Shown here: in pieces, positions 1 through 64,000 of the stretch | How the letters are laid out: the number at the start of each line of letters is the position of its first letter | Position numbering within the stretch: the first letter of the stretch is position 1 | Assembly: GCA_038025085.1 (NCBI GenBank) | Contig: CM076145.1 | Span: 15,535,000-15,598,999 of the forward strand | Source: Tetragonia tetragonoides | Lineage: Eukaryota; Streptophyta; Magnoliopsida; Caryophyllales; Aizoaceae | Reading direction: 5' to 3' | DNA length: 64,000 nt | Position numbers and translations under genes: made by a program | The notes under the pieces: model-generated | Seen by the model: only the letters and a program-made list of their open reading frames with translations | Databases searched by the model: none | What the model was told of the DNA's origin: nothing

Positions 1-911
1 TCCTTGTAGCCACTTGTGTTGTTATTGTAAGTGACCTTGTTCTTCCCTATTTGGAGCTGGTCATCTTCAATGGCCATGCCTACTTCAGTTAGTTGGGCTT
101 AAGTGGTTATGGGCTGAAACTTCACGTGCTAACGGTATTCAGACGCCAAGTTTTGGACTAGCATTCTAATTTGATCCCTTTCAGATAGGCGATCAATCAT
201 TTCAACAACCTTGGTCCTCCATCTTCTTACGAAGTTGGTAAATCCTTCTTTGTCACCTTGCTTGGTGATTTCCAATTCTCTCAATGTCATGGGAGGCAAG
301 ACATTGTCAGCATATCTCTCCAGAAACAAAGTGGACAAATCGTCCCACTTCTGCAGCTTTTGAGTGGGTAGTTTGAAGAACCAGGCCCTAACAGCAGGGT
401 CTAAGGTTTGGGGAAAGAGGTGAACATACAACTCTTGCTCAACGCCTCTAAGGCCCAATGCAATGGTAAAAGTCCTAATATGATCTTGTGGATCATCGGT
501 CCCTTTGAATGTGGGAACTTCAGGCATGGAAAACTTAGTGGGCAATTTTTCCTTAATGTGGGGAGTATTGCCTTTGGAATTGATGATCATGTCATTAAAG
601 ACCCGACTCTTGCCTAGAACGGACTCAAGCTTATTCAGCTTAGCTTGGAGTTCTTGGACCTCTTTAGTGGAGGGTTCAGTCATATCCTCATTTGGTTTTG
701 GCTCATCTTCATCCCTAGTAGGGAGATCCAACTTAGCGACACGAACTTCAATATCAGTGAATCTAGCATTCATGGCGACCAATTGGGCTAAAAGGTCGTC
801 CATCTTTTGGTCAGCGGTTCTCTCAGCGTCTCCAGACATAATGGACTTAAGTGAATTGGCTGGCGAGGTATGAGGTGACAAATGGCGGTGTGGGAAGGTA
901 CTCGAGCCCAA
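1..911 (-). pseudogene. Gag region of a Tat-like Ty3/gypsy retrotransposon, decayed and cut by the window edge
   Basis: The minus-strand frame encodes a retrotransposon Gag (capsid) core: a hydrophilic N-terminus with a heptad-like stretch, then a Retrotrans_gag-like block with FKGTDDPQDHIRTF, AVRAWFFKLP and LFLERYADNVLPPMTLRELE. The likely start is the methionine of MSGDAERT (about 839); an upstream in-frame ATG at 911 would extend it into the leader. The frame stops at TAG 129-131. The same frame then continues to base 1 with recognisable Gag-like residues (KFQPITT, then TEVGMAIEDDQLQ) and a second stop, TAA, at 99-101. I read this as a decayed gene, not a natural end. The rest of gag and all of pol lie outside the window. 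Tat/Ogre affiliation is inferred from the style of the capsid region. Confidence 0.82.
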
Positions 912-2380
912 TGGGGCCCACGAACTGTTCTTGCGGTGAAGGTTCGAATGACAGCTTGCGAATCAATCTCTTGTTGGACTCGTCCCTCTCCCACTTTCTA
1001 GGAACGTGATCTTTATTCCTACCAATTCTGGAGATAAAAAGGTCTGTTTAAGAAAATAAGAAATAAATGGAAAACTCCACGAAAAGAAAGATATTTTTAT
1101 TTTTTTTTTAAAACAAATGTGGGAAAAGAATCTAGCATTAATCCTCAACATGGCGATTTTTAAGAGAGACGCGATTTAATGTAAATAGTATATTCTAGTC
1201 GATGATCTTTCGACTCTATAGAATTAGAAATTATACTCTTGACTCGCGTTATGGAAATGAACTAGGACTCTACTCTTGACTTGGATATGGAATTGGATTT
1301 CCGAATTCAAGAAAGGAAAATATATTGTTGACTTGCTTTAAGGAAATAAAGTAAGACTCTTTTTTTATTTTGTGAATGATCATTGACGGGAATATATTAT
1401 TTGCACTCAATCTAATTCCTATGGAAAAGAACGTCTCCCTAATATGGTCACTAGCATCGTCGGATCCTAGACTCTATTTGTAAACCTGACAAAACGCACA
1501 AGCACACAAAAGGGAATCCTTCCCAAAACCGGACTCAAGAAAATCCTAAGGGGGGATCTAGTCCTAATATTCTATGGAAACTAATCACATAGCAAGGAAA
1601 CAATTAATCACAATATGACAAGTAAATCAATTTGCACCTTGATAGGACTATGGGACTAAATGCAATAGCTTGACACAATCTATCGTTGGATAAGGTAACC
1701 CACGACCGGATGAGAGAGAGAGAGTAAGGGAGGGCGGTGATGACGCCGGCCACTCGCCGGCGACCACCCAGGCGACGGCCTGGTGGCACGATGGTCGCGC
1801 GATCGCGAAACAGGGGAGAGCGAGAGAGAGTTATCGCGAGGGAGAGAGGGAGAAAGAGAAAGAAAGAAAGAGAGAGAGAGAGAGGGAAGGAGGGCTCACC
1901 GCGGTGGTGGCCTGGTGGTTTCCATCGAATGACGGCTGAGCAAGGCAGACAGAGAGAGAGACCGGTTGAGTGAGAGAGAAAAGAGAGAGAGTGCCGTGAG
2001 AGGAGGGAGAGAGTGTAAGGGTTTTGGTTCAGTTTTGCAAACTGATGAAATTGCTCATCCTTTTGTTTATATAGGCCTCCAGTCAACCAAAGTCAATCCT
2101 ACTAGGTTTAAGAATAATTTTCTGATTTAAATGTTAATTAAACCTAATTAAACAATACGAATAACCCTTATTCATACATAAAATAATTTAATTAAATCCC
2201 CCAATTTGATAAATATAAATCACGAAATTCTCATCATAATAATAATATTTATTATTATTATGGCTTTAATGGAATAAATCGAATCATTGAATATATATAT
2301 ATATACTTTAAATCTCCGAAGTTATTTATAAAAGAATTATAAATCGATTTAATAATTATGGAAAATATTAGAGTATCACA
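912..2380 (-). mobile_element. LTR plus leader of the same gypsy element; outer boundary at 2380
   Basis: Read on the minus strand, the element begins TGTGATACTC at 2380, a common plant gypsy LTR start. A TATA box lies about 310 bp inside, followed by CT/GA-rich transcribed sequence (plus-strand GA runs around 1708-1730 and 1815-1885). The LTR 3' end and primer binding site were not identified; the LTR probably ends between about 1000 and 1200. The second LTR is off the window, so boundary and TSD cannot be confirmed by pairing. Open frames across the GA-rich stretch are low-complexity and are not called as genes. Confidence 0.65.
2065..2074 (-). promoter_or_regulatory. TATA box of the minus-strand gypsy LTR
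   Basis: CTATATAAAC on the minus strand fits a plant RNA polymerase II TATA box at a plausible U3/R position. The predicted transcription start is about 25-30 bp towards lower coordinates, just before the CT-rich segment. Confidence 0.5.
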
Positions 2381-3513
2381 TTTCTGGTTTACATCCCAAC
2401 TCTATGAAGTCTTATATTGTCTTTGGGGTTGTCTCTCCTGATTTCAAGCAACAAATCCTTGATGAAACAAGATTTTGTGAACGTGAGCTCCTAGTAAGTT
2501 ATCTTGGTGTACCTCTCTCTACATCGAGACTTACACCAGGATTATGTAAACCTCTCATTGATAAAATTCTCAGTAAGCTGTAGCACTGTACCACCGGGTT
2601 CCTCTCTTATGCAGGAAAGGTACAATTTTTGAATTCTATAATATTTAGTACTCATGCATATTGTTGTTCTGCTTTTGTTGTGCCCAGAGAGGTTATTAAA
2701 TTTATTGAACAAGTCTGTAATGATTTTCTTTGGGGACTTAAAGAGGTGAGGAGGAGAATTTCTTTAGTTAGATGGTCTGCAATTTGTAAACCTCGATGTG
2801 AAGGAGGTTTGAACATTGAGGAAGTATTGAGCTAGAATATGGCCACGACTATGAGATGGATTATGGAGGGTACACACCAACTGTCATTCTGTATGAAATT
2901 GTTGGGTGGATAAGTACTATTTGAAACACTGTTGCTTTTGGGCAGTAAACAAACAGCGTGGTGCTTCATCTCTATGGAAAAGAATCCTTGATGTAAGAGA
3001 TGTTCTAATAGCTAGATGTGGGGGGATTCACTTGGCTACTACTATGTAGAACAAGTGGGCTCATAATGGGAAAATGAGAATTAAGGATGCCTATGACTTC
3101 CTGCGTGATAAAGGTATACAGTAAGGTAGCATAAGGTGATCTGGGATAGTATTGCAAGACCTAGGCATGCTTTTATAGTCTGGCTTGCAACTCATAAGAA
3201 GTTGGCTACGATTGATAACCTGAACAAAAGAGGATGTCAATTACAAGATGGTTGCATTTTCTATGATATTGCGCAGGATACATGTGGCCATCTATTTTTT
3301 TGTTGTACTTTTGCTGCTGAAATTTGGCATTCTAAAATGCAGTGGCTAGCCACTAACCGTAGAGCATGGAGTGTGAAGCATGAATTTAACCGGTTTAGGC
3401 GATGTGTAAAAGGGAAGACATCATTGCAGGGGGCTCGAAGAACTGCATTGGTAGCCACAGTGTATGATATCTGGATAGAGAGAAACAATAGGAGGTTCAG
3501 CAATGAAATATAA
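2381..3513 (+). pseudogene. LINE (non-LTR) ORF2 C-terminal fragment: end of reverse transcriptase plus zf-RVT
   Basis: The plus strand encodes the tail of a plant L1-type ORF2. YLGVPLSTSRL and FLSYAGKVQFLNS match the usual post-catalytic RT region. A zf-RVT-like block follows from about 3136 (RPRHAFIVWLATHKKLAT, then a Cys/His-containing segment and DIWIERNNRRF). An in-frame TAG at about 2581 sits where a tryptophan codon is common, another TAG follows EEVLS at about 2833, and further stops or shifts separate the zf-RVT block, so it is dead. The left edge coincides with the gypsy LTR end at 2380, suggesting that element inserted into this LINE; the 5' part would then lie beyond the window. 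Confidence 0.8.
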
Positions 3514-4694
3514 CATCTCTTACCATTTTCCAAAAAAAATGATTGGGCAAGAGTATGTTAGTCCAAAAATTTGTCTAATAAAAGCTCAACACTCAAAAGC
3601 CCAAAACAAGGAGAGACAAGGAAGAAAAGAAGAAAAAGAAGAAAAAAGAAAAATAAATTTTGACAAAAGCCCCATTTGTAGGCCCCACGAAATTTATAGA
3701 AAGGAGCCCTCTTTCCTCCTTTTCCAACGTCAATTTCCCTCTCTCTCTTTTTATTTTGTTTTATTTTATTTTTTTTCTGTTTATTTCTCTTTTTTTTTCC
3801 CTTCCCCATGCTTACATCACTTAGCTTACATCATCCCTGCCTTACCCTTTTTTGTGTTCCTCTCCCTTTTCCCTATCCTATTACCAGCTCTCTTTCTCAT
3901 GATTATCATTATTTTTTTTCTTTTGATTTTCGTTATTTTTAGTTTATTTTCGTTATTTTCAGTTGATTTTTTTTTCTATTTTTGCTAATGGCTAATGAAC
4001 TTAAGAGAAATTCCTAGAAATTACCTAATTCATCATTAAAAAAAATACAATAAAATAAAACAGTGGAGTTCTACAAAATGTCATTTGGCATTTCCACCGT
4101 TAACTACTGCAAATAAAATTTCAAAAAAGAAGAAGTAAAAACAGTGAAAGTAATGCTTTGCCATCAGCATTATCACCGTTTAACTATCCGATTGCAAAAT
4201 AAAATAAAATAAAATAAAAGTACTAGTTGTTCTTGTTTTTCTCTCCTCGAATGCCAAGGTAAACCTTGTTCTTTGTAGGATCTGTCAAGGCCTTAATTTC
4301 TTCTCCCTTTGAAACATTTGTGGTTCAAATTTATAAATCTCCACCGGAAAACCACGACCACCATTAACTCATATATTCCGCCAGGTTGCCCCGGTATGCT
4401 CATTGTTACTAGGCCAGGCCTGTGAGGATTAACTCCATTGTTTCTCACACGAGTGAGATAGAGAGTGTACGTGTGTATAGTGTATTATATCCTCCCCTTC
4501 AAAATCTATGAGGAAACATACTGGATTTCTTCTTGGGGTTGGGGATACAAGCCAAAAATGATAAGCAGTAGCATACATAATGGGTTGTAAAAACATTAGG
4601 TAACATGCTCCCAAGGAGCTCCCCCTCCCCCCATTTTTTATTTTTGTTTCCCTTTTGTCATTTCTATTTCTTTCTCTCTCTCTCTCACGTCAGC
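3514..4694. other. AT- and CT-rich intergenic DNA, no gene recognised
   Basis: A short A-run at about 3533 may mark the LINE tail. A GAA-rich patch (3620-3660) and a T/C-rich stretch (3710-3985) give long but compositionally biased open frames that look non-coding. Nothing else supportable was seen. Confidence 0.4.
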
Positions 4695-5293
4695 TAGAGC
4701 TGGAAAAATCCGACCCGAGATAACCGACCCGATCCGTCCGATATCGGATCCGCCCGACATCCGAAAATGTGTCAGTTATCATTATCCGAAACCGACTCAA
4801 TCCGACCTGATCTAACCCGACAGCCGACAACACCCATTCTCCGAATTTACACGAAACCGATAAGACCCGACCCGAAATTACCCGAATTCGAAATGAATCC
4901 GAATTGACTCTAACCGAAAACCAATCCGACTCACAATGACATAAAATTCAAAAGAATAGAAAAAGTACTAACTGATCATATATCTAGCCCTTATTATTGA
5001 AAATTTTCACATAAAAAAGAGTTTTTCATATTATTTTTGACTTTGTATGCTCTAAACATAATTAAACTTAATCTGATATGACCTAAAAATCGAAATAACC
5101 CGAATCCGACATAACCGAAATCCAAACTTACCCAACCCGACTTGACCCATAAGGTCGTAACCCAACATCAGTATAAACCCGAATCAATCTGACTTGCCCC
5201 AACCCGACTCGATTCCTCTCCTAACCCGATATAACTTGAACCCATAATGACCCGAAACCGAAAGGACCCGATCCGCCCGATTGCCAATCCCAA
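4695..5293. repeat. Degenerate ACCCGA-type repeat block, possibly a hAT-like non-autonomous element
   Basis: Dense imperfect repeats of ACCCGA / CCGACCCG on the plus strand fill 4710-5280, with an AT-rich middle (4930-5080). The ends resemble hAT terminal inverted repeats: TAGAGCTGGAAAAATC on the left against TTGGGATTGGCAATC (reverse complement) on the right. No convincing 8-bp TSD was found, so the assignment is tentative. A related composition with better ends occurs at 11637-12564. Confidence 0.45.
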
Positions 5294-6965
5294 ATCAACC
5301 CCCTCCTTTAGACCATATCCAATGCTACAATCCTCTATGGGATAAGGTTTATTGTTAATGTTTTTCACCTCAAAAATTTCACCAAAAATCTTGCATTGGA
5401 GATGATTTATCCCTTTTGCCTTTTTTCTTGTCCTTTCACATTTCCTTTTCAAGCCACCCATCTTAATCGTATTTGAAATATAAATGTAGGTTTTAATGTG
5501 GTGAAAGCAAAAGCTTTATCCAAGGCCGTGGTTCAATCCCGCTAACCAACTTGCAATGAGAAGCCACCATCAGCGATTTGCCCTCCTCTCAACACACTAC
5601 CATTCAAATTCAGTAACCAAAAAAAAAAAAAAAAAAATCAAGCAAAAAAGAAAGAAATATCATTTAAAAAGATCGCTGAACCAAAAACTTGCCAAAACAC
5701 TTAAGATTAATATGGCCACAATAATCGACGCAATCACGAAGAAAATAAAATTTGGAACCACTAAATTGATATGACAAAAGCATAGAAGAAACAAAATTAG
5801 GAAAGGAGTATATGCGAAATCTCATAGTCACTGGACTCATTGGAAACAAATCTCCAGAATAAAAATAAATTAAAACAGCATCTCTTTGCGTACAAGGCAA
5901 CTGACTCTATAATAGGCAACTGAATAAAAGGATCAGTTACCGCCATAAATCAAGGAGATCGCATTCTTAAGGAATCCAAGTTACCAAAACTATGAAGTTA
6001 CCAATTTTCATTTTTGAATCCAGAAATCCTTATTTATGTTCCTACTGCTCGGATCGAAAGTCTTCACCAAATTGTTTGCCCACAAAAGCTCAAAATAATA
6101 AAATGGGTACTAAACAAATCTGTATCTGCATGTAGGAGGAGAGGAATCAAGGTTGGGTTGACCATTTTCGCAGTTAGACGACATTCGGTATCATACTTGG
6201 TAGTTGAACAAGGTGGTTGCTTGATTGACCGGGTGGTGTTTGATTGATTCGGTGAACGCAGTTGACGGTGATTCCATATGTGGTGGAGTCGTGGAGTGAA
6301 TGCAGTTGATGGTAATTAGACAGGAAAAGTTGGGCGTGGGGCTGGAAGACTTCCTCTGTTCCTCTAAAAGAGGAGACTGCCTCTTTTTTTTACTACTATT
6401 TTTACTGCTATGCTATGTTTTTTCTATAGAAATTTCTGTATGGGAGTTGATGTACTAATGACAATACATTACACTATGTATGTGGAGCATGTGCTCTTCA
6501 ATATAAATTGGATGCTCAAGATAAAGCAAAATTGTTTGATAAAGTTATTCTATACAATAACTTTTGATATAAGTCTCTTTGACGTCTATAATTTGTGCCT
6601 TAAAATTTGGGATCAAACATTTGTTAGTTCGCCTCTGATCTAGCTAACTGGAAACCAATTTTTTTTGATTTTTGTATTACATAGCCAACATAGGAAAGAT
6701 TCATGTTACATTCCAAACTGTACAAGGGGAGAAAGAATCCACATATATAGACTATGGTAATACCAAAAAGATAGCACAATATACAACAATAATCTTAAAT
6801 GCTAATATCAATATTTGATTCCAAAACTTTGCTCAAAAAAATAAATAAATAATTGATTCCAAACCAATTGGCCGACATTTTTTATGGATCCACTCAGGAA
6901 AAAAATAAAAAGAAATAATATGTTGTCATGGTCTGACATCAAAAAAGAAAGGTTGGAGAATAACA
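5294..6965. other. Intergenic DNA; one Pol III B-box-like site
   Basis: No coding sequence is convincing. GGTTCAATCCC near 5532 matches a tRNA B-box, with only a weak A-box-like stretch upstream, so a tRNA-derived SINE remnant is possible but unproven. A poly(A) run lies at about 5619-5638. The rest is AT-rich and featureless by eye. Confidence 0.3.
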
Positions 6966-7055
6966 CATATTTTTTGGCCCTTTGGCTAAGATCAAGTATA
7001 TTATTTATCTTATGAGTTAAATATTTATACCGATTTAAATTATATTTTTTTGGTG
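6966..7055 (+). pseudogene. U2 snRNA pseudogene fragment
   Basis: The segment carries GGCTAAGATCAAGT, the highly conserved 5' core of U2 snRNA, preceded by a TTTTTTGGCCC stretch matching the usual CTTTTCGGCC. It continues with a degraded match to the branch-point-recognition and Sm-site region (TTAAAT followed by a T-run). Changes in the GTAGTATCTGTTCTTATC region and loss of an internal hairpin indicate a non-functional copy. No upstream USE/TATA snRNA promoter was seen. The match is from memory of the conserved U2 sequence. Confidence 0.6.
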
Positions 7056-7331
7056 CTACTAGCTAAAAATCATGTTTAATTGTAAAACAATAATAACACC
7101 AACGAGTATAGACATGAGCAAAAACAAATTGTTCTAAGAGACTGAGACTAAGACTAAGAGCAATTTCAATCAACACCTTTGTTTTCCCCTGTTGTGATTG
7201 CATAAAACTAGGAATCATATAGGAGCAATTAGCAAAGCATACCTTTCTTCAAATGGATTGTCAATTTATAAATGGTACTAAATTCAATAATTTTAAAATA
7301 ATATTAATACAAATTAAATATTTTTTATTAT

Positions 7332-7358
7332 CCCGTGTATTGTACGGGTAAAAACTAG
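7332..7358 (+). mobile_element. Helitron-like 3' terminus (hairpin plus CTAG)
   Basis: A CCCGT...ACGGG hairpin (7332-7348) is followed after six bases by CTAG (7355-7358) and a T, the arrangement of a Helitron 3' end. The 5' end was not located; the U2-like segment lies less than 400 bp upstream and could be inside the element. Confidence 0.45.
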
Positions 7359-8327
7359 TTTCCTTAAGATTCATTGTGTTTCATTTCTTAATTTAGTTCC
7401 CCTAATTAGACCCCTAAACTAGTATTTTATTTTTTATTTTACTTTATTTTGATTTGTTGTTTGTTAATTTAATTTTCAAATTTTTTTCACCTTAACCCTA
7501 GTACCCCTCCCCTTACTTTTTCCTATATAAACCCCTCAATTTTTACTAACTAAGGGCCCTTTTCTCTCTCAAAATTTCTCTCTAAGTAAAATTCTCTCAT
7601 TTTTGTAGTGTTCATCATTTAGTTTATCTTTTATTCCATTCTCTCATAACCACAAAATACCAAAAAAATAATCTCCTCTATCATCCTCAAAAGAACACCT
7701 AAAAAAAATACAATCTTCTATTTCATTCCATCTCTTTTCTATTCTCTCACCAAAAACACAAAAAATACATTCTCTTTTTTATTTATTAAATGCAAATAAA
7801 AAGGGCGTTTGCATTTAACAAACTTTTCCTTCAATAACAAATTGCAAGTTCATCCACCACATCAAAAGGGTATTAATTTTTCCTATCACTTATTTATTAT
7901 TAACATTTATTAATAAGTTATCAATTATCAACCATTCATATTTATTGTAATAATTTCCTTTTACTTTTCTTATTTTCTTATTTATACCCCTATCCCTTTT
8001 ATTCATCCTTTTTAATTACATGTTTTCTTTCATTTTTCCTATCCCTTGAACTTATATTTTTAGATCTATCTTTTTCTATGTGATTATTTCAATAACCCAT
8101 ATGTTTTTTAGATCTAACTTTTTTTCCATGTGATTGTCCTTTATTAACTCTTTTCTATGTGAGTATCTTTACTAACCTTTACTCATTATTAACTCTAACT
8201 TTTTCTATGTGATTATTCACTAACCCATATTTATATTATGTATATATGTATATGTACAAATATATTGCTAGTAAATTATCATTTCTTTTGGTTGGATTTT
8301 TTATGAGATGGTGACGCACCCCTTATT
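7359..8327. other. AT-rich spacer with an LTR- or promoter-like TATA region
   Basis: CTATATAAAC (7523-7532), followed by a CT-rich stretch with TCTCTCTC motifs (about 7560-7660), resembles the U3/R region of a plant LTR or a Pol II promoter on the plus strand. No downstream coding frame, LTR partner or TSD was found. Several short TTTTCTATGTGATTAT-like units recur between 8070 and 8220. Confidence 0.3.
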
Positions 8328-9096
8328 CACTACAAAAAAATCAAAAAATAGCTGCAGAAATTAGCTGCGAAATTAAATTCTGTAGCTAATTAGCGGCGGA
8401 AATTAAAATTCTGTCGCTAAATAGCTGCGGAATTAATTCCATACCTGAATCAACCACAGAATTAATTTCCACAGCTGATTAGCGGCGAAAACTAATTTTC
8501 TGCCGCTAATTAGCGTTAAAAGTTAATAATCCGCAGCTGATTTACATTTTAAAAAAAAAAAAAAAAAATTAACGACGGAATTAACCAATTCCGCAACTAA
8601 TTAGCTGCGGAATTAATTAATTCCGCCGCTAAATGTAATTTTTCAACTGGGCGGAGTATGTGTTTAATATAATGTCGAGCATTATATAACAAGAAGCACA
8701 TCATGGGAGCGCTGGTAGGAGGAGAGTTTTTCCACATATGAGGTTTAGGTTCGATTCCCAACGTGAGCATGCTGCGCGAATTTAACTCGCGCGTGGGGAA
8801 GGCCTGGGTCGCGCGCGTCAGGTTGGCTTGGAGGTCTTATGGGCCTGGCGTCGAAATCCCAATTTATTTATTATTATTTTTTTTTTTTTTACTTTTGCTC
8901 AGCTGCGGAATTATTTTAATCCGCAACAAATATTAGCTGCGGATTAAAACAATTCCGCAGCTGAATTTGCCAGCGTCGAGGAAAATAGCTACTCACTTAA
9001 TCCGCCGCTAACCTCGCCACCGACCCTTTTTAGCTGCGATTTTGGCCTATTAGTGGCGGTATTTTTCCGCAACTATTTTTGATTTTTGCTGTAGTG
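8328..9096. mobile_element. Non-autonomous CACTA transposon (769 bp)
   Basis: The ends are CACTACAAAAAAATC on the left and GATTTTTGCTGTAGTG on the right, imperfect inverted repeats of CACTA type. A 3-bp TSD ATT is intact on both sides (8325-8327 and 9097-9099). Inside, variants of TTAGCTGCGGAATTAATTCC recur in both orientations near both ends, as subterminal transposase-binding repeats do in CACTA elements. There is no transposase frame, so it must be mobilised in trans. The middle carries a tRNA-like promoter segment described separately. Confidence 0.8.
8704..8770 (+). other. tRNA-like Pol III promoter segment inside the CACTA element
   Basis: GGTTCGATTCC (8748-8758) is a full match to the B-box consensus, and AGCGCTGGTAGG about 40 bp upstream resembles an A-box. 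Spacing fits a tRNA or tRNA-derived SINE. No complete cloverleaf was folded, so a captured SINE fragment is more likely than a tRNA gene. Confidence 0.35.
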
Positions 9097-11628
9097 ATTT
9101 TTCACGCAGCTTCCTAGGTAAGAGTTCAAGTGCCCACGTGAACTCATCCTTATAAAGGACATAGATCCTTTGAGTGTTTTTGCGGTGAGATTGAGTGATG
9201 TTTGATAAAAATAATTCTTGATCAATGAATGTTACTCCTCCCTCTCAGCACATTTTTTCCATTTTCTTCACTGAAAATGGATAAAGTGATCAGTCATGCA
9301 TATAGAAGACTCAAAATTTTTGTTTGTTTCAATTTGTAATAATTTGGATTTTGCCATTTTAAGAGAGGTAACTTTATTTGTAGATTGCGGAAAATCGAAC
9401 AGATAGAATTTGTTGAAATCGGTATCATATGAAATATTAGCTTAATATATTTCAATATACATAACAATAACCAAGATCCAACGGGTAGATAACTAACAAT
9501 CCTTTTTCGAAGTCCAATTGTCATAATTAACTACGTTAGATAGATCTATAAATAACTAACATTTGGTTACCTTTTGGGCCTGAACTATTTCGAAACACAT
9601 TAAAGATGATTCAACAAGGTTTATGCAGAATCCAGTTTTGTTCATTTTGGTTAAGAAACGGATTTTTAATGATTCTTTAAATGACAAAGTAATGATGAAC
9701 TTCTGGATGTTTGATCAGGTTTAGAACTTGTTAACGATCAGCTTAAAATAACCACTTAGAGTAGTGACTAACTTTTGATAATTTCTGTGAATGCCCCCTA
9801 ACCTGTCTAGTTGAATTTGTATATATTATATCAACTTTCACCAAGTATAAATAATCCTAAAATTAACAAACCGAGTTAAGGTGTAGAAACGTCAAGGTTT
9901 ACTAATCTAAATAACTGAAGTGATCCATACTTACTCAATTTGAAATTAACTTGGAATTGGATATTAGAGTCACGTAGAACCAATCTAGACTTTTGAATTA
10001 CTCAATTTGGACTTGTAATGGGTTTTATTAAATTAATCAAATCGAGTTCAAATCTGTCAATATGAGTAACAATTTGTTAACTTAGAATAAATTAGAACAT
10101 TAGGACCTTTGCACAGGACTTGTGTAAAACTCTTGATAATTTTTGTAAATACTCACTTTCAAGTCTAGTTTAATCTCTGTAAGATTATAGATTTAGATCA
10201 CTTGTAATTAATTCCCAATAAATAAAAATAAAATCGAAGGGCTCTCAATGAACTTCCAAAAACTTATAATTTGTGAATAACTCATCAACCACGAACTGTC
10301 TAGACTTGATATATTTACAGTAGATAGAGAACTGCAAATAAACCAAGTTAATCTTTTGAATCATGCATTTTGATTAAGAAATAATCGAGTTATGTATTAA
10401 GAAAGTTCTGCCCAGTTTATTGTAAACTAATTATCAACCACGTGCAAAGTAAGATTATACATAGTTATCAAACCCGTATAAAAATAATTATTTAGATCTT
10501 TCTGTCAATTATTTTGAATTAAGTTTGTCTTTTATGTTCGTTGTATATTTAGATCTTATTATGTGCTTTAGTTTAGTATCGTGCAATTTTGGTTTTATAA
10601 ATTTGAGCAATAATGTCAATATTAGAATGTGCAAATTCAATATTATGGCCGATTACGTTGTTGTAGCTCTTGATGATCATTATTGGACGTAAGGCTCTAT
10701 ACTATAAAAGCAGAGCAACATGAGTACAATAAGAAGCTTTTTTCTTCTTTTTTTTAAGGTTTCTTTTTTATTTAAGTTGTATTGGTCTAGATCTCTTCTA
10801 CAAATTATTTTTTATTTAATTGGATTGGACTATTTTTCGTTACTCTATTTAATGAAAATAAGAATTTTATTATGAGTGACATGTTGTACTAGAGTTTATA
10901 AGTGAATTTTTTTTATAATAGGGTTATAAATTTTATGATGATGTACAGACGAGTTAGATTGTCAATAGGAAAATCCATTTATTAGATCTTTATTATATAC
11001 TTAGCCGCACAAAACACCAACAAACATGCCTTTCATTTATCCCGTTTTCCCTCTTTTACGTTTTCTCTTCTTCATCTCCCTTATTTTTTCTTTTTTTTTT
11101 TTGCTTGATTGCTTTCATGTATCGTTATTGATTATGAAGTATATTATTAAGAAGTCATAAACTTGACTAATAAATCATATCTATTTTTTGTAGATGTCAA
11201 AAATATTGGTTTCGTGCTTATATAAACAGAGTGGCCAAATAATTAATCATTTTTACCCTTTTTAGCGCAATTATTTTTTAACTAATAAAGCCAAAACTAT
11301 CACAAAGCAAATGTTCCTAGATGTTATTTGAATCGAAGAATTTGATATCTATTTGGAATTATTTTTGTAGTATTTTTTATTCTGTTGGTTTAGAAATTCG
11401 TCAAGATCATAGTCAAGTAAGTACTTTATTTTCCTTGGATGTTTCCTTTTTCTATTTTTCTTTTTTTTCCAATTAATTTATTAATATTATAATATTTATA
11501 ATTGAGTGTAATCTCATTATTTGTCAATTGTTGCATGCATACGTTTACTTTACACCTATTTTAACTCCTCAACTCAAACATATTTTAGATAGAGTATAAT
11601 AAGTAAATTGTTTAATGATCAATAATCT
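9097..11628. other. Long AT-rich spacer without genes
   Basis: No coding frame or RNA gene is supportable. Two degenerate direct copies about 365 bp apart are visible: the segment near 9770-9840 (TTGATAATTTCTGTGAATGC) resembles the one near 10130-10190 (TTGATAATTTTTGTAAATAC), suggesting an old tandem duplication. T-rich tracts occur at 10740-10765 and 11085-11102. Confidence 0.35.
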
Positions 11629-11636
11629 CTTACAGG

Positions 11637-12564
11637 TAAGGCTGGTAATGGGTGGTGGGTTCATGCATACCAGCTCCACTCGCCCCAAATAAATGGGTGA
11701 AAACCCGATTAAATGGGTTTTTTGATGGATGATGGGTGGATCGGATGGTGAATCGGGTGGGAATTGGGTGATGATTTTCTACCTGCAACCCGACCCAGTA
11801 ATCCACTCATCACCCATTTAATGTTTTAATATATATATTTATATTAAAAAAAAAAAACACAAACCCAATATTTTCTCTGGTCTTCCTCATACAGTCAGAC
11901 ACTCAACCCTTCAATATTCCCTTCTTTGGCCCTGTTCTTTTCATCGATTCCATGCTGCATTCCGTTCCGTTTCATTCCGTTCCAATCCGTTCCGTTCCGT
12001 TTCATTCCGCACCACATTCTGTACTTTATTTTGTCTCACATATTTTTTAATTATCCGCGCCATTCCGTTCCAAACTGTTCCGTTCCATTCCTCATCGTCC
12101 TGCACCATTCCATTGAAGAGAACAGGGCCTTTCTCTCCCTTTCTATCAGCTTATAGGAAGGAAATGCATACGGTTTGATGGAATAGAAAAAGGTGAGCTT
12201 GCCACATGTGTTTATTAAAGGGAGATATGTTGGTGAATCATCCAAAAAAAGAGAGAAATGCTGGTGGGTTTGATTTGATTAGACAATTGAAATGAAACAG
12301 GTGAGCTTTGAAAGATTTTTCAGGTGTTGGCTGTGAAGGATAGAAGGTTTGTTTGTGATTCGCGTCTAGATCTCTTTATTTAGTTTAGTAGTTTATTTCA
12401 CTCGTTTGCCACCCGAATCCATCCGTTTATCCGTAGATGATGGGTGGATTGGATGCGGGTAGAGTGTTTCGTGGATGATGGGTGAACGGGTGAAGCTGAA
12501 AAATTAAATGGGTGGATGCAGGTGATGCTCCACCCGACCCAAATCCGACCCATTGTCATGTCTA
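11637..12564. mobile_element. hAT-like non-autonomous transposon (928 bp)
   Basis: The left end TAAGGCTGGTAATGGGT and the reverse complement of the right end, TAGACATGACAATGGGT, form imperfect terminal inverted repeats of the TAGGGNTGGCAAT style of plant hATs. The flanks CTTACAGG (11629-11636) and CATACAGG (12565-12572) are an 8-bp TSD with one mismatch. Both ends are rich in GGGTGG/CCACCC repeats. A MITE is nested at 11928-12129. No transposase frame is present. Confidence 0.7.
11928..12129. mobile_element. Nested about 200-bp MITE with GGCCCTGTTCT ends
   Basis: GGCCCTGTTCTTTTC at 11928 and GAAGAGAACAGGGCC ending at 12129 are inverted repeats. The interior is a degenerate run of CATTCCGTTCC-like pentamer/decamer repeats. 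The flanking TTT on both sides may be a 3-bp TSD but is too low-complexity to prove it. It lies wholly inside the hAT-like element, so it is younger than that insertion. Confidence 0.6.
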
Positions 12565-12711
12565 CATACAGGTGCTATTTATTGCTCCGTTGCAAGTACC
12601 GCAACTGATCATTTTGGACAATCATGACGCAAGTTAAGAAGGTTGTGCAACTAGACTAGCAGTGGTGCGCCATTACATTGTTTTCATAATTAAGGGAGCC
12701 AAAAAATACTG

Positions 12712-13258
12712 AATTGCTATTTACCGCCCAAAAATACTCACCACCGCTCTTAGAATTTACGATTTTGCCCTTCACTCTAAATAGTCGTTTTTTTTTTCCA
12801 ATTCGTAGTATCGGGCGTCTGCAATTTCCGCCTGACCCATGGGTCAGGCGTCTGCAGATTCCGCCTGATCCATGGGTCAGGCGTAAATTGCAGACGCCTG
12901 GTCCATGGTACAGGCGTCTATTGTTTCCGTCTGTCCCATGGAACGGGCGGAAATTGAAGACGCCTATTCCATGGTTGGGGCGGAAATTGCGGACGCCCGA
13001 TTCAAATTCTGTGAAAAAAAAAAATTACCTCAGACGGCGTCGACCGCACTTCCTGGTCGCTGGCAGACATCCGCGACCGTTGCTTCCTTACCGAATGAGT
13101 GAATGTTGATGAAGGTTGGGTATGAGAGTGGGTGGTAGAGAGGGAGAATTAATGTGAGAGTTAGAGAGGGAGATGATGGGTGAAAATGTGAAGAAGGGCA
13201 AAATTGTAATTTTTAGGGGCGGTATTAAGTAATTTTAGGGCGGTAAATAGCAACACCC
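12712..13258. mobile_element. MULE-like non-autonomous element (547 bp)
   Basis: The terminal inverted repeats share TTGCTATTTACCGCCC (left) with the reverse complement of the right end, which starts GGGTGTTGCTATTTACCGCC. An 11-bp direct repeat AAAAAATACTG flanks both sides (12701-12711 and 13259-13269). A TIR starting with G and a 9-11 bp TSD fit Mutator-like elements. The centre is an exact-period 33-bp repeat. Open frames across it reflect the 33-bp (11-codon) periodicity, and I do not call a protein. Confidence 0.7.
12824..12987. repeat. Five 33-bp tandem units, each centred on a CCATGG palindrome
   Basis: CCATGG occurs at 12837, 12870, 12903, 12936 and 12969, exactly 33 bp apart. Each is embedded in an inverted-repeat unit such as CCTGACCCATGGGTCAGG, separated by GCGTCTGCA / TTCCGCC-type spacers. 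Units diverge in the arms while keeping period and palindromic core. Confidence 0.85.
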
Positions 13259-13269
13259 AAAAAATACTG

Positions 13270-13708
13270 GGAAGAATTAGCAGTCCACTATCATACAAGC
13301 TCCTACCGCTTATTGCTAATGTGGATGATAAGCTTAAGCTCTCTATATCTAAGAGCTGCTCAACATTTTCTTAAAACAGTATCCTTTAGAGACTTACCAA
13401 GTAATTCAGTTCAATGGTATTCCCGATATAGTTGAGAAACATAAAGGTTCTTTTTCTCTTATATATAACTTTTTTATTTTTGATAATCCTCGTATATAAC
13501 TATTTAGTTCAGTTAAATTTAGTTCAATTCTAAAGATTACACTCTATGACTCATAGGCGTAAGCTATAGCTAAACCTAACTCTTTGTACTCCTTCTCTTT
13601 GAAGCATAAATGTACTTGGTTAAATGAGATGAAATGAACGGGTCATCACCGCACAAACATAGCCTTCATGTGGCATCCTACATGTCGTGTCCATACAAAT
13701 CTGACTTA

Positions 13709-13710
<2 letters not shown>
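13270..13710. other. Spacer between the MULE-like element and the first (TA)n tract
   Basis: No gene was seen. The last 75 bp (13634-13710) contains CATCACCGCACAAACAT and related motifs similar to the sequence left of the (TA)n tract at 29637, so it is probably a fragment of Helitron-like family B. Confidence 0.35.

Positions 13711-13766
<56 letters not shown>
13711..13766. repeat. (TA)n microsatellite abutting a Helitron 3' end
   Basis: An uninterrupted TA tract of about 56 bp immediately precedes CTAG at 13767. Confidence 0.95.
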
Positions 13767-13767
<1 letters not shown>

Positions 13768-14171
13768 TAGGAATTACCCGTGCTACGCACGTACGGACCA
13801 TTTGTCACTATATTTTATGCTCAAATAAATTTTTGGATTATTTAAATTATACATAGGTATATAAAGAATAATGAAAAATTGTAATTGGTCGAAACGTTAC
13901 ACAAGTCATACTACTCATCATTCTCCGATTAAAATATAAAATAATATCTATCACTTGTCAGTTAACTTGCAATTTTATTTTTTTTGGAAAAGTTAATAAT
14001 TTTATTTCCAAAAGATATATGAAACATTACAGCTCATTTGGGTCAATCTAGTTGCTCCAACCAAACTAAACCTTTACAGCTAAACAGCAACAACTCAACT
14101 AAGCTACATTCCAACCCACGCAGGGGTAAAAAAAACCAAACAACCAAGAACAAAAAAACAAGCTAGCATCT

Positions 14172-17100
14172 CTAAGGAACATGATTCAGCTCTGACTGCA
14201 TTAGCTGACATAGCTTCTGATCCCTAGAACAATGAGCTCGTGCATGGAGTTGATGAATAATCTTCCTGCAGACTTCCTGCACATTGCTACTCTTCTGGTT
14301 AAAGATCTTCATATTTCTGGCCTCCCAAATAGCATGGCACACTGCCACTATACCAGCTCTTACAACCTTTTGTCCAAGCACTTTTGCCTATAGCAACCTT
14401 TACAGCCCACTCAAGTATTTGTTCCCAGTTTCCAGTAGGAACAGATACCCCAACCCAATCCATCATGATCTTCAGCAGTTGCTTAGAAAGAGAACAATCA
14501 AAGAACAAGTGTGCATGTGACTCATGGGCACTATTACACAACACACACTCCAAATTGGAAATATTCCCAATGCCAAGCTTTAAACGCCTGTCAACTGTTG
14601 GTAATCTCTGCTTACAAATAAGCCAAAAGCAGAAAGCATGCTTAGGAACATTCAGAGGAGCCCAGCAGATTCTAGTCCAGTCCACAGTAGGGCAGTCAGG
14701 GGTAATTTTTCTGTATGCACCACTGCTAGTGTAGTTAAGACTAGTAATAACAGCTTGCTTTACCTTTTCTCTATCATCATATAATTTCTTGATCATTCAT
14801 GAGGCTTGCATAGGACAATTCATGTCCCAGAAGCTTTTGCCTTTGATGTAGTATGCAGCTACCCACTTAATCCACAGTCTCTCCTTGAGTTTATGAATAT
14901 CCCGTACAAGCTTCCCAATTGAAGCAATTTTCCAAAGGTTGCATCTGGAATATCCCCAGCCCCCCCCCCCTGGGACTTAGGGGCATAGACTTGATCCCAT
15001 GACACAAGAGCTCTCCTGGAAGGAGCACAAGAACCAGTCCAAAGAAAGGAGCGGCACAACTTCTCAATGTGATTTAACACAGTCTGAGGGAGGATAAAAA
15101 CCTGAGGCCAGTAGGTTTGTAAAGAAAAAATCACACTCTTCAAAAGCTGAAGGCATCCAGCATAGGAAAGTAACCTACTAGTCCAAATATTCATTCTTGC
15201 AGTCACCTTGTCAATAATGGGTTGACATTGAGCTACATAGAGCCTCTTAGAAGACGGGGGGACTCCCAAGTATTTTACTGGAAGTTCACCCTTGATGAAG
15301 GATGTATTTTGCATGATACTCTGCTGCTGGTCATCATTTAAACCCCCAAAATAAATTTCACACTTATTTAAAATTAGCCTGAAACAACTGAGAAATCATC
15401 AAGACACTGCATAAGACAACTGATTGAGAATTTTTCACCTCGTGAAAACAGCAAGAGATCATCTGCAAAAATGCTATGACATAGCTTGAACTTTGAGCAC
15501 TTAGGATGGTACTTGAACTGTGGTTGTGTCTTCACCTGATCTAAGCACCTTGAGAGATATTCCATCCCTAGAACAAATAGATATGGGGAGAGAGGGTCTC
15601 CCTGTCTGAGACCTTTCTTTACTATAAAAGGAGGGAGCAAGGAGCCATTGTAGCAGATAGAGTAGCTAACTGAAGTTACACAAGTCATAATCATCTGAAC
15701 AAACCTAGAAGGAAAGTGCAGTGCATATAGCATTTGTTCAATGAATGGCCACTCAAGAGAATCATAAGCTTTCCTTAACTCCACCTTAAGAAGCATCTAG
15801 GAGATAAATGCTTCCTACCATAATGTTTTTCCAGTTCACGTGCAAGAATGACATTGTCTGTAATTCTCCTCCCCTTCACAAAAGCAGACTGTTCTTCATG
15901 TATAACAGAGTTAAGGACAACACACATCCTATTGGCTATCATCTTGGAAGCAATCTTATAGAGTACATTACAACAGGAAATAGGTCTAAACTCACTCTCT
16001 TTAGAAGGGTTGTTTACCTTAGGGACTAGTGTAATAGTAGTGCAGTTTAGACTCTTGAGCATCTTGCCATTATGTCGCATATCTAGCACAGCTGCACAAA
16101 CATCTGCCTGCACAATAGGCCAAGCCCTCTTGAAGAAAGCTGATGTAAACCCATCTGACCCTGGGGATTTATTTTCATCCATCCCCAACAAAGCAACTTT
16201 TACCTGTTCCACTATGTAATCTCTTGCCAAATCCAGCTGCTGCTCATAGCTAAGAACCTTGCCCTGCTGCACCATCTCACTGTTAATAGCAGGGATGCTA
16301 TCTGCATTAGTACCCGTTAAGCATCTGATGAAGGTTAAGAATTCATCTTGAATATCAACAGGGTTCTCAACTTTACACCCTTGCTCATCATATATGTGTG
16401 TAACCTTGTTACTGGCCCTCCTAGCCTTCACTGAGGCATGAAAAAATTTGGTGTTGCCATCTCCACATTTCATCCACTGAATTCCAGCCTTCTGCTTGAG
16501 AGAAGCCTCCTCAATCTGACTAAGCTTTTCTAGCTTTGCAATAGCCAATTTTTCAGCTTCAATTAACTGAGAATTAAAAAGATCACACTTGAGTGACTCC
16601 TGAATGAGATTCAGATCCTGTGTAGCATTCTGAATCTTCCCTTGCAGTCCCCCGTATTGCCTAGCATAAACCTTCAGTGCAGCTTTCACTTGTTTAAGTT
16701 TATTTGTGACCTTAAACATAGGGACTCCCCTCCTATCAAACTTCCAGTTATCCTCCACTAGCTGGAGGAAATTAGAGTCCTCAGCCCAGTGAGTGAAGAA
16801 TTTAAAAGGCTTTACCCCCTAAGTGTCATCATGTTGGAGAGTGACTATCCCAGCACAGTGGTCAGAAAGTTGGGATTATGTAAAATCAACCTCAGCAAGA
16901 GGGAAATCATTCAACCAACATTCATTACCCAATACTCTATCTAGCTTAGTGTAAATTCTACTAGAGGAGCTATGTCTATTGCACCAGGTAAAATTCCACC
17001 CTTTAGACCTGATATCAGCAAGCTTCAAGTCAAAGAAAAGGTCCTGCAACTCATTATCACCAGTACTCCTGCCATTATGACTCAGTCTCTCATCAGGTCT

Positions 17101-17214
17101 CAAAGTAGCATTGACATCTCCACCTATGAGCCAAGGTAACACTACAGTCCCCTGTCTCAAAAAATCCCAGCATCTACTCCTTCCATTGACATCATTACTC
17201 CCATACACAGCAGG

Positions 17215-17259
<45 letters not shown>

Positions 17260-17572
17260 AAGCTTGCAGGTAGTACCAAGCCAGCATACTTCAGCAGTAA
17301 TACATTGATCCATTTCAGATATAACATGGACATTAACTCTAGTCGAATTTCATGCAATCATAAATCTACCATTAGGAGATGACTGGTGATTGCAAGCAAC
17401 TTCCCAGTCATTTCCCAGATTATTTTGCAACTTAAAAACACTAGAAATCTTAAGTTTTGTCTCAAGCAATCCTGCAATATCTATTTTATTGTATGTGTTG
17501 CAAGAAATACCTGAGCCCTCTTTGCTTGGAAGGTTTATTGAGGCCTCTCATATTCAAGAAGAGGCACTTCAT
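14172..17572 (-). pseudogene. LINE ORF2: endonuclease, reverse transcriptase, zf-RVT; multiply frameshifted
   Basis: ORF2 starts at ATG 17572-17570 with MKCLFLNMRGLNKPSKQRG, the opening of an AP-type endonuclease. A frameshift near 17485, an in-frame stop near 17350 and an expanded T-run (A-run on plus, 17215-17261) disrupt it. The endonuclease resumes with AVYGSND and LIGGDVNATLRPDE. The RT has FRPISCCNVLYK, QSAFVKGRRITDNV, KVELRKAYDS, GLRQGDPLSPYLF and IFADDLLLFS; FADD is intact. In the first RT aspartate motif a Glu (KVEL) stands where Asp is usual. Frameshifts lie near 15785, 15345 and 14960 (a run of C). The zf-RVT tail (LECVLCNSAHESHAHLFFDC) ends at 14172. No RNase H domain follows, unlike the LINE at 45 kb. 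Confidence 0.88.
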
Positions 17573-17794
17573 GATGCATTGTTGATTTGTTCGGAGGACT
17601 TATCTCCTGCCCCCTTGTTCATCTCCTCTGTTGTTTCATCTTCTATGATTACAATAGATCCATCTGGCATTGCCCCATAAATAACAGTTTTGCTAGTGGT
17701 AGCCAAAGCTTCAAAGGGGTTTGAGGTAATCACAAAATTCTGACCTTTTGCAACTCCCTTTCCCTTGGATTGTACAGTCTTCCAACCTTCAGCA

Positions 17795-18871
17795 TCACTG
17801 GGATTTGCTGAAGTTGCTACCTGTGTGGGCTGCTTTTCTGAACCATTTCTTCCTGGCCTTATTGTTATTTTTACTATCAGGTTTTGTTATTGGGGCTTGC
17901 ACATTCTTCTCTTTCCCACAGTCCTCCAAAACGTGCCCATATTTCAGGCACTTAGAGCACAGGATAGGTTCCCAATCATACAAAATCTGCTGTGTGAATT
18001 CCATACCATCATCATCTGTGACAGTTAATTCTCTCACTAATGGCTTCGTTATGTCAATATCCACAAGCACTCTAGCAAATGAAATCCTTTTCTGCCTAGA
18101 GGTGACTTGATCAGCCATGATAGGCTTACCCAGACAGCTTGTTATACGGCTCAGAGAATCTGGTGACCAGCAAGACAAAGGCAGTTTGGGTAACTGAACC
18201 CACAGTGGTAAACTCCTCACTGAGTCAGAATTGATTTTAAAATTTTCCTCCCATGGCCTCAACACAAATTGTTTAAAATTGAATACAAATGGGCCAGCAT
18301 CAATTACCACATTCATGTCCTCCTCGGTTTGGAACCTAAACACATAATACCCATCTTCATGAGGATAAGTTCTAGGTTTAACCCCCTTCCAATAGTACTC
18401 CACATAGTTCACAATATGTTTCAAATATTGAAATTCCCCCAAAACAAAACCAATTAATATATATTTCCATTTATCAGATTCAGTCTTCAATTCTAGTTTA
18501 TTCAATACCCCAACAGGTTTCCTATCACGAATCACAGGTGGTACAAAATTCAATTTCAAGCAAGGGTTTAAAGGAGGGGGGTTTAGCAGACCTGGCGGAG
18601 ATGGGGCTGAAATCGATTCCTGAGACACCGGAGATGTCACCGGACCTGGTGTAGCAACCATCTCGAGTCTCCTAGCCACATTGCCCCCTTGTTCACCTGA
18701 GAGGCCAGGTATTCCTTTTGAATGAGTCGTACCCGAGAATTCCACATTTTCACCTTCTGATTCGACTTCCTCCTCCACCGGAGAGAGGTCGTTAGCCTGT
18801 TGTGCCTTCAAAAAATCTTTCACTGATGACGTTTAAGTCTTGATAGCAGAACGCTTCCCATTCTTACCCAT
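17795..18871 (-). pseudogene. LINE ORF1: DUF4283 domain plus CCHC zinc knuckle
   Basis: ORF1 of plant L1 elements encodes a nucleic-acid-binding chaperone-like protein. From ATG 18871-18869 the frame reads MGKNGKRSAIKT, then an in-frame TAA near 18835, and continues open from TSSVKDFLKAQQ to 17795. A DUF4283-like block covers the middle (WKYILIGFVLGEF, YYVFRFQTEEDMNVVID, LPLWVQLPKLPLSCW). A CX2CX4HX4C knuckle follows (CSKCLKYGHVLEDC), then a basic tail. Apart from the early stop the frame is continuous, so ORF1 is the better-preserved half. Confidence 0.85.
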
Positions 18872-20830
18872 TGAGAACGAGCAACAATGGTGATAAGTGC
18901 ACGATAGCAGTTTGCCTTATCGTGCGCCCCAGTTAACTTGCAATTGTACATCATATAGTATAACTTAATAACTTGTCACTCCAAATGTGACACGTCATTA
19001 TATTTAAGCATATGCTTACAAAATTCATGTCTAACATGTGTTTATACCTTCATATAAAACGTAATTAGATATTTAAGGCTTGTTATAGTGATGATGATTA
19101 TCCCTCCCACATAATAGTCAATTTTCACATAGCCTACGCTAATACTAATTGATATAATTTTTGTTATTAATCAACCATTGGTTTGATCAAACTGTTCCTT
19201 AATGTGTATTTCAATATTTGGAATATCAAAGTTAAAAGACTTATTTTCTTTCAATTGGAAAAAATTAGCAACAAGCCAACAACTCACTATCTAGAAAAAG
19301 GGAAAATAATATGTAATTTATCAAAATGTGACACTTGTACGTTACCTGCGCTTATACCCACAACTATATAACCCTTGTTATATTATGTTGATCTATTCCC
19401 CAACTATTTATCATCTTATCTATCCCCAATAAGAGTTTTTTTTTTTTTTTGTGTTGAAAACATTAAAACTAAACATCAAGGCCATTTTAGATTGTATTAT
19501 GTAATTCTACCAAAAGAAAAAAAAGAAGGAATATGAATAAGCTATAGCAATTACTGTAGGATGTTGACAACTAATTACTCACCAAAATAAAAAAAAAAAA
19601 GAAAAATATTTAATGTGCAATCAAATTATGACACTTGTCACGTTACTTGCGATCTTACCCAAAACTATATACTTACACCTATTTCACAAATATTAGTCAC
19701 ATGTTAAGTGTCACATAACCTATGGTTATCCCCGCAAATATTAGACAAATATCACCTAACATTTAATACCCACAAGTACAGTATATTACAACTTGTAAAT
19801 GATGATTTTATATGTAACCATTGTCACACATGCGCTTATCCTTGTAAAATTAGGAAAAAAAATATTATTGACATGTTTGTTGTCACATGACCTACGCTTA
19901 TCGTCGCGCCGCAAATATTAGTCAAATATCAGTCAAATATCACCTACCACGTAATACCCACAATATATAATTTAATAAAAATAATCACTCTTTATGTAAC
20001 CCTTATCATATTACACGCACTTATCACCTTAAACATTTTGCCACTTCAAAATACTTTTTCTTCCCAAAATTATAGAACTCAATAAAGTGGTGTGATAGGC
20101 CTGCAAGTGCACGGGTATATCAAAGTAGTAAAATATCGAACCACAAGGAGCTTTCGATTCCAAATAGTAGTTTTTCTTAAATTCAACAAGCTAAGCGATT
20201 AAAAAATGGAGTTTTTGTAATTATCAACTAAGAACGCAAATTAACAATGAAAATATATCAAGAACTAAGACCTAGGATTGACTTTACCTCCATTATAATT
20301 CCTTGATGCAAATGATAAGTCTAACTAGCATGCAAAATCGAGCATATATGCAAGGACAAAATTATAAGACACCAAGAACCCTCTCTCGACGGTTAAAGGA
20401 TACACTTAAAATAACCAAATTCCTATTCTCATGGAATAAAGCTAAATCAAGAGCATTAAGAACACTACAATTCCAAAATATCCCAAGACTTTCTAACCTA
20501 CTCTCGTGATTAGGCAATCTTGTCAATTGTTTGACTTTCGACAACTAACAAGTTTCTCTCGAACATGAGTTAGTCGTCTAACAAATAAACAAGCACACAA
20601 ATAATTGATCGCATCAATATTCTAAAACATACTAATCAAACAAATTAGGGCATCAAGGAACCAAGCTTTGGCTACATCAATCCTAGATGGAAAATTTAGC
20701 TACTCATGATATTCAAGAACAACAAGCAAACAATGAAAACTATATTAAGCATGATTGAACTAGAATTCAACAACAAAATCAAGAACATTCATAAACTAAA
20801 TTCAAATTAAACTAAAAGAAGTAGAGAGAT

Positions 20831-21634
20831 TGATACGAGTGTAACAAGCAACTCAACTGAGCACAAGGAAGAAAGCATGGACGCTAATCAACTATTTGCA
20901 AGCATTAGCACCATTGGTTATGTAGAGGCTCTTAACGATAATCCCAGCTGTTCTAAGGGTTATATCTTAATTACTTTGCTTCATTAGTCCTTAATTACGC
21001 TTTTAATAATGCTTAGGCGTAGCTCTAATTTCTGCATTTTGTTTTGTTAAATATGCGTACTAATTAGGCCGTACAAAAAGGAGTTTGTTCCTTGGCTTAG
21101 TAGTTGATAAAAATAGCTTGAAAATAGCATGGAGTGGGCAGCAAGGCAGAATCAGATGAAGACAAAAGGTACAGCAGCACCAACAAGTGGATTCGTACAA
21201 AGGAGATGCTCCAAATTGTACTATCCGAGTACGCTTGTGAGCTGGAGCCAGGACCACAAAAACGGCTCCTTTTGAGAGCCTTATCTCATTGTGCCACCTT
21301 AGCTTGTTTTTAGAATGATCCTCTAGGGTTCTCAGCTTATAAATAGCATCCTTATCCTTGTAAGAAGGCAGATTTGATGAATGAAAACACATGATAGAGC
21401 ACTGCCTCTGCTCACAAGCTATGCTTGGGTATTTACGCTTCTACTAATTCTTTCTTAGTGCTTGATTGCTTAGGAGAAATTAACAAGGGTGGGGATCCTC
21501 TTAGGCGACTAAAATTGTGCTTAATTGCTGGGTTTTGGAGTTAAGAGTTAATTGCTTTATTCATTTAAACACAAAAACACAAAAAGAAGTTACTTTATTT
21601 CGTTCCAACGAGCTTGCTGTTTGTTTTCGTATCA
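20831..21634 (+). repeat. 5' LTR of the CRM-like element
   Basis: Starts TGATACGAGTGTAACAAGC and ends TTTTCGTATCA. By eye it differs from the 3' LTR at about two dozen positions over about 803 bp, including one single-base indel, roughly 3%. Confidence 0.93.
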
Positions 21635-21637
21635 ATT

Positions 21638-21649
21638 TGGTATCAGAGC
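21638..21649 (+). promoter_or_regulatory. Primer binding site, initiator tRNA-Met type
   Basis: TGGTATCAGAGC three bases after the 5' LTR is the standard PBS complementary to the 3' end of plant initiator tRNA-Met; it primes minus-strand DNA synthesis. Confidence 0.92.
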
Positions 21650-22287
21650 TTTGGTTATTAAGCTCGTTTCTTCTGGGATTCTTGTTATTTGGTCTGTTAT
21701 CTTTCTTCTCGTGGTGGTTTCAAGTGTAAAGGAGGAGTTTTGGACCTTCAAACAGCTCATTATATTTCACCGCTCTCGCTGGACGAGTGACTGTAGCAGT
21801 CTTGGTATTTCTCTTATATCTGAAGTTCTAGAGGTAAAGTTTGTGACTTTCTTAGTTCTTTGGATTCCTAAGACATAGATCTACAAAACTCTCTTGGTGG
21901 AATTTTGATTTTGTCTTAGAAATTCGTGAGATAATTCATGTTATTTGGATCTGTTTTACATGCGTTTGAGCTGAATCTAGTTGTTTGTTGTTGGAAAGTT
22001 ATTTGCTGGTTCTGTTGTGATTATTTGGGTGATATAAGCTTGTAATCTTCTTGTCTTAACCTTTCTCTTCTTAGTCTATATTTCTATCTCTCTCTCTTAT
22101 TCTATTGAAGCAAGAAGATCACACCCTCATTCCTCTAAACGTTTACATCGAACATATTGAAATCTTAGGGGCTCATTTGTGATTTGCTTCCCAAAATACA
22201 ATACCTTCTATTTTCTGTCTAAGCCAGCCACAAAACAAACCCTTAAGCCAAATATTATGCCAACACCACAAAGAACCTAGCTACAAA

Positions 22288-23244
22288 ATGGCTGGAGGTT
22301 TTGAAAGGGGCATGACTTTCGAACAAGCTCAACTCTCGGGACACCTTAGGGCTCTTGAGGATAAGTTCGATCATGTCCTTGTATTTATGGAGAGACAAGA
22401 AGGAGGAGGGAATCCTTTTCACAATAGAGGTGGCCCTCCTTATGAGAGTGGAGACTCTAGCTCATCCCATGGCGAGTCTAGTGAGGGCTCTCGTTCTCAT
22501 TCTCGTCGGAGAAGAAGGGGACACAAGGATGATTTGAGGGACCTCAAGTTGGAGGTTTCGGACTTTGAGGGTACTCTTGACCCTAGTGACTTCCTTGAGT
22601 GGCTACGCAACATTGAGAGGCTTTTTGAAGCCAAGGGCTATGATAATGAGAAATGCTACAAGGTGGCATCCCTTAAGATGAAGAAGTATGCTTCTCTTTG
22701 GCTCGACAATATGCAGCAACAACGAGCAAGAGACGGAAAAAGCAAGGTCAAGACATGGAGTAAGATCAAAACCTTGTTGACAAGGAGGTTTGTGCCCGAA
22801 AGTTATAAGCAAGACCTATACCTCCAACTCACTCAACTATCTCAAGGGGCTATGGAGGTGAAAGAATATGTCCAAGAGTTTGAGAAGCTTGTGATGTCTA
22901 CAGGTGTCATTGAAGCTCACGAACACACCATAGCACGGTTTGTTCATGGCCTAAACCCTAGAATTAGGGAGAGGGTCGAGCTACAGCAATTGTGGACCTT
23001 AGAAGATGCCATCAAGTTGTCTCTCAAGGTGGCCAAGCAACAAAAGGAAAAGAGGTCTTATCCTAAGCTCTTGCCTAAGACCCCAACTACCTATTCTATG
23101 GGAAGTAAAAGTGGCACTGAAGACTCTAGTGTCAAGCAAGAAAAGAAGCCCGAGGCGAGCAAGCTTCTTCTATGGAGAAAAGATGTTACAAGTGCCATGG
23201 TTTTGGCCATTATAAGGCGGATTGTCCTAACAAGAAGGCCTTAA
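22288..23244 (+). pseudogene. Gag of the CRM-like element
   Basis: The frame opens with MAGGFERGMTFEQAQLSGHL, has a Ser/Arg-rich linker (residues about 50-80), then a Retrotrans_gag block (FEGTLDPSDFLEWLRNIERL, MKKYASLWLDNMQQQ, RFVPESYKQDLYLQLTQL, VKEYVQEFEKLVMSTGV). A frame break near 23165 takes it out of the zinc-knuckle frame; it ends at 23244 with a run of unrelated residues. In related elements gag and pol usually form one frame, so this looks like a one-base lesion, not programmed frameshifting; no slippery heptamer was recognised. The CX2CX4HX4C knuckle (CYKCHGFGHYKADC) is encoded just downstream in the other frame. Confidence 0.9.
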
Positions 23245-24579
23245 CAGCTAAGGAAGCCGAAGAAATACCCACGGATATTGAGTCCGAGGGTGAACCATTG
23301 AGTGATCCTCACTATGATGATTATGAAGAGTATGTGGAGGCGGATAAAGGTGAACTTCTAGTCACAAGGAGAGTCCTCCATGCCGAGGAGATTCCTAAAG
23401 ATCGGGCTCAAAGGAAAAACATCTTCCATACTCATTGCACTATACAAGAAAAAGTTTGTCAACTCATCATTGATGGGGGTAGTTGTGCAAATGTCGCTTC
23501 TACACTCCTTGTAGATAAGCTTGGCTTGCCTACCTCCAAGCACCCTATCCCTTACAAGCTTCAATGGCTTAACAAGGGAAGTGAAGTCAAGGTAACTCGA
23601 CAAGTTTCTATTCCTTTCTCCATTGGTACTACTTATAAAGATGATGTGCTTTGTGATGTGATTCCTATGGATGCTTGTCATGTTTTGTTGGGTAGACCGT
23701 GGCTTTTTGATAGGCATGTATGGCATAATAGGAGGGCTAATGCTTATTCCTTGTTCTTGGGTGGAAAAAAGATCATTTTAGCTCCTTTATTGCCGTGTGA
23801 TCTTGTTGATAAGCGTGATAAGCATGGAAAGGGTTTGTTCATGAGCATGACAGAAGTTGAAAAGGAGATATGTGATAATGTTGTTGTGTGTCCTTTACTT
23901 GTTGTTGAAGAAGGAGAGTCCTTGGATGGTTGTGACATTCCTAATTTGGTGAGACCTTTGCTTGAGTCTTATTATGATGTGTTTCCTAAGGATTTGCCCC
24001 CGGGTTTGCAACCATTTAGAAGGATTGAGCACCAAATAGACCTTGTTCCCGGCTCTACTCTCCTTAAGAGGGCAGCCTATAGGTGTTCCCCTTTGGAGGC
24101 CAAAGAATTGCAAAAACAAGTTGATGAATTGGTTGCTAGAGGCTATGTTCAGCCAAGTATGAGTCATTGTTCTGTTCACGCTCTATTGGTTCCTAAAAAG
24201 GATGGTACTATGCGTATGTGTGTGGATAGTCGTGCCATAAACAATATCACAATCAAGTATAGGTACCCCATTCCTCGATTGGATGATATGTTAGATGAAT
24301 TGCATGGTTCAAGCTTGTTTTCCAATATTGATCTTCGTAGTGGCTATCACCAAATCAGAATGCGTGAAGGTGATGAATGGAAAACCACTTTTAAGACCAA
24401 AGGAGGCATTTCTGAATGGAAGGTAATGCCTTTTGGTTTATCAAATGCACCTAGCACTTTCATGAGGTTGATGAACGAGGTTTTGAGGCCTTTTATTGGG
24501 CGTTTTGTGGTTGTTTATTTTGGTGATATTCTTGTATATTCTAAGACACAAGATGAGCATTTGATACATCTCAAGGATC
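23172..24579 (+). pseudogene. Zinc knuckle, protease and N-terminal reverse transcriptase of the CRM-like element
   Basis: In order: zinc knuckle CYKCHGFGHYKADC; an acidic linker; an aspartic protease with IIDGGSCANVAS and a downstream CHVLLGRPWLFD; then the RT with ARGYVQPSMS, YPIPRLDDMLDEL, FSNIDLRSGYHQIR and VMPFGLSNAPSTFMRLMNEVL. The catalytic box reads YFGDILVYS where this family has YFDDILVYS: one active-site Asp is Gly, so the polymerase would be dead. The frame is cut by a CACTA element immediately after HLIHLKD. The element can only have moved with help from other copies or before these changes. Confidence 0.93.
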
Positions 24580-26263
24580 CACTACGCCAAAAAGCATCTA
24601 CTATAACGCTTAATACATAACTGTTACTAGAGAAAGTGTTATTATATAGAGGCGGAAATTAAGTTATTACCTCTAATAATGGTTCGTGAATAAGCGTTAT
24701 AGTTATTTTTACCTCCTATAATGGTTTCTTTCAATAAGCGTTATTATTTCCCGATTATAACACTTTTTATGGCAAATGTTATATTTGGTTGTGATTTTTT
24801 TAAGCGAGATTACAATGTTCTGGTTTGAGCACCGCTTCAGCATACTTAATCGTAGGTTACTTTATAATTTGAGCAGTTCCCATTTCTCACACAATTGGCC
24901 TCTCTATCTCTCTTGTTCTCTCTCCTCACGCCATGATTTGGTCCATATGGATCTCCATTATTCCTTTTCCTTCAGCTCTTCTTTCCTTGTTACCTTCAGA
25001 TCCGAGATCAAGTGGCAAAGTTCTACCCAATTTGCTCTTCTTCTTCTATTCAGATGAGTCTCTCTCCTAGCCTCCTTAGTGGGGTAACATTGGAGGCAAT
25101 GTTCAGTTCGAATTGAAGGTGTTGTCGTCTGGCTGTAAGAGTAAGATCCTTTCCAATTTGTTCCTCTTCTTCTAGTTTTCTCTCTTTTCTTTTATTGGCC
25201 ACCATGCATGTTCTTCTTTCAATCGGTATTCGGTCGAGGCCAATATTACCCGTTTGTTTCTCTTTGTTATCTTTTTTCCGTTCCCTCTTCGGTTGATCAA
25301 CAAAAATTCCAATTTATCTCCTCAATTAACTTCTAATCACCTAAATCTAGAGATTTCGATAGTTAATTGTAGATTTAGTTCATGTTTATATTTATTTATA
25401 ATTTAATTATTAATATATGGTTATACATTCAATTTCTGATTGAAGTTTGCTATAAGAAGCTTGTCGTGAAGTAACGCCAGTTGTGATGGAAAATAGAAGG
25501 AGCGGCATCGGTGATGGCGACGGCGAGTAGTCTGGTAGTAAATTTCTGCCTCCTCGTTTTTGTACCCAAATTTTTTCCTTTGATTATAGGTTGATCCACA
25601 GCCCATTTCTAAGAAGTTGTTATCTTTATTTAATTTATTTATTTTTTTAGTTATGCCTCGCGGAGATGGTAGGCGTGCTGTTCGTGGCGGCGAGAAGAAG
25701 ACTTTAAGTTCTAAGTCTAGGGTTCATAAGATTTAATTGCAGTTAGCAGACTTTTATTGACCAATTACAGAAATTATATAGTTATGGTTTACAGTTTCAC
25801 TCTCACTTTGGATGTATAAAGCGGTTTAAGACTATAAACCTTCTGATTAATTCGTTATTGCAATAAGATTTTGATGAAACAATTACTTTTGACCACCTCT
25901 CTTGCTGATTTAAGCTTTGATTATGTGAATTCTAATAAGTGTATGATTGGTTGTTTTTTGCAATTGATGGGTAACGAAATAACTAGAAAACCGGAAAGGT
26001 TTTCATTTTTTTTTTAAAAACAAAATAAGTCTCTCATAATGGTTGGGTAATAAAAGTGTTATAGTTGGTAGTGTGAAATGTGCATATAATTCAAAGATAG
26101 ATAACGTTCCCGTATGACAACCGTTATTAAATCCCCCTTTCTTATAACGGTTAGAAGCGTTATTAGACCCTCCCTATTTACAATGACACCCGCCTATATA
26201 ACGCTTAAAAGCGTTATAGTTCAAGGCACAAAACCGTTATTATAAGCCAAACCTGGCGTAGTG
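24580..26263. mobile_element. CACTA transposon (1684 bp) inserted in the pol gene
   Basis: The ends are CACTACGCCAAAAAGC at 24580 and CTGGCGTAGTG ending at 26263. Both subterminal regions carry repeats of AACGCTT / AAGCGTTAT type in mirrored orientation. The immediate flanks are GAT(C) and GAG, so the 3-bp TSD may be GAG with a change on the left; it is not exact. Inside are CT-rich stretches (24890-25070) and a short frame from ATG 25653 (MPRGDGRRAVRGGEKK) that I could not match. No transposase was seen, so it is non-autonomous. It is the innermost layer of the nest. Confidence 0.82.
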
Positions 26264-27777
26264 GAGGTCATTAAAACCTTGAGAAAGAACAAGTTGTATG
26301 GCAAAATTGAGAAGTGTGAGTTCTTGGCTCCTAAGGTGGTTTTTCTCGGTTATGTGGTCTCTTGTGATGGGATTTCTATGGATCCTACTAAGGTAGAGGC
26401 AATCAAATCTTGGCTTCAACTCAAGAGTATCACGGAGGTGCGTAGCTTTCATGGCCTAGCTTCATTTTATAGGCGCTTCATAAGGGATTTCTCTACCCTT
26501 CTCTCCCGTATCACGGATTGCATGAAAAGAGGGAAATTTTAGTGGACTAAGGCTGCAAATCAGGCCTTTGAGTCCTTGAATGAGAAGCTTAGCTCAGCTC
26601 CTATCTTAGCACTCCCCAACTTTGATGCTCTCTTTGAACTAGAGTGTGATGCAAGTGGAATTGGCATTGGGGCTGTTTTGATTCAAGAGAAGAGGCCGAT
26701 TGCTTTCTTTAGTGAGAAACTGAGTGGTCCTAAGCTCAATTACAGCACCTATGACAAAGAATTCTATGCTCTTGTTCGTGCTATTGATCATTGGGCGCAC
26801 TACCTCAAGCCCAAACAATTTGTGCTCTATTCCGATCATGAGATCTTGAAGTAAATCAATGGCCAACTTAAGCTCAATCCACGGCATGCCAAGTGGGTAG
26901 AGTTCTTGCAATCATTCTCCTTTGTGTCCAAACACAAGGAAGGTAAGACTAATGTAGTGGTCGATGCTTTATCAAGAAGGTACTCAATGCCCTCTATCTT
27001 GGAGGCTCGGGTACTTGGTTTTTCTTTCATCAAAGACCTCTACCTAGAGGATGATTTCTTTGCTCCTATTGTCAAACGAGAGGCCCCTGATCCTAAGAAG
27101 CAATACACCATGCAAGAAGGGTTCTTATTTAAGAACAACAAGCTTTGTGTCCCTAAGAACTCTATAAGGGACTTGTTGATCAAGGAGTCATATGGAGGTG
27201 GTCTAGCTGGTCATTTTGGCTACACCAAGATTTATGAGATCTTATGTGAGCATTTCTATTGGCCGTGCATGCTTGGTGATGTTCAAGCGCTTGTGGCTCG
27301 TTGCTCTTCTTGCCAACAAGCCAAGGCTCAATTTCACAAAGGCCTTTACACGCCTCTCCTGGTTCCTAATGGTCCTTGGGAAGATTTGAGCATGGATTTC
27401 ATTATGGCTCCTCCTAGGACACAACAAGGCAAGAACAAGCTCATGCCTAGGTCTGATGGTCCATTCAGGTGCTTGAACGAATTGGAGACAATGCCTACAA
27501 GGTTGAGCCACCAGGAGATTCAAGCGTTTCTAGTACTTTCAATGTTGGAGATCTTATTCCATACTTGGAAGATGAGTACTTGGACGACTTGAGGACAAGT
27601 CCAAATCAAGAAGGGGAGGATGATACGAGTGTAACAAGCAACTCAACTGAGCACAAGGAAGAGAGCATGGACGCTAATCAACTATTTGCAAGCATTAGCA
27701 CCATTGGTTATGTAGAGGCTCTTAACGATAATCCCAGTTGTTCTAAGGGTTATATCTTAATTAATTTGCTTAATTAA
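26264..27777 (+). pseudogene. RT C-terminus, RNase H and gutted integrase of the CRM-like element
   Basis: The pol frame resumes with [20 protein letters not shown] (RT thumb). RNase H motifs follow: [36 protein letters not shown]. In-frame stops occur near 26540 and 26852. The integrase zinc-binding region is present (GHFGYTKIYEILCEHFYWPC, then CSSCQQAKA). After WEDLSMDFIMAPPRTQQGKN the sequence jumps to LMPRSDGPF, which normally lies beyond the catalytic core, so the DDE core is deleted. The junction falls in AAGAACAAGCT near 27435, compatible with deletion at a short repeat. A one-base loss near 27468 shifts the C-terminal domain, whose frame crosses the PPT (27605-27620, ending AAGGGGAGGA) and stops in the LTR at 27777. 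Confidence 0.9.
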
Positions 27778-28423
27778 TCCTTAATTACGCTTGTAATAAT
27801 TCTTAGGCGTAGCTCTAATTTCTGCATTTTGTTTTGTTAAATATGCGTACTAATTAGGCCGTACAAAAATGAGTTTGTTCCTTGGCTTAGTAGTTGATAA
27901 AAATAGCTTGAAAATAGCATGGAGTAGGCAGAAAGGCAGCATCAGATGAAGACAAAAGGTACAACAGCACCAACAAGTGGATTCGTACAAAGGAGACGCT
28001 CCAAATTGTACTATCCGAGTACGCTTGTAAGCTGGCGCCAGGACCACAAAAAGGCTCCTTTTGAGAGCCTTATCTCATTGTGCCACCTTAGCTTGTTTCT
28101 AGAATGATCCTCTAGGGTTCTCAGCTTATAAATAGCATCCTTATCCTTGTAAGAACGCAGATTTGATGAATGAAAACACATGATAGAGCACTGCATCTGT
28201 TCACAAGCTATGCTTGGGTATTTACGCTTCTACTAATTCTTTCTTAGTGCTTGATTGCTTAGGAGAGATTAGCAAGGGTGGGGATCCTCTTAGGCGACTA
28301 AACTTGTGCTTAATTGCTGGGTTTTGGAGTTAAGAGTTAATTGCTTTATTCATTTAAACACAAAAACACAAAAAGAAGTTACTCTATTTCGTTCCAACGA
28401 GCTTGCTGTTTGTTTTCGTATCA
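27621..28423 (+). repeat. 3' LTR of the CRM-like element
   Basis: Starts TGATACGAGTGTAACAAGC directly after the purine tract and ends CGTATCA, followed by the TSD GAGAT. Confidence 0.93.
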
Positions 28424-29214
28424 GAGATGGGAAGAGAAAGTAAGGATTAGAAATACCCAAAAGAAGCTTCAGTTGATAGATAAGCAAGAACTTGATGATA
28501 GCTTGAAAGTGCAAATTCACTCTTCAAGTTACAAAGCAAAACCAATGTTTGATTCTATTCTAGAAAGCATAAAAGTGTTTGAGAGAATATGGGGTGATAA
28601 GAGATGGTTTGAAAGAGATGAGTTCTCACTCTTTTTATAACCCCCCAAATGAATGTAGTCGAATTCAAGTGAAAAGCCAAAGGAATGGCAAAGGTCACAG
28701 CTTGCATTCTCGAATTCCGGCAGGTTGCATGGTCGTGCGGAAATTATGAAGGAAGTTTGCATGGTCGTGCAACCCTTCATGAGCTCACTGACTTACTTGC
28801 ATGGTCATGCAAGGTTTAGCCTTCAAACTTGCTTGGTCGTGCAAGGGCAACTTTGCCTAGAACTTCGTTTTTGCATTTCTCTTCTTGCTTGGCTTTCTGT
28901 AAGGCATTTTCCTCGACTTCTTCTTTAACAATTGCAACTCCAAATCATCTCCAAAGTCTCTACCAAGCAACGGGGTCTCAAAATGTCCTAAAAACACATT
29001 AAAACACAAACATACCCCAAGTAGTCATCTTTATCAAAATAATCATAAAATCTCACAAAGAAATGTTATAATTATCATGAAACCAATCAAATGAGTGTGA
29101 TTATCATATGAATAATAGCTCAATTTACGCACTCATCATGGTGACATTAAGTGCTCTAATACTTATAAATATAAAAATTAAAAAAATTAATGACCCAAAG
29201 TGAAATTTGATTTA

Positions 29215-29634
29215 AAAATGGTCAAATATTAATTTGATGCGAGGTTATTAATATTATTAGTAAAATTATATTTTATTTTATTTTTGCAAAGATTTCTATC
29301 CATAGGATGCAGCATGCTAATTCTTGAAAATGATATTTTTATGCCACCTTCATTTGTTATGATATTGGACTAAACTTAGATAGATAATAAAAACAGTATA
29401 TGTACAATAATTTTAATAAGTAATTTAATTAATGAAAATAATGAATAAACTCATTTTGCATTAACGGTATAGGTGCACTAAAAGTTGAAAGCACATGCTC
29501 GTTTTATTTCGCACAACTAAAACTATGTAACAAAGTTGAGCACATGTGGCGTTTAAGTGTCATCTTTACACAAACATTTCCTCTTATGTGATGCCTACGT
29601 GTCATCACCACACGAAAAAAACACAGCTTTTATT

Positions 29635-29721
<87 letters not shown>

Positions 29722-29800
29722 ATTTTGAAGCATTTTTCAAATCCAATCCAACGGAGTTAGATTTATAATTTTTTGACTCACGTTACTAAAGTTATTTCAT
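29215..29800 (-). mobile_element. Helitron-like family B fragment
   Basis: The reverse complement matches 35655-36250: shared landmarks are CATAGGATGCAGCATGCTAA-type sequence at 29306, the TTTTAGTGCACC region at 29480 and CCTACGTGTCATCACCACAC at 29593. It is non-coding. The 82-bp (TA)n tract at 29637-29718 sits where the plus copy has only a short ATATATATGTATATG, so the microsatellite expanded inside the element. The 3' hairpin end is missing at the junction with family A. Confidence 0.55.
29637..29718. repeat. (TA)n microsatellite in family B
   Basis: About 82 bp of uninterrupted TA. Confidence 0.95.
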
Positions 29801-30359
29801 TTTGTAATTTAGAAATATGCTAATAAATATGTAATTAAGTCAATCAATGATGAGATATTAATGATGGATGATGTGTCATGCTACGTGGCAAGTTTGTGCT
29901 TACCTGTCGGCTTACATGTCATGCCCACACGACGTAGCACGCTTATGTGGCGTCCCACGTGTCAGCACCACACGAAAAAGGACCCAGTTATATGTATATA
30001 TGATATGATACTAGTTAGTAACCCGTGCTACGTACGGGCTATAGTCAAGTTCGCATATGTAACGTCATTCTTTTACTTCTCTTTTTTTTTTTGGATGCGT
30101 GATTCTTATTAGGCCAAATTATATTTTTTGTAGTTAGTAGTATCCTATAATTTTGTTTAAGAAGCAATAGGTAATAGATTGACTTGAAGTAATTGCATGA
30201 TTATATAAACCGTGATTTTTATTGTCCTCATTACGTGTACTGAAATTGCATTTCAACATTTTTGTGAGCCCTTGTGCATACAGTATTATTGTTCTTGGGG
30301 ATATTATGATCTTCATTCATCCAGTGAAATCTCTATTTTTGGGTTGGTGGGGAATGTAA
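29801..30359. other. Spacer with a second minus-strand Helitron 3' terminus
   Basis: CTAG at 30011-30014 followed by ACCCGTGCTACGTACGGGCT is a Helitron-like 3' end read on the minus strand; its body would extend to higher coordinates but has no recognisable 5' end. Left of it, 29870-29995 holds GTGGC/CACGTG-rich inverted motifs related to the family B 5' region. Confidence 0.45.
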
Positions 30360-30662
30360 GGCTCCGTTTGATTCACCTGGATAAAATTGATCTGAACTGA
30401 ACTGATCTGTACTGAACTAAATTGATTTTTTAAACTTGACCGTTAACCATTTAAAATTCATCCAAACATAGTTAATATTGGACTCATTTGAAAGTATGCT
30501 TTGAGATCTTTCCGATGACATAATTTTCATCATGAAAATATTTCGGAATAAAAAGTTATATGAGTAATAAAGTTACACATGAACTGAACTGAACTGAACT
30601 GAACTGGACTGAACTGAACTGGACTGAATTTAAGTAAAAATTAAAGTGAATCAAACAGAGCC
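30360..30662. mobile_element. PIF/Harbinger-type (Tourist-like) MITE, 303 bp
   Basis: GGCTCCGTTTGATTCAC (30360-30376) and GTGAATCAAACAGAGCC (30646-30662) are inverted repeats with one mismatch, flanked by TAA on both sides (30357-30359, 30663-30665). The interior has runs of ACTGA-type pentamers (30410-30420 and 30583-30628). Confidence 0.82.
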
Positions 30663-30665
30663 TAA

Positions 30666-31568
30666 GCGTTTTGTTGAAAAATATATACAGATACATTAGG
30701 TTTTGACTGGAAAAAAACCCCATCGTGATAGACAAATGAATATACCTTAAAAAGTCTTAAACTAAACCTCAACCAAAAAAATAAAAAAATTATGAACTGG
30801 CTATCCCAGCTCATGTCACAAAACTTTATCAGTCATCTTATTCTATGTAGAGTAATTTAAGAATGACGGAGGTAAAGTATTACATAATAAACTTTGAACA
30901 TTAATTTATGAAAATATATAAAGATTCACAATATGAAAATACTTTTATTAGATTCATTTTTTAAAGTACGTTCAAAAAAACATATTATTACTATTCATAT
31001 AATTGTAGTTATTCACGGTCAAATATGGTGTCTTAAAGACCGTGCAAAAGTAAACGTTTAGGATTTTATAAGGCAGAAGGAGTAATTAAAGTCTAACCTC
31101 TTCATTCTCTTGCATATCCAGGAGTGTTGCGGTTGATTGTCCAATAAGTTTCTTAGCATTTTCTTCAACTACAATGAAACTTGTAGTCCTAGTATCATCC
31201 TCCACAACCTTCTAGACGATATCCAGACATGAACACATATCGAGTAAGGTGTTGTAGATTTTTAGAGTACAACTTCAAAAATATTTTAAGTTACAACCCT
31301 TAACGTTTATAACCATATAGTAGTATTGTCGTCTCGGGCACCTTTAATACTCAATCGTTTGGTAGAACCTCCCTCGTTCAACACTACTCTCACAATTCAA
31401 AGATACACTTAATTTCATGGAATGAATAAATATAGAGGAATAGTCATCCAAACAATTTTTGTACGTACCTGAACTTCGCCATGTATTCCTCCACCTCACT
31501 AATTTTTGGATTCAAATATATGCGGGGGATGACAACCTATGTGTCATCATCGCATAGACATGACTCAA

Positions 31569-31572
<4 letters not shown>
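30666..31572. other. AT-rich spacer, no gene recognised
   Basis: No coding frame, TIR pair or RNA gene is supportable between the MITE and the next (TA)n tract. Confidence 0.35.

Positions 31573-31664
<92 letters not shown>
31573..31664. repeat. (TA)n microsatellite next to a Helitron 3' end
   Basis: About 92 bp of TA, followed within 6 bp by the CTAG of a minus-strand Helitron terminus. Confidence 0.95.
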
Positions 31665-31667
<3 letters not shown>

Positions 31668-31669
31668 TA

Positions 31670-34560
31670 CTAGGATTTTACCAGTGCTATGCACGGGCGA
31701 CCAATTTACCATTATATATTTTTATATGTTCAAATTAATTTATGGATTTTTTGAAAATTATACACAGTTTTCATCACCAAAAATAATAGTCAATTTTCAC
31801 GTAGCAGACACTTATACCAACTGATATAATTGTTGTTATTAAATAACCGTCAGTTTGATCAGACAAACCCCTTAATTGGTAGCTCAAAATCTAAACCTAT
31901 TACCATTGTTGATCCTGCAAATATGATTCACATATCAATTCTAAAGTAGTCAATGCTTATAAAAACCACGAATATTAAATTTAATAAAGAAAAAAATGAC
32001 CGAATGCGTACCCTTGTCATATTACCTACAATTATTCTACAAATATCAGTCACGTGTTCGTTGTCACATAATATGCGCTTATCCCCATAGATATTAGTCA
32101 AATATCACCTATCACGTAATACCCACTACTATATAACATGAAAATGATGACGTTGTATGTGATCATTGTCACATAACATGCGCTTATCTCCATAATATTA
32201 GGCAAACAAATATTAGTCACATGTTCGTTGTCACATAACCTATGCTTGTCCCCGCAAACTTTAGCCAACACATATATCACCTGCCATGTAAAACCCACAA
32301 ATATATAACTACTTAATAAAAACAATGACTCTATGTGTGAGCATTGCCACATTACACGCGCTTGTCCTATGTAATATTAGACAAATATATATTGCCCAGT
32401 CAAATTACTTGTTATTATACCCACAATTATAAAACTCAATTGAAATGGTGACATTAGATGCTCTCATGCTCATAAATGTAAAAACTTAATAAAATTGATG
32501 ACCCAAATAAGTGTTTACAAAATAGTCAAGTATTTAATAGTGACTTTTCTTATTACATTTAATACATTATACTTAAAGATTACCATAAATACCATAATAG
32601 CAAAATAAAAAGGGAAAACAAAAGAAAAATCGATAGCCACTAATAACGTGACACATGTCACATAATCGGTGCTCTTACCCAAAACTATATTTGGCGCTAC
32701 GCACGGACGGTCAATTTGTCACAATATATAAATAAATATTATTTATTTTTCTTACAAAATTTTTGATTGTTTTTTCAAAATTATACCAATGTATAGTTAC
32801 CGGTCAAACTATTACACATGTCATATTAGTTGTTTTTTTTACCCTAGTCACCCAACATGTTATGGTACCCCTAATATATTACTTTACAAATTAAGACTCC
32901 AATGCGACCCTTGTCCCTTATCTGCCATATCTCAAAAATATTAATCACATGTCACTTGTCAGGTGTATATGCTACCCACAAATATAAAACTTAATTAAAA
33001 TTGTAATACTCTTGTCATATAACCAAAGATTATCCCATAAATTCAACTCAACTGTCAATAACCTATGCGCTTCTACCAACTAATATAATTTTATTTTTTT
33101 TTTGTTAAATATTGGTAGGTTTGATCAAATTGTGGGTTAATATGTGTCTTCCTAAATAGGTCATACGAAAGTTAACAGACTAATAGTTGCCAAATAAAAT
33201 AAAATAAAATAACATCAACTAAGATAGTATATTTATGATGATCTCATCATAAAAGATATTTAAAATTCTATAAATAAAAATCATTATCGTTTTTTATATT
33301 AATTTATGCATTTCACCAAAATGACACAGGAATATTGCACATAAATAAATGATTGACCACTAATATTGCACATAAATAAATGATTGACCACTAATATTGT
33401 GCCACTAAAATGGACAAATATTTCATATGCATAAACTGTCTCTACATATTCTTTTCTATATTAGGTTATACTTTTTTATTATAAAGTACACATAACTTTA
33501 ATTTATAAAGATAAAGCATAATACGCAGGTGATTTAGTGTCTAAATACATTACATGTACTTTTCCTATAAATATGTACCCACAAATATAGAATTAATAAA
33601 AAAAAAAAGGTGATTCAACGTATACCCTTTTTACATTACAATAATTCCATAATTTATTTTTTAGGGTATAATTCCACAGAAATTAGTCACTTACTCACAT
33701 GTTACCTTACAAATATCAGTCAAATATCACTTGCAATATACCCTGCCCTTAAACCTGTAAATATAAAACTTAATAAAAAAAATCATGACTCTATATGTGA
33801 CTCTTGTCGCATAACCTATGCTTATCCTCCTAAGATTAGGCACGAATTACTTGTCATGTCATATTACAATTGCTAACTCTTATATAATACCCACAAATCA
33901 CCACAACCATCAATCTCAATAAAAATGGTGACTCGAAATGTATTCTTGTCACATTATCTAGTGCACGTATACCAACAAATAGGGATTAGATATGTTTGCA
34001 CCCCGCAACTATAAAATTCAAAAAAAATGGTGACCCAAATTATAGTACAAAAAAGGGGGTCAAAAAGGTAACTCAAAATCTCTAGTCACAATACTTGCGC
34101 TTATCCTCACAAATATTAGTCGCATGTCAATTGGTCACTTGTGACATAACCTCCAATTTGACCCACGAATAAACAAATTTTAGTTAAACCATACATAGTT
34201 TGTTCAAACTATTATTTAACATGTTCATCTTTAATCGAAAAGTAAAAGGTGAAATGCTAAAAAATAAACCAGTAAAGATAATAAAAGAAAATGATAAACT
34301 AATATCTTTTATATTTATAGTGTACCAATTTATACGATTATTTCATTTCAAATGTACCTTTATTATTTATATCATTAACTACCTAAATTATGCCAAAAAA
34401 TTAATTCAAACTATTGACCTTTCCTATTAATTTACATCATTAATGTTAATTAACAATTTAATCATAACCCCTCTAAAAAAAAAAAGTTTTAACTAATGAC
34501 TTGAGTATAAGCCAATAGGAGAGTGACACTTATCACCTCACCAGCGCTTATACCCAAAAA

Positions 34561-34561
<1 letters not shown>
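31670..34561 (-). mobile_element. Helitron-like family A copy (about 2.9 kb)
   Basis: The minus-strand 3' end is CTAG at 31670 with an adjacent GTGCATAGCAC-type hairpin (31685-31702). The body is a degenerate tandem array of TTGTCACATAACCTATGCTTATC / AAATATTAGTC / CACAACTATATAACTTAATAAAAA blocks with period roughly 90-110 bp, in the same order as the other family A copies. A second hairpin-like motif at 32694-32710 suggests internal duplication or nesting. The presumed 5' side ends at the (TA)n tract at 34562. There is no helicase frame, so it is non-autonomous. Confidence 0.58.

Positions 34562-34650
<89 letters not shown>
34562..34650. repeat. (TA)n microsatellite at the presumed 5' side of the family A copy
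   Basis: About 89 bp of TA. Confidence 0.95.
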
Positions 34651-34653
<3 letters not shown>

Positions 34654-34960
34654 TGTGCTACTAGTAGGTTTTTAGAGTAATTCTATATCCAATACGGTGT
34701 GGGTAAACAGTAAATCCCACACCGGTGGATCCCATTATAAAATATTTGCATTTTTGACCCAAAAGTTATAAAAAATTAAAATTTTACCCCGCATAAAAAT
34801 AGGCTATTCCCAAAAAAGTAAGTATAGAAATGTCTCTGTTATAATATTTAAAATACTGTTATAATTTTTGTTGTTCTTATTTGTTATTTAAAGTACTGTT
34901 ATTTACATAAAAACTCTGCTATATCATTAGAAGCTCTATTTCGTGCTTAGTGTATTGAAT
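34651..34960. other. Spacer with a perfect 8-bp-stem hairpin
   Basis: GGTGTGGG and CCCACACC flank a 12-base loop near 34697-34724. The rest is AT-rich. It leads directly into a PBS-like 13-mer at 34961. Confidence 0.4.
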
Positions 34961-35685
34961 TGGTATCAGAGCCAAGTAGTTCAAATTTGGATCCCTCTAG
35001 TAGTTCTAAGTTTTCAACTTACCCTCATATAGTACATAGTCCGGAAGGATCTAATAATTTGGCTCCACTTCTAAATTATATAACTGATTCTCTGTTAGAA
35101 GTTAAGCACGGAATCGAAAAAATCAAAGTAGATTTAAAAGCCTTTAAAAAATTAATTGAAACTTTACACCTAAGTTTATTAAACGAAATTAGACATAATA
35201 ATAAAGTAAGGCAAGGGAAGAAAGATAACACTTCTGCATCCTTTATATACCCTTATCCTTCTACAAATAGTATAAAAAGCCATTTCTAATAGCTGACCTA
35301 CCAATAGAACTAGAAAGCTCAGAAGATGAAAACGAAGGAGAAGTATCAGGAGTACAGCATGACTGAATTGGAAGAACTATTCGATAAAAAAGAAAATCCT
35401 CAAGAACTAAATAAAATTATGGATGCAATCGAAGATAAACAAGGAGTGTTAAGTGAAGGTTTTGAAGAAACCAATAATGTTGGTTTAGAAGAAGACATAT
35501 ACCAACAAATGAGTTTAATTAGACTAGAGGAAATGGATACCATACCTCTAGAAGAGATCAAAAGAAAAATAGACAAAAAGATAGGAAAAATGATTACAGA
35601 GGAAGAAAGCAATGAAGTTGGAGAAGAAGTTATGGAAAAACCATATGAAAATAACTTTGTTTACAAAATAACTTTAGTTACGTAA
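34961..35685 (+). other. PBS-like motif followed by two lysine/glutamate-rich open frames; retroelement or pararetrovirus remnant?
   Basis: TGGTATCAGAGCC (34961-34973) is an initiator-Met primer-binding motif, used by many plant LTR retrotransposons and by the plant pararetroviruses (Caulimoviridae). An open frame runs from the motif to 35289 without an obvious ATG start; it has a helical, charged segment (LLEVKHGIEKIKVDLKAF). After several stops the same frame reopens at ATG 35326 and runs to 35685 (119 aa, Glu/Lys-rich, TELEELFDKKENPQELNKI). I recognise neither protein. No RT or protease motif is present, and no LTR end precedes the PBS. An endogenous viral or Gag-like fragment is possible; confidence is low. 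Confidence 0.35.
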
Positions 35686-36659
35686 GTCAAAAAATTATAA
35701 TTCTGACTCCATTTGATTGGATTCAAAAAAAATCTTCGAAACGAGATATATATGTATATGTCCTATAAATGTTGCGTTCTTTCCGTGTGGTGATGACACG
35801 TAGGACGTCACATAAGAGGAAATGTTTGTGTGAAAATGACATGTAGACGCCGTTATTTACGTGTGGTAATCACACGTAGGACGTCACATCAGAGAAATTT
35901 TCGTGTGAAGATGACATATAGACCCCACATGTGCTCAACTTTGTCACATAGTTTTAGTTGTGCGGTATAAAACGAACATGTGCTATCAACTTTTAGGGCA
36001 CATATACCGTTAATGCAAAATGAGTTTATTCATTATTTTCATTAATTGAATTACTTATTAAAATTAGTGTACATATCTATCTAAACTTAGTCCAATCTCA
36101 TTACAAATGGAGGTGGCATGAAAGTATCATTTTCAAGAATTAGCATGTCACATCCTATGGATAGAAGTCTTTGCAAAAATAAAATTAAAATGTATTTTAC
36201 TAATAATATTAATAATTTCACATCAAATATTTTAAGCATTATATTATTAAATATATTAATAAAATTATTTTACGAGCCCGTGCGAAGCATGGGAATATGA
36301 CATGTAGAAGCCACATGGTTTTAGTTGTGCGGTATAAAACGAGCATGAGGTATCAACTTTTAGTGTACATATACCATTAATGCATTATGAGTTTATTCAT
36401 TTTTTCCTTTAATTGAATCACTTATCAAAATTAGTGTGTTTATACTACTTTTATTCTCTATTTAAATTTAGTCCAATCTCATTACAAATTTTCAAGAATT
36501 AGCATGCATCCTGTGGATAGAAATCTTTCCAAAAAAAAATTAAAATGTATTTTATCAATAATATTAATAATTTTACTTCAAATATTGTAAGCATTTTATT
36601 AGTAAATATATTCATAAAATTATTTTACAAGCCCGTGCGAAGCACGGGGATAAAACCTA

Positions 36660-36660
<1 letters not shown>
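35655..36660 (+). mobile_element. Helitron-like family B, two tandem 3' units
   Basis: The terminus is a perfect 7-bp-stem hairpin, CCCGTGCGAAGCACGGG (36632-36648), then eight bases and CTAG (36657-36660), then (TA)n. A second, slightly decayed hairpin CCCGTGCGAAGCATGGG lies at 36277-36293. The 366-bp segment ending at 36660 repeats the segment from about 35917 to 36294 (shared TAGTTTTAGTTGTGCGGTAT-like landmark, then ATGAGTTTATTCATT). The unit is thus duplicated head to tail with its hairpin, or one copy inserted at the end of another. It overlaps the end of the upstream open frame. Confidence 0.6.

Positions 36661-36732
<72 letters not shown>
36661..36732. repeat. (TA)n microsatellite between two Helitron-like elements
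   Basis: About 72 bp of TA directly after the CTAG of family B and before the family A 5' region. Confidence 0.95.
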
Positions 36733-36736
<4 letters not shown>

Positions 36737-36861
36737 CGTCGGTAATGTGACATGTGTCACATTATTAGTGCCTATTTTTTTTTCTTTTTTTTTTCTTTTT
36801 ATTTTGTCATTATGATTTTTATGGTGATCATTAATTTTATATATTAAATGTAATAATAAAA

Positions 36862-36953
<92 letters not shown>

Positions 36954-38274
36954 CTTGATCATTTTTAAATTTAAATAATATTTTGGATCATCACTTTTAT
37001 TAACTTTTATATTTATGAGTATAAGAGAACTTAATATGACCACTTTTATTGTATTTTACAATTGCGGGAAAAAAAAAAGTATTTTAACGTGGCAATATGT
37101 TTTAGGGGATAAGTGCGTGTTATATGATAAGGGTTATATATAGAGTCACTATTTTTAATAAGACGTGGTAGCTGATATTTGATTAATATTTGTGGCGATA
37201 AGCGTATGTCATTTGGCAACAAACATGTCACTAATATTTATTTGCCTAATTTTATAGGGATAAGCGCATGTGTGACAATGGTTACGTATAAAATCATCAT
37301 TTCCAAGTTGTAATGTAGTTGTGGGTATTACATGGTAGGTGATATTTGACTTATATTTGGCTGGATAACTGTAGGTTATGTGACAATGAACATGTGACTG
37401 ACATTTTTGGAATAAGTGTGGGTATATAGTTTTGGGTAAAATCGCAAGTAATGTCACAATTTGATTTGACATTAATTATTTTTCTTTTTTTGTTTATATA
37501 TTTTGGTGAGTAATTAGTTGTCATCAACATCCTATAGTAATTGCTATATCGTATTCATATTCCTTCTTTTTTTCTTTAGATAGAATTACATTAATACAAT
37601 CTATTAATGTCCAATTTTAATGTTTTCAACATAATGAAAACTCTTTTTGGGTATAAATCAAAAAATGAATATTTGGGGGAATAGATTCACATAAGGGTTA
37701 TATAGTTGTGGGTATAAGCGTAGGCAACGTACAAGAGGCACAAGTATCACATTTTGACGGATTACATATTATTTTCCCTTTTCTAGATAGTGAGTTGTCG
37801 CTATTTTCCAATTGAAAGAAGGTAAGTCTTTTAACTTTTAGATTCCAAATACTGAAATATACATTAAGGGACAGTCTGATCAAACCGATGGTTGTTTAAT
37901 AACAAGAATTATATTGTTTGGTATGAGCATAGGCTATGTGAAATTTCACTATTATTTGTGGGGATAATCGTCGTTAATATGACAAACATTAAATATTTAA
38001 TTATATTTTATATGAAGGTATAAACATAGGTTAGACATAAATTATTTTAATCAAGTGATAGATACTATTTTATTTTTTAATCGGAGAATGATGAGTGGTA
38101 TGACATGTGTTTCGACCAATTACTATTTTTCATTAATTTTAATATACCTATGTATAATTTCAAAAAAATTCATTATTCTTTATATGTATAATTTTAAAAA
38201 ATCAAAAAATTTATTTGAACATAAAAATATAATGATAAATGGGTTGTCCGTGCGTAGCACGGGTAAGGTCCTAG
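36733..38274 (+). mobile_element. Helitron-like family A copy, plus orientation (about 1.5 kb)
   Basis: It starts near AAAAGCGTCGGTAATGTGAC after the TA tract. It ends with hairpin CCGTGCGTAGCACGG (38248-38262), eight bases, and CTAG (38271-38274), followed by TATATATATA. Its reverse complement matches the bodies of the copies at 13767-29220 and 31670-34561. An internal (TA)n tract at 36863-36952 is lacking at the corresponding site of the other copies. Non-coding. Confidence 0.62.
36863..36952. repeat. (TA)n microsatellite inside family A
   Basis: About 90 bp of TA. Confidence 0.95.
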
Positions 38275-40326
38275 TATATATATAAAGTTGGATCATGATA
38301 GCCGCTGCATCGACACGTGTAATGCCACATCCCCGTGTCCAGTCAGCATTATATAAAAAGTCATCAATTAAATTAAATTAAATTAAATTAGGATACATGA
38401 ATTTTTTTTATCTAATTAAATTAAGATACGTGAACATTAATATCATAAATATGTTACATGAACTTAAAATAAAACTAAAATTTAGGTACATCAAATTTTA
38501 TTATTTGGATACATGAACATTAATTTCATAAATATGGTACATGGGCTTAAAATAAATAATACTTAAACTAAGTACAACGAATTTAATTTGTAAGGAAAAA
38601 CTATCATAAACAATTATTGCATAAAGACTACAAAGCTAATAGCTAAAATCCACGTATCGGTAAATTTAGACATTTAAAATTTCTAAGTGATCCTCCATGA
38701 ATTGGAGAAATATAGTAGATTTTTTTTTTGTTATACTTAGTAGTCCATTTATTAAATTGAAAATAAAAGTAGCAGAAACTCATACACCCATTGGAGCCGT
38801 AGCTCATACACCCATGGAATCCAAGCAAAACGTACGACCAAAGGCATAAATACCAAAGAAATATAGTAGATTATTAGAATATTTAAGTAAGATTGTACAT
38901 GTAACCATAAGGTAGTTGTAAATATAACTATTTTTATCAATAAATTCTTTTAATTAAATAGGACAATAATTAAGTTGTCCACGTGGATCCAAACAACCGT
39001 TGCATAAGGCATGACATAAAACATAAATAATTTTACGCATAATACAATGTAAATCAAGAGGGATAAGAACCATTACTAATGGACATTAATTATGAGAGGG
39101 TATAAAGTTATGTAATACAAAAGCATAAGGAGGTTTTAATATCACGATTGGTACAGCGTGTGAAGATTGTAGTTATAAACCTGTCACTTAGATATTTCTT
39201 ACAAAAAAAATTGCAGTATGAGATTATTTTTATCCATTTGAATACAATCAATTGAGCATGTCATGTAAGCTACTTTAAATAACACACACAACTTTGATTT
39301 TGTGTTACTCATTATTGTTTACTATATATTTTATATATTGAAAAAGCATTAATCTTTAATTAAAATTTAAATGAAATAACAATAATCTAAAACAAAATAT
39401 CTAATGATAAACTATAAAGCCCATGCCTCACATACGTAACATCTACATAAGTGCCACATTGGTTGCCATATCATTTGGTCAAAACATTAAATGCAACATC
39501 TATTGACTTTTTAATGCTTATATAATAATGCTTTCAAGTTCAATGTATACTCTCATTAAGTATCATTTTCGAAAAAAAATTTTCTAATGATGAACTACAC
39601 GCCTGTACATCGCACGGGACAACTGCTGCATCGACACGTGACATCCACATAAGCGCCACATTGGTTGCCATATCATTTGCGTCAAAACATTAAATGCAAC
39701 ATAAACTAGATACAATGAATTTAATAATGAAAAGTAATCACAAGTAATAAATGCATAAAGAATTTAAAACTAACGGATAAAATCACGTATTATGCATCTC
39801 AATCTTCAAAGTGATTCCATACCCTAACAAAACTACATGATTCATGGAGATGGAACAATATGATAAACTGGTAAAATAATGTGAATAATTTTCGATTCCT
39901 TTAAGTATAAAAAAAAGATAAGAAATTAATTTATCTACATGTATCAAATAAAACAACTGTTGCCATAACACATTACATGACGCATAAATAATTTTACATA
40001 AAAAAATAAAATCCAAAGAGAGATAAGAAACATTGTGAATTTATCATTTAACTATTTTTTTGAATAATTTTTAAACGGATGAAAATATATAAAATTAACT
40101 TTTTCATAATTTAAATAAAAACAATTGTTATTTGCATGTCACATAAGCAACTTTACATTACACATTGGTCATAACACAACTTTGATTTTGTACTGGTAAC
40201 TCCATATTAGTTATTATATACAGTATTGATAAATCATTACCCTATTTTCTTGATAGCATTACAATTTTTTTTTTTTTTTTTTATGATAAACTACAAGCCC
40301 GTGCATCGCACAGGGCATGCACCTAG
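38275..40326 (+). mobile_element. Helitron-like family C region with two hairpin ends
   Basis: The 3' end has a CCCGTGCATCGCACAGGG hairpin (40298-40315) followed by CTAG (40323-40326). A related hairpin occurs at 39602-39618 without CTAG. GCTGCATCGACACGTG occurs at 38304 and again at 39623, and GCCACATTGGTTGCCATATC at 39452 and 39655. Two related units therefore lie in tandem (about 38285-39618 and 39619-40326). Neither encodes a protein. The 5' boundary is uncertain. Confidence 0.5.

Positions 40327-40329
<3 letters not shown>

Positions 40330-40391
<62 letters not shown>
40330..40391. repeat. (TA)n microsatellite between family C and a LINE fragment
   Basis: About 62 bp of TA. Confidence 0.95.
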
Positions 40392-40394
<3 letters not shown>

Positions 40395-41330
40395 CCTCGC
40401 GGAATTGGTGACGAATTTGGTAGTTGGATGTGTGTTGAAGTAGTCGCTTGATATCCGTCACTAGACTGCTTATGCTCCATGAAATCTTGCATAGCCCTTG
40501 AATTGCATGCAAAACAAGTTTGTTATACCCTTCAATAAAAATATTAGAAAAACCTAATTGTATGGCCTTATGAAGCCCATTTCTTAGTGCGGTAGCTTCT
40601 GCAACATTGACAGACGCATTACCCAAATGTTGACAACCAACATGACAAGTGTACCCAAGCTGATTGCGGAGCACATAACCCGAACCAGATCCATAACTGT
40701 TTTTCGCACCATCGAAATTAAGTTTGATATAATGTTCAGGCGGTGGTTCCAACGTATATTAATATATTCATTTTGTTTGAGATGGGTACTTTGTCTGTCC
40801 ATATTTATTGATCGATGGTCATTATATGTTCGAAATTGGTGGTCTAATCTCGTTCTATGTTCCCATTCCTGCCATGAAGCTTGTGCTCTCACTATTGTAG
40901 CTTCTAAGTTGAACGGTGTATTATTAAAGATCGCTGAGTTCCTAGATTTCCATAAACTCCAAGTTAAGTGTATACTTTTATGTAAATGATCAATTTGATG
41001 AGTTTGTATCAAGTGTGACCACCATTCTACTATATGATCTGTATCTGGCTTAAGATTTAGCCATTTTATCTGATGAGCTCTATGCCAAACTTGCTTAGCA
41101 AATTGGCAATCAAAGAATAAGTGGAATACATTTTCACAATGTGCATGACAAAGAGGGCATGTTTCGTCTATATTAACTCCTCTAGCTATTAAACAAGAGC
41201 GAACTGGAAGACCATTATTTAATATTTGCTAAAGGAAAATTTGGAGTTTTGGGAGAATATCTAAAGTATATGGGTGAATCCGTGAATGTGATACCCTTCT
41301 TCAAAGGTGACCACATTTCCCTAACTAATG
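40392..41330 (-). pseudogene. LINE ORF2 3' fragment: zf-RVT plus RNase H
   Basis: On the minus strand from about 41275: a zf-RVT domain (CPLCHAHCENVFHLFFDC) with an in-frame TAG just before it where tryptophan is usual, a linker with LTWSLWKSRNSAIF, then an RVT_3 RNase H-like domain (KLNFDGAKNSYGSGSGYVLR, NVAEATALRNGLHKAIQLGF, ending HQFREAN). A frameshift between about 40750 and 40590 separates the two open stretches. RNase H domains of this kind end one group of plant L1 elements. The coding sequence runs into the (TA)n tract, so its 3' end was probably replaced by the adjacent Helitron/microsatellite junction. Confidence 0.78.
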
Positions 41331-41659
41331 GTTTTTTTAGTAGGTTTTTTTTCCTAAGATGTTTCATTTCTATTATGAAAAATCCTATATGGGTCCGAAC
41401 TATAAAACGTTATCTTAGTTATTAATACAAAGATCTTAATTACCAAAAAAAAGAAAAAAGAAAAAGAAAACCATCAATTTCAGCTAACACCAGCACCACT
41501 ATAAAAGACCTTTAAACTTCAACAATGAACAAATTTTAGTAGAAACAATTTACAACACGAAAAAAGATGCAATAGGGATTCGTTGACGCTCATCCTTTAA
41601 CTGAAGTATAATTCAGCTCTGAATTGAACTGAACTAAATTCAATACCACTAAATTAAAT
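41331..41659. other. Spacer ending in ACTGA-type repeat
   Basis: No gene. The last 60 bp (GAATTGAACTGAACTAAATT) belongs to an ACTGA-rich repeat that resumes at 42651, so the next element split it. Confidence 0.4.
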
Positions 41660-42642
41660 GGGCGCTGTTATTGCCAGACCAAAAAACACTATTCCCAGGC
41701 CACTAATTTAGTTAGTTGACAATTTAGCCCTCATAATAAAAAAAGAAACACTAATTATTCTCTCTCTTCATAATATGGATTTGTGTACACTTGCCTTATC
41801 TGCAATATTGAGTGTCTGAGCATTTTAATCAAAATGATAATTCAAATTAAAATCTTGCCAAATACATATTGCATTTCATTCATACAAAATATCCAAAAAA
41901 TCAAGTGTTCATACACATCTGATCAGTTGATCAAACAAGATACCCCATTGCATAAAACAATTGGAAACCATTGAACAAACATTTATAAAAACTAAAAATC
42001 AGAGTTGGGCATTTTGATCGGCAACCGTAGTGAACCAACTAATTTATGAAAGTTTCTAAAAGCTCCCATCTCCTAATTTTTGGACTTCTAAGTTAGTAAC
42101 TTGCCAAACTCCCAAATTCTGATTTCCTAGCTCGGCAATTCATGTCTTCCTTCTATGAATGATTATTCTTCACTTTGATGCACCACTGAATTGGTACAAT
42201 AATGTTACTCCTTTTGAACTTTTCGTTCTCGACAATGAGATCTAAATAATTCTAAGCTAACTTTTTTCCCAAGAGGTATATTGGTGAATACGCATTTAAT
42301 ATGAGTAAATAGTTTAAGTCTGTATCATACCATTTAGGAAAATAATAACATAGTTTTATACTTTTATTCAACAATTTCTCAGATTGAGCACATGGATGAC
42401 ATGCAAACAATTAAGCAAAAATATCATAATGTAGCATATCATGAATGTCAATTTGCTTAATTGTTGGAGTTGAAGGATCTCTAATTATAATGTATTTCCA
42501 TAAGTTTATTTGTAAATAAGGCAATTAAAAATAAAGAAGAGAGAACATGTGATTTACCTTATTAATGTGAAGGACTATATTTTCAACTTACATAATTAAT
42601 GATCTGACATTAGTATTTTCTGGCCTGGCAATAACAACGGCC
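41660..42642. mobile_element. Non-autonomous DNA transposon (983 bp), 8-bp TSD
   Basis: GGGCGCTGTTATTGCCAGACC on the left and the reverse complement of the right end (GGCCGTTGTTATTGCCAGGCC, 42621-42642) are near-identical inverted repeats. AATTAAAT is an exact 8-bp TSD (41652-41659 and 42643-42650). TSD length suggests hAT, whereas the GG start is less typical, so the superfamily is left open. No transposase frame. Confidence 0.75.
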
Positions 42643-43237
42643 AATTAAATTTAACATTACTGAACTGAAATGAACATTTATGTACTAAACTAAACCCCAT
42701 TTTCTATTTGAGACAAAATGTATGTTTGTGAAATGAACACCACTGGAACCAACTGAATATCACTGAACTGAATTGAACATAATTGAACTGACACGGCACC
42801 ATTCTTGAACTAAATTGAACTGACCAGGTAAGTTTTAAAGAACACACCCCAAATTGCTACTTGCTACTCCAGTATTGTTGTTGAGGAAACTAAGGGTGTG
42901 TTCTTTTTCACTTAATAATTGGTTCAGTTCAATTCAATTAAGTTCAGTTCACTGAAAAAGAACACACCCTTTGAACTAGACTCAACCGAACTTAACGGAA
43001 CTTAACTTAAGTGAACTCACCACTGAAATGAATTGAATCCTACTTTTTATGTGAGACAAAATGTATGTTTTTTAACTGAATACTACTGAACTGAACTGAA
43101 CATCACTTTACTAAACTAAAATAACTAAACTGAAGTAGACATCACTTAACTTACACGAGATCACTTAACTTACACAAGACCAATCTTAAACTGAACGGAA
43201 TTGAACTAACGGGATAAGTTCTAAAAAACATGTAGAC
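42643..43237. repeat. ACTGA-rich MITE cluster with GGGTGTGTTCTTT ends
   Basis: Degenerate GAACTGAACTGAA repeats dominate. AGACAAAATGTATGTTT occurs near 42712 and again near 43054, so two related copies about 342 bp apart lie in tandem. GGGTGTGTTCTTTTTCA (42894-42910) and TGAAAAAGAACACACCC (42953-42969) form a perfect 17-bp inverted repeat, and AGAACACACCC near 42838 is the end of the previous copy. Confidence 0.6.
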
Positions 43238-43245
43238 CTTACCCG

Positions 43246-44452
43246 CATGGGTGGAGCTAAGGGGGGACCGGTGGAGCCCATGGTCCCCCCCCTGAGTCTG
43301 AAATTTTATAATACATTGTGTAGTAGCTTAGCATGTGTGCTAGTTGTCTCTGATGGCAGGAGAGAGTAAGTGTAGCGCTTCCTGACTGATGTCCAGGGAT
43401 CAAATTCATCCACGCAACTTTCAAATTCCCTATCTTTTTCTGTTTTTTCACCAACACCTTTTTATAAGTGAAAATCTTCGTCATTTCCCTTTTTGTTTTT
43501 GTCTCTTACATAAAAAATAAATACATTGTGTCACTATATATCGATCCTTTTGATATTGATCCTTCACAAAAACTTGTTTAAAACGGTCTTTTTGTAGCTT
43601 TTGATGAGTCGAGAGTCACTTTTTAGTAAAACAAGGGTCATAGTTCATGATAAGTGACCCCTACATTACTAAATAGTGACCCCATTTTTCTATGAATTTG
43701 TTTTATACAAGACTTACTGTTGAAGTGGGTTTGTGTCCCACATAAAAAGATTAAAGGGTCTTGAGCATACATATAAGGAAGTGGGTTACTCCACCCATTG
43801 CCAATTGGTTTTGGGTTGGAACCTCACTTGATTTATATGTGTGCTCACTTGTTAAGGCCCAACTATTGAAATTTATCATGGTATCAGAGCGGGTTTTATC
43901 CTGGCTTAATGTTACCCCTTATTGGCCCACGCGCGTGTGACTAGCCCATAGTAGGCTTTATTTGGTCCACGCTTCAGCCCATGATGGGTCTTTGCGTGAG
44001 GTGGAGTGTTGAAGTGGGTTTGTGTTCCACATAGAAAGATTAAAGGGTCTTGAGCATACATATAAGGAAGTGGGTTACTCCATCCATTGCAAATTGGTTT
44101 TGGATTGGAACCTCACTTGACTTATATGTGTGCTCACTTGTTAAGGCCCAATTATTAAAATTTATCACTTACTCTTGATCCTTATTATCATTCATTAATA
44201 CCTTTTTAATTATACTATGTAAGGAGTAAAATTTTATATATTTTTATTTGTCATTTATTTTTCTTTGATGATTTTGATTTAGTCAAAGTCTTAATCGCAA
44301 AAGAAGGACTTTGCTAAGAAAACCCACAAATACCTAGCTCAAATGAAAGGTCTTGCAAAAAAATAAATCATTATCAAAAGGAAGACCTAAAAAATAGAAG
44401 ACGGACTAAAAAAATATAATTTTAGTCCCCCTGATAAAATTCTCCGCCATTG
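43246..44452. mobile_element. hAT-like element (757 bp without its nested TRIM)
   Basis: The left end CATGGGTGGAGCTAAGG and the reverse complement of the right end, CAATGGCGGAGAATTTT, resemble the CARTGGCGGAG ends of a plant hAT group. CTTACCCG (43238-43245) and CTTACCCT (44453-44460) are an 8-bp TSD with one mismatch. G/C homopolymer runs near 43260 and 43285 are typical of such ends. No transposase frame remains. A TRIM is nested in the middle. Confidence 0.65.
43718..44167 (+). mobile_element. Complete TRIM retrotransposon (450 bp)
   Basis: Two 161-bp LTRs (43718-43878 and 44007-44167) start TGTTGAAGTGGG and end ATTTATCA. The internal 128 bp begins directly with the PBS TGGTATCAGAGC (43879-43890) and ends with a purine-rich GTGAGGTGGAG before the 3' LTR. 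The TSD CTTAC is exact (43713-43717, 44168-44172). The LTRs differ at eight positions by eye (about 5%). There is no coding capacity, as expected for TRIMs. No 5S rRNA-like sequence was seen in the LTRs, so it is not Cassandra. Confidence 0.92.
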
Positions 44453-44496
44453 CTTACCCTTTTAGTTCTGTCCTAACTCCTAAAGAAGTATCCTAA

Positions 44497-44791
44497 TGTG
44501 TTGTTTACTTGCTTGCAATCAAATGCAATACAATGCAATCATTTATAGGGTAAAGGGGAAGTGGAAAAGGAAAAAAGAGGAGGAAAGAGATGGAAAAAGT
44601 AAGATTGATTACACCATCCAAAGTAATCATCATTACATGGAAAAAGTTGAGCAATTATGATTACAATGGATAATGCAATCAACCACACATTTTCTATCCA
44701 TCTCCTCTCACTCCTTCACTTTTCACCTTATATTTACTTTATAAAATGATTGCAATGCATTGAATTTGATTGCAACCAAGTAAACGAGACC
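44497..44791. mobile_element. Tourist-like MITE, 295 bp
   Basis: TTGTTTACTTGCTTGCAATC on the left matches the reverse complement of the right end (TCGTTTACTTGGTTGCAATC); TIR similarity extends about 50 bp. TAA flanks both ends (44494-44496, 44792-44794), as in PIF/Harbinger MITEs. Confidence 0.78.
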
Positions 44792-45059
44792 TAAGTGTCA
44801 ATTGCATGGGTATTAGTAAATTAGTAATCTCAATTCTTAAGCACAAGGCTAAACTACTTTTAATTATTTTTTCTTTTTTTATGGAACATAACGCTTTGAG
44901 GAGTGAGGCATTAATTTTCTCTTATCAAAGAAAGGACTTATTGAAAGATTTCAACCCCGTAAGGCCACAATACAACATAGGTCCCCACTGTCACCAACCA
45001 GCACCACCACAACATAATTCAGATTCCCCCATAAAGCCAAATTAACACCGGTTGGATTC

Positions 45060-48000
45060 TTTTTTTTTTTTAGGAAAATGTCGCCAAGCGACATCAATTC
45101 ATTTCACTATCAATAGCTTCGGATTCCAGCAAAACAGACACTTGGTTAGGGAAGGACGAAACCCAAAATCGACTCCCTACTTCCCACGGTAACACAAGTG
45201 CTAACTCGTGAGCTACTCTATTACCATTCCTACGGATATGACACCACGACAAAGACTTAAACATACTAAGAAAACTTAGAGCATCCTCAATAATAAGATC
45301 AAAATCACTTAGACCCAACTTCTTTGGCATTTAGAGCGTTAACAACACACAAACAATCACTCTCGATGACGACCTCTTCAAACCCCCTCTCATGAGCAAG
45401 CTGAAGACCGAGCAGCACCGCCTTCGCCTCAGCAACAGCCATGTCCCAATTCTCCTCAAAATGCATCGAAGCCCCAACCAACGGTTTACCCCTACTATCA
45501 CTACAAATGATGCCCACACAGGTCCCATTCTCGCCTATCCAACCAGCATCAACGTTGATTTTGATTGTTGGCCACTAGGTCGAGCCCAGACACACACAGG
45601 TAGCTCCGTGCTTCGATCCCCCGCTGCTCTATCCTGCATTAATTCTCTACAGATTTTCTCGACATAGATGATCACTTCACCTGGATGTTGGGCTTCATTC
45701 TCAAAGAGCCTCTTGTTTCTAGCTCCCCATATCCCCCAGACCGTCACACAGCACTACACCAATTCATCACTGTCTCGCCCCTCAACCAGCTCTTCGAGCC
45801 ACTGCAACATTGATACTCCATGGCGCGGCAGCACCTCGTCGAGACCCATCGCCACCCAAGTAGCGACAGCACAAGGGCATTGGAATAATACATGCGCCAC
45901 GCTCTCCTCTTGATCTGGGCAAAGCTCACAGCTTGCAATAATACCAGGAACCCGCCTATGAAGACCAGCTCTAGTAGGAATCGCATCATGACACGCCCGC
46001 CACAAAAAAAACTTTAATTCTTGGTAACACCTCAAGCGCCCAAATTCGCTTCCATACAGACAATTGCAAAGACGAAGAACTAGCAATATCAGTGTCGTAG
46101 CTAGCTTGAAAGGTCGCATTATAAGCACTCCTCACTGAATAAACCCCATTCTTCTCGAATCCCCAAGTTAGCACATCAATTGGCCTCCAAGCACTCAAAG
46201 GGATAGACAACACTCGCTCTGCCTCAAAGGAGAGGAAGGTAGAACGAACTACTGCAGGATCCCATTGCATTCTATCTGCACACAATAACGAGCTCACTCT
46301 CAAATTAGGGTCGTGATCACCTCTAGGAGTAATAATTTTTCGAGCACCACCCCCTGGCAACCATGCATCCCCCCAAATCTTCACCTGCTCACCACTGCCA
46401 ATTCTCCACTTCAAACCCTTCCGAAGAACCCATTGAGCCTCCCACACTCCACGCCATGTGTAACTAGGATTGTTCCCCAAAGAAGCATTCAAAAAATCCC
46501 CATTAGGAAAATATCTCAAACGCCAGATATGTGTGAGAAGACTACCTTCCTCGTGGATCATGCGCCAGCCTTGCTTGCCCAGTAAAGACCAATTGAATAG
46601 CTTTAATTCACGAAACCCAAGACCTCCTCGCCCCTTAGGACAACACATTTTTTGCCAAGAAATCCAGTGTATTTTCCTTTCACGCTCCCGTTGACCCCAA
46701 TAAAATTGAGATAATAACGAACGAACCTCATTACAAAATGATGCTGGAATTTTGAATACACTCATAGCGTAGGTAGGAATAGATTGGGCCACCGCCTTTA
46801 TCATTATTTCCCTACCTGCTTTAGATAACAGCATCCCCCTCCACCCTTGTAATCGCTTCACCAATTTATCTCTAATAAAAGCGTAGATAACTTTTTTGGA
46901 CCTCCCCACAACTGTAGGCAAACCCAAATATTTATCAAAACTCTCCACAACTCCCACTCCCAAAACATTCGTTACCTCCTCCCTCGTGGGACCTCTAGTA
47001 TTTTTGCTGAAGGAAATACTAGTTTTTTCAAAACTCACTTTCTGCCCTGAAGCCTCCTCATAAACACCCAGAATTCGTTTGATCTCCTCCGCAGACTCAC
47101 AAGAAGCACCAAAAAACAACAAGCTATCGTCTGCAAAAAATAAGTGAGTTACCTCCGGAGCTTGTGCACAGATACGGACACCCCGAATAGCACTACATTC
47201 AGTCGCACGACGCATTAACCCCGAGAACGCCTCCGCACATAAAAATAAAGAGATAAGGCGATATGGGGTCACCTTGCCTTAACCCTCTTTCCGGAACAAA
47301 AGTCTCAGTCGGACGGCCATTCACAAGAACCGAAAACGAAACCGTACGAACACATTCCATCACTCTATCAATCCATCTCGCATCCAGCCCCAACCTCCTC
47401 ATCAACGCCTCTAAAAAATCCCACTCAACTCGATCATAGGCTTTAGACATATCGAGCTTCATGGCACAAAAAACCTCTCTCGAAGTCAACGACTTCATAT
47501 AATGAAACATCTCAAAACTGACCAGAATATTATCAGTAACAAGACGCCCCGGCACAAAAGCACTCTGATTAACCGAGGTAATTTGCGATAAGAAAACCTT
47601 CAGACGATTAGCTAAAACCTTCGAAATCAGCTTATACACCACATTACACAAACTAATAGGTCTGAAATCCGATACACTCCTAGGGTCTTTTTTCTTGGGG
47701 ATCAAAACAATATGGGTATGATTAACCCCAGCAGGCATTGCAGCTCCATTCAGCACAGATAACACCAAAGCACACACACTAGATTCCACAATATGCCAAT
47801 ACGTTTGGAAAAACAAAGGGCACATACCATCCGACCCCGGAGCTTTAATAGGATGCATTTGCCCGAGAGCAACCTTAATTTCCTCACTAGTATAAGAAGC
47901 TCGCAGACCTCTGTTCATCTCCTCGGTAACACGGGTATCAATCCCAGCTAACGCCTCGCCCATCTTCGTTGGACTTGTCGAAGAAAACAAGCCTGAAAAA

Positions 48001-48881
48001 TAATTACGGGCTATTCGTTCTACCTCATTGTCTCCCTCTTTCATAACATCATCTACATCAAGCAAGGCCTTCACAAAAATTTTCTTACGTCGTTGAGAGG
48101 CACGACGATGGAAAAATTTAGTATTCCTATCTCCCTCCTCCAGCCACAATACTCGGGATCGTTGACGCCAGTACAGTTCCTCCTCACGAACAAGACTCTC
48201 TATACTCCCAAGTAACTCTTTCCGCGTCGTGATCTGCTGCTCCGAAAGCCTTGCCCCATTAAGATGTCTGAGCTTCTTTCTCACTTTACGCAGCTCTTTA
48301 AACCGAGCTCCAAAAGTCGTATCTCCCCATTCACGTAACTCAGCCGCGCAAAGAGCAATTTTCTCGCAAGCCGATGGGCCACCCCCCATCCATGCTTGCT
48401 CCACAACGACACCACAGCCAACATGCTCCACCCAAAGTTGCTCAAACCTGAATGTTTTCTCGTACCTGCCACCACGAGGAGCTGAATCATCTAGAACAAG
48501 TTTGATCGGGACATGGTCCGACCATTCCCGTTCAAGGTGAATAAGTTTAGAATGAGGGAACAAGTCCAACCAGCTATCAACAGCAAGGGCTCTATCGAGT
48601 CTGCTTTGAACATTAGCCACACCCTCACGCCCATTATCATAGGTAAATTCATAACCCGACCAGCGAACCTCAAGAAGATCACACCTCTCCATCGCATCAC
48701 GAAAATTACGCATTTGCCATTCAGCTCGATCATTTCTGCCCATCACTTCAGTATTAAATCTTACCTCATTGAAATCCCCCATGCAGACCCAAGGATCATG
48801 TCTCGCCCCTGCCAAAATCCCAAGTTGAGACCAAGAAAGATGACGATTATGCACCTCAGGCCACCCATAGATACATAGATT
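45060..48881 (-). mobile_element. 5'-truncated L1-type LINE
   Basis: The minus-strand 3' end has a 14-bp A-tail (T-run at 45060-45073). The near-identical flanks CACCGGTTGGATTC (45046-45059) and CACCGTTGGATTC (48882-48894) are a TSD with one indel. ORF1 and the N-terminal half of the endonuclease are missing, the usual 5' truncation of target-primed integration. The 5' side also has a tandem duplication of GATACATAGATTCACCG (48869 and 48896). The insertion ends about 75 bp upstream of the gene A TATA box, in the opposite orientation. Confidence 0.85.
45094..48881 (-). pseudogene. LINE ORF2: partial endonuclease, RT, zf-RVT, RNase H
   Basis: From the 5' side: endonuclease C-terminal half ([46 protein letters not shown]); RT with [77 protein letters not shown] and THLFFADDSLLFF. 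Both catalytic motifs look intact. A frameshift at about 47245 follows PYLF. The zf-RVT follows (CELCPDQEESVAHVLFQCPC) after a second shift at an A-run near 46010. A third shift lies near 45745. The RNase H domain is split by a stop or shift near 45530 (DSRGKPLVGASMHFE, AEAKAVLLGLQLA, IESDCLCVVNAL) and again near 45320, ending at 45094. It carries fewer visible lesions than the LINE at 14-18.9 kb. Confidence 0.88.
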
Positions 48882-48954
48882 CACCGTTGGATTCAGATAC
48901 ATAGATTCACCGCCTTACCTAGGCTCTTTGACCGTTAGACCGACATAAGCGCCA

Positions 48955-48967
48955 ACTATATATAAAT
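48955..48967 (+). promoter_or_regulatory. TATA box of gene A
   Basis: ACTATATATAAAT lies about 110 bp upstream of the start codon. The predicted transcription start is near 48990, just ahead of the CT-rich 5'UTR. Confidence 0.6.
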
Positions 48968-49017
48968 CAGCTCTACCGCTTTTTCTCTCTTAAACAACTA
49001 CAACTAGCCGTTACACA

Positions 49018-49020
<3 letters not shown>

Positions 49021-49068
<48 letters not shown>
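49021..49068 (+). repeat. (CT)24 tract in the 5'UTR of gene A
   Basis: An uninterrupted CT dinucleotide tract ends six bases before the ATG at 49075. CT-rich 5'UTRs are common in plant genes, but the length here makes it a likely polymorphic microsatellite. Confidence 0.92.
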
Positions 49069-49070
<2 letters not shown>

Positions 49071-49074
49071 AACC

Positions 49075-51707
49075 ATGGCATTTTCCGTTGATGTTTCATC
49101 TCCTACAACCCAGTTCAACAAGGTAATTTCACTTTCTACTAATCAATTTCTCACAAATTCAATCATATCTTTATATATCTAACTTTGATTTTACAAAATA
49201 AAATCTAATTTCACAGGATTCACCATTGTCAATGGCTGCTGCTACATCACCCTTGATTAGTCCATCTTCAGATAAGCGTTTCTGGAGCACTTTGCGTAAT
49301 CGGGTCGAAACCCTTCTCGAGAACAGAAATTCTGACATACCCTCTTCAATTTCATCAATGGTAAGTTCGATTTCATCTCTAATTTGTCATTCTTCAATGT
49401 TTTAGTAGTTTTCTTGATGAATTTATGATGTGGGTATTTGTTTTTTTTTTTTAAACTTTTGGGGCTTATATGTTTGATTTTATTGGTTTTTGAACAGAAT
49501 AATGATGGGATAAGTAGAAGTAAACGGATGACGGAAGATTCAATGCTTTTGATTAGAGGGTTTGATTCAGTTGCTTATTCACTCTCTCAGCTTACCAGTA
49601 CTCTGGATACTGCCCTTCAGGTATTTTTTTTTGTTTCTTTTGATTTTCTAATAAATTTAAGTTTCTTAATACTCAATGTTATTATCTTCAATAGTTTTGA
49701 TTTGGGAAATCTGAAAGATTTTCACTTTGATCAAATTCTTCGCTAGATTGACTCTTTGGGTGATATAATTTACTTCAGACTTGATAAAATTATCACAATT
49801 TATCTGATTGATCTACATATGATCTTAAGAACTGCATCTGTAGATTAGCATAGCTTAAAAGGAATTTGGGAATTGAGATTTGAGTTGTTGATGTTATCTT
49901 TAATAAGTTGTGATTTGAGAAATCTGAAAGATTTTCACTTTGGTTAAATCTATTGCTAGATTGAATTTGTGAGTGGCTAACTTCAAACCTCATTTTTCTT
50001 TGAATAACTAAAACATCATAATCTAATAAATCTAGTAAATCGTAAGTACTGCAGATGTAGTGTTGGAACATTTTTAGAGTAAGTGTTAATGTGTCTCATG
50101 GTGTGACATGTGGCGTTGGTTATTATGTGGATATGTCTAAAGGAGAGACACTTGTCTCGTATATCCACATATGTAACCATTACCAACTTCTAGTAACTAA
50201 CCTTTGATCTCTATAAATAGAGAGACATTGTGAGAGATAAAAATAAGGAGAATGGACTTTCTTCTTGGACAAGGAGAATATAATCTCCTTGGATGGTACA
50301 AGGTTAGTGGTTTAATTAGAAGATGAGATTATCTTCTTGAATAGTTAAACCATGTTATTATGTGATAAAGGACTATATCAAGATAATGTACCATGGACTT
50401 TTGGGATGATGATTTATCATCTAATTTAAGACAAATATCAAAAATACAAACACTTTAGTGGAGTATGATTGTGGGGCGAACGACGTACTCTGTGACTTTT
50501 TTGTATCCCGGAAGTTGTTTCGTGTAACCCGATCGTTCCTAGAGGGTCGAAACTAAACTTTCAGGACAATGTACTTAGTTTGTACATGCCTAAAAGCCAT
50601 ATCCAAGTTCCTCTTGTTTATTCATATCCAATAATTTCATGTAGATTAGCATAATTTAAATGTCTTTGGGATATGATGTTGTACTGAGAACTATGTTCGA
50701 AATCCATGTGTCGGAAAACATTTACGTTTGCAAAATCTCAATCTGATTTGTGAAAATACCCCCCATATCCTACAATTCTGAAGCTTATTCTCTTATTGCA
50801 TTGGTTTGTAGGGAGCAAGAGATCTAGCTAAACCACCAACATTGACGGATATAGTCCACAGTGGCATTAGTAACACCCAAAAGGCTGAGGATGAGGGTAA
50901 GCCAGATGAAGAATCAGACAAGCCAGATGGAAATGGAGGAGTGAAGAAGAGAAAGCTCGATGATCTTCATCATCGTGGGAACGATAAAAGTGGGGGAGAA
51001 GAAGGTACTTCGGAGAACAAAAAGGAGCAGCAGCACCAAGCAGAGAACCACCAGTTGAAGAAAGTGAAAAATGTACTAACAATAATTCTCTTAGCTTAAG
51101 GTTTTCTAGCTTCATGGTCATCAATATGTTTACTAATAAATTGGATGTTTTCTGTCTCAGCTTGCTGTGTCTATGGCAGCGAAATCTGTATCCCTATCGA
51201 AAGAGGTGAAATCGATGAAATCTGACTTGTGTTTTATGCAAGAGAGGTGTGCTCTACTGGAGGAGGAGAATCGGAGGCTTAGAGATGATTTTGGTAAAGG
51301 AATCAGACCTGAAGAAGATGACTTGGTAATCATTGTTTCTGCTTTTGTAAATTTTGTGATTTGTTTCTGACACTTTAGACTCAGATATATTTGTAATTTG
51401 TGTGGAAAAACAGGTGAGGCTTCAACTGGAGGCACTGCTTGCTGAGAAGTCAAGAATGGCAACTGAGAATGCGAATCTGACAAGGGAAAACCAGTGCCTA
51501 CGACAGCTTGTCGAGTACCACCAATTCACCACCCAGGATCTCTCTGCATCTTATGAACAAGTGGTCAAAGGATTTTGCCTCGACTTCTCATCTCCATCAG
51601 CTGAAGATGCCCAAATTCCTAGAGCAACCGATAGTTTTGAGTTTCGCACTTCCCTTGACGGGAGCTTTGATGTGGAACAAGAGCTGCTAAAAGATTGTAA
51701 AACATGA
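49075..51707 (+). CDS. Gene A: plant coiled-coil protein, 344 aa, six exons
   Basis: Exons: 49075-49122, 49217-49360, 49498-49620, 50812-51072, 51161-51325 and 51414-51707. All introns are GT-AG and every exon is a whole number of codons, so the model is internally consistent. The ATG follows a TATA box and CT-rich leader. The N-terminus is Ser/Thr-rich, followed by FWSTLRNRVETLLENR and RMTEDSMLLIRGFDSVAYSL. The middle (about residues 120-190) is acidic and Lys-rich, with KKRKLDD as a possible nuclear signal. The C-terminal half is a strong coiled coil (MQERCALLEEENRRLRDDF, EALLAEKSRMATENANLTRE, NQCLRQLVEYHQFTTQDL). I recall conserved plant proteins with this C-terminus annotated only as GRIP/coiled-coil-like; there is no known enzyme motif and the function is unknown. 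Intron 3 (1191 bp) contains a solo LTR. Confidence 0.9.
50061..50639 (+). mobile_element. Solo LTR (579 bp) in intron 3 of gene A
   Basis: Begins TGTTGGAACATTTTTAGAG and ends CCAATAATTTCA, flanked by an exact 5-bp TSD TGTAG (50056-50060 and 50640-50644). An internal CTATAAATAGAGAG (about 50210) is a good TATA box in the same orientation as the gene. TGTTGGAACA starts are common in Ty1/copia LTRs, but the superfamily is inferred. No internal region remains. Confidence 0.85.
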
Positions 51708-52107
51708 ATGGCATATTCATACCACTGTGGTCCGAAATTTAGTTTACTCCTACAAGTTAACTTGTTCTGTAAAACTGACCTCCAATCTTCCTTGAGTGAA
51801 TCCCTGCTATGTACATATAATCCATGCTATGTATCACTTTGCATAAATGAAAAGATCACGCCAGTATGGGAGTTTTTGTTTAGCCTAATATTGTTTCTCT
51901 GTCTTCTTTTTTTATCATTGAAATATGAGTATATCAAGTTCTCAAGGCAACTTCAGTCTTACATCCAAATTTTACATAGATTGGTCATAGTAACTTAGTT
52001 ATACATACATAGTAAGCTAACTAGTAACTTTCTACAGCTGCACAAAAATTGCCCCTCAGGTCAAAAGTACCAACAGCAAGAACTATCTGTCTTCTTGTAA
52101 AAACCAT
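51708..52107. other. Convergent intergenic region between genes A and B
   Basis: Both genes' 3'UTRs and polyadenylation signals must lie in these 400 bp. AATATGAG and T-rich stretches (51895-51930) are present, but no single signal is clear. Confidence 0.5.
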
Positions 52108-55100
52108 TCACGGACTCTTCTTCTTTGAATCCCTGCCTTCGACTTCAGTATTCCCAGAAGTGGCACCATTCTTCAGTTGCTCGGAAAGGTCCTCATTTAC
52201 CTTGCACAAACTTGTAATAACGCCCATAACTTCCGAATATATATGGTTCTGATTCTCATACTGCAATGACAATTGAAATGGCACAAATGTTAGATGGAAC
52301 AGAATCGGAAAAATGCACCATGCTTTAAACAAATATCTATGGAAACCAACCGACACTACAGATTCTGACAGCGTCACTGGTGGTTGTTCACAAATCACAC
52401 ATGCAACAAATATGGAATCACCCAAGGTTATCTAGAAGTATTAAGAAGCTGTTCAATGTGCACTCAAAAATCAAGATATATTCTTCAGTATAATCTTACT
52501 CCCTACAAAGACGAGCAAATCCATTCTGGACCCTCCTCCATCTCCAGTTTTTGACGACTCAGAGATCAATTTAGCTCCACATTCTAAAACCAGATATATA
52601 TCTTCAATACATGCATGGTTGTATTATTTATTAAGCAACTTCTGGTTATTTTCAGTAAATGCTTTGAACACGTCCAAATCATCTGGCCTATCTGTCCAAA
52701 TGGACTCAAAACTTATTCATAGAAAGTATTTGACATGGTTTATTCAAAATGAAGCGTATTTGGATTCTGCACATAATTTCCTGCTCCTTATCCAAAATAT
52801 ATTTTCTCACAATGATTTATTCATTAATATCTAGTATCTAAGTCACTAGGTACTACAGATATTTTATGGAAACAGCACAATAACCATTACGTGTAAGGTT
52901 GAATCACCAAAATCAATGTATTCTTCGACGCCACTGATAAACGGGATGAAAGGTGTATTCTGTGGTTCCATTTATCATCTTAAGTCTCAACCCTAATTTT
53001 GCTGCTGGGGCGTTTGCTGGTGTATCGTTTTGGGCTTCCTTGTATTTGATTGGAATTTTAATATTTTTTTGCTTTTTGAATGAGCTTAGAGCACATGAGA
53101 TGCATCTCAACCCTTCATAGAATGTGGGGGTTGTATCTACAAATGATGCTATTGTAAGCTTGTTCCATGTCACTTGTAACTTCTACAAGGTTGAATAAAT
53201 ATGAATTAATGATAATAACAGACGTCTCAACCCTATTTTCCCTTTCAGAACCTCAGCTCCTATCTTCTGGTTTTACAACTTTGCTTTCTTGCAAAAGCTC
53301 CATTACCTTTAGCAATCATAAATTCTCAACACTGCAAATATTACTTACAAGAAAACTATTAATATTAATCCTATGTAGGGCTCATGCAGTTAACTCCACA
53401 GCTCCTTGTACAAGGCATGTTATGATTAAAACTACTCAATTTTCCACTTTGAGCATGTCTTGATGCCTATTGCCTAGTACGTGTGCTCAAGTCAGTGTGA
53501 AAATTACATGATATCCACATCAACATTATTTCAGTGCACATAAAGAGGCTCCGGCCCAGGGCAGCTTTACCCTAAGGACAGAGAGGCTGTATCCCATTTC
53601 ATGTCAAACAGTTGCGAGTCTACCATGATAGTAAAAATAATACCAAATTCTGGGGAAAAAGAAAAGAAACCAAGACGAAGTTTTTCCACCACTAGCAAGA
53701 CATAGGAGGAGAATTTTTCGACTAGGCATTACCTATCTTCCCAAATCCAAAGAGCAAGCAGATTTCAACACCTTAATTCAGTAACTGAGTATTTAAATGG
53801 GTCTTACAAGTTTCATAAATTTCATACCAGAAAATCTGATTACACTCAAACACATTTACAAAATGAACAAATTCAGTTATGAATTACGGTAAGGTCTGAA
53901 ACACATACCACATCGACCATCCCACAAGCATGCTCCAAGTTCTTACTCAATTCTCTATTCTCCTCCACTAAAGCCTCAATCTGAGATGGGCAAGGCAATA
54001 GACTTGAATATAAAGTTGGTCAAAAGATTTCTGCAGTATGAGATAAGGGCAGGATACTTTTTAGGAGTTTTTCTTAATGCTTTTTACCTTCTTTTGGGAG
54101 TTTATATACATGCTTTTGTACTTAATATCAGGTACTCCAGGATTATCCTTCTGTGATGACCTCTCAGTTTCCTACCAAAAGAGGAGTAGGCTTCAAAAGG
54201 TAAGCAACTGAAACCTGTAAAACTGAAAACAAAAGCAAGCCAACCATAGTAAGATATAACTTACATCAGACGTCTCATCGGGATATTTATTCTCCTCATT
54301 GAAAGGTGGTTCATCTTCCTTCTCACTTTCACTTATATCTATCTCTTCAATAACAGGTTCTACTTCTTGGTTTTGAACAGTTGTCCTGAAGCGTAGAGAT
54401 CTTCTAATTATTGCAGTAGTAGCTTTTGATTTCCTTTTAAGAGAACGCGAGCTATCAGACAAAGGAGGGTTAAAGCTTGTGTTGACAGGATTCTCTATAG
54501 CAGCACATGTTTGCACCTGAGGTGACGATTTGGGTGCTGATGTGGGTTTTCTGGTTACAGCCTGTCAGCAAGAAGTTGATGAGTTAGCATACACAATCAG
54601 TTAAAGCATCACTTGCAAGTGGCAAGAGTAAGACAATGCATCACTTACTATCTGGATATTGGCACACAAAATCTTATATTTAAATTAAAGAGAGGGAAAC
54701 AGCAGAAAGGAGATCCAATAGGATTGTAATATAACAATATGGAGTAGTATCAAGAAGGTTACAACTGAAAACACAAACTGGAGATTTACACAAAAGCTAA
54801 ACAGAAGAGTAACTGCTATAGTTTGAACTTTGAAGCTGCAAACTGTAACCAGGATATTAGGAATTTGGTAATCAACAACCCAAGGTTCCCGAACATGTCA
54901 TGTGAAAGATTGATCAAACCATCACATTTTTTCAGAAACTATACTACCACTTTAACAACAGTATATCGTGGTCCTCCCCCTGATGAATATTTTTCATAGA
55001 GCATATGCATATACCACTCGCAATCCACGGCATTAGCTCAAAACGCTATATGCTGGAACTCTGGAAGTAACATATACCAAGGAGTCGAAAGACAAAAATG

Positions 55101-56207
55101 AAAATTTCCAAACATGGCGACTTACTACATCGGACACGTGCAATGCCAAGTGTCGGATAAACGCCATGATTTAACATAACATATAGTTGCAGTAATAAAA
55201 TTCAAGAATTACACACAGCTAGAGTAATAGGAGTATAGGACAAGAGAACGAGGGACTGTAAAGAATATATAAGGCCTCCACTACCTCCACCTCCAACCCC
55301 AAAAAAAAGCTTATTCAACAAATGTATGGTAGGTGACAAGCAACATAATTAGAGGTGGTAGACTTGATAGCAATAATAAAAAAACTATGTTTCAAAAAGT
55401 TTTTTCTTTTTTTCTCATATTCTCTCACAGCCACCCTCCTCCACCTCCATCTCTACCACAAATTCAGCTTCTTAAAAGCTGGAAATAGCCCCCAAGGAAG
55501 CTTCAATTCGGAGCTTCTATGTTTGAACTCCTTGAGGAGTATTATAAGTTTTAAGAAGCTGAGTTTGGTGGTGGAGAGGGGATATGTGTGGGAAATGAAG
55601 CGGAAAAGTTTGGCCAGACACCCCCTTAGCAAAATGCGACCCGATCCGAAACCAACCCGAAAATTTAGGGTTAAAAACAAGCATTTGTGGACCCGAAACT
55701 GAAGACCAAACTCAAATTCAGGCAAAATTCCGGAACTGACCCAAAAATTTAGGGTTTCGAACAAGCATTTATCAACCGGAACTCGAAGTTAACCGTCTTA
55801 ACTCATAACCCACCGATTTGCCAGGTCTACCCCTCACTAAAGATCTTTTCTTTATGGCAACAGGTTTACCCCTAAGCTATTTCTATCAAGACTTTACAAC
55901 TTTTTGGGGTAAAAACTGTCTTTAAACTACAATGTCACCCAATTGCCGTATTTTACACTGTTGAAACCCACCAAAATCCATCTCTAATCAAACATGCAAA
56001 TGCCAAGAAGTGAATAGAACACGACTTTAAGTCCTTCTGACAAACATTTTGCAAAGATGCATAGAAAACACAATGAGAAGCTAAAAAGACATTACAAATT
56101 ACAATGCCAAAATGACGGAAGATAACTTGAGTAGAACTTTGGAATAACAAGTTTTAAAGAAAATCGCATTAAAATTTTACCTTCTTTGCTCGGGCTTTCC
56201 TGCCCAT
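52108..56207 (-). CDS. Gene B: unrecognised 210-aa protein, basic N-terminus and coiled-coil C-terminus, five exons
   Basis: Minus-strand exons in coding order: 56207-56181, 54561-54265, 54171-54088, 53980-53909 and 52260-52108. All introns are GT-AG in phase 0, and the frame is open to TGA at 52110-52108. The start MGRKARAKK is short and basic. Exon 2 holds a probable nuclear signal (SLKRKSKATTAIIRRSLRF) and an acidic stretch (EEIDISESEKEDEPPF). Exons 3-5 are helical, with heptad spacing in IEALVEENRELSKNL and ITSLCKVNEDLSEQLKN, ending in a Lys-rich tail. I do not recognise the family; a small nuclear coiled-coil protein is an inference. Intron 4 is about 1.65 kb and intron 1 about 1.62 kb. 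Exon 1 (27 nt) is the least certain part, since it rests on splice sites and frame only. Confidence 0.75.
55441..55580. repeat. Short inverted repeat (MITE-like) in intron 1 of gene B
   Basis: ATTCAGCTTCTTAAAA (left, ending 55478) pairs with TTTTAAGAAGCTGAGT (right, from 55549), and the pairing extends into CCACCTCC/GGTGGTGGAG flanks. It lies just before a degenerate ACCCGA-type stretch (55625-55790) that holds two direct copies, about 90 bp apart, of a unit containing AATTTAGGGTT and ACAAGCATTT. Confidence 0.5.
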
Positions 56208-57172
56208 TTTTCTTCTTCAGCTGTTAGGCAGAATTGAGCTTCAAAGGTCTGGAGAGAGAAACAATGGGGGCGTTGGTTTAGTAGAAATGATCAAACACAG
56301 TACAACACCATACCTTTTTGAGGCAAATAGTATATCATAAGGAAAATGAATGTGATACATTGGGTGTATGTACATTCTTTTTCATTAATGTGGTGACAGC
56401 TTCCTATTGGTTGGGAACAAAGTCACTTAAAAATAAAAGTAAAATATTTTAACTCTATTTTCATTTGAATTTCAAACAATTTTGGTTCAAAATTCATACT
56501 CTAACATATTACTTGGGGGGAAACACCAAATTACTAATGTTTATGTTTTCGGAGAAATTAAAACACAAGAATTAGAAGGGTTGGGAAAATTAATAGCATT
56601 TCGGGTTGAAAAACTCAGGCGACCTCCGAAGAACTCTGGCGTCCTCCAAAAACTCCGGTGTCCTCCAAAAACCTCCGGCGTCCTCTGAAATACTCCGGCG
56701 ACCTCCGAAATACTCATGCACAGTGTTTCTAACCTCTAATGAACTCCAGCGAAGTGTTTCTAAACCCAAACAATATTAGGGTTGGGGAAACAATTTTGGA
56801 ATCCGGCGGCGGCCGCAATGGGCAAAATTGATTAAGATTTCGACGATCTAGTAGAAAAAGTCGGGCCACCTTCCCAAATTACTCCGGCGACCTAGTTGAA
56901 GCGCGACGGGAAAAAGCTTGAACAACTCCGGCGACATGGAGACGCAGGTCAGTGTGCTGATTAGTTCCCAATAAAACCCATTTGTTTTAGGTTTTTTCTG
57001 AAGTTGTCGTTATTTTCAAGGTGAATCATTTGTTACTAGTAAATTTGGTTTGGAGCTCATTCATTAGTTACTAATACATATAGTGTTTGTACTAATAAAT
57101 CAAGTCAATAGTGTAACATGTTAGAAACAGTTGTCTTAGATTAACTACTAGTAAAACCACAGTCGTACACGT
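56208..57172. other. Upstream region of gene B and left flank of the palindrome
   Basis: No clear TATA box for gene B was identified. A 20-bp minisatellite lies at 56614-56712. ATG 56936 opens a very short frame (METQ) followed by GTCAGTG, which could be a tiny first exon, but nothing downstream supports it. Confidence 0.35.
56614..56712 (+). repeat. 20-bp minisatellite, five units
   Basis: Units like CTCCGGCGTCCTCCAAAAA begin at 56614, 56634, 56653, 56673 and 56693 (spacing 19-20 bp). Related CTCCGGCGAC motifs recur singly at about 56883 and 56927. Confidence 0.85.
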
Positions 57173-57866
57173 AAACTTTGTTCGACAATTTTATAAGACG
57201 CGTTTGATTAACACTCCATCAAAATTTGCAGAACTTTGAAGACAACGTCGTCGATGCTCACCTCAAACTTGCATCCTTTCTCATTGTGAATGCTGGAAAC
57301 GAACACAGACGCCGTGTTCTCAAGAAAATCATTAGGGCTTCCAACAATGCTTAATAAACAATGACTTTGGAATTGGGTTTCAATTTTGTTTATTTTGGCT
57401 TCATCATGTGAGGTGGTTATGTTGATGAACACTTGTATTTGCGTACTATTGCAATTTCTTAGTAGCTGACTTATTAAATGGGTTGTCATACAAGCATATA
57501 CTGGGAATTGGTTAGTTCAGAAACATGATTTGTCACCGATTTATTTTCAAATCAGGTGGCTTACTTTTGAAATGAAATTGTCACTCATTTATTTTTCAGC
57601 TTAGTTGTTACTGATTTATTTTGTCATGAGGTGTGTTGAAAGGTTTATTGCCAAGTTCATAAAGGGTTATTTTGTCATCAAGTTTGATAAAACTTCACAA
57701 ACATATTTTGGTTAAAAGACTGATAAATGTCTTGCATTGCTGATTCACAATGTAAATGATAACACAACTTTTAAAAGAAACCATTTCAGCTGGTACTATA
57801 TTCAAGTTTAAATCTTTTACTGATCCATAATTTCTTTCAATGTCAATAAATACGGATGTTCACTTT
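57173..57866 (+). repeat. Left arm of the palindrome
   Basis: 694 bp. It contains a minus-strand open frame of 93 codons (57489-57208) including SIVGSPNDFLENTASVFVSS and GCKFEVSIDDVVFKVLQ, which looks protein-like but is not recognised. The mirrored right arm keeps most of these residues but has a one-base insertion, so only one arm has the frame open. Possible captured gene fragment. Confidence 0.8.
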
Positions 57867-60420
57867 GGGAGACTATTTTCAATAAAACATGAAAAAGACA
57901 TACTAGAGATATTTATTAATAATTATAATAAGGGATTAAAACCAAATTCAAAAGTGATTTAGACGTCTACGGCTCATTTCAAAAGTCGTTTGGTCGAAAA
58001 TCGCCTAACGACTCCCAAAGGTCGTACGTCCCTTTGGGAGACTATTTTCAATAAAACATGAAAAAGACAATCTATAGATATGTATTTGTAATTATAATAA
58101 GGGATTAAAACCCAAATCAAAAGTGTTTTAGACGTCTCCGACTCATTTCGAAGGTCGTTTGGTCGAAAACCGCATAACGACTCTCAAAGGTTGTACGTCC
58201 CTTTGGGAGACTATTTTCAATAAAACACGAAAAAGACAATCTAGAGATATGTATTAATAATTATAATATGGGATTAAAATAAAAATCAAAAGTGATTTAG
58301 ACGTCTCCGACTCATTTCGAAGGTCGTTTGGTCAAAAACCGCCAAACGACTCTCAAAGGTCGTATTTCCCTTAGGGAGACTATTTTCAAAAAAACATGAA
58401 AAACACATACTAGAGATCTGTATTAGTAATTATAATAAGGGATTAAAACCAAAATCAAAAGTGATTTAGACGTCTCTGGCTCATTTCGAAGGTCCTTTGG
58501 TCGAAAACCGCCTAACGACTCTCAAAGGTTGTACGTCCCTTTGGGAGACTATTTTCAATAAAACATGAAAAACACATACTAGATATATGTATTAGTAATT
58601 ATAATAATGGATTGAAACCAAAATCAAAAGTAATTTAGACGTCTCCGGCTCATTTCGAAGGTCGTTTGGTCAAAAACCGCCTAACGACTCTCAAAAGTCG
58701 TACTTCCCTTTGGGAGACTATTTTCAATAAAACATGAAAAACACATAATATAGATATGTATTAGTAATTATAATAAGGGATTAAAACGAAAATCAAAAGT
58801 GATTTAGACATCTCCGGCTCATTTCGAAAGTCGTTTGGTCGAAAACGCCTAACGACTCTCAAAGGTCGTACGTCCCTTTGGGAGACTATTTTCAATAAAA
58901 CATGAAAAACACTTACTAGAGATATGTATTAGTAATTATAATAAGGGATTAAAACCAAAATCAAAAGTGAGTTAGACATCTCCGGCTCATTTCAAAGGTC
59001 GTTTGGTCAAAAACCGCCTAACGATTCTCAAAATTCGTACGTCCCTTTGGAAGACTATTTTCAATAAAACATGAAAAACACATACTAGATATACTTCCTC
59101 CGTTTCATGAAGATATTTACATTTGTTTTTTTGGCGGTCTCCAATGCACCACTCTGACCGTACATAACTGTAATTACATGTATATATAAATTATAAAATT
59201 ATAAATTTTCAAAAGTATTCTTTAAAATTAATCTAACAATAGCATTTTTACATTATAAATCTTTGTATTTTTTCACCAATTTATGGTCAAAGTTTGTGAA
59301 CTTTGACCTTGAAAAATGAAGTGTAAACATCTTCGTGAAACGGAGGGAGTATGTATTAGTAATTATAGTAAGGAATTAAAACCAAAATCAAAAGTGATTT
59401 AGACATCTCCGGCTCATTTCGAAGGCCGTTTGGACGAAAACCGCCTAACGACTCTCAAAGGTCGTACGTCCTTTTGGGAGACTATTTTCCGTAAAACATG
59501 AAAAACACATACTAGAGATATGTATTAGTATTTTCAATAAAACATGAAAAATACATACTAGAGATATTAGTAATTATAATAAGGGATTAAAACCAAAATC
59601 AAAAGTGATTTAGACGTCTCTGGCTCATTTCCAAGGTCGTTTGGTCGAAAACCGCCTAACGTTTCTCAAAGGCCGTACGTCCCTTTGGGAGACTATTTTC
59701 AATAAAACATGAAAAACACATACTAGATATATGTATTAGTAGTTACAATAAGGGATTAAAACCAAAATCAAATGTGATTTAAACGTCTCCAGCTCATTTC
59801 GAAGGTCGTTTGGTCGAATACCGCCTAACGACTCTCAAAGGTCGTACTTCCCAATGGGAGACTATTTTCAATAAAACATGAAAAAGACAATCTAGAGAAA
59901 TGTATTAGTAATTATAATAAGGGACTAAAACCAAAATCAAAAGTTATTTAGATGTCTCCGGCTCATTTCGAAGGCTTATTTCGAATGACGTTTGGTCGAA
60001 AACCGCCTAACGACTCTCAAACGTCGTACGTCCCTTTGGGAGATTATTTTCAATAAAACTTTCAAAAGACATACTAGAGATATGTATTAGTAATTGTAAT
60101 AAGGGATTAAAACCAAAATCAAAAGTGATTTACACGTCTCCGGCTCATTTCGAAGGCCGTTTGGTCAAAAACCGCCTAACGACTCTCAAAGGTCGTACGT
60201 TCTTTTGGAAGACTATTTTCAATAAAACATGAAAAACACATACTAGATATATGAATTAGTAACTATAATAAGGGATTAAAACCAAAATCAAAAGTGGTTT
60301 AGACATCTCCGGATCATTTTGAAGGTCGTTTGGTCGAAAACCGCCTAACGACTCTCAAAGGCCGTACGTCCCTTTGGGAGACTATTTTCAATCAAACATG
60401 AAAAACACATACTAGAGGTT
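57867..60420 (+). repeat. Left 169-bp tandem array, plus orientation
   Basis: The marker GGGAGACTATTTTC recurs at 57867, 58036, 58205, 58374, 58543, 58712, 58880, 59049, 59476, 59687, 59856, 60038, 60207 and 60376. Steps are 169 bp except 168 once, 427 across the Stowaway (169 after removing 258), 211 at a 42-bp partial duplication (59518-59560), and 182 at a 13-bp internal duplication near 59975. Each unit contains CATGAAAAACACATACTAGA, AGGGATTAAAACCAAAATC, GACGTCTCCGGCTCATTTCG and GTCGTTTGGTCGAAAACCGC. Confidence 0.95.
59094..59349. mobile_element. Stowaway-type MITE (256 bp) inside a 169-bp unit
   Basis: The ends are CTTCCTCCGTTTCATGAAGA and the reverse complement of TCTTCGTGAAACGGAGGGAG, with TA on each side (59092-59093, 59350-59351). 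CTCCCTCCGTTTC is the Stowaway/Mariner terminal signature. Its removal restores the exact 169-bp period, so it inserted after the array existed. There is no copy in the mirrored array. Confidence 0.9.
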
Positions 60421-62570
60421 TTATAGTAATACAACCTTTGAGAGTCTCTAGTATGTGTGTTTTCATGTTTTATTGAAAATACTAATACATATCTCTAGTA
60501 TGTGTTTTTCATGTTTTATTGAAAATAGTCTCCCAAAGTGACGTCCGACCTTTGAGAGTCGTTAGGCGGTTTTCGACCAAACGACTTTCAAAATGATCCG
60601 GAGACTTCTAAATCACTTTTGATTTTGGTTTTAATCCCTTATTATAATTACTAATACATTTCTCTAGATTGCCTTTTTCATGTTTTATTCAAAAATAGTC
60701 TCCCAAAGGTACGACCTTTGAGAGTCGTTAGGCGATTTTCGACCAAAAGGCCTTCGAAATGAGTTGGAGACGTCTAAATCACTTTTGATTTTGGTTTTAG
60801 TCCCTTATTGTAATTACTAATACATATATCTAGTATGTGTTTTTCATTTTTTATTGAAAATAGTCTCCCAAAGGGACGTACGACCTTTGAGAGTCGTTAG
60901 GCGGTTTTCGACCAAACGGCCTTCGAAATGAGCCGAAGACGTCTAAATAACTTTTGAATTTGGTTTTAATCCTTTATTAAAATTACTAATACATATCTCT
61001 AGTATGTCTTTTTCATGTTTTATTTAAAATAGTCTCCCAAAGGGACGTAGGACCTTTCAGAGTCGTTAGGCTGTTTTCGACCAAACGACCTTCAAAATGA
61101 GCCGGAGATGTCTTAATCACTTTTTATTTTGGTTTTAATCCCTTATTGTAATTACTAATACATATCTCTAGTATGTTTTTTTCATGTTTTATTGAAAATA
61201 GTCTCCCAAAGGGACGTACGACATTTGAGAGTCGTTAGGCGGTTTTCGACCAAACGACCTTCGAAATGAGCCGGAGACGTCTAAATCACTTTTGATTTTG
61301 GTTTTAATCCCTTATTTTATTTACTAATACATATATCTAGTATGTTTTTTCATGTTTTATTGAAAATAGTCTCCCAAAGGGACATACTGCCTTTGAGAGT
61401 CGCTAGGCGGTTTTCGACCAAACGACATTGAAAATGAGCCTTCGAAATGAGCCGGAGACGTCTAAATCACTTTTGATTTTGGTTTTAATCCCTTATTATA
61501 ATTACTAATACATATCTATAGTACGTATTTTTCATATTTTATTGAAAATAGTCTCTCAAAGGGACGTACGATCTTTCAGAGTCGTTACGCGGTTTTCGAC
61601 CAAACAGCCTTCGAAATGAGCCGGAGACGTCTAAATCACTTTTGATTTTTGTTTTAATCCCTTATTGTAATTACTTATACATATCTATAGTTTGTGTTTT
61701 TCATGTTTTATTGAAAATAGTCTCCCAAAGGGACGTACGACCTTTGAGAGTCGATAGACGATTTTTTACCAAACAACCTTCGAAATGAGTCGGAGACGTC
61801 TAAATCACTTTCAATTTTGGTTTTATTCCCCTATTATAATTACTAATAGATATCTATAGATTGTGTTTTCAGGTTTTGTTGAAAATAATATCTAATAGTC
61901 ACATACTACTTGTTGAGAGTCGTTAGGCGGTTTTCGACCAAACGACCTTCCAATTGAGCCGGAGACGTCTAAATCACTTTTGAATTTGGTTTTAGTCCCT
62001 TATTATAATTACTAATACATATTTGTAGTATGTCCTTTTCATGTTTTATTGAAAATAGTCTCCCGAAGGAACGTACTATCTTTGAGAGTCGTTAGGCGGT
62101 TTTCGATCAAAAGACGTTCAAATTGAGCCGGAGACGTCTAAATCACTTTTGATTTTGGTTTTAATCCCTTATTACAATTACTAATACATATTTATAATAT
62201 GTGTTTTTCATGTTTTATTGAAAATAGTCTCCCAAAGGGACGTATGACGTTTGAGAGCTGTTAGGCGGTTTTCGACCAAACGACATTCGAAATGAACCGG
62301 AGACTTCTAAATCACTTTTGATTTTGGGTTAATCCCTTATTATAATTACTAATACGTATATCTAGTATGTGTTTTTCATGTTTTATAGAAAATAGTCTCT
62401 CAAAAGGACGTACGACCTTTGAGAGTCGTTGGGCGATTTTCGACCAAACGGCCTTCGAAATGAGCTGGAGACGTCTAAGTCACTTTTGATTTTGGTTTTA
62501 ATCCCTTATTATAATTACTAATATATATCTCTAGTATTTCTTTTTCATGTTTTATTGAAAATAGTCTCCC
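60421..62570 (-). repeat. Right 169-bp tandem array, inverted orientation
   Basis: The reverse-complement marker AATAGTCTCCC ends at 60534, 60704, 60869, 61038, 61207, 61375, 61557, 61726, about 61894 (degenerate), 62064, 62233, 62401 and 62570. Steps are 165-170 bp, except 182 near 61440, where TTGAAAATGAGCC duplicates an internal motif. It has one unit fewer than the left array and lacks the Stowaway and the 42-bp duplication. Confidence 0.95.
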
Positions 62571-63267
62571 AAAGTGAACATCCATATTTATTGACATTGT
62601 AAGAAATTATGGATCAGTAAAAGATTTAAACTTGAATATAATAGCAGCAGAAATGGTTTCCTTTAAAAATTTTTGTTATCATTTACGTTGTGAATCAGCA
62701 ATGCAAAACATTTATCAGTCTTTAACCAAAATATGTTTGTGAAGTTCTATCAAACTTGATGACAAAATAATCCTTTAAGAACTTGGCAATAAACCTTTCA
62801 ATACACCTCATGACAAAATAAATCAGTAACAACTAGGCTGAAAAATAAATCAGTGACAATTTCATTTCAAAAGTAAGCCACCTGATTAGAAAATAAATCA
62901 ATGACAAATCATGTTTCTGAACTAACCAATTCCAATTATGCTTGTATGACAACCCATTTAATAAGTCAACTACTAAGAAATTGCAATAGTACGCAAATAC
63001 AGGTGTTCATCAACAGAACCACCTCACATGATGAAGCCAAAAAAGAAAAAAAAAATTGAAACTCAATTCCAAAGTCACTGTTTATCAAGCATTGTTGGAA
63101 GCCCTAATGATTTTCTTGAGAACACGGCGTCTGCGTTCGTTTTCCAGCATTCACAATGAGAAAGGACGCAAGTTTGAGGCCAGCATCGACGATGTTGTCT
63201 TCAAAGTTCTGTAATTTTTGAGGGAGTGTTAATCAAACGCGTCTTATAAAATTGTCGAACAAAGTTT
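62571..63267 (-). repeat. Right arm of the palindrome
   Basis: 697 bp, the reverse complement of the left arm with scattered substitutions and small indels, including an A-rich expansion near 63041-63057. It carries GAAGCCCTAATGATTTTCTT, as the left arm does in inverse. Confidence 0.8.
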
Positions 63268-63309
63268 TAAAAAAAAAAAGAAACTACTGAAAGTAAATAT
63301 ACACCATAC

Positions 63310-63492
63310 TTTTTTAAGTCTGATATTCTTGAGTTCGTTGAGATCACTTAGAAGCCAACACATGATATGTACCCCCGAATCTTTTGGGCCGTCATCAGGA
63401 AACATTGGGGTCTTTGATATTTGTTTCATTTCCATGGCTTTGACCTTCACTCTATCACCAAGAAATGTGAACATGTCGTCTATAACTCGTTT
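63310..63492 (-). CDS. Exon-like segment, 61 codons; possible Ulp1-like protease fragment
   Basis: On the minus strand an ACAG acceptor precedes 63492 and a GTATGG donor follows 63310. The 183 bp between are fully open, in phase with both sites. The product includes KRVIDDMFTFLGDRVKVKAM and MFPDDGPKDSGVHIMCWLL. The D-S-G-V block recalls the D-C-G-V active-site motif of Ulp1/C48 SUMO proteases, which are often carried by plant MULEs, but with Ser for Cys. This is a weak resemblance. Upstream exons would lie beyond 63492 or off the window; the downstream side runs into the palindrome 43 bp later. Confidence 0.35.
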
Positions 63493-64000
63493 CTGTATAA
63501 TTATGCACAAGGTAGATATCATATTTTTAGACCCATGTATAAGTATTATTATTGTTCAACAGGTTCAATGCATGCTTAGCATCATTTTAATATCATAGCA
63601 TCATTTTAATATCATGACCTCGCTCTGCAAATTGGCTTCAATAACAGTTTAGAGATAACCAAGCACACCAAGCAAGAGGAAAAGACACCTCTCCCTCTGG
63701 AAAAAACAACCCATGCCAATCATAAAATTTTGATCATATTACATGCTCAAATTTGACCAACTGTGAAAGCCAAGGAAATGACCAATTTTCATTTGTAATA
63801 GCTATTTGTCCCTAGTAAATAGTTTTAGTGCCAATAATGAGGTTCAACTACAAGCTTACACACAAACACAAACCATAATGACCAATTTTCATTTGTAACA
63901 GCTATTTGTTCCTAGTAAATAACTTTAGCGTCAATAATGAGGTTCAACTACAAGCTTACACACACACACACACACACAAACTATCTCTTGTGTATAAATG
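63493..64000. repeat. Window end: 100-bp tandem duplication and CA tract
   Basis: TGACCAATTTTCATTTGTAA starts at 63779 and 63879, giving two 100-bp copies with a few differences. The second ends in an expanded CA tract (63959-63978). No gene was recognised in the rest. Confidence 0.85.

Follow-up and report, generated by a model that had tools for sequence, protein, structure and literature searches.

The window analysed here, a stretch of 64,000 bp from the genome of Tetragonia tetragonoides, carries a palindrome that is very probably the inner core of a non-autonomous Mutator-like element (MULE) and moves with that element as a unit. The element spans 56341-65150, 8.81 kb in total, and its right end falls outside the window (position 65150 corresponds to G000:C7:15600149). 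Its left and right terminal regions have 41 and 40 matches in the genome, respectively, and its terminal inverted repeats are degenerate, with 15 of the 20 bases of the left terminus matching the inverted right terminus in a hand count. In the left subterminal region, the sequence TTACTARTA is found at 57033 (+), where it overlaps another site at 57034 (-), and again at 57068 (+) and 57146 (-), while a GC-rich 20-bp tandem repeat occupies 56608-56715. Beyond the window, the right subterminal region retains a remnant of the transposase gene: its 5' region and roughly 270 bp of its start. The palindrome itself is internal, 0.8 kb from the left end of the element and 1.9 kb from the right one. 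The features are collected in Table 1.

Table 1. Features of the probable Mutator-like element within the window
Feature	Position	Strand	Basis or remark
Probable non-autonomous Mutator-like element, part in the window	56341-64000	+	Terminal-region matches, ends read
Left terminal sequence GGAAAATGAATGTGATACAT	56341-56360	+	Ends read
Left subterminal non-coding region	56341-57172	+	TTACTARTA motifs and GC-rich tandem repeat
Left palindrome arm	57173-57859	+	Arm alignment; inverted duplicate of right arm
3' end of the second gene as found in the large relatives: final codons followed by untranslated sequence	positions 1-615 of left arm		
Left array of 169-bp unit	57860-60430	+	About 13 units counted
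MITE, presumably Stowaway-like, interrupting left array	59094-59349		TA on both sides, by eye
Mirror point (loop)	60431-60458		About 28 bp
Right array of 169-bp unit	60459-62579	-	About 12 units counted
Right palindrome arm	62580-63267	-	Arm alignment, arm tree
Further second-gene fragment	63268-63973	-	100-bp tandem duplication at 63777-63970
Right subterminal region, start	63974-64000	-	Continues to 65150 beyond the window (L029)

When 57173-59093 is aligned with the reversed 63267-61332, the two halves are 89.8% identical over 1942 aligned bp, and the units of both arrays show 83-94% identity to a single reference unit. The preliminary description had spoken of mirrored arms with opposed 169-bp arrays, of arms unique in the window and of almost no loop; the arm alignment, the absence of any other within-window match of the arms at E <= 1e-10 and the length of the mirror point bear it out on these points. 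It had also placed the ends of the element at 57173 and 63267, which does not hold, as the outer flanks are conserved in other copies too, and a foldback element with these ends is ruled out on the same ground. Foldback elements are recognised by long terminal inverted repeats composed of tandem repeats, a structure not seen here, the palindrome being internal. In FARE of Arabidopsis, a foldback-like element with a Mutator-type transposase, the repeats belong to the terminal inverted repeats. The MITE in the left array, which we take to be Stowaway-like, is a separate insertion foreign to the Mutator-like element.

Two large relatives of 25 kb (C3) and 35 kb (C10) were read; both share both terminal regions with the element and encode a MULE/SWIM transposase. 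The MULE domain (PF10551) was detected with E 4.7e-29 in the 35-kb relative and 2.8e-28 in the 25-kb one, and SWIM scored above the cut-off in both (E 2.3e-07 and 4.2e-06, respectively), while FAR1 stayed below its cut-off (E 0.0035 and 0.00017). A second gene (gene 2) faces the transposase gene, and the palindrome arm matches the 3' end of this second gene in the 35-kb element with 89% identity over 633 aligned positions. Gene 2 is weakly Ulp1-like, in that one fragment of the C10 copy matches PF02902 at E 0.0016, below the cut-off; no Ulp1 match was obtained with the matching fragment of the C3 relative, in NCBIfam or within five weak matches among solved structures. DUF1985 was found in none of the gene-2 fragments scanned, and the protein database contained no relatives of gene 2.

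In this 752.8-Mb genome, the only one in which copies were read, we found ten dispersed copies with paired opposed arms and the palindrome, which answers the question raised in the preliminary description of whether other copies of the same structure exist. The flanks beyond the palindrome are conserved across the ten copies. A simpler class of the family comprises copies with a single arm and a single array, the latter of up to about 70 units; one such copy, of 15 kb, has about 70 units and a perfect (9/9) target duplication. Across the family, array length ranges from about 3 to 70 units. Target duplications were looked for in 22 elements, both end motifs were found in 15 of them, and seven of these 15 have 9-bp duplications (9/9 in six, 8/9 in one), as is typical of MULEs; with such duplications and a MULE transposase, LTR, Helitron and CACTA readings were dropped. 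One of the seven is a palindromic copy. It is the only one with a duplication among the four palindromic copies that have both ends, the others scoring 3/9, 6/9 and 0/9; the copy in the window has both ends and no 9-bp duplication (3/9). Copies with conserved termini and target duplications, which the preliminary description proposed to look for, do occur in the family, though the window copy itself has no such duplication. Of the proposed foldback family that spreads a satellite, what stands is a dispersed mobile family carrying a satellite-like array, and what falls is the foldback nature, because the ends are short and degenerate and the palindrome is internal. A connection to a centromeric satellite was not seen: all the unit matches listed, which are a minority of the 662, lie in family loci, in a search that very abundant repeats may escape. 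Free arrays of the 169-bp unit outside elements do not occur among the matches listed. A published description of this family was not found in the literature searched.

The sequence TTACTARTA is common to the arrays and other non-coding parts of the family: it recurs in repeats of 169, 106 and 23 bp and near the left end, and there is none in the gene-spanning stretches of the two relatives (7561 bp and 7449 bp). TAYTAGTAA is present in 282 of 381 units. Outside the arrays the hexamer TTACTA occurs 15 times against 2.3 expected, and gene 2 has two occurrences in 4015 bp. Taken by itself, the right region shows no enrichment of TTACTARTA (1 match, P 0.15), and some non-coding tandem repeats are devoid of this motif. 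The Poisson values for the motif are rough: the self-complementary TTACTAGTAA enters the count two times, and homology among the left regions of the relatives makes the counts non-independent. The 290-bp "spacer" of the motif survey and the left region have about 54 bp in common. On its own, the 9-mer that the 169-bp unit has in common with the 106-bp unit lacks significance (matched in 52 of 300 shuffles), that common to the 169-bp and 23-bp units is barely significant, if at all (18 of 300), and the 106-bp and 23-bp units have 16 bases in common (0 of 300). The motif of Arabidopsis VANC21, YAGTATTAY, has no match in any element region tested and one elsewhere in the window.

Assembly errors arise easily in palindromes and arrays, and the window copy has no target duplication, both of which could point to an artefact or to a local rearrangement of a satellite locus. 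The palindrome is nevertheless far beyond chance and is no assembly accident, because it is found at ten separate genomic places, with the outer joint at the identical position in nine of the ten (in the tenth, L011, a short stretch is deleted at this point) and with three types of mirror joint, common to three, six and one copies; the joint of the window copy is also present, by eye, in L010 and L011. The shared mirror joints and the separate lineages of left and right arms make an artefact or a local event extremely improbable. In a tree of 29 arms, built on 696 of the 812 columns of the alignment after removal of those with more than 30% gaps, the ten left arms separate from all others (support 90), while the ten right arms group with those of eight single-arm copies (support 91), and the mirror joints agree with this tree. 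Left and right arms are 93.96% identical within a copy vs 93.86% between copies. These comparisons show that the palindrome was made once, before dispersal, and the right arm is probably the older copy because it groups with the arms of single-arm copies. The suggestion that a satellite locus was folded by rearrangement therefore fails for a local event; according to the arm tree, the fold arose once in an ancestral element and was then copied elsewhere. The ancestor may have lost most of both genes while keeping the ends, the inverted 3' end of gene 2 and the 169-bp array. In one such element replication probably snapped back within the array, copied array and arm in reverse, and was rejoined close to the left end through a near-match of 7 bp, AAAGT(T/G)T. 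The palindromic product was then copied to at least ten places, presumably with the transposase of such large relatives acting in trans on its short degenerate termini. Left and right units are out of register in all ten copies (first 6 to 8 units of each half compared), which gives the duplication of the array itself no direct support; together with the differing array sizes, this makes it probable that array length was altered by unequal exchange.

As to why the arrays persist, their likeliest specific role, although a tentative one, is to serve as a platform on which a VANC-like anti-silencing protein of the family would dock by binding the repeated TTACTARTA. About as likely, and itself short of an even chance, the arrays and the palindrome may be functionless by-products of replication slippage and template switching, carried by a low-copy MULE. 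Such a passenger could be expected to vary as widely in length as the arrays do and to show no register between halves, and the members C9:43.02 and C11:11.6, which have 1.3 kb between their ends (judged by end distances, the interiors being unread) and hence no room for any array, indicate that an array is not needed for spread. It would not explain the recurrence of the motif in three repeats and at the left end together with its absence from the gene-bearing stretches tested, nor its retention in the two diverged arrays that the 35-kb relative carries, although conservation is higher in 16 of the unit's 161 other 9-base stretches. The docking role, in turn, has to be set against the C-to-T pattern: transitions at CG amount to 6.1% in the arms and 7.9% in the units, vs 0.8% and 1.8% at A/T, which indicates that both have long been methylated and does not favour lasting anti-silencing. 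It is improbable that the repeats serve as extra transposase-binding sites, as proposed for foldback-type elements: such sites have been described for Galileo, and Tetris has tandem repeats of about 220 bp within its inverted ends, as far as the cited account goes (PMC4079207), but here the terminal 20 bp are without the array motif and the arrays are internal, outside the terminal inverted repeats.

It is also conceivable, if unlikely, that the palindrome is a mobile silencer resembling Mu killer, in which read-through would yield a hairpin RNA with arms matching gene 2, and small RNAs from it would silence the family in trans. The arm does derive from the 3' end of gene 2, i.e., it is an inverted duplication of coding sequence of an autonomous element, and of 667 21-mers of the left arm 161 occur exactly in the right arm and 97 in the 35-kb relative. 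According to the part of the literature cited, MuDR is silenced by Mu killer, in which part of mudrA is duplicated in inverted orientation, although a second model of Mu killer needs no long hairpin (PMC3440606). On the other hand, the arm covers gene 2 and not the transposase, divergence is about 6% between the arms and higher between the arrays, and an element that silenced its mobiliser would hold back its own dispersal. The C-to-T signature fits any silencing.

Among known systems, the closest parallels are the VANDAL and KAONASHI (KIU) non-TIR MULEs of Arabidopsis, which, in the accounts cited, have a MULE transposase, degenerate terminal inverted repeats and a VANC-type second gene with DUF1985, accompanied in KIU by an Ulp1 domain (PMC5735166, PMC10398659, PMC13317346, PMC2528002). 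As there, the second gene faces the transposase, here with one weakly Ulp1-like stretch, and tandem repeats in non-coding parts share a short motif that is rare in coding sequence, which resembles the targets of VANDAL anti-silencing. Unlike in these families as so described, the motif is TTACTARTA instead of YAGTATTAY or AGTTGTMC, no DUF1985 was found, the 169-bp arrays reach about 70 copies, the palindrome is internal and the relatives are 25-35 kb long. With Mu killer of maize the element shares an inverted duplication of part of the coding sequence of a Mutator element, but Mu killer, as described, is a single locus where mudrA (the transposase) is duplicated in inverted orientation and the TIRA region is present in two copies (PMC3440606), whereas the duplication described here derives from gene 2 and the array and lies inside a dispersed element. 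Tetris, a foldback of Drosophila virilis, is likewise a DNA transposon that carries and spreads satellite-size tandem repeats, but these are reported to lie in long terminal inverted repeats and longer satellite-like arrays (PMC4079207), while ours are internal. Tm1 of root-knot nematodes has a Mutator-type transposase and 9-bp target duplications, but is foldback-like in the description cited, its repeats being part of the terminal inverted repeats (PMC3169594), in contrast to the short ends and internal palindrome here.

The family shows that a satellite-sized repeat can live, vary and travel inside a DNA transposon, and that a long palindrome can be created once and then multiplied by transposition. 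Should TTACTARTA be what an anti-silencing protein encoded by the element recognises, anti-silencing of the sequence-specific kind would reach beyond the VANDALs of Arabidopsis, and transposons would have a reason for building satellites. The full form of this proposal, in which VANC-like anti-silencing operates outside Arabidopsis with its own motif, elements made of ends and an array are selfish docking platforms, and the platform doubled by the palindrome may feed hairpin RNA back, is speculative and has little likelihood as a whole. If the palindrome yields small RNAs, it would be a module like Mu killer that moves.

The palindrome proposed in the preliminary description is confirmed by the pairing of segment 57173-59093 with 63267-61332, which are 89.8% identical along 1942 bp, and the opposed arrays with almost no loop that were described there have been recovered as well, with a period of 169 bp and a loop of about 28 bp between the facing arrays. 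The palindrome arms have no other match within the window (E <= 1e-10). The palindrome is the inner part of a larger element whose ends, traced from both flanks, are GGAAAATGAATG... on the left and ...GAATCATGGTCC on the right. The left array is interrupted by a MITE that we take, by eye, to be Stowaway-like. These and other features are listed in the table.

Positions of features in the window and in related elements
Feature	Position	Details
Tandem 33-bp repeat	12814-13001	unit includes a self-complementary stretch around CCATGG
Perfect TA microsatellites	13711-13766, 29637-29718, 31573-31663, 34563-34649, 36661-36732, 36863-36952, 40330-40391	seven, 56-91 bp
Frames resembling LINE reverse transcriptase	14299-18823, 45986-48902	translations judged by eye
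Frame resembling gypsy-type gag-pol	22288-27592	translation judged by eye
367-bp stretch duplicated in tandem	35945-36652	82% matches
Element left end	56341	
Element right end	65150	outside the window
MITE in left array	59094-59349	CTTCCTCCGTTTC...GAAACGGAGGGAG, TA on both sides (by eye)
One-armed member (L075-L076)	C5:27748950-27764260	
Acidic tandem peptide repeats, C10 relative	L074:5299-5703 (-)	
72-bp tandem repeat, C3 relative	L077:1602-2094	

Searching the genome (752.8 Mb in 27 contigs, the window lying in contig C7) with the left arm gave at least 622 matches, 39 of the 83 candidates being scored. That other copies of the structure might exist was borne out by fetching arm loci and unit loci, which yielded nine further copies of 4.2 to 6.7 kb, all with the order arm (+), array (+), array (-), arm (-). 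The sequence outside the palindrome is also conserved across the ten copies (...cagtcatacacgt on one side and taaaaaaagaaac... on the other); one copy, L011, has a short deletion adjoining the left arm. The right and left terminal regions have 40 and 41 matches in the genome, respectively, some of which are pieces of one copy. Among 22 elements checked, 15 carry both end motifs, and the 9-bp target site duplication agrees at 9/9 bases in six of these and at 8/9 in one; in two of the 15, at C1:49.7 and C8:40.5, the right end motif is probably a chance match. Both ends are present in four of the eight palindromic copies checked (those at C8:29.54 and C6:36.24, with no matching right end among the matches listed, were left out): the copy at C10:7.59 Mb has the perfect duplication GTTCTGCAA, and the other three score 3/9 (the window copy), 6/9 and 0/9. 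The family is a real, mobile, non-autonomous Mutator-like element (MULE) with an internal satellite palindrome. No account of this arrangement came up in searches, largely confined to open-licence papers, on foldback, Mutator-like, satellite, internal tandem-repeat and palindrome or inverted-duplication themes, which is weak evidence of absence.

The history of the fold can be read from its arms. In a tree of 29 arms (ten left, ten right, eight from single-arm copies L018-L025, and the arm of a large relative on contig C10 as outgroup), left arms separate from all others with support of 90, and right arms group with single-arm copies in the other clade (support 91). Left arms are 95.3% identical to each other and right arms 95.1%, and the identity of left to right arms is 93.96% inside one copy and 93.86% across different copies. 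The tree and the identities taken together show that the fold arose once, with no later homogenisation of the arms. Judged by eye, the mirror joints fall into three types, found in the window copy, L010 and L011, in L009, L012, L013, L015, L016 and L017, and in L014 alone; the first three copies also stand apart among left arms (support 99) and weakly among right arms (67). Left and right array units are no longer in step with each other in 10/10 copies, mean on- and off-diagonal identity being equal within about 1 point, and the arrays have therefore turned over.

Other members have one arm or none. Three copies (L018, L022, L023) have the order arm, array, second copy of arm positions 633-688, spacer and left end, and three more (L026, L027, L028) share this order without the arm. 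Another five (L019, L020, L021, L024, L025) have a single arm within the sequence retrieved, four of them together with an array, and are unmatched on the other side. In the palindromic class, an inverted array and arm replace most of the spacer of the one-armed class, and its new joint has CAAAGTTTACGTG in place of the TTAAAGTGTACGTG of the one-armed class, a near-match by eye (6/7). The one-armed member at C5:27.75 Mb, which is 15.2 kb long with the perfect 9-bp duplication CACATAAAT, contains about 70 units in an array of about 11.7 kb and is a transposon mostly made of satellite, the 169-bp array being some three quarters of it.

Unusually large MULE relatives of 35 kb (C10: L031, L032, L073, L074) and 25 kb (C3: L077, L078) were also found. 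The C10 relative (35.4 kb, duplication 8/9, read except for about 90 bp) shares both ends with the family and has two arrays of the 169-bp unit, from which 4 and 13 units were recovered. Its transposase, spread over several reading frames, contains MULE and SWIM domains and weakly matches FAR1. In the C3 relative (duplication 9/9, read apart from about 5.5 kb in the middle), stop-to-stop transposase frames reach 539 and 223 codons, and a 32-kb element on C4 (duplication 9/9) is known from its ends. The nearest relatives of the transposase are FAR1-related plant proteins, which marks the genome as a plant's; 11 of the 30 hits are named for the Caryophyllales genera Spinacia, Saponaria, Silene and Bienertia (37-55% identity). 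A second gene faces the transposase gene and is present on C10 as two tandem copies, 78-84% identical; arm positions 1-615 correspond to its 3' end at 89% identity. One C10 fragment of this gene is weakly Ulp1-like (PF02902, E 0.0016, below the cut-off), and the C3 fragments have no PF02902 match. Its N-terminal part, with no match in Pfam or the protein database, resembles part of a further frame near the C10 left end (26% across 132 positions; E 9e-18 when just these two sequences are compared). Acidic, GDDDEKEQGKLGDED-like tandem peptide repeats occur in a frame near that end, and the corresponding part of the C3 element holds a 72-bp tandem repeat. Tandem peptide motifs have also been described in VANC proteins.

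In 3006 bp of non-array, non-gene parts, TTACTA was seen 15 times against 2.3 expected from dinucleotide shuffles and TTACTAG 9 times against 0.32; the same 3006 bp are also enriched for CA runs and for short GC-rich words of a local 20-bp repeat. The longer TTACTARTA, whose counts are not independent of one another, has 4 occurrences within the 833-bp left region, just one within the 1883-bp right region (P 0.15) and 5 in 56 kb elsewhere in the window, and 0 of 1000 scrambled motifs reached the 23 observed. Two relatives lack it throughout the 7561 bp and 7449 bp that cover their genes. The bare hexamer TTACTA is present twice in 4015 bp of the second gene. TAYTAGTAA is present in 282 of 381 units and in 2/4 and 8/13 units of the two diverged C10 arrays, and conservation is higher in 16 of the unit's 161 other 9-base stretches. 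Both giant relatives also carry the motif in a 106-bp repeat, and it is present in a 23-bp repeat as well; other tandem repeats are without it.

According to passages of PMC5735166 and PMC10398659, VANC proteins of Arabidopsis VANDAL elements bind a short motif and remove methylation, and their target motif has multiplied through tandem-repeat formation in non-coding regions; Ulp1-bearing forms are named KIU in a part of PMC13317346. Arms and units alike bear a strong signature of C-to-T change at CG and CHG sites, which counts against a lasting anti-methylation effect in the family described here. The structure and history of this MULE family with its internal palindrome are well supported, and because its motif pattern resembles that of VANDAL, a short motif in non-coding tandem repeats, we hypothesise that the arrays may serve as a docking platform.
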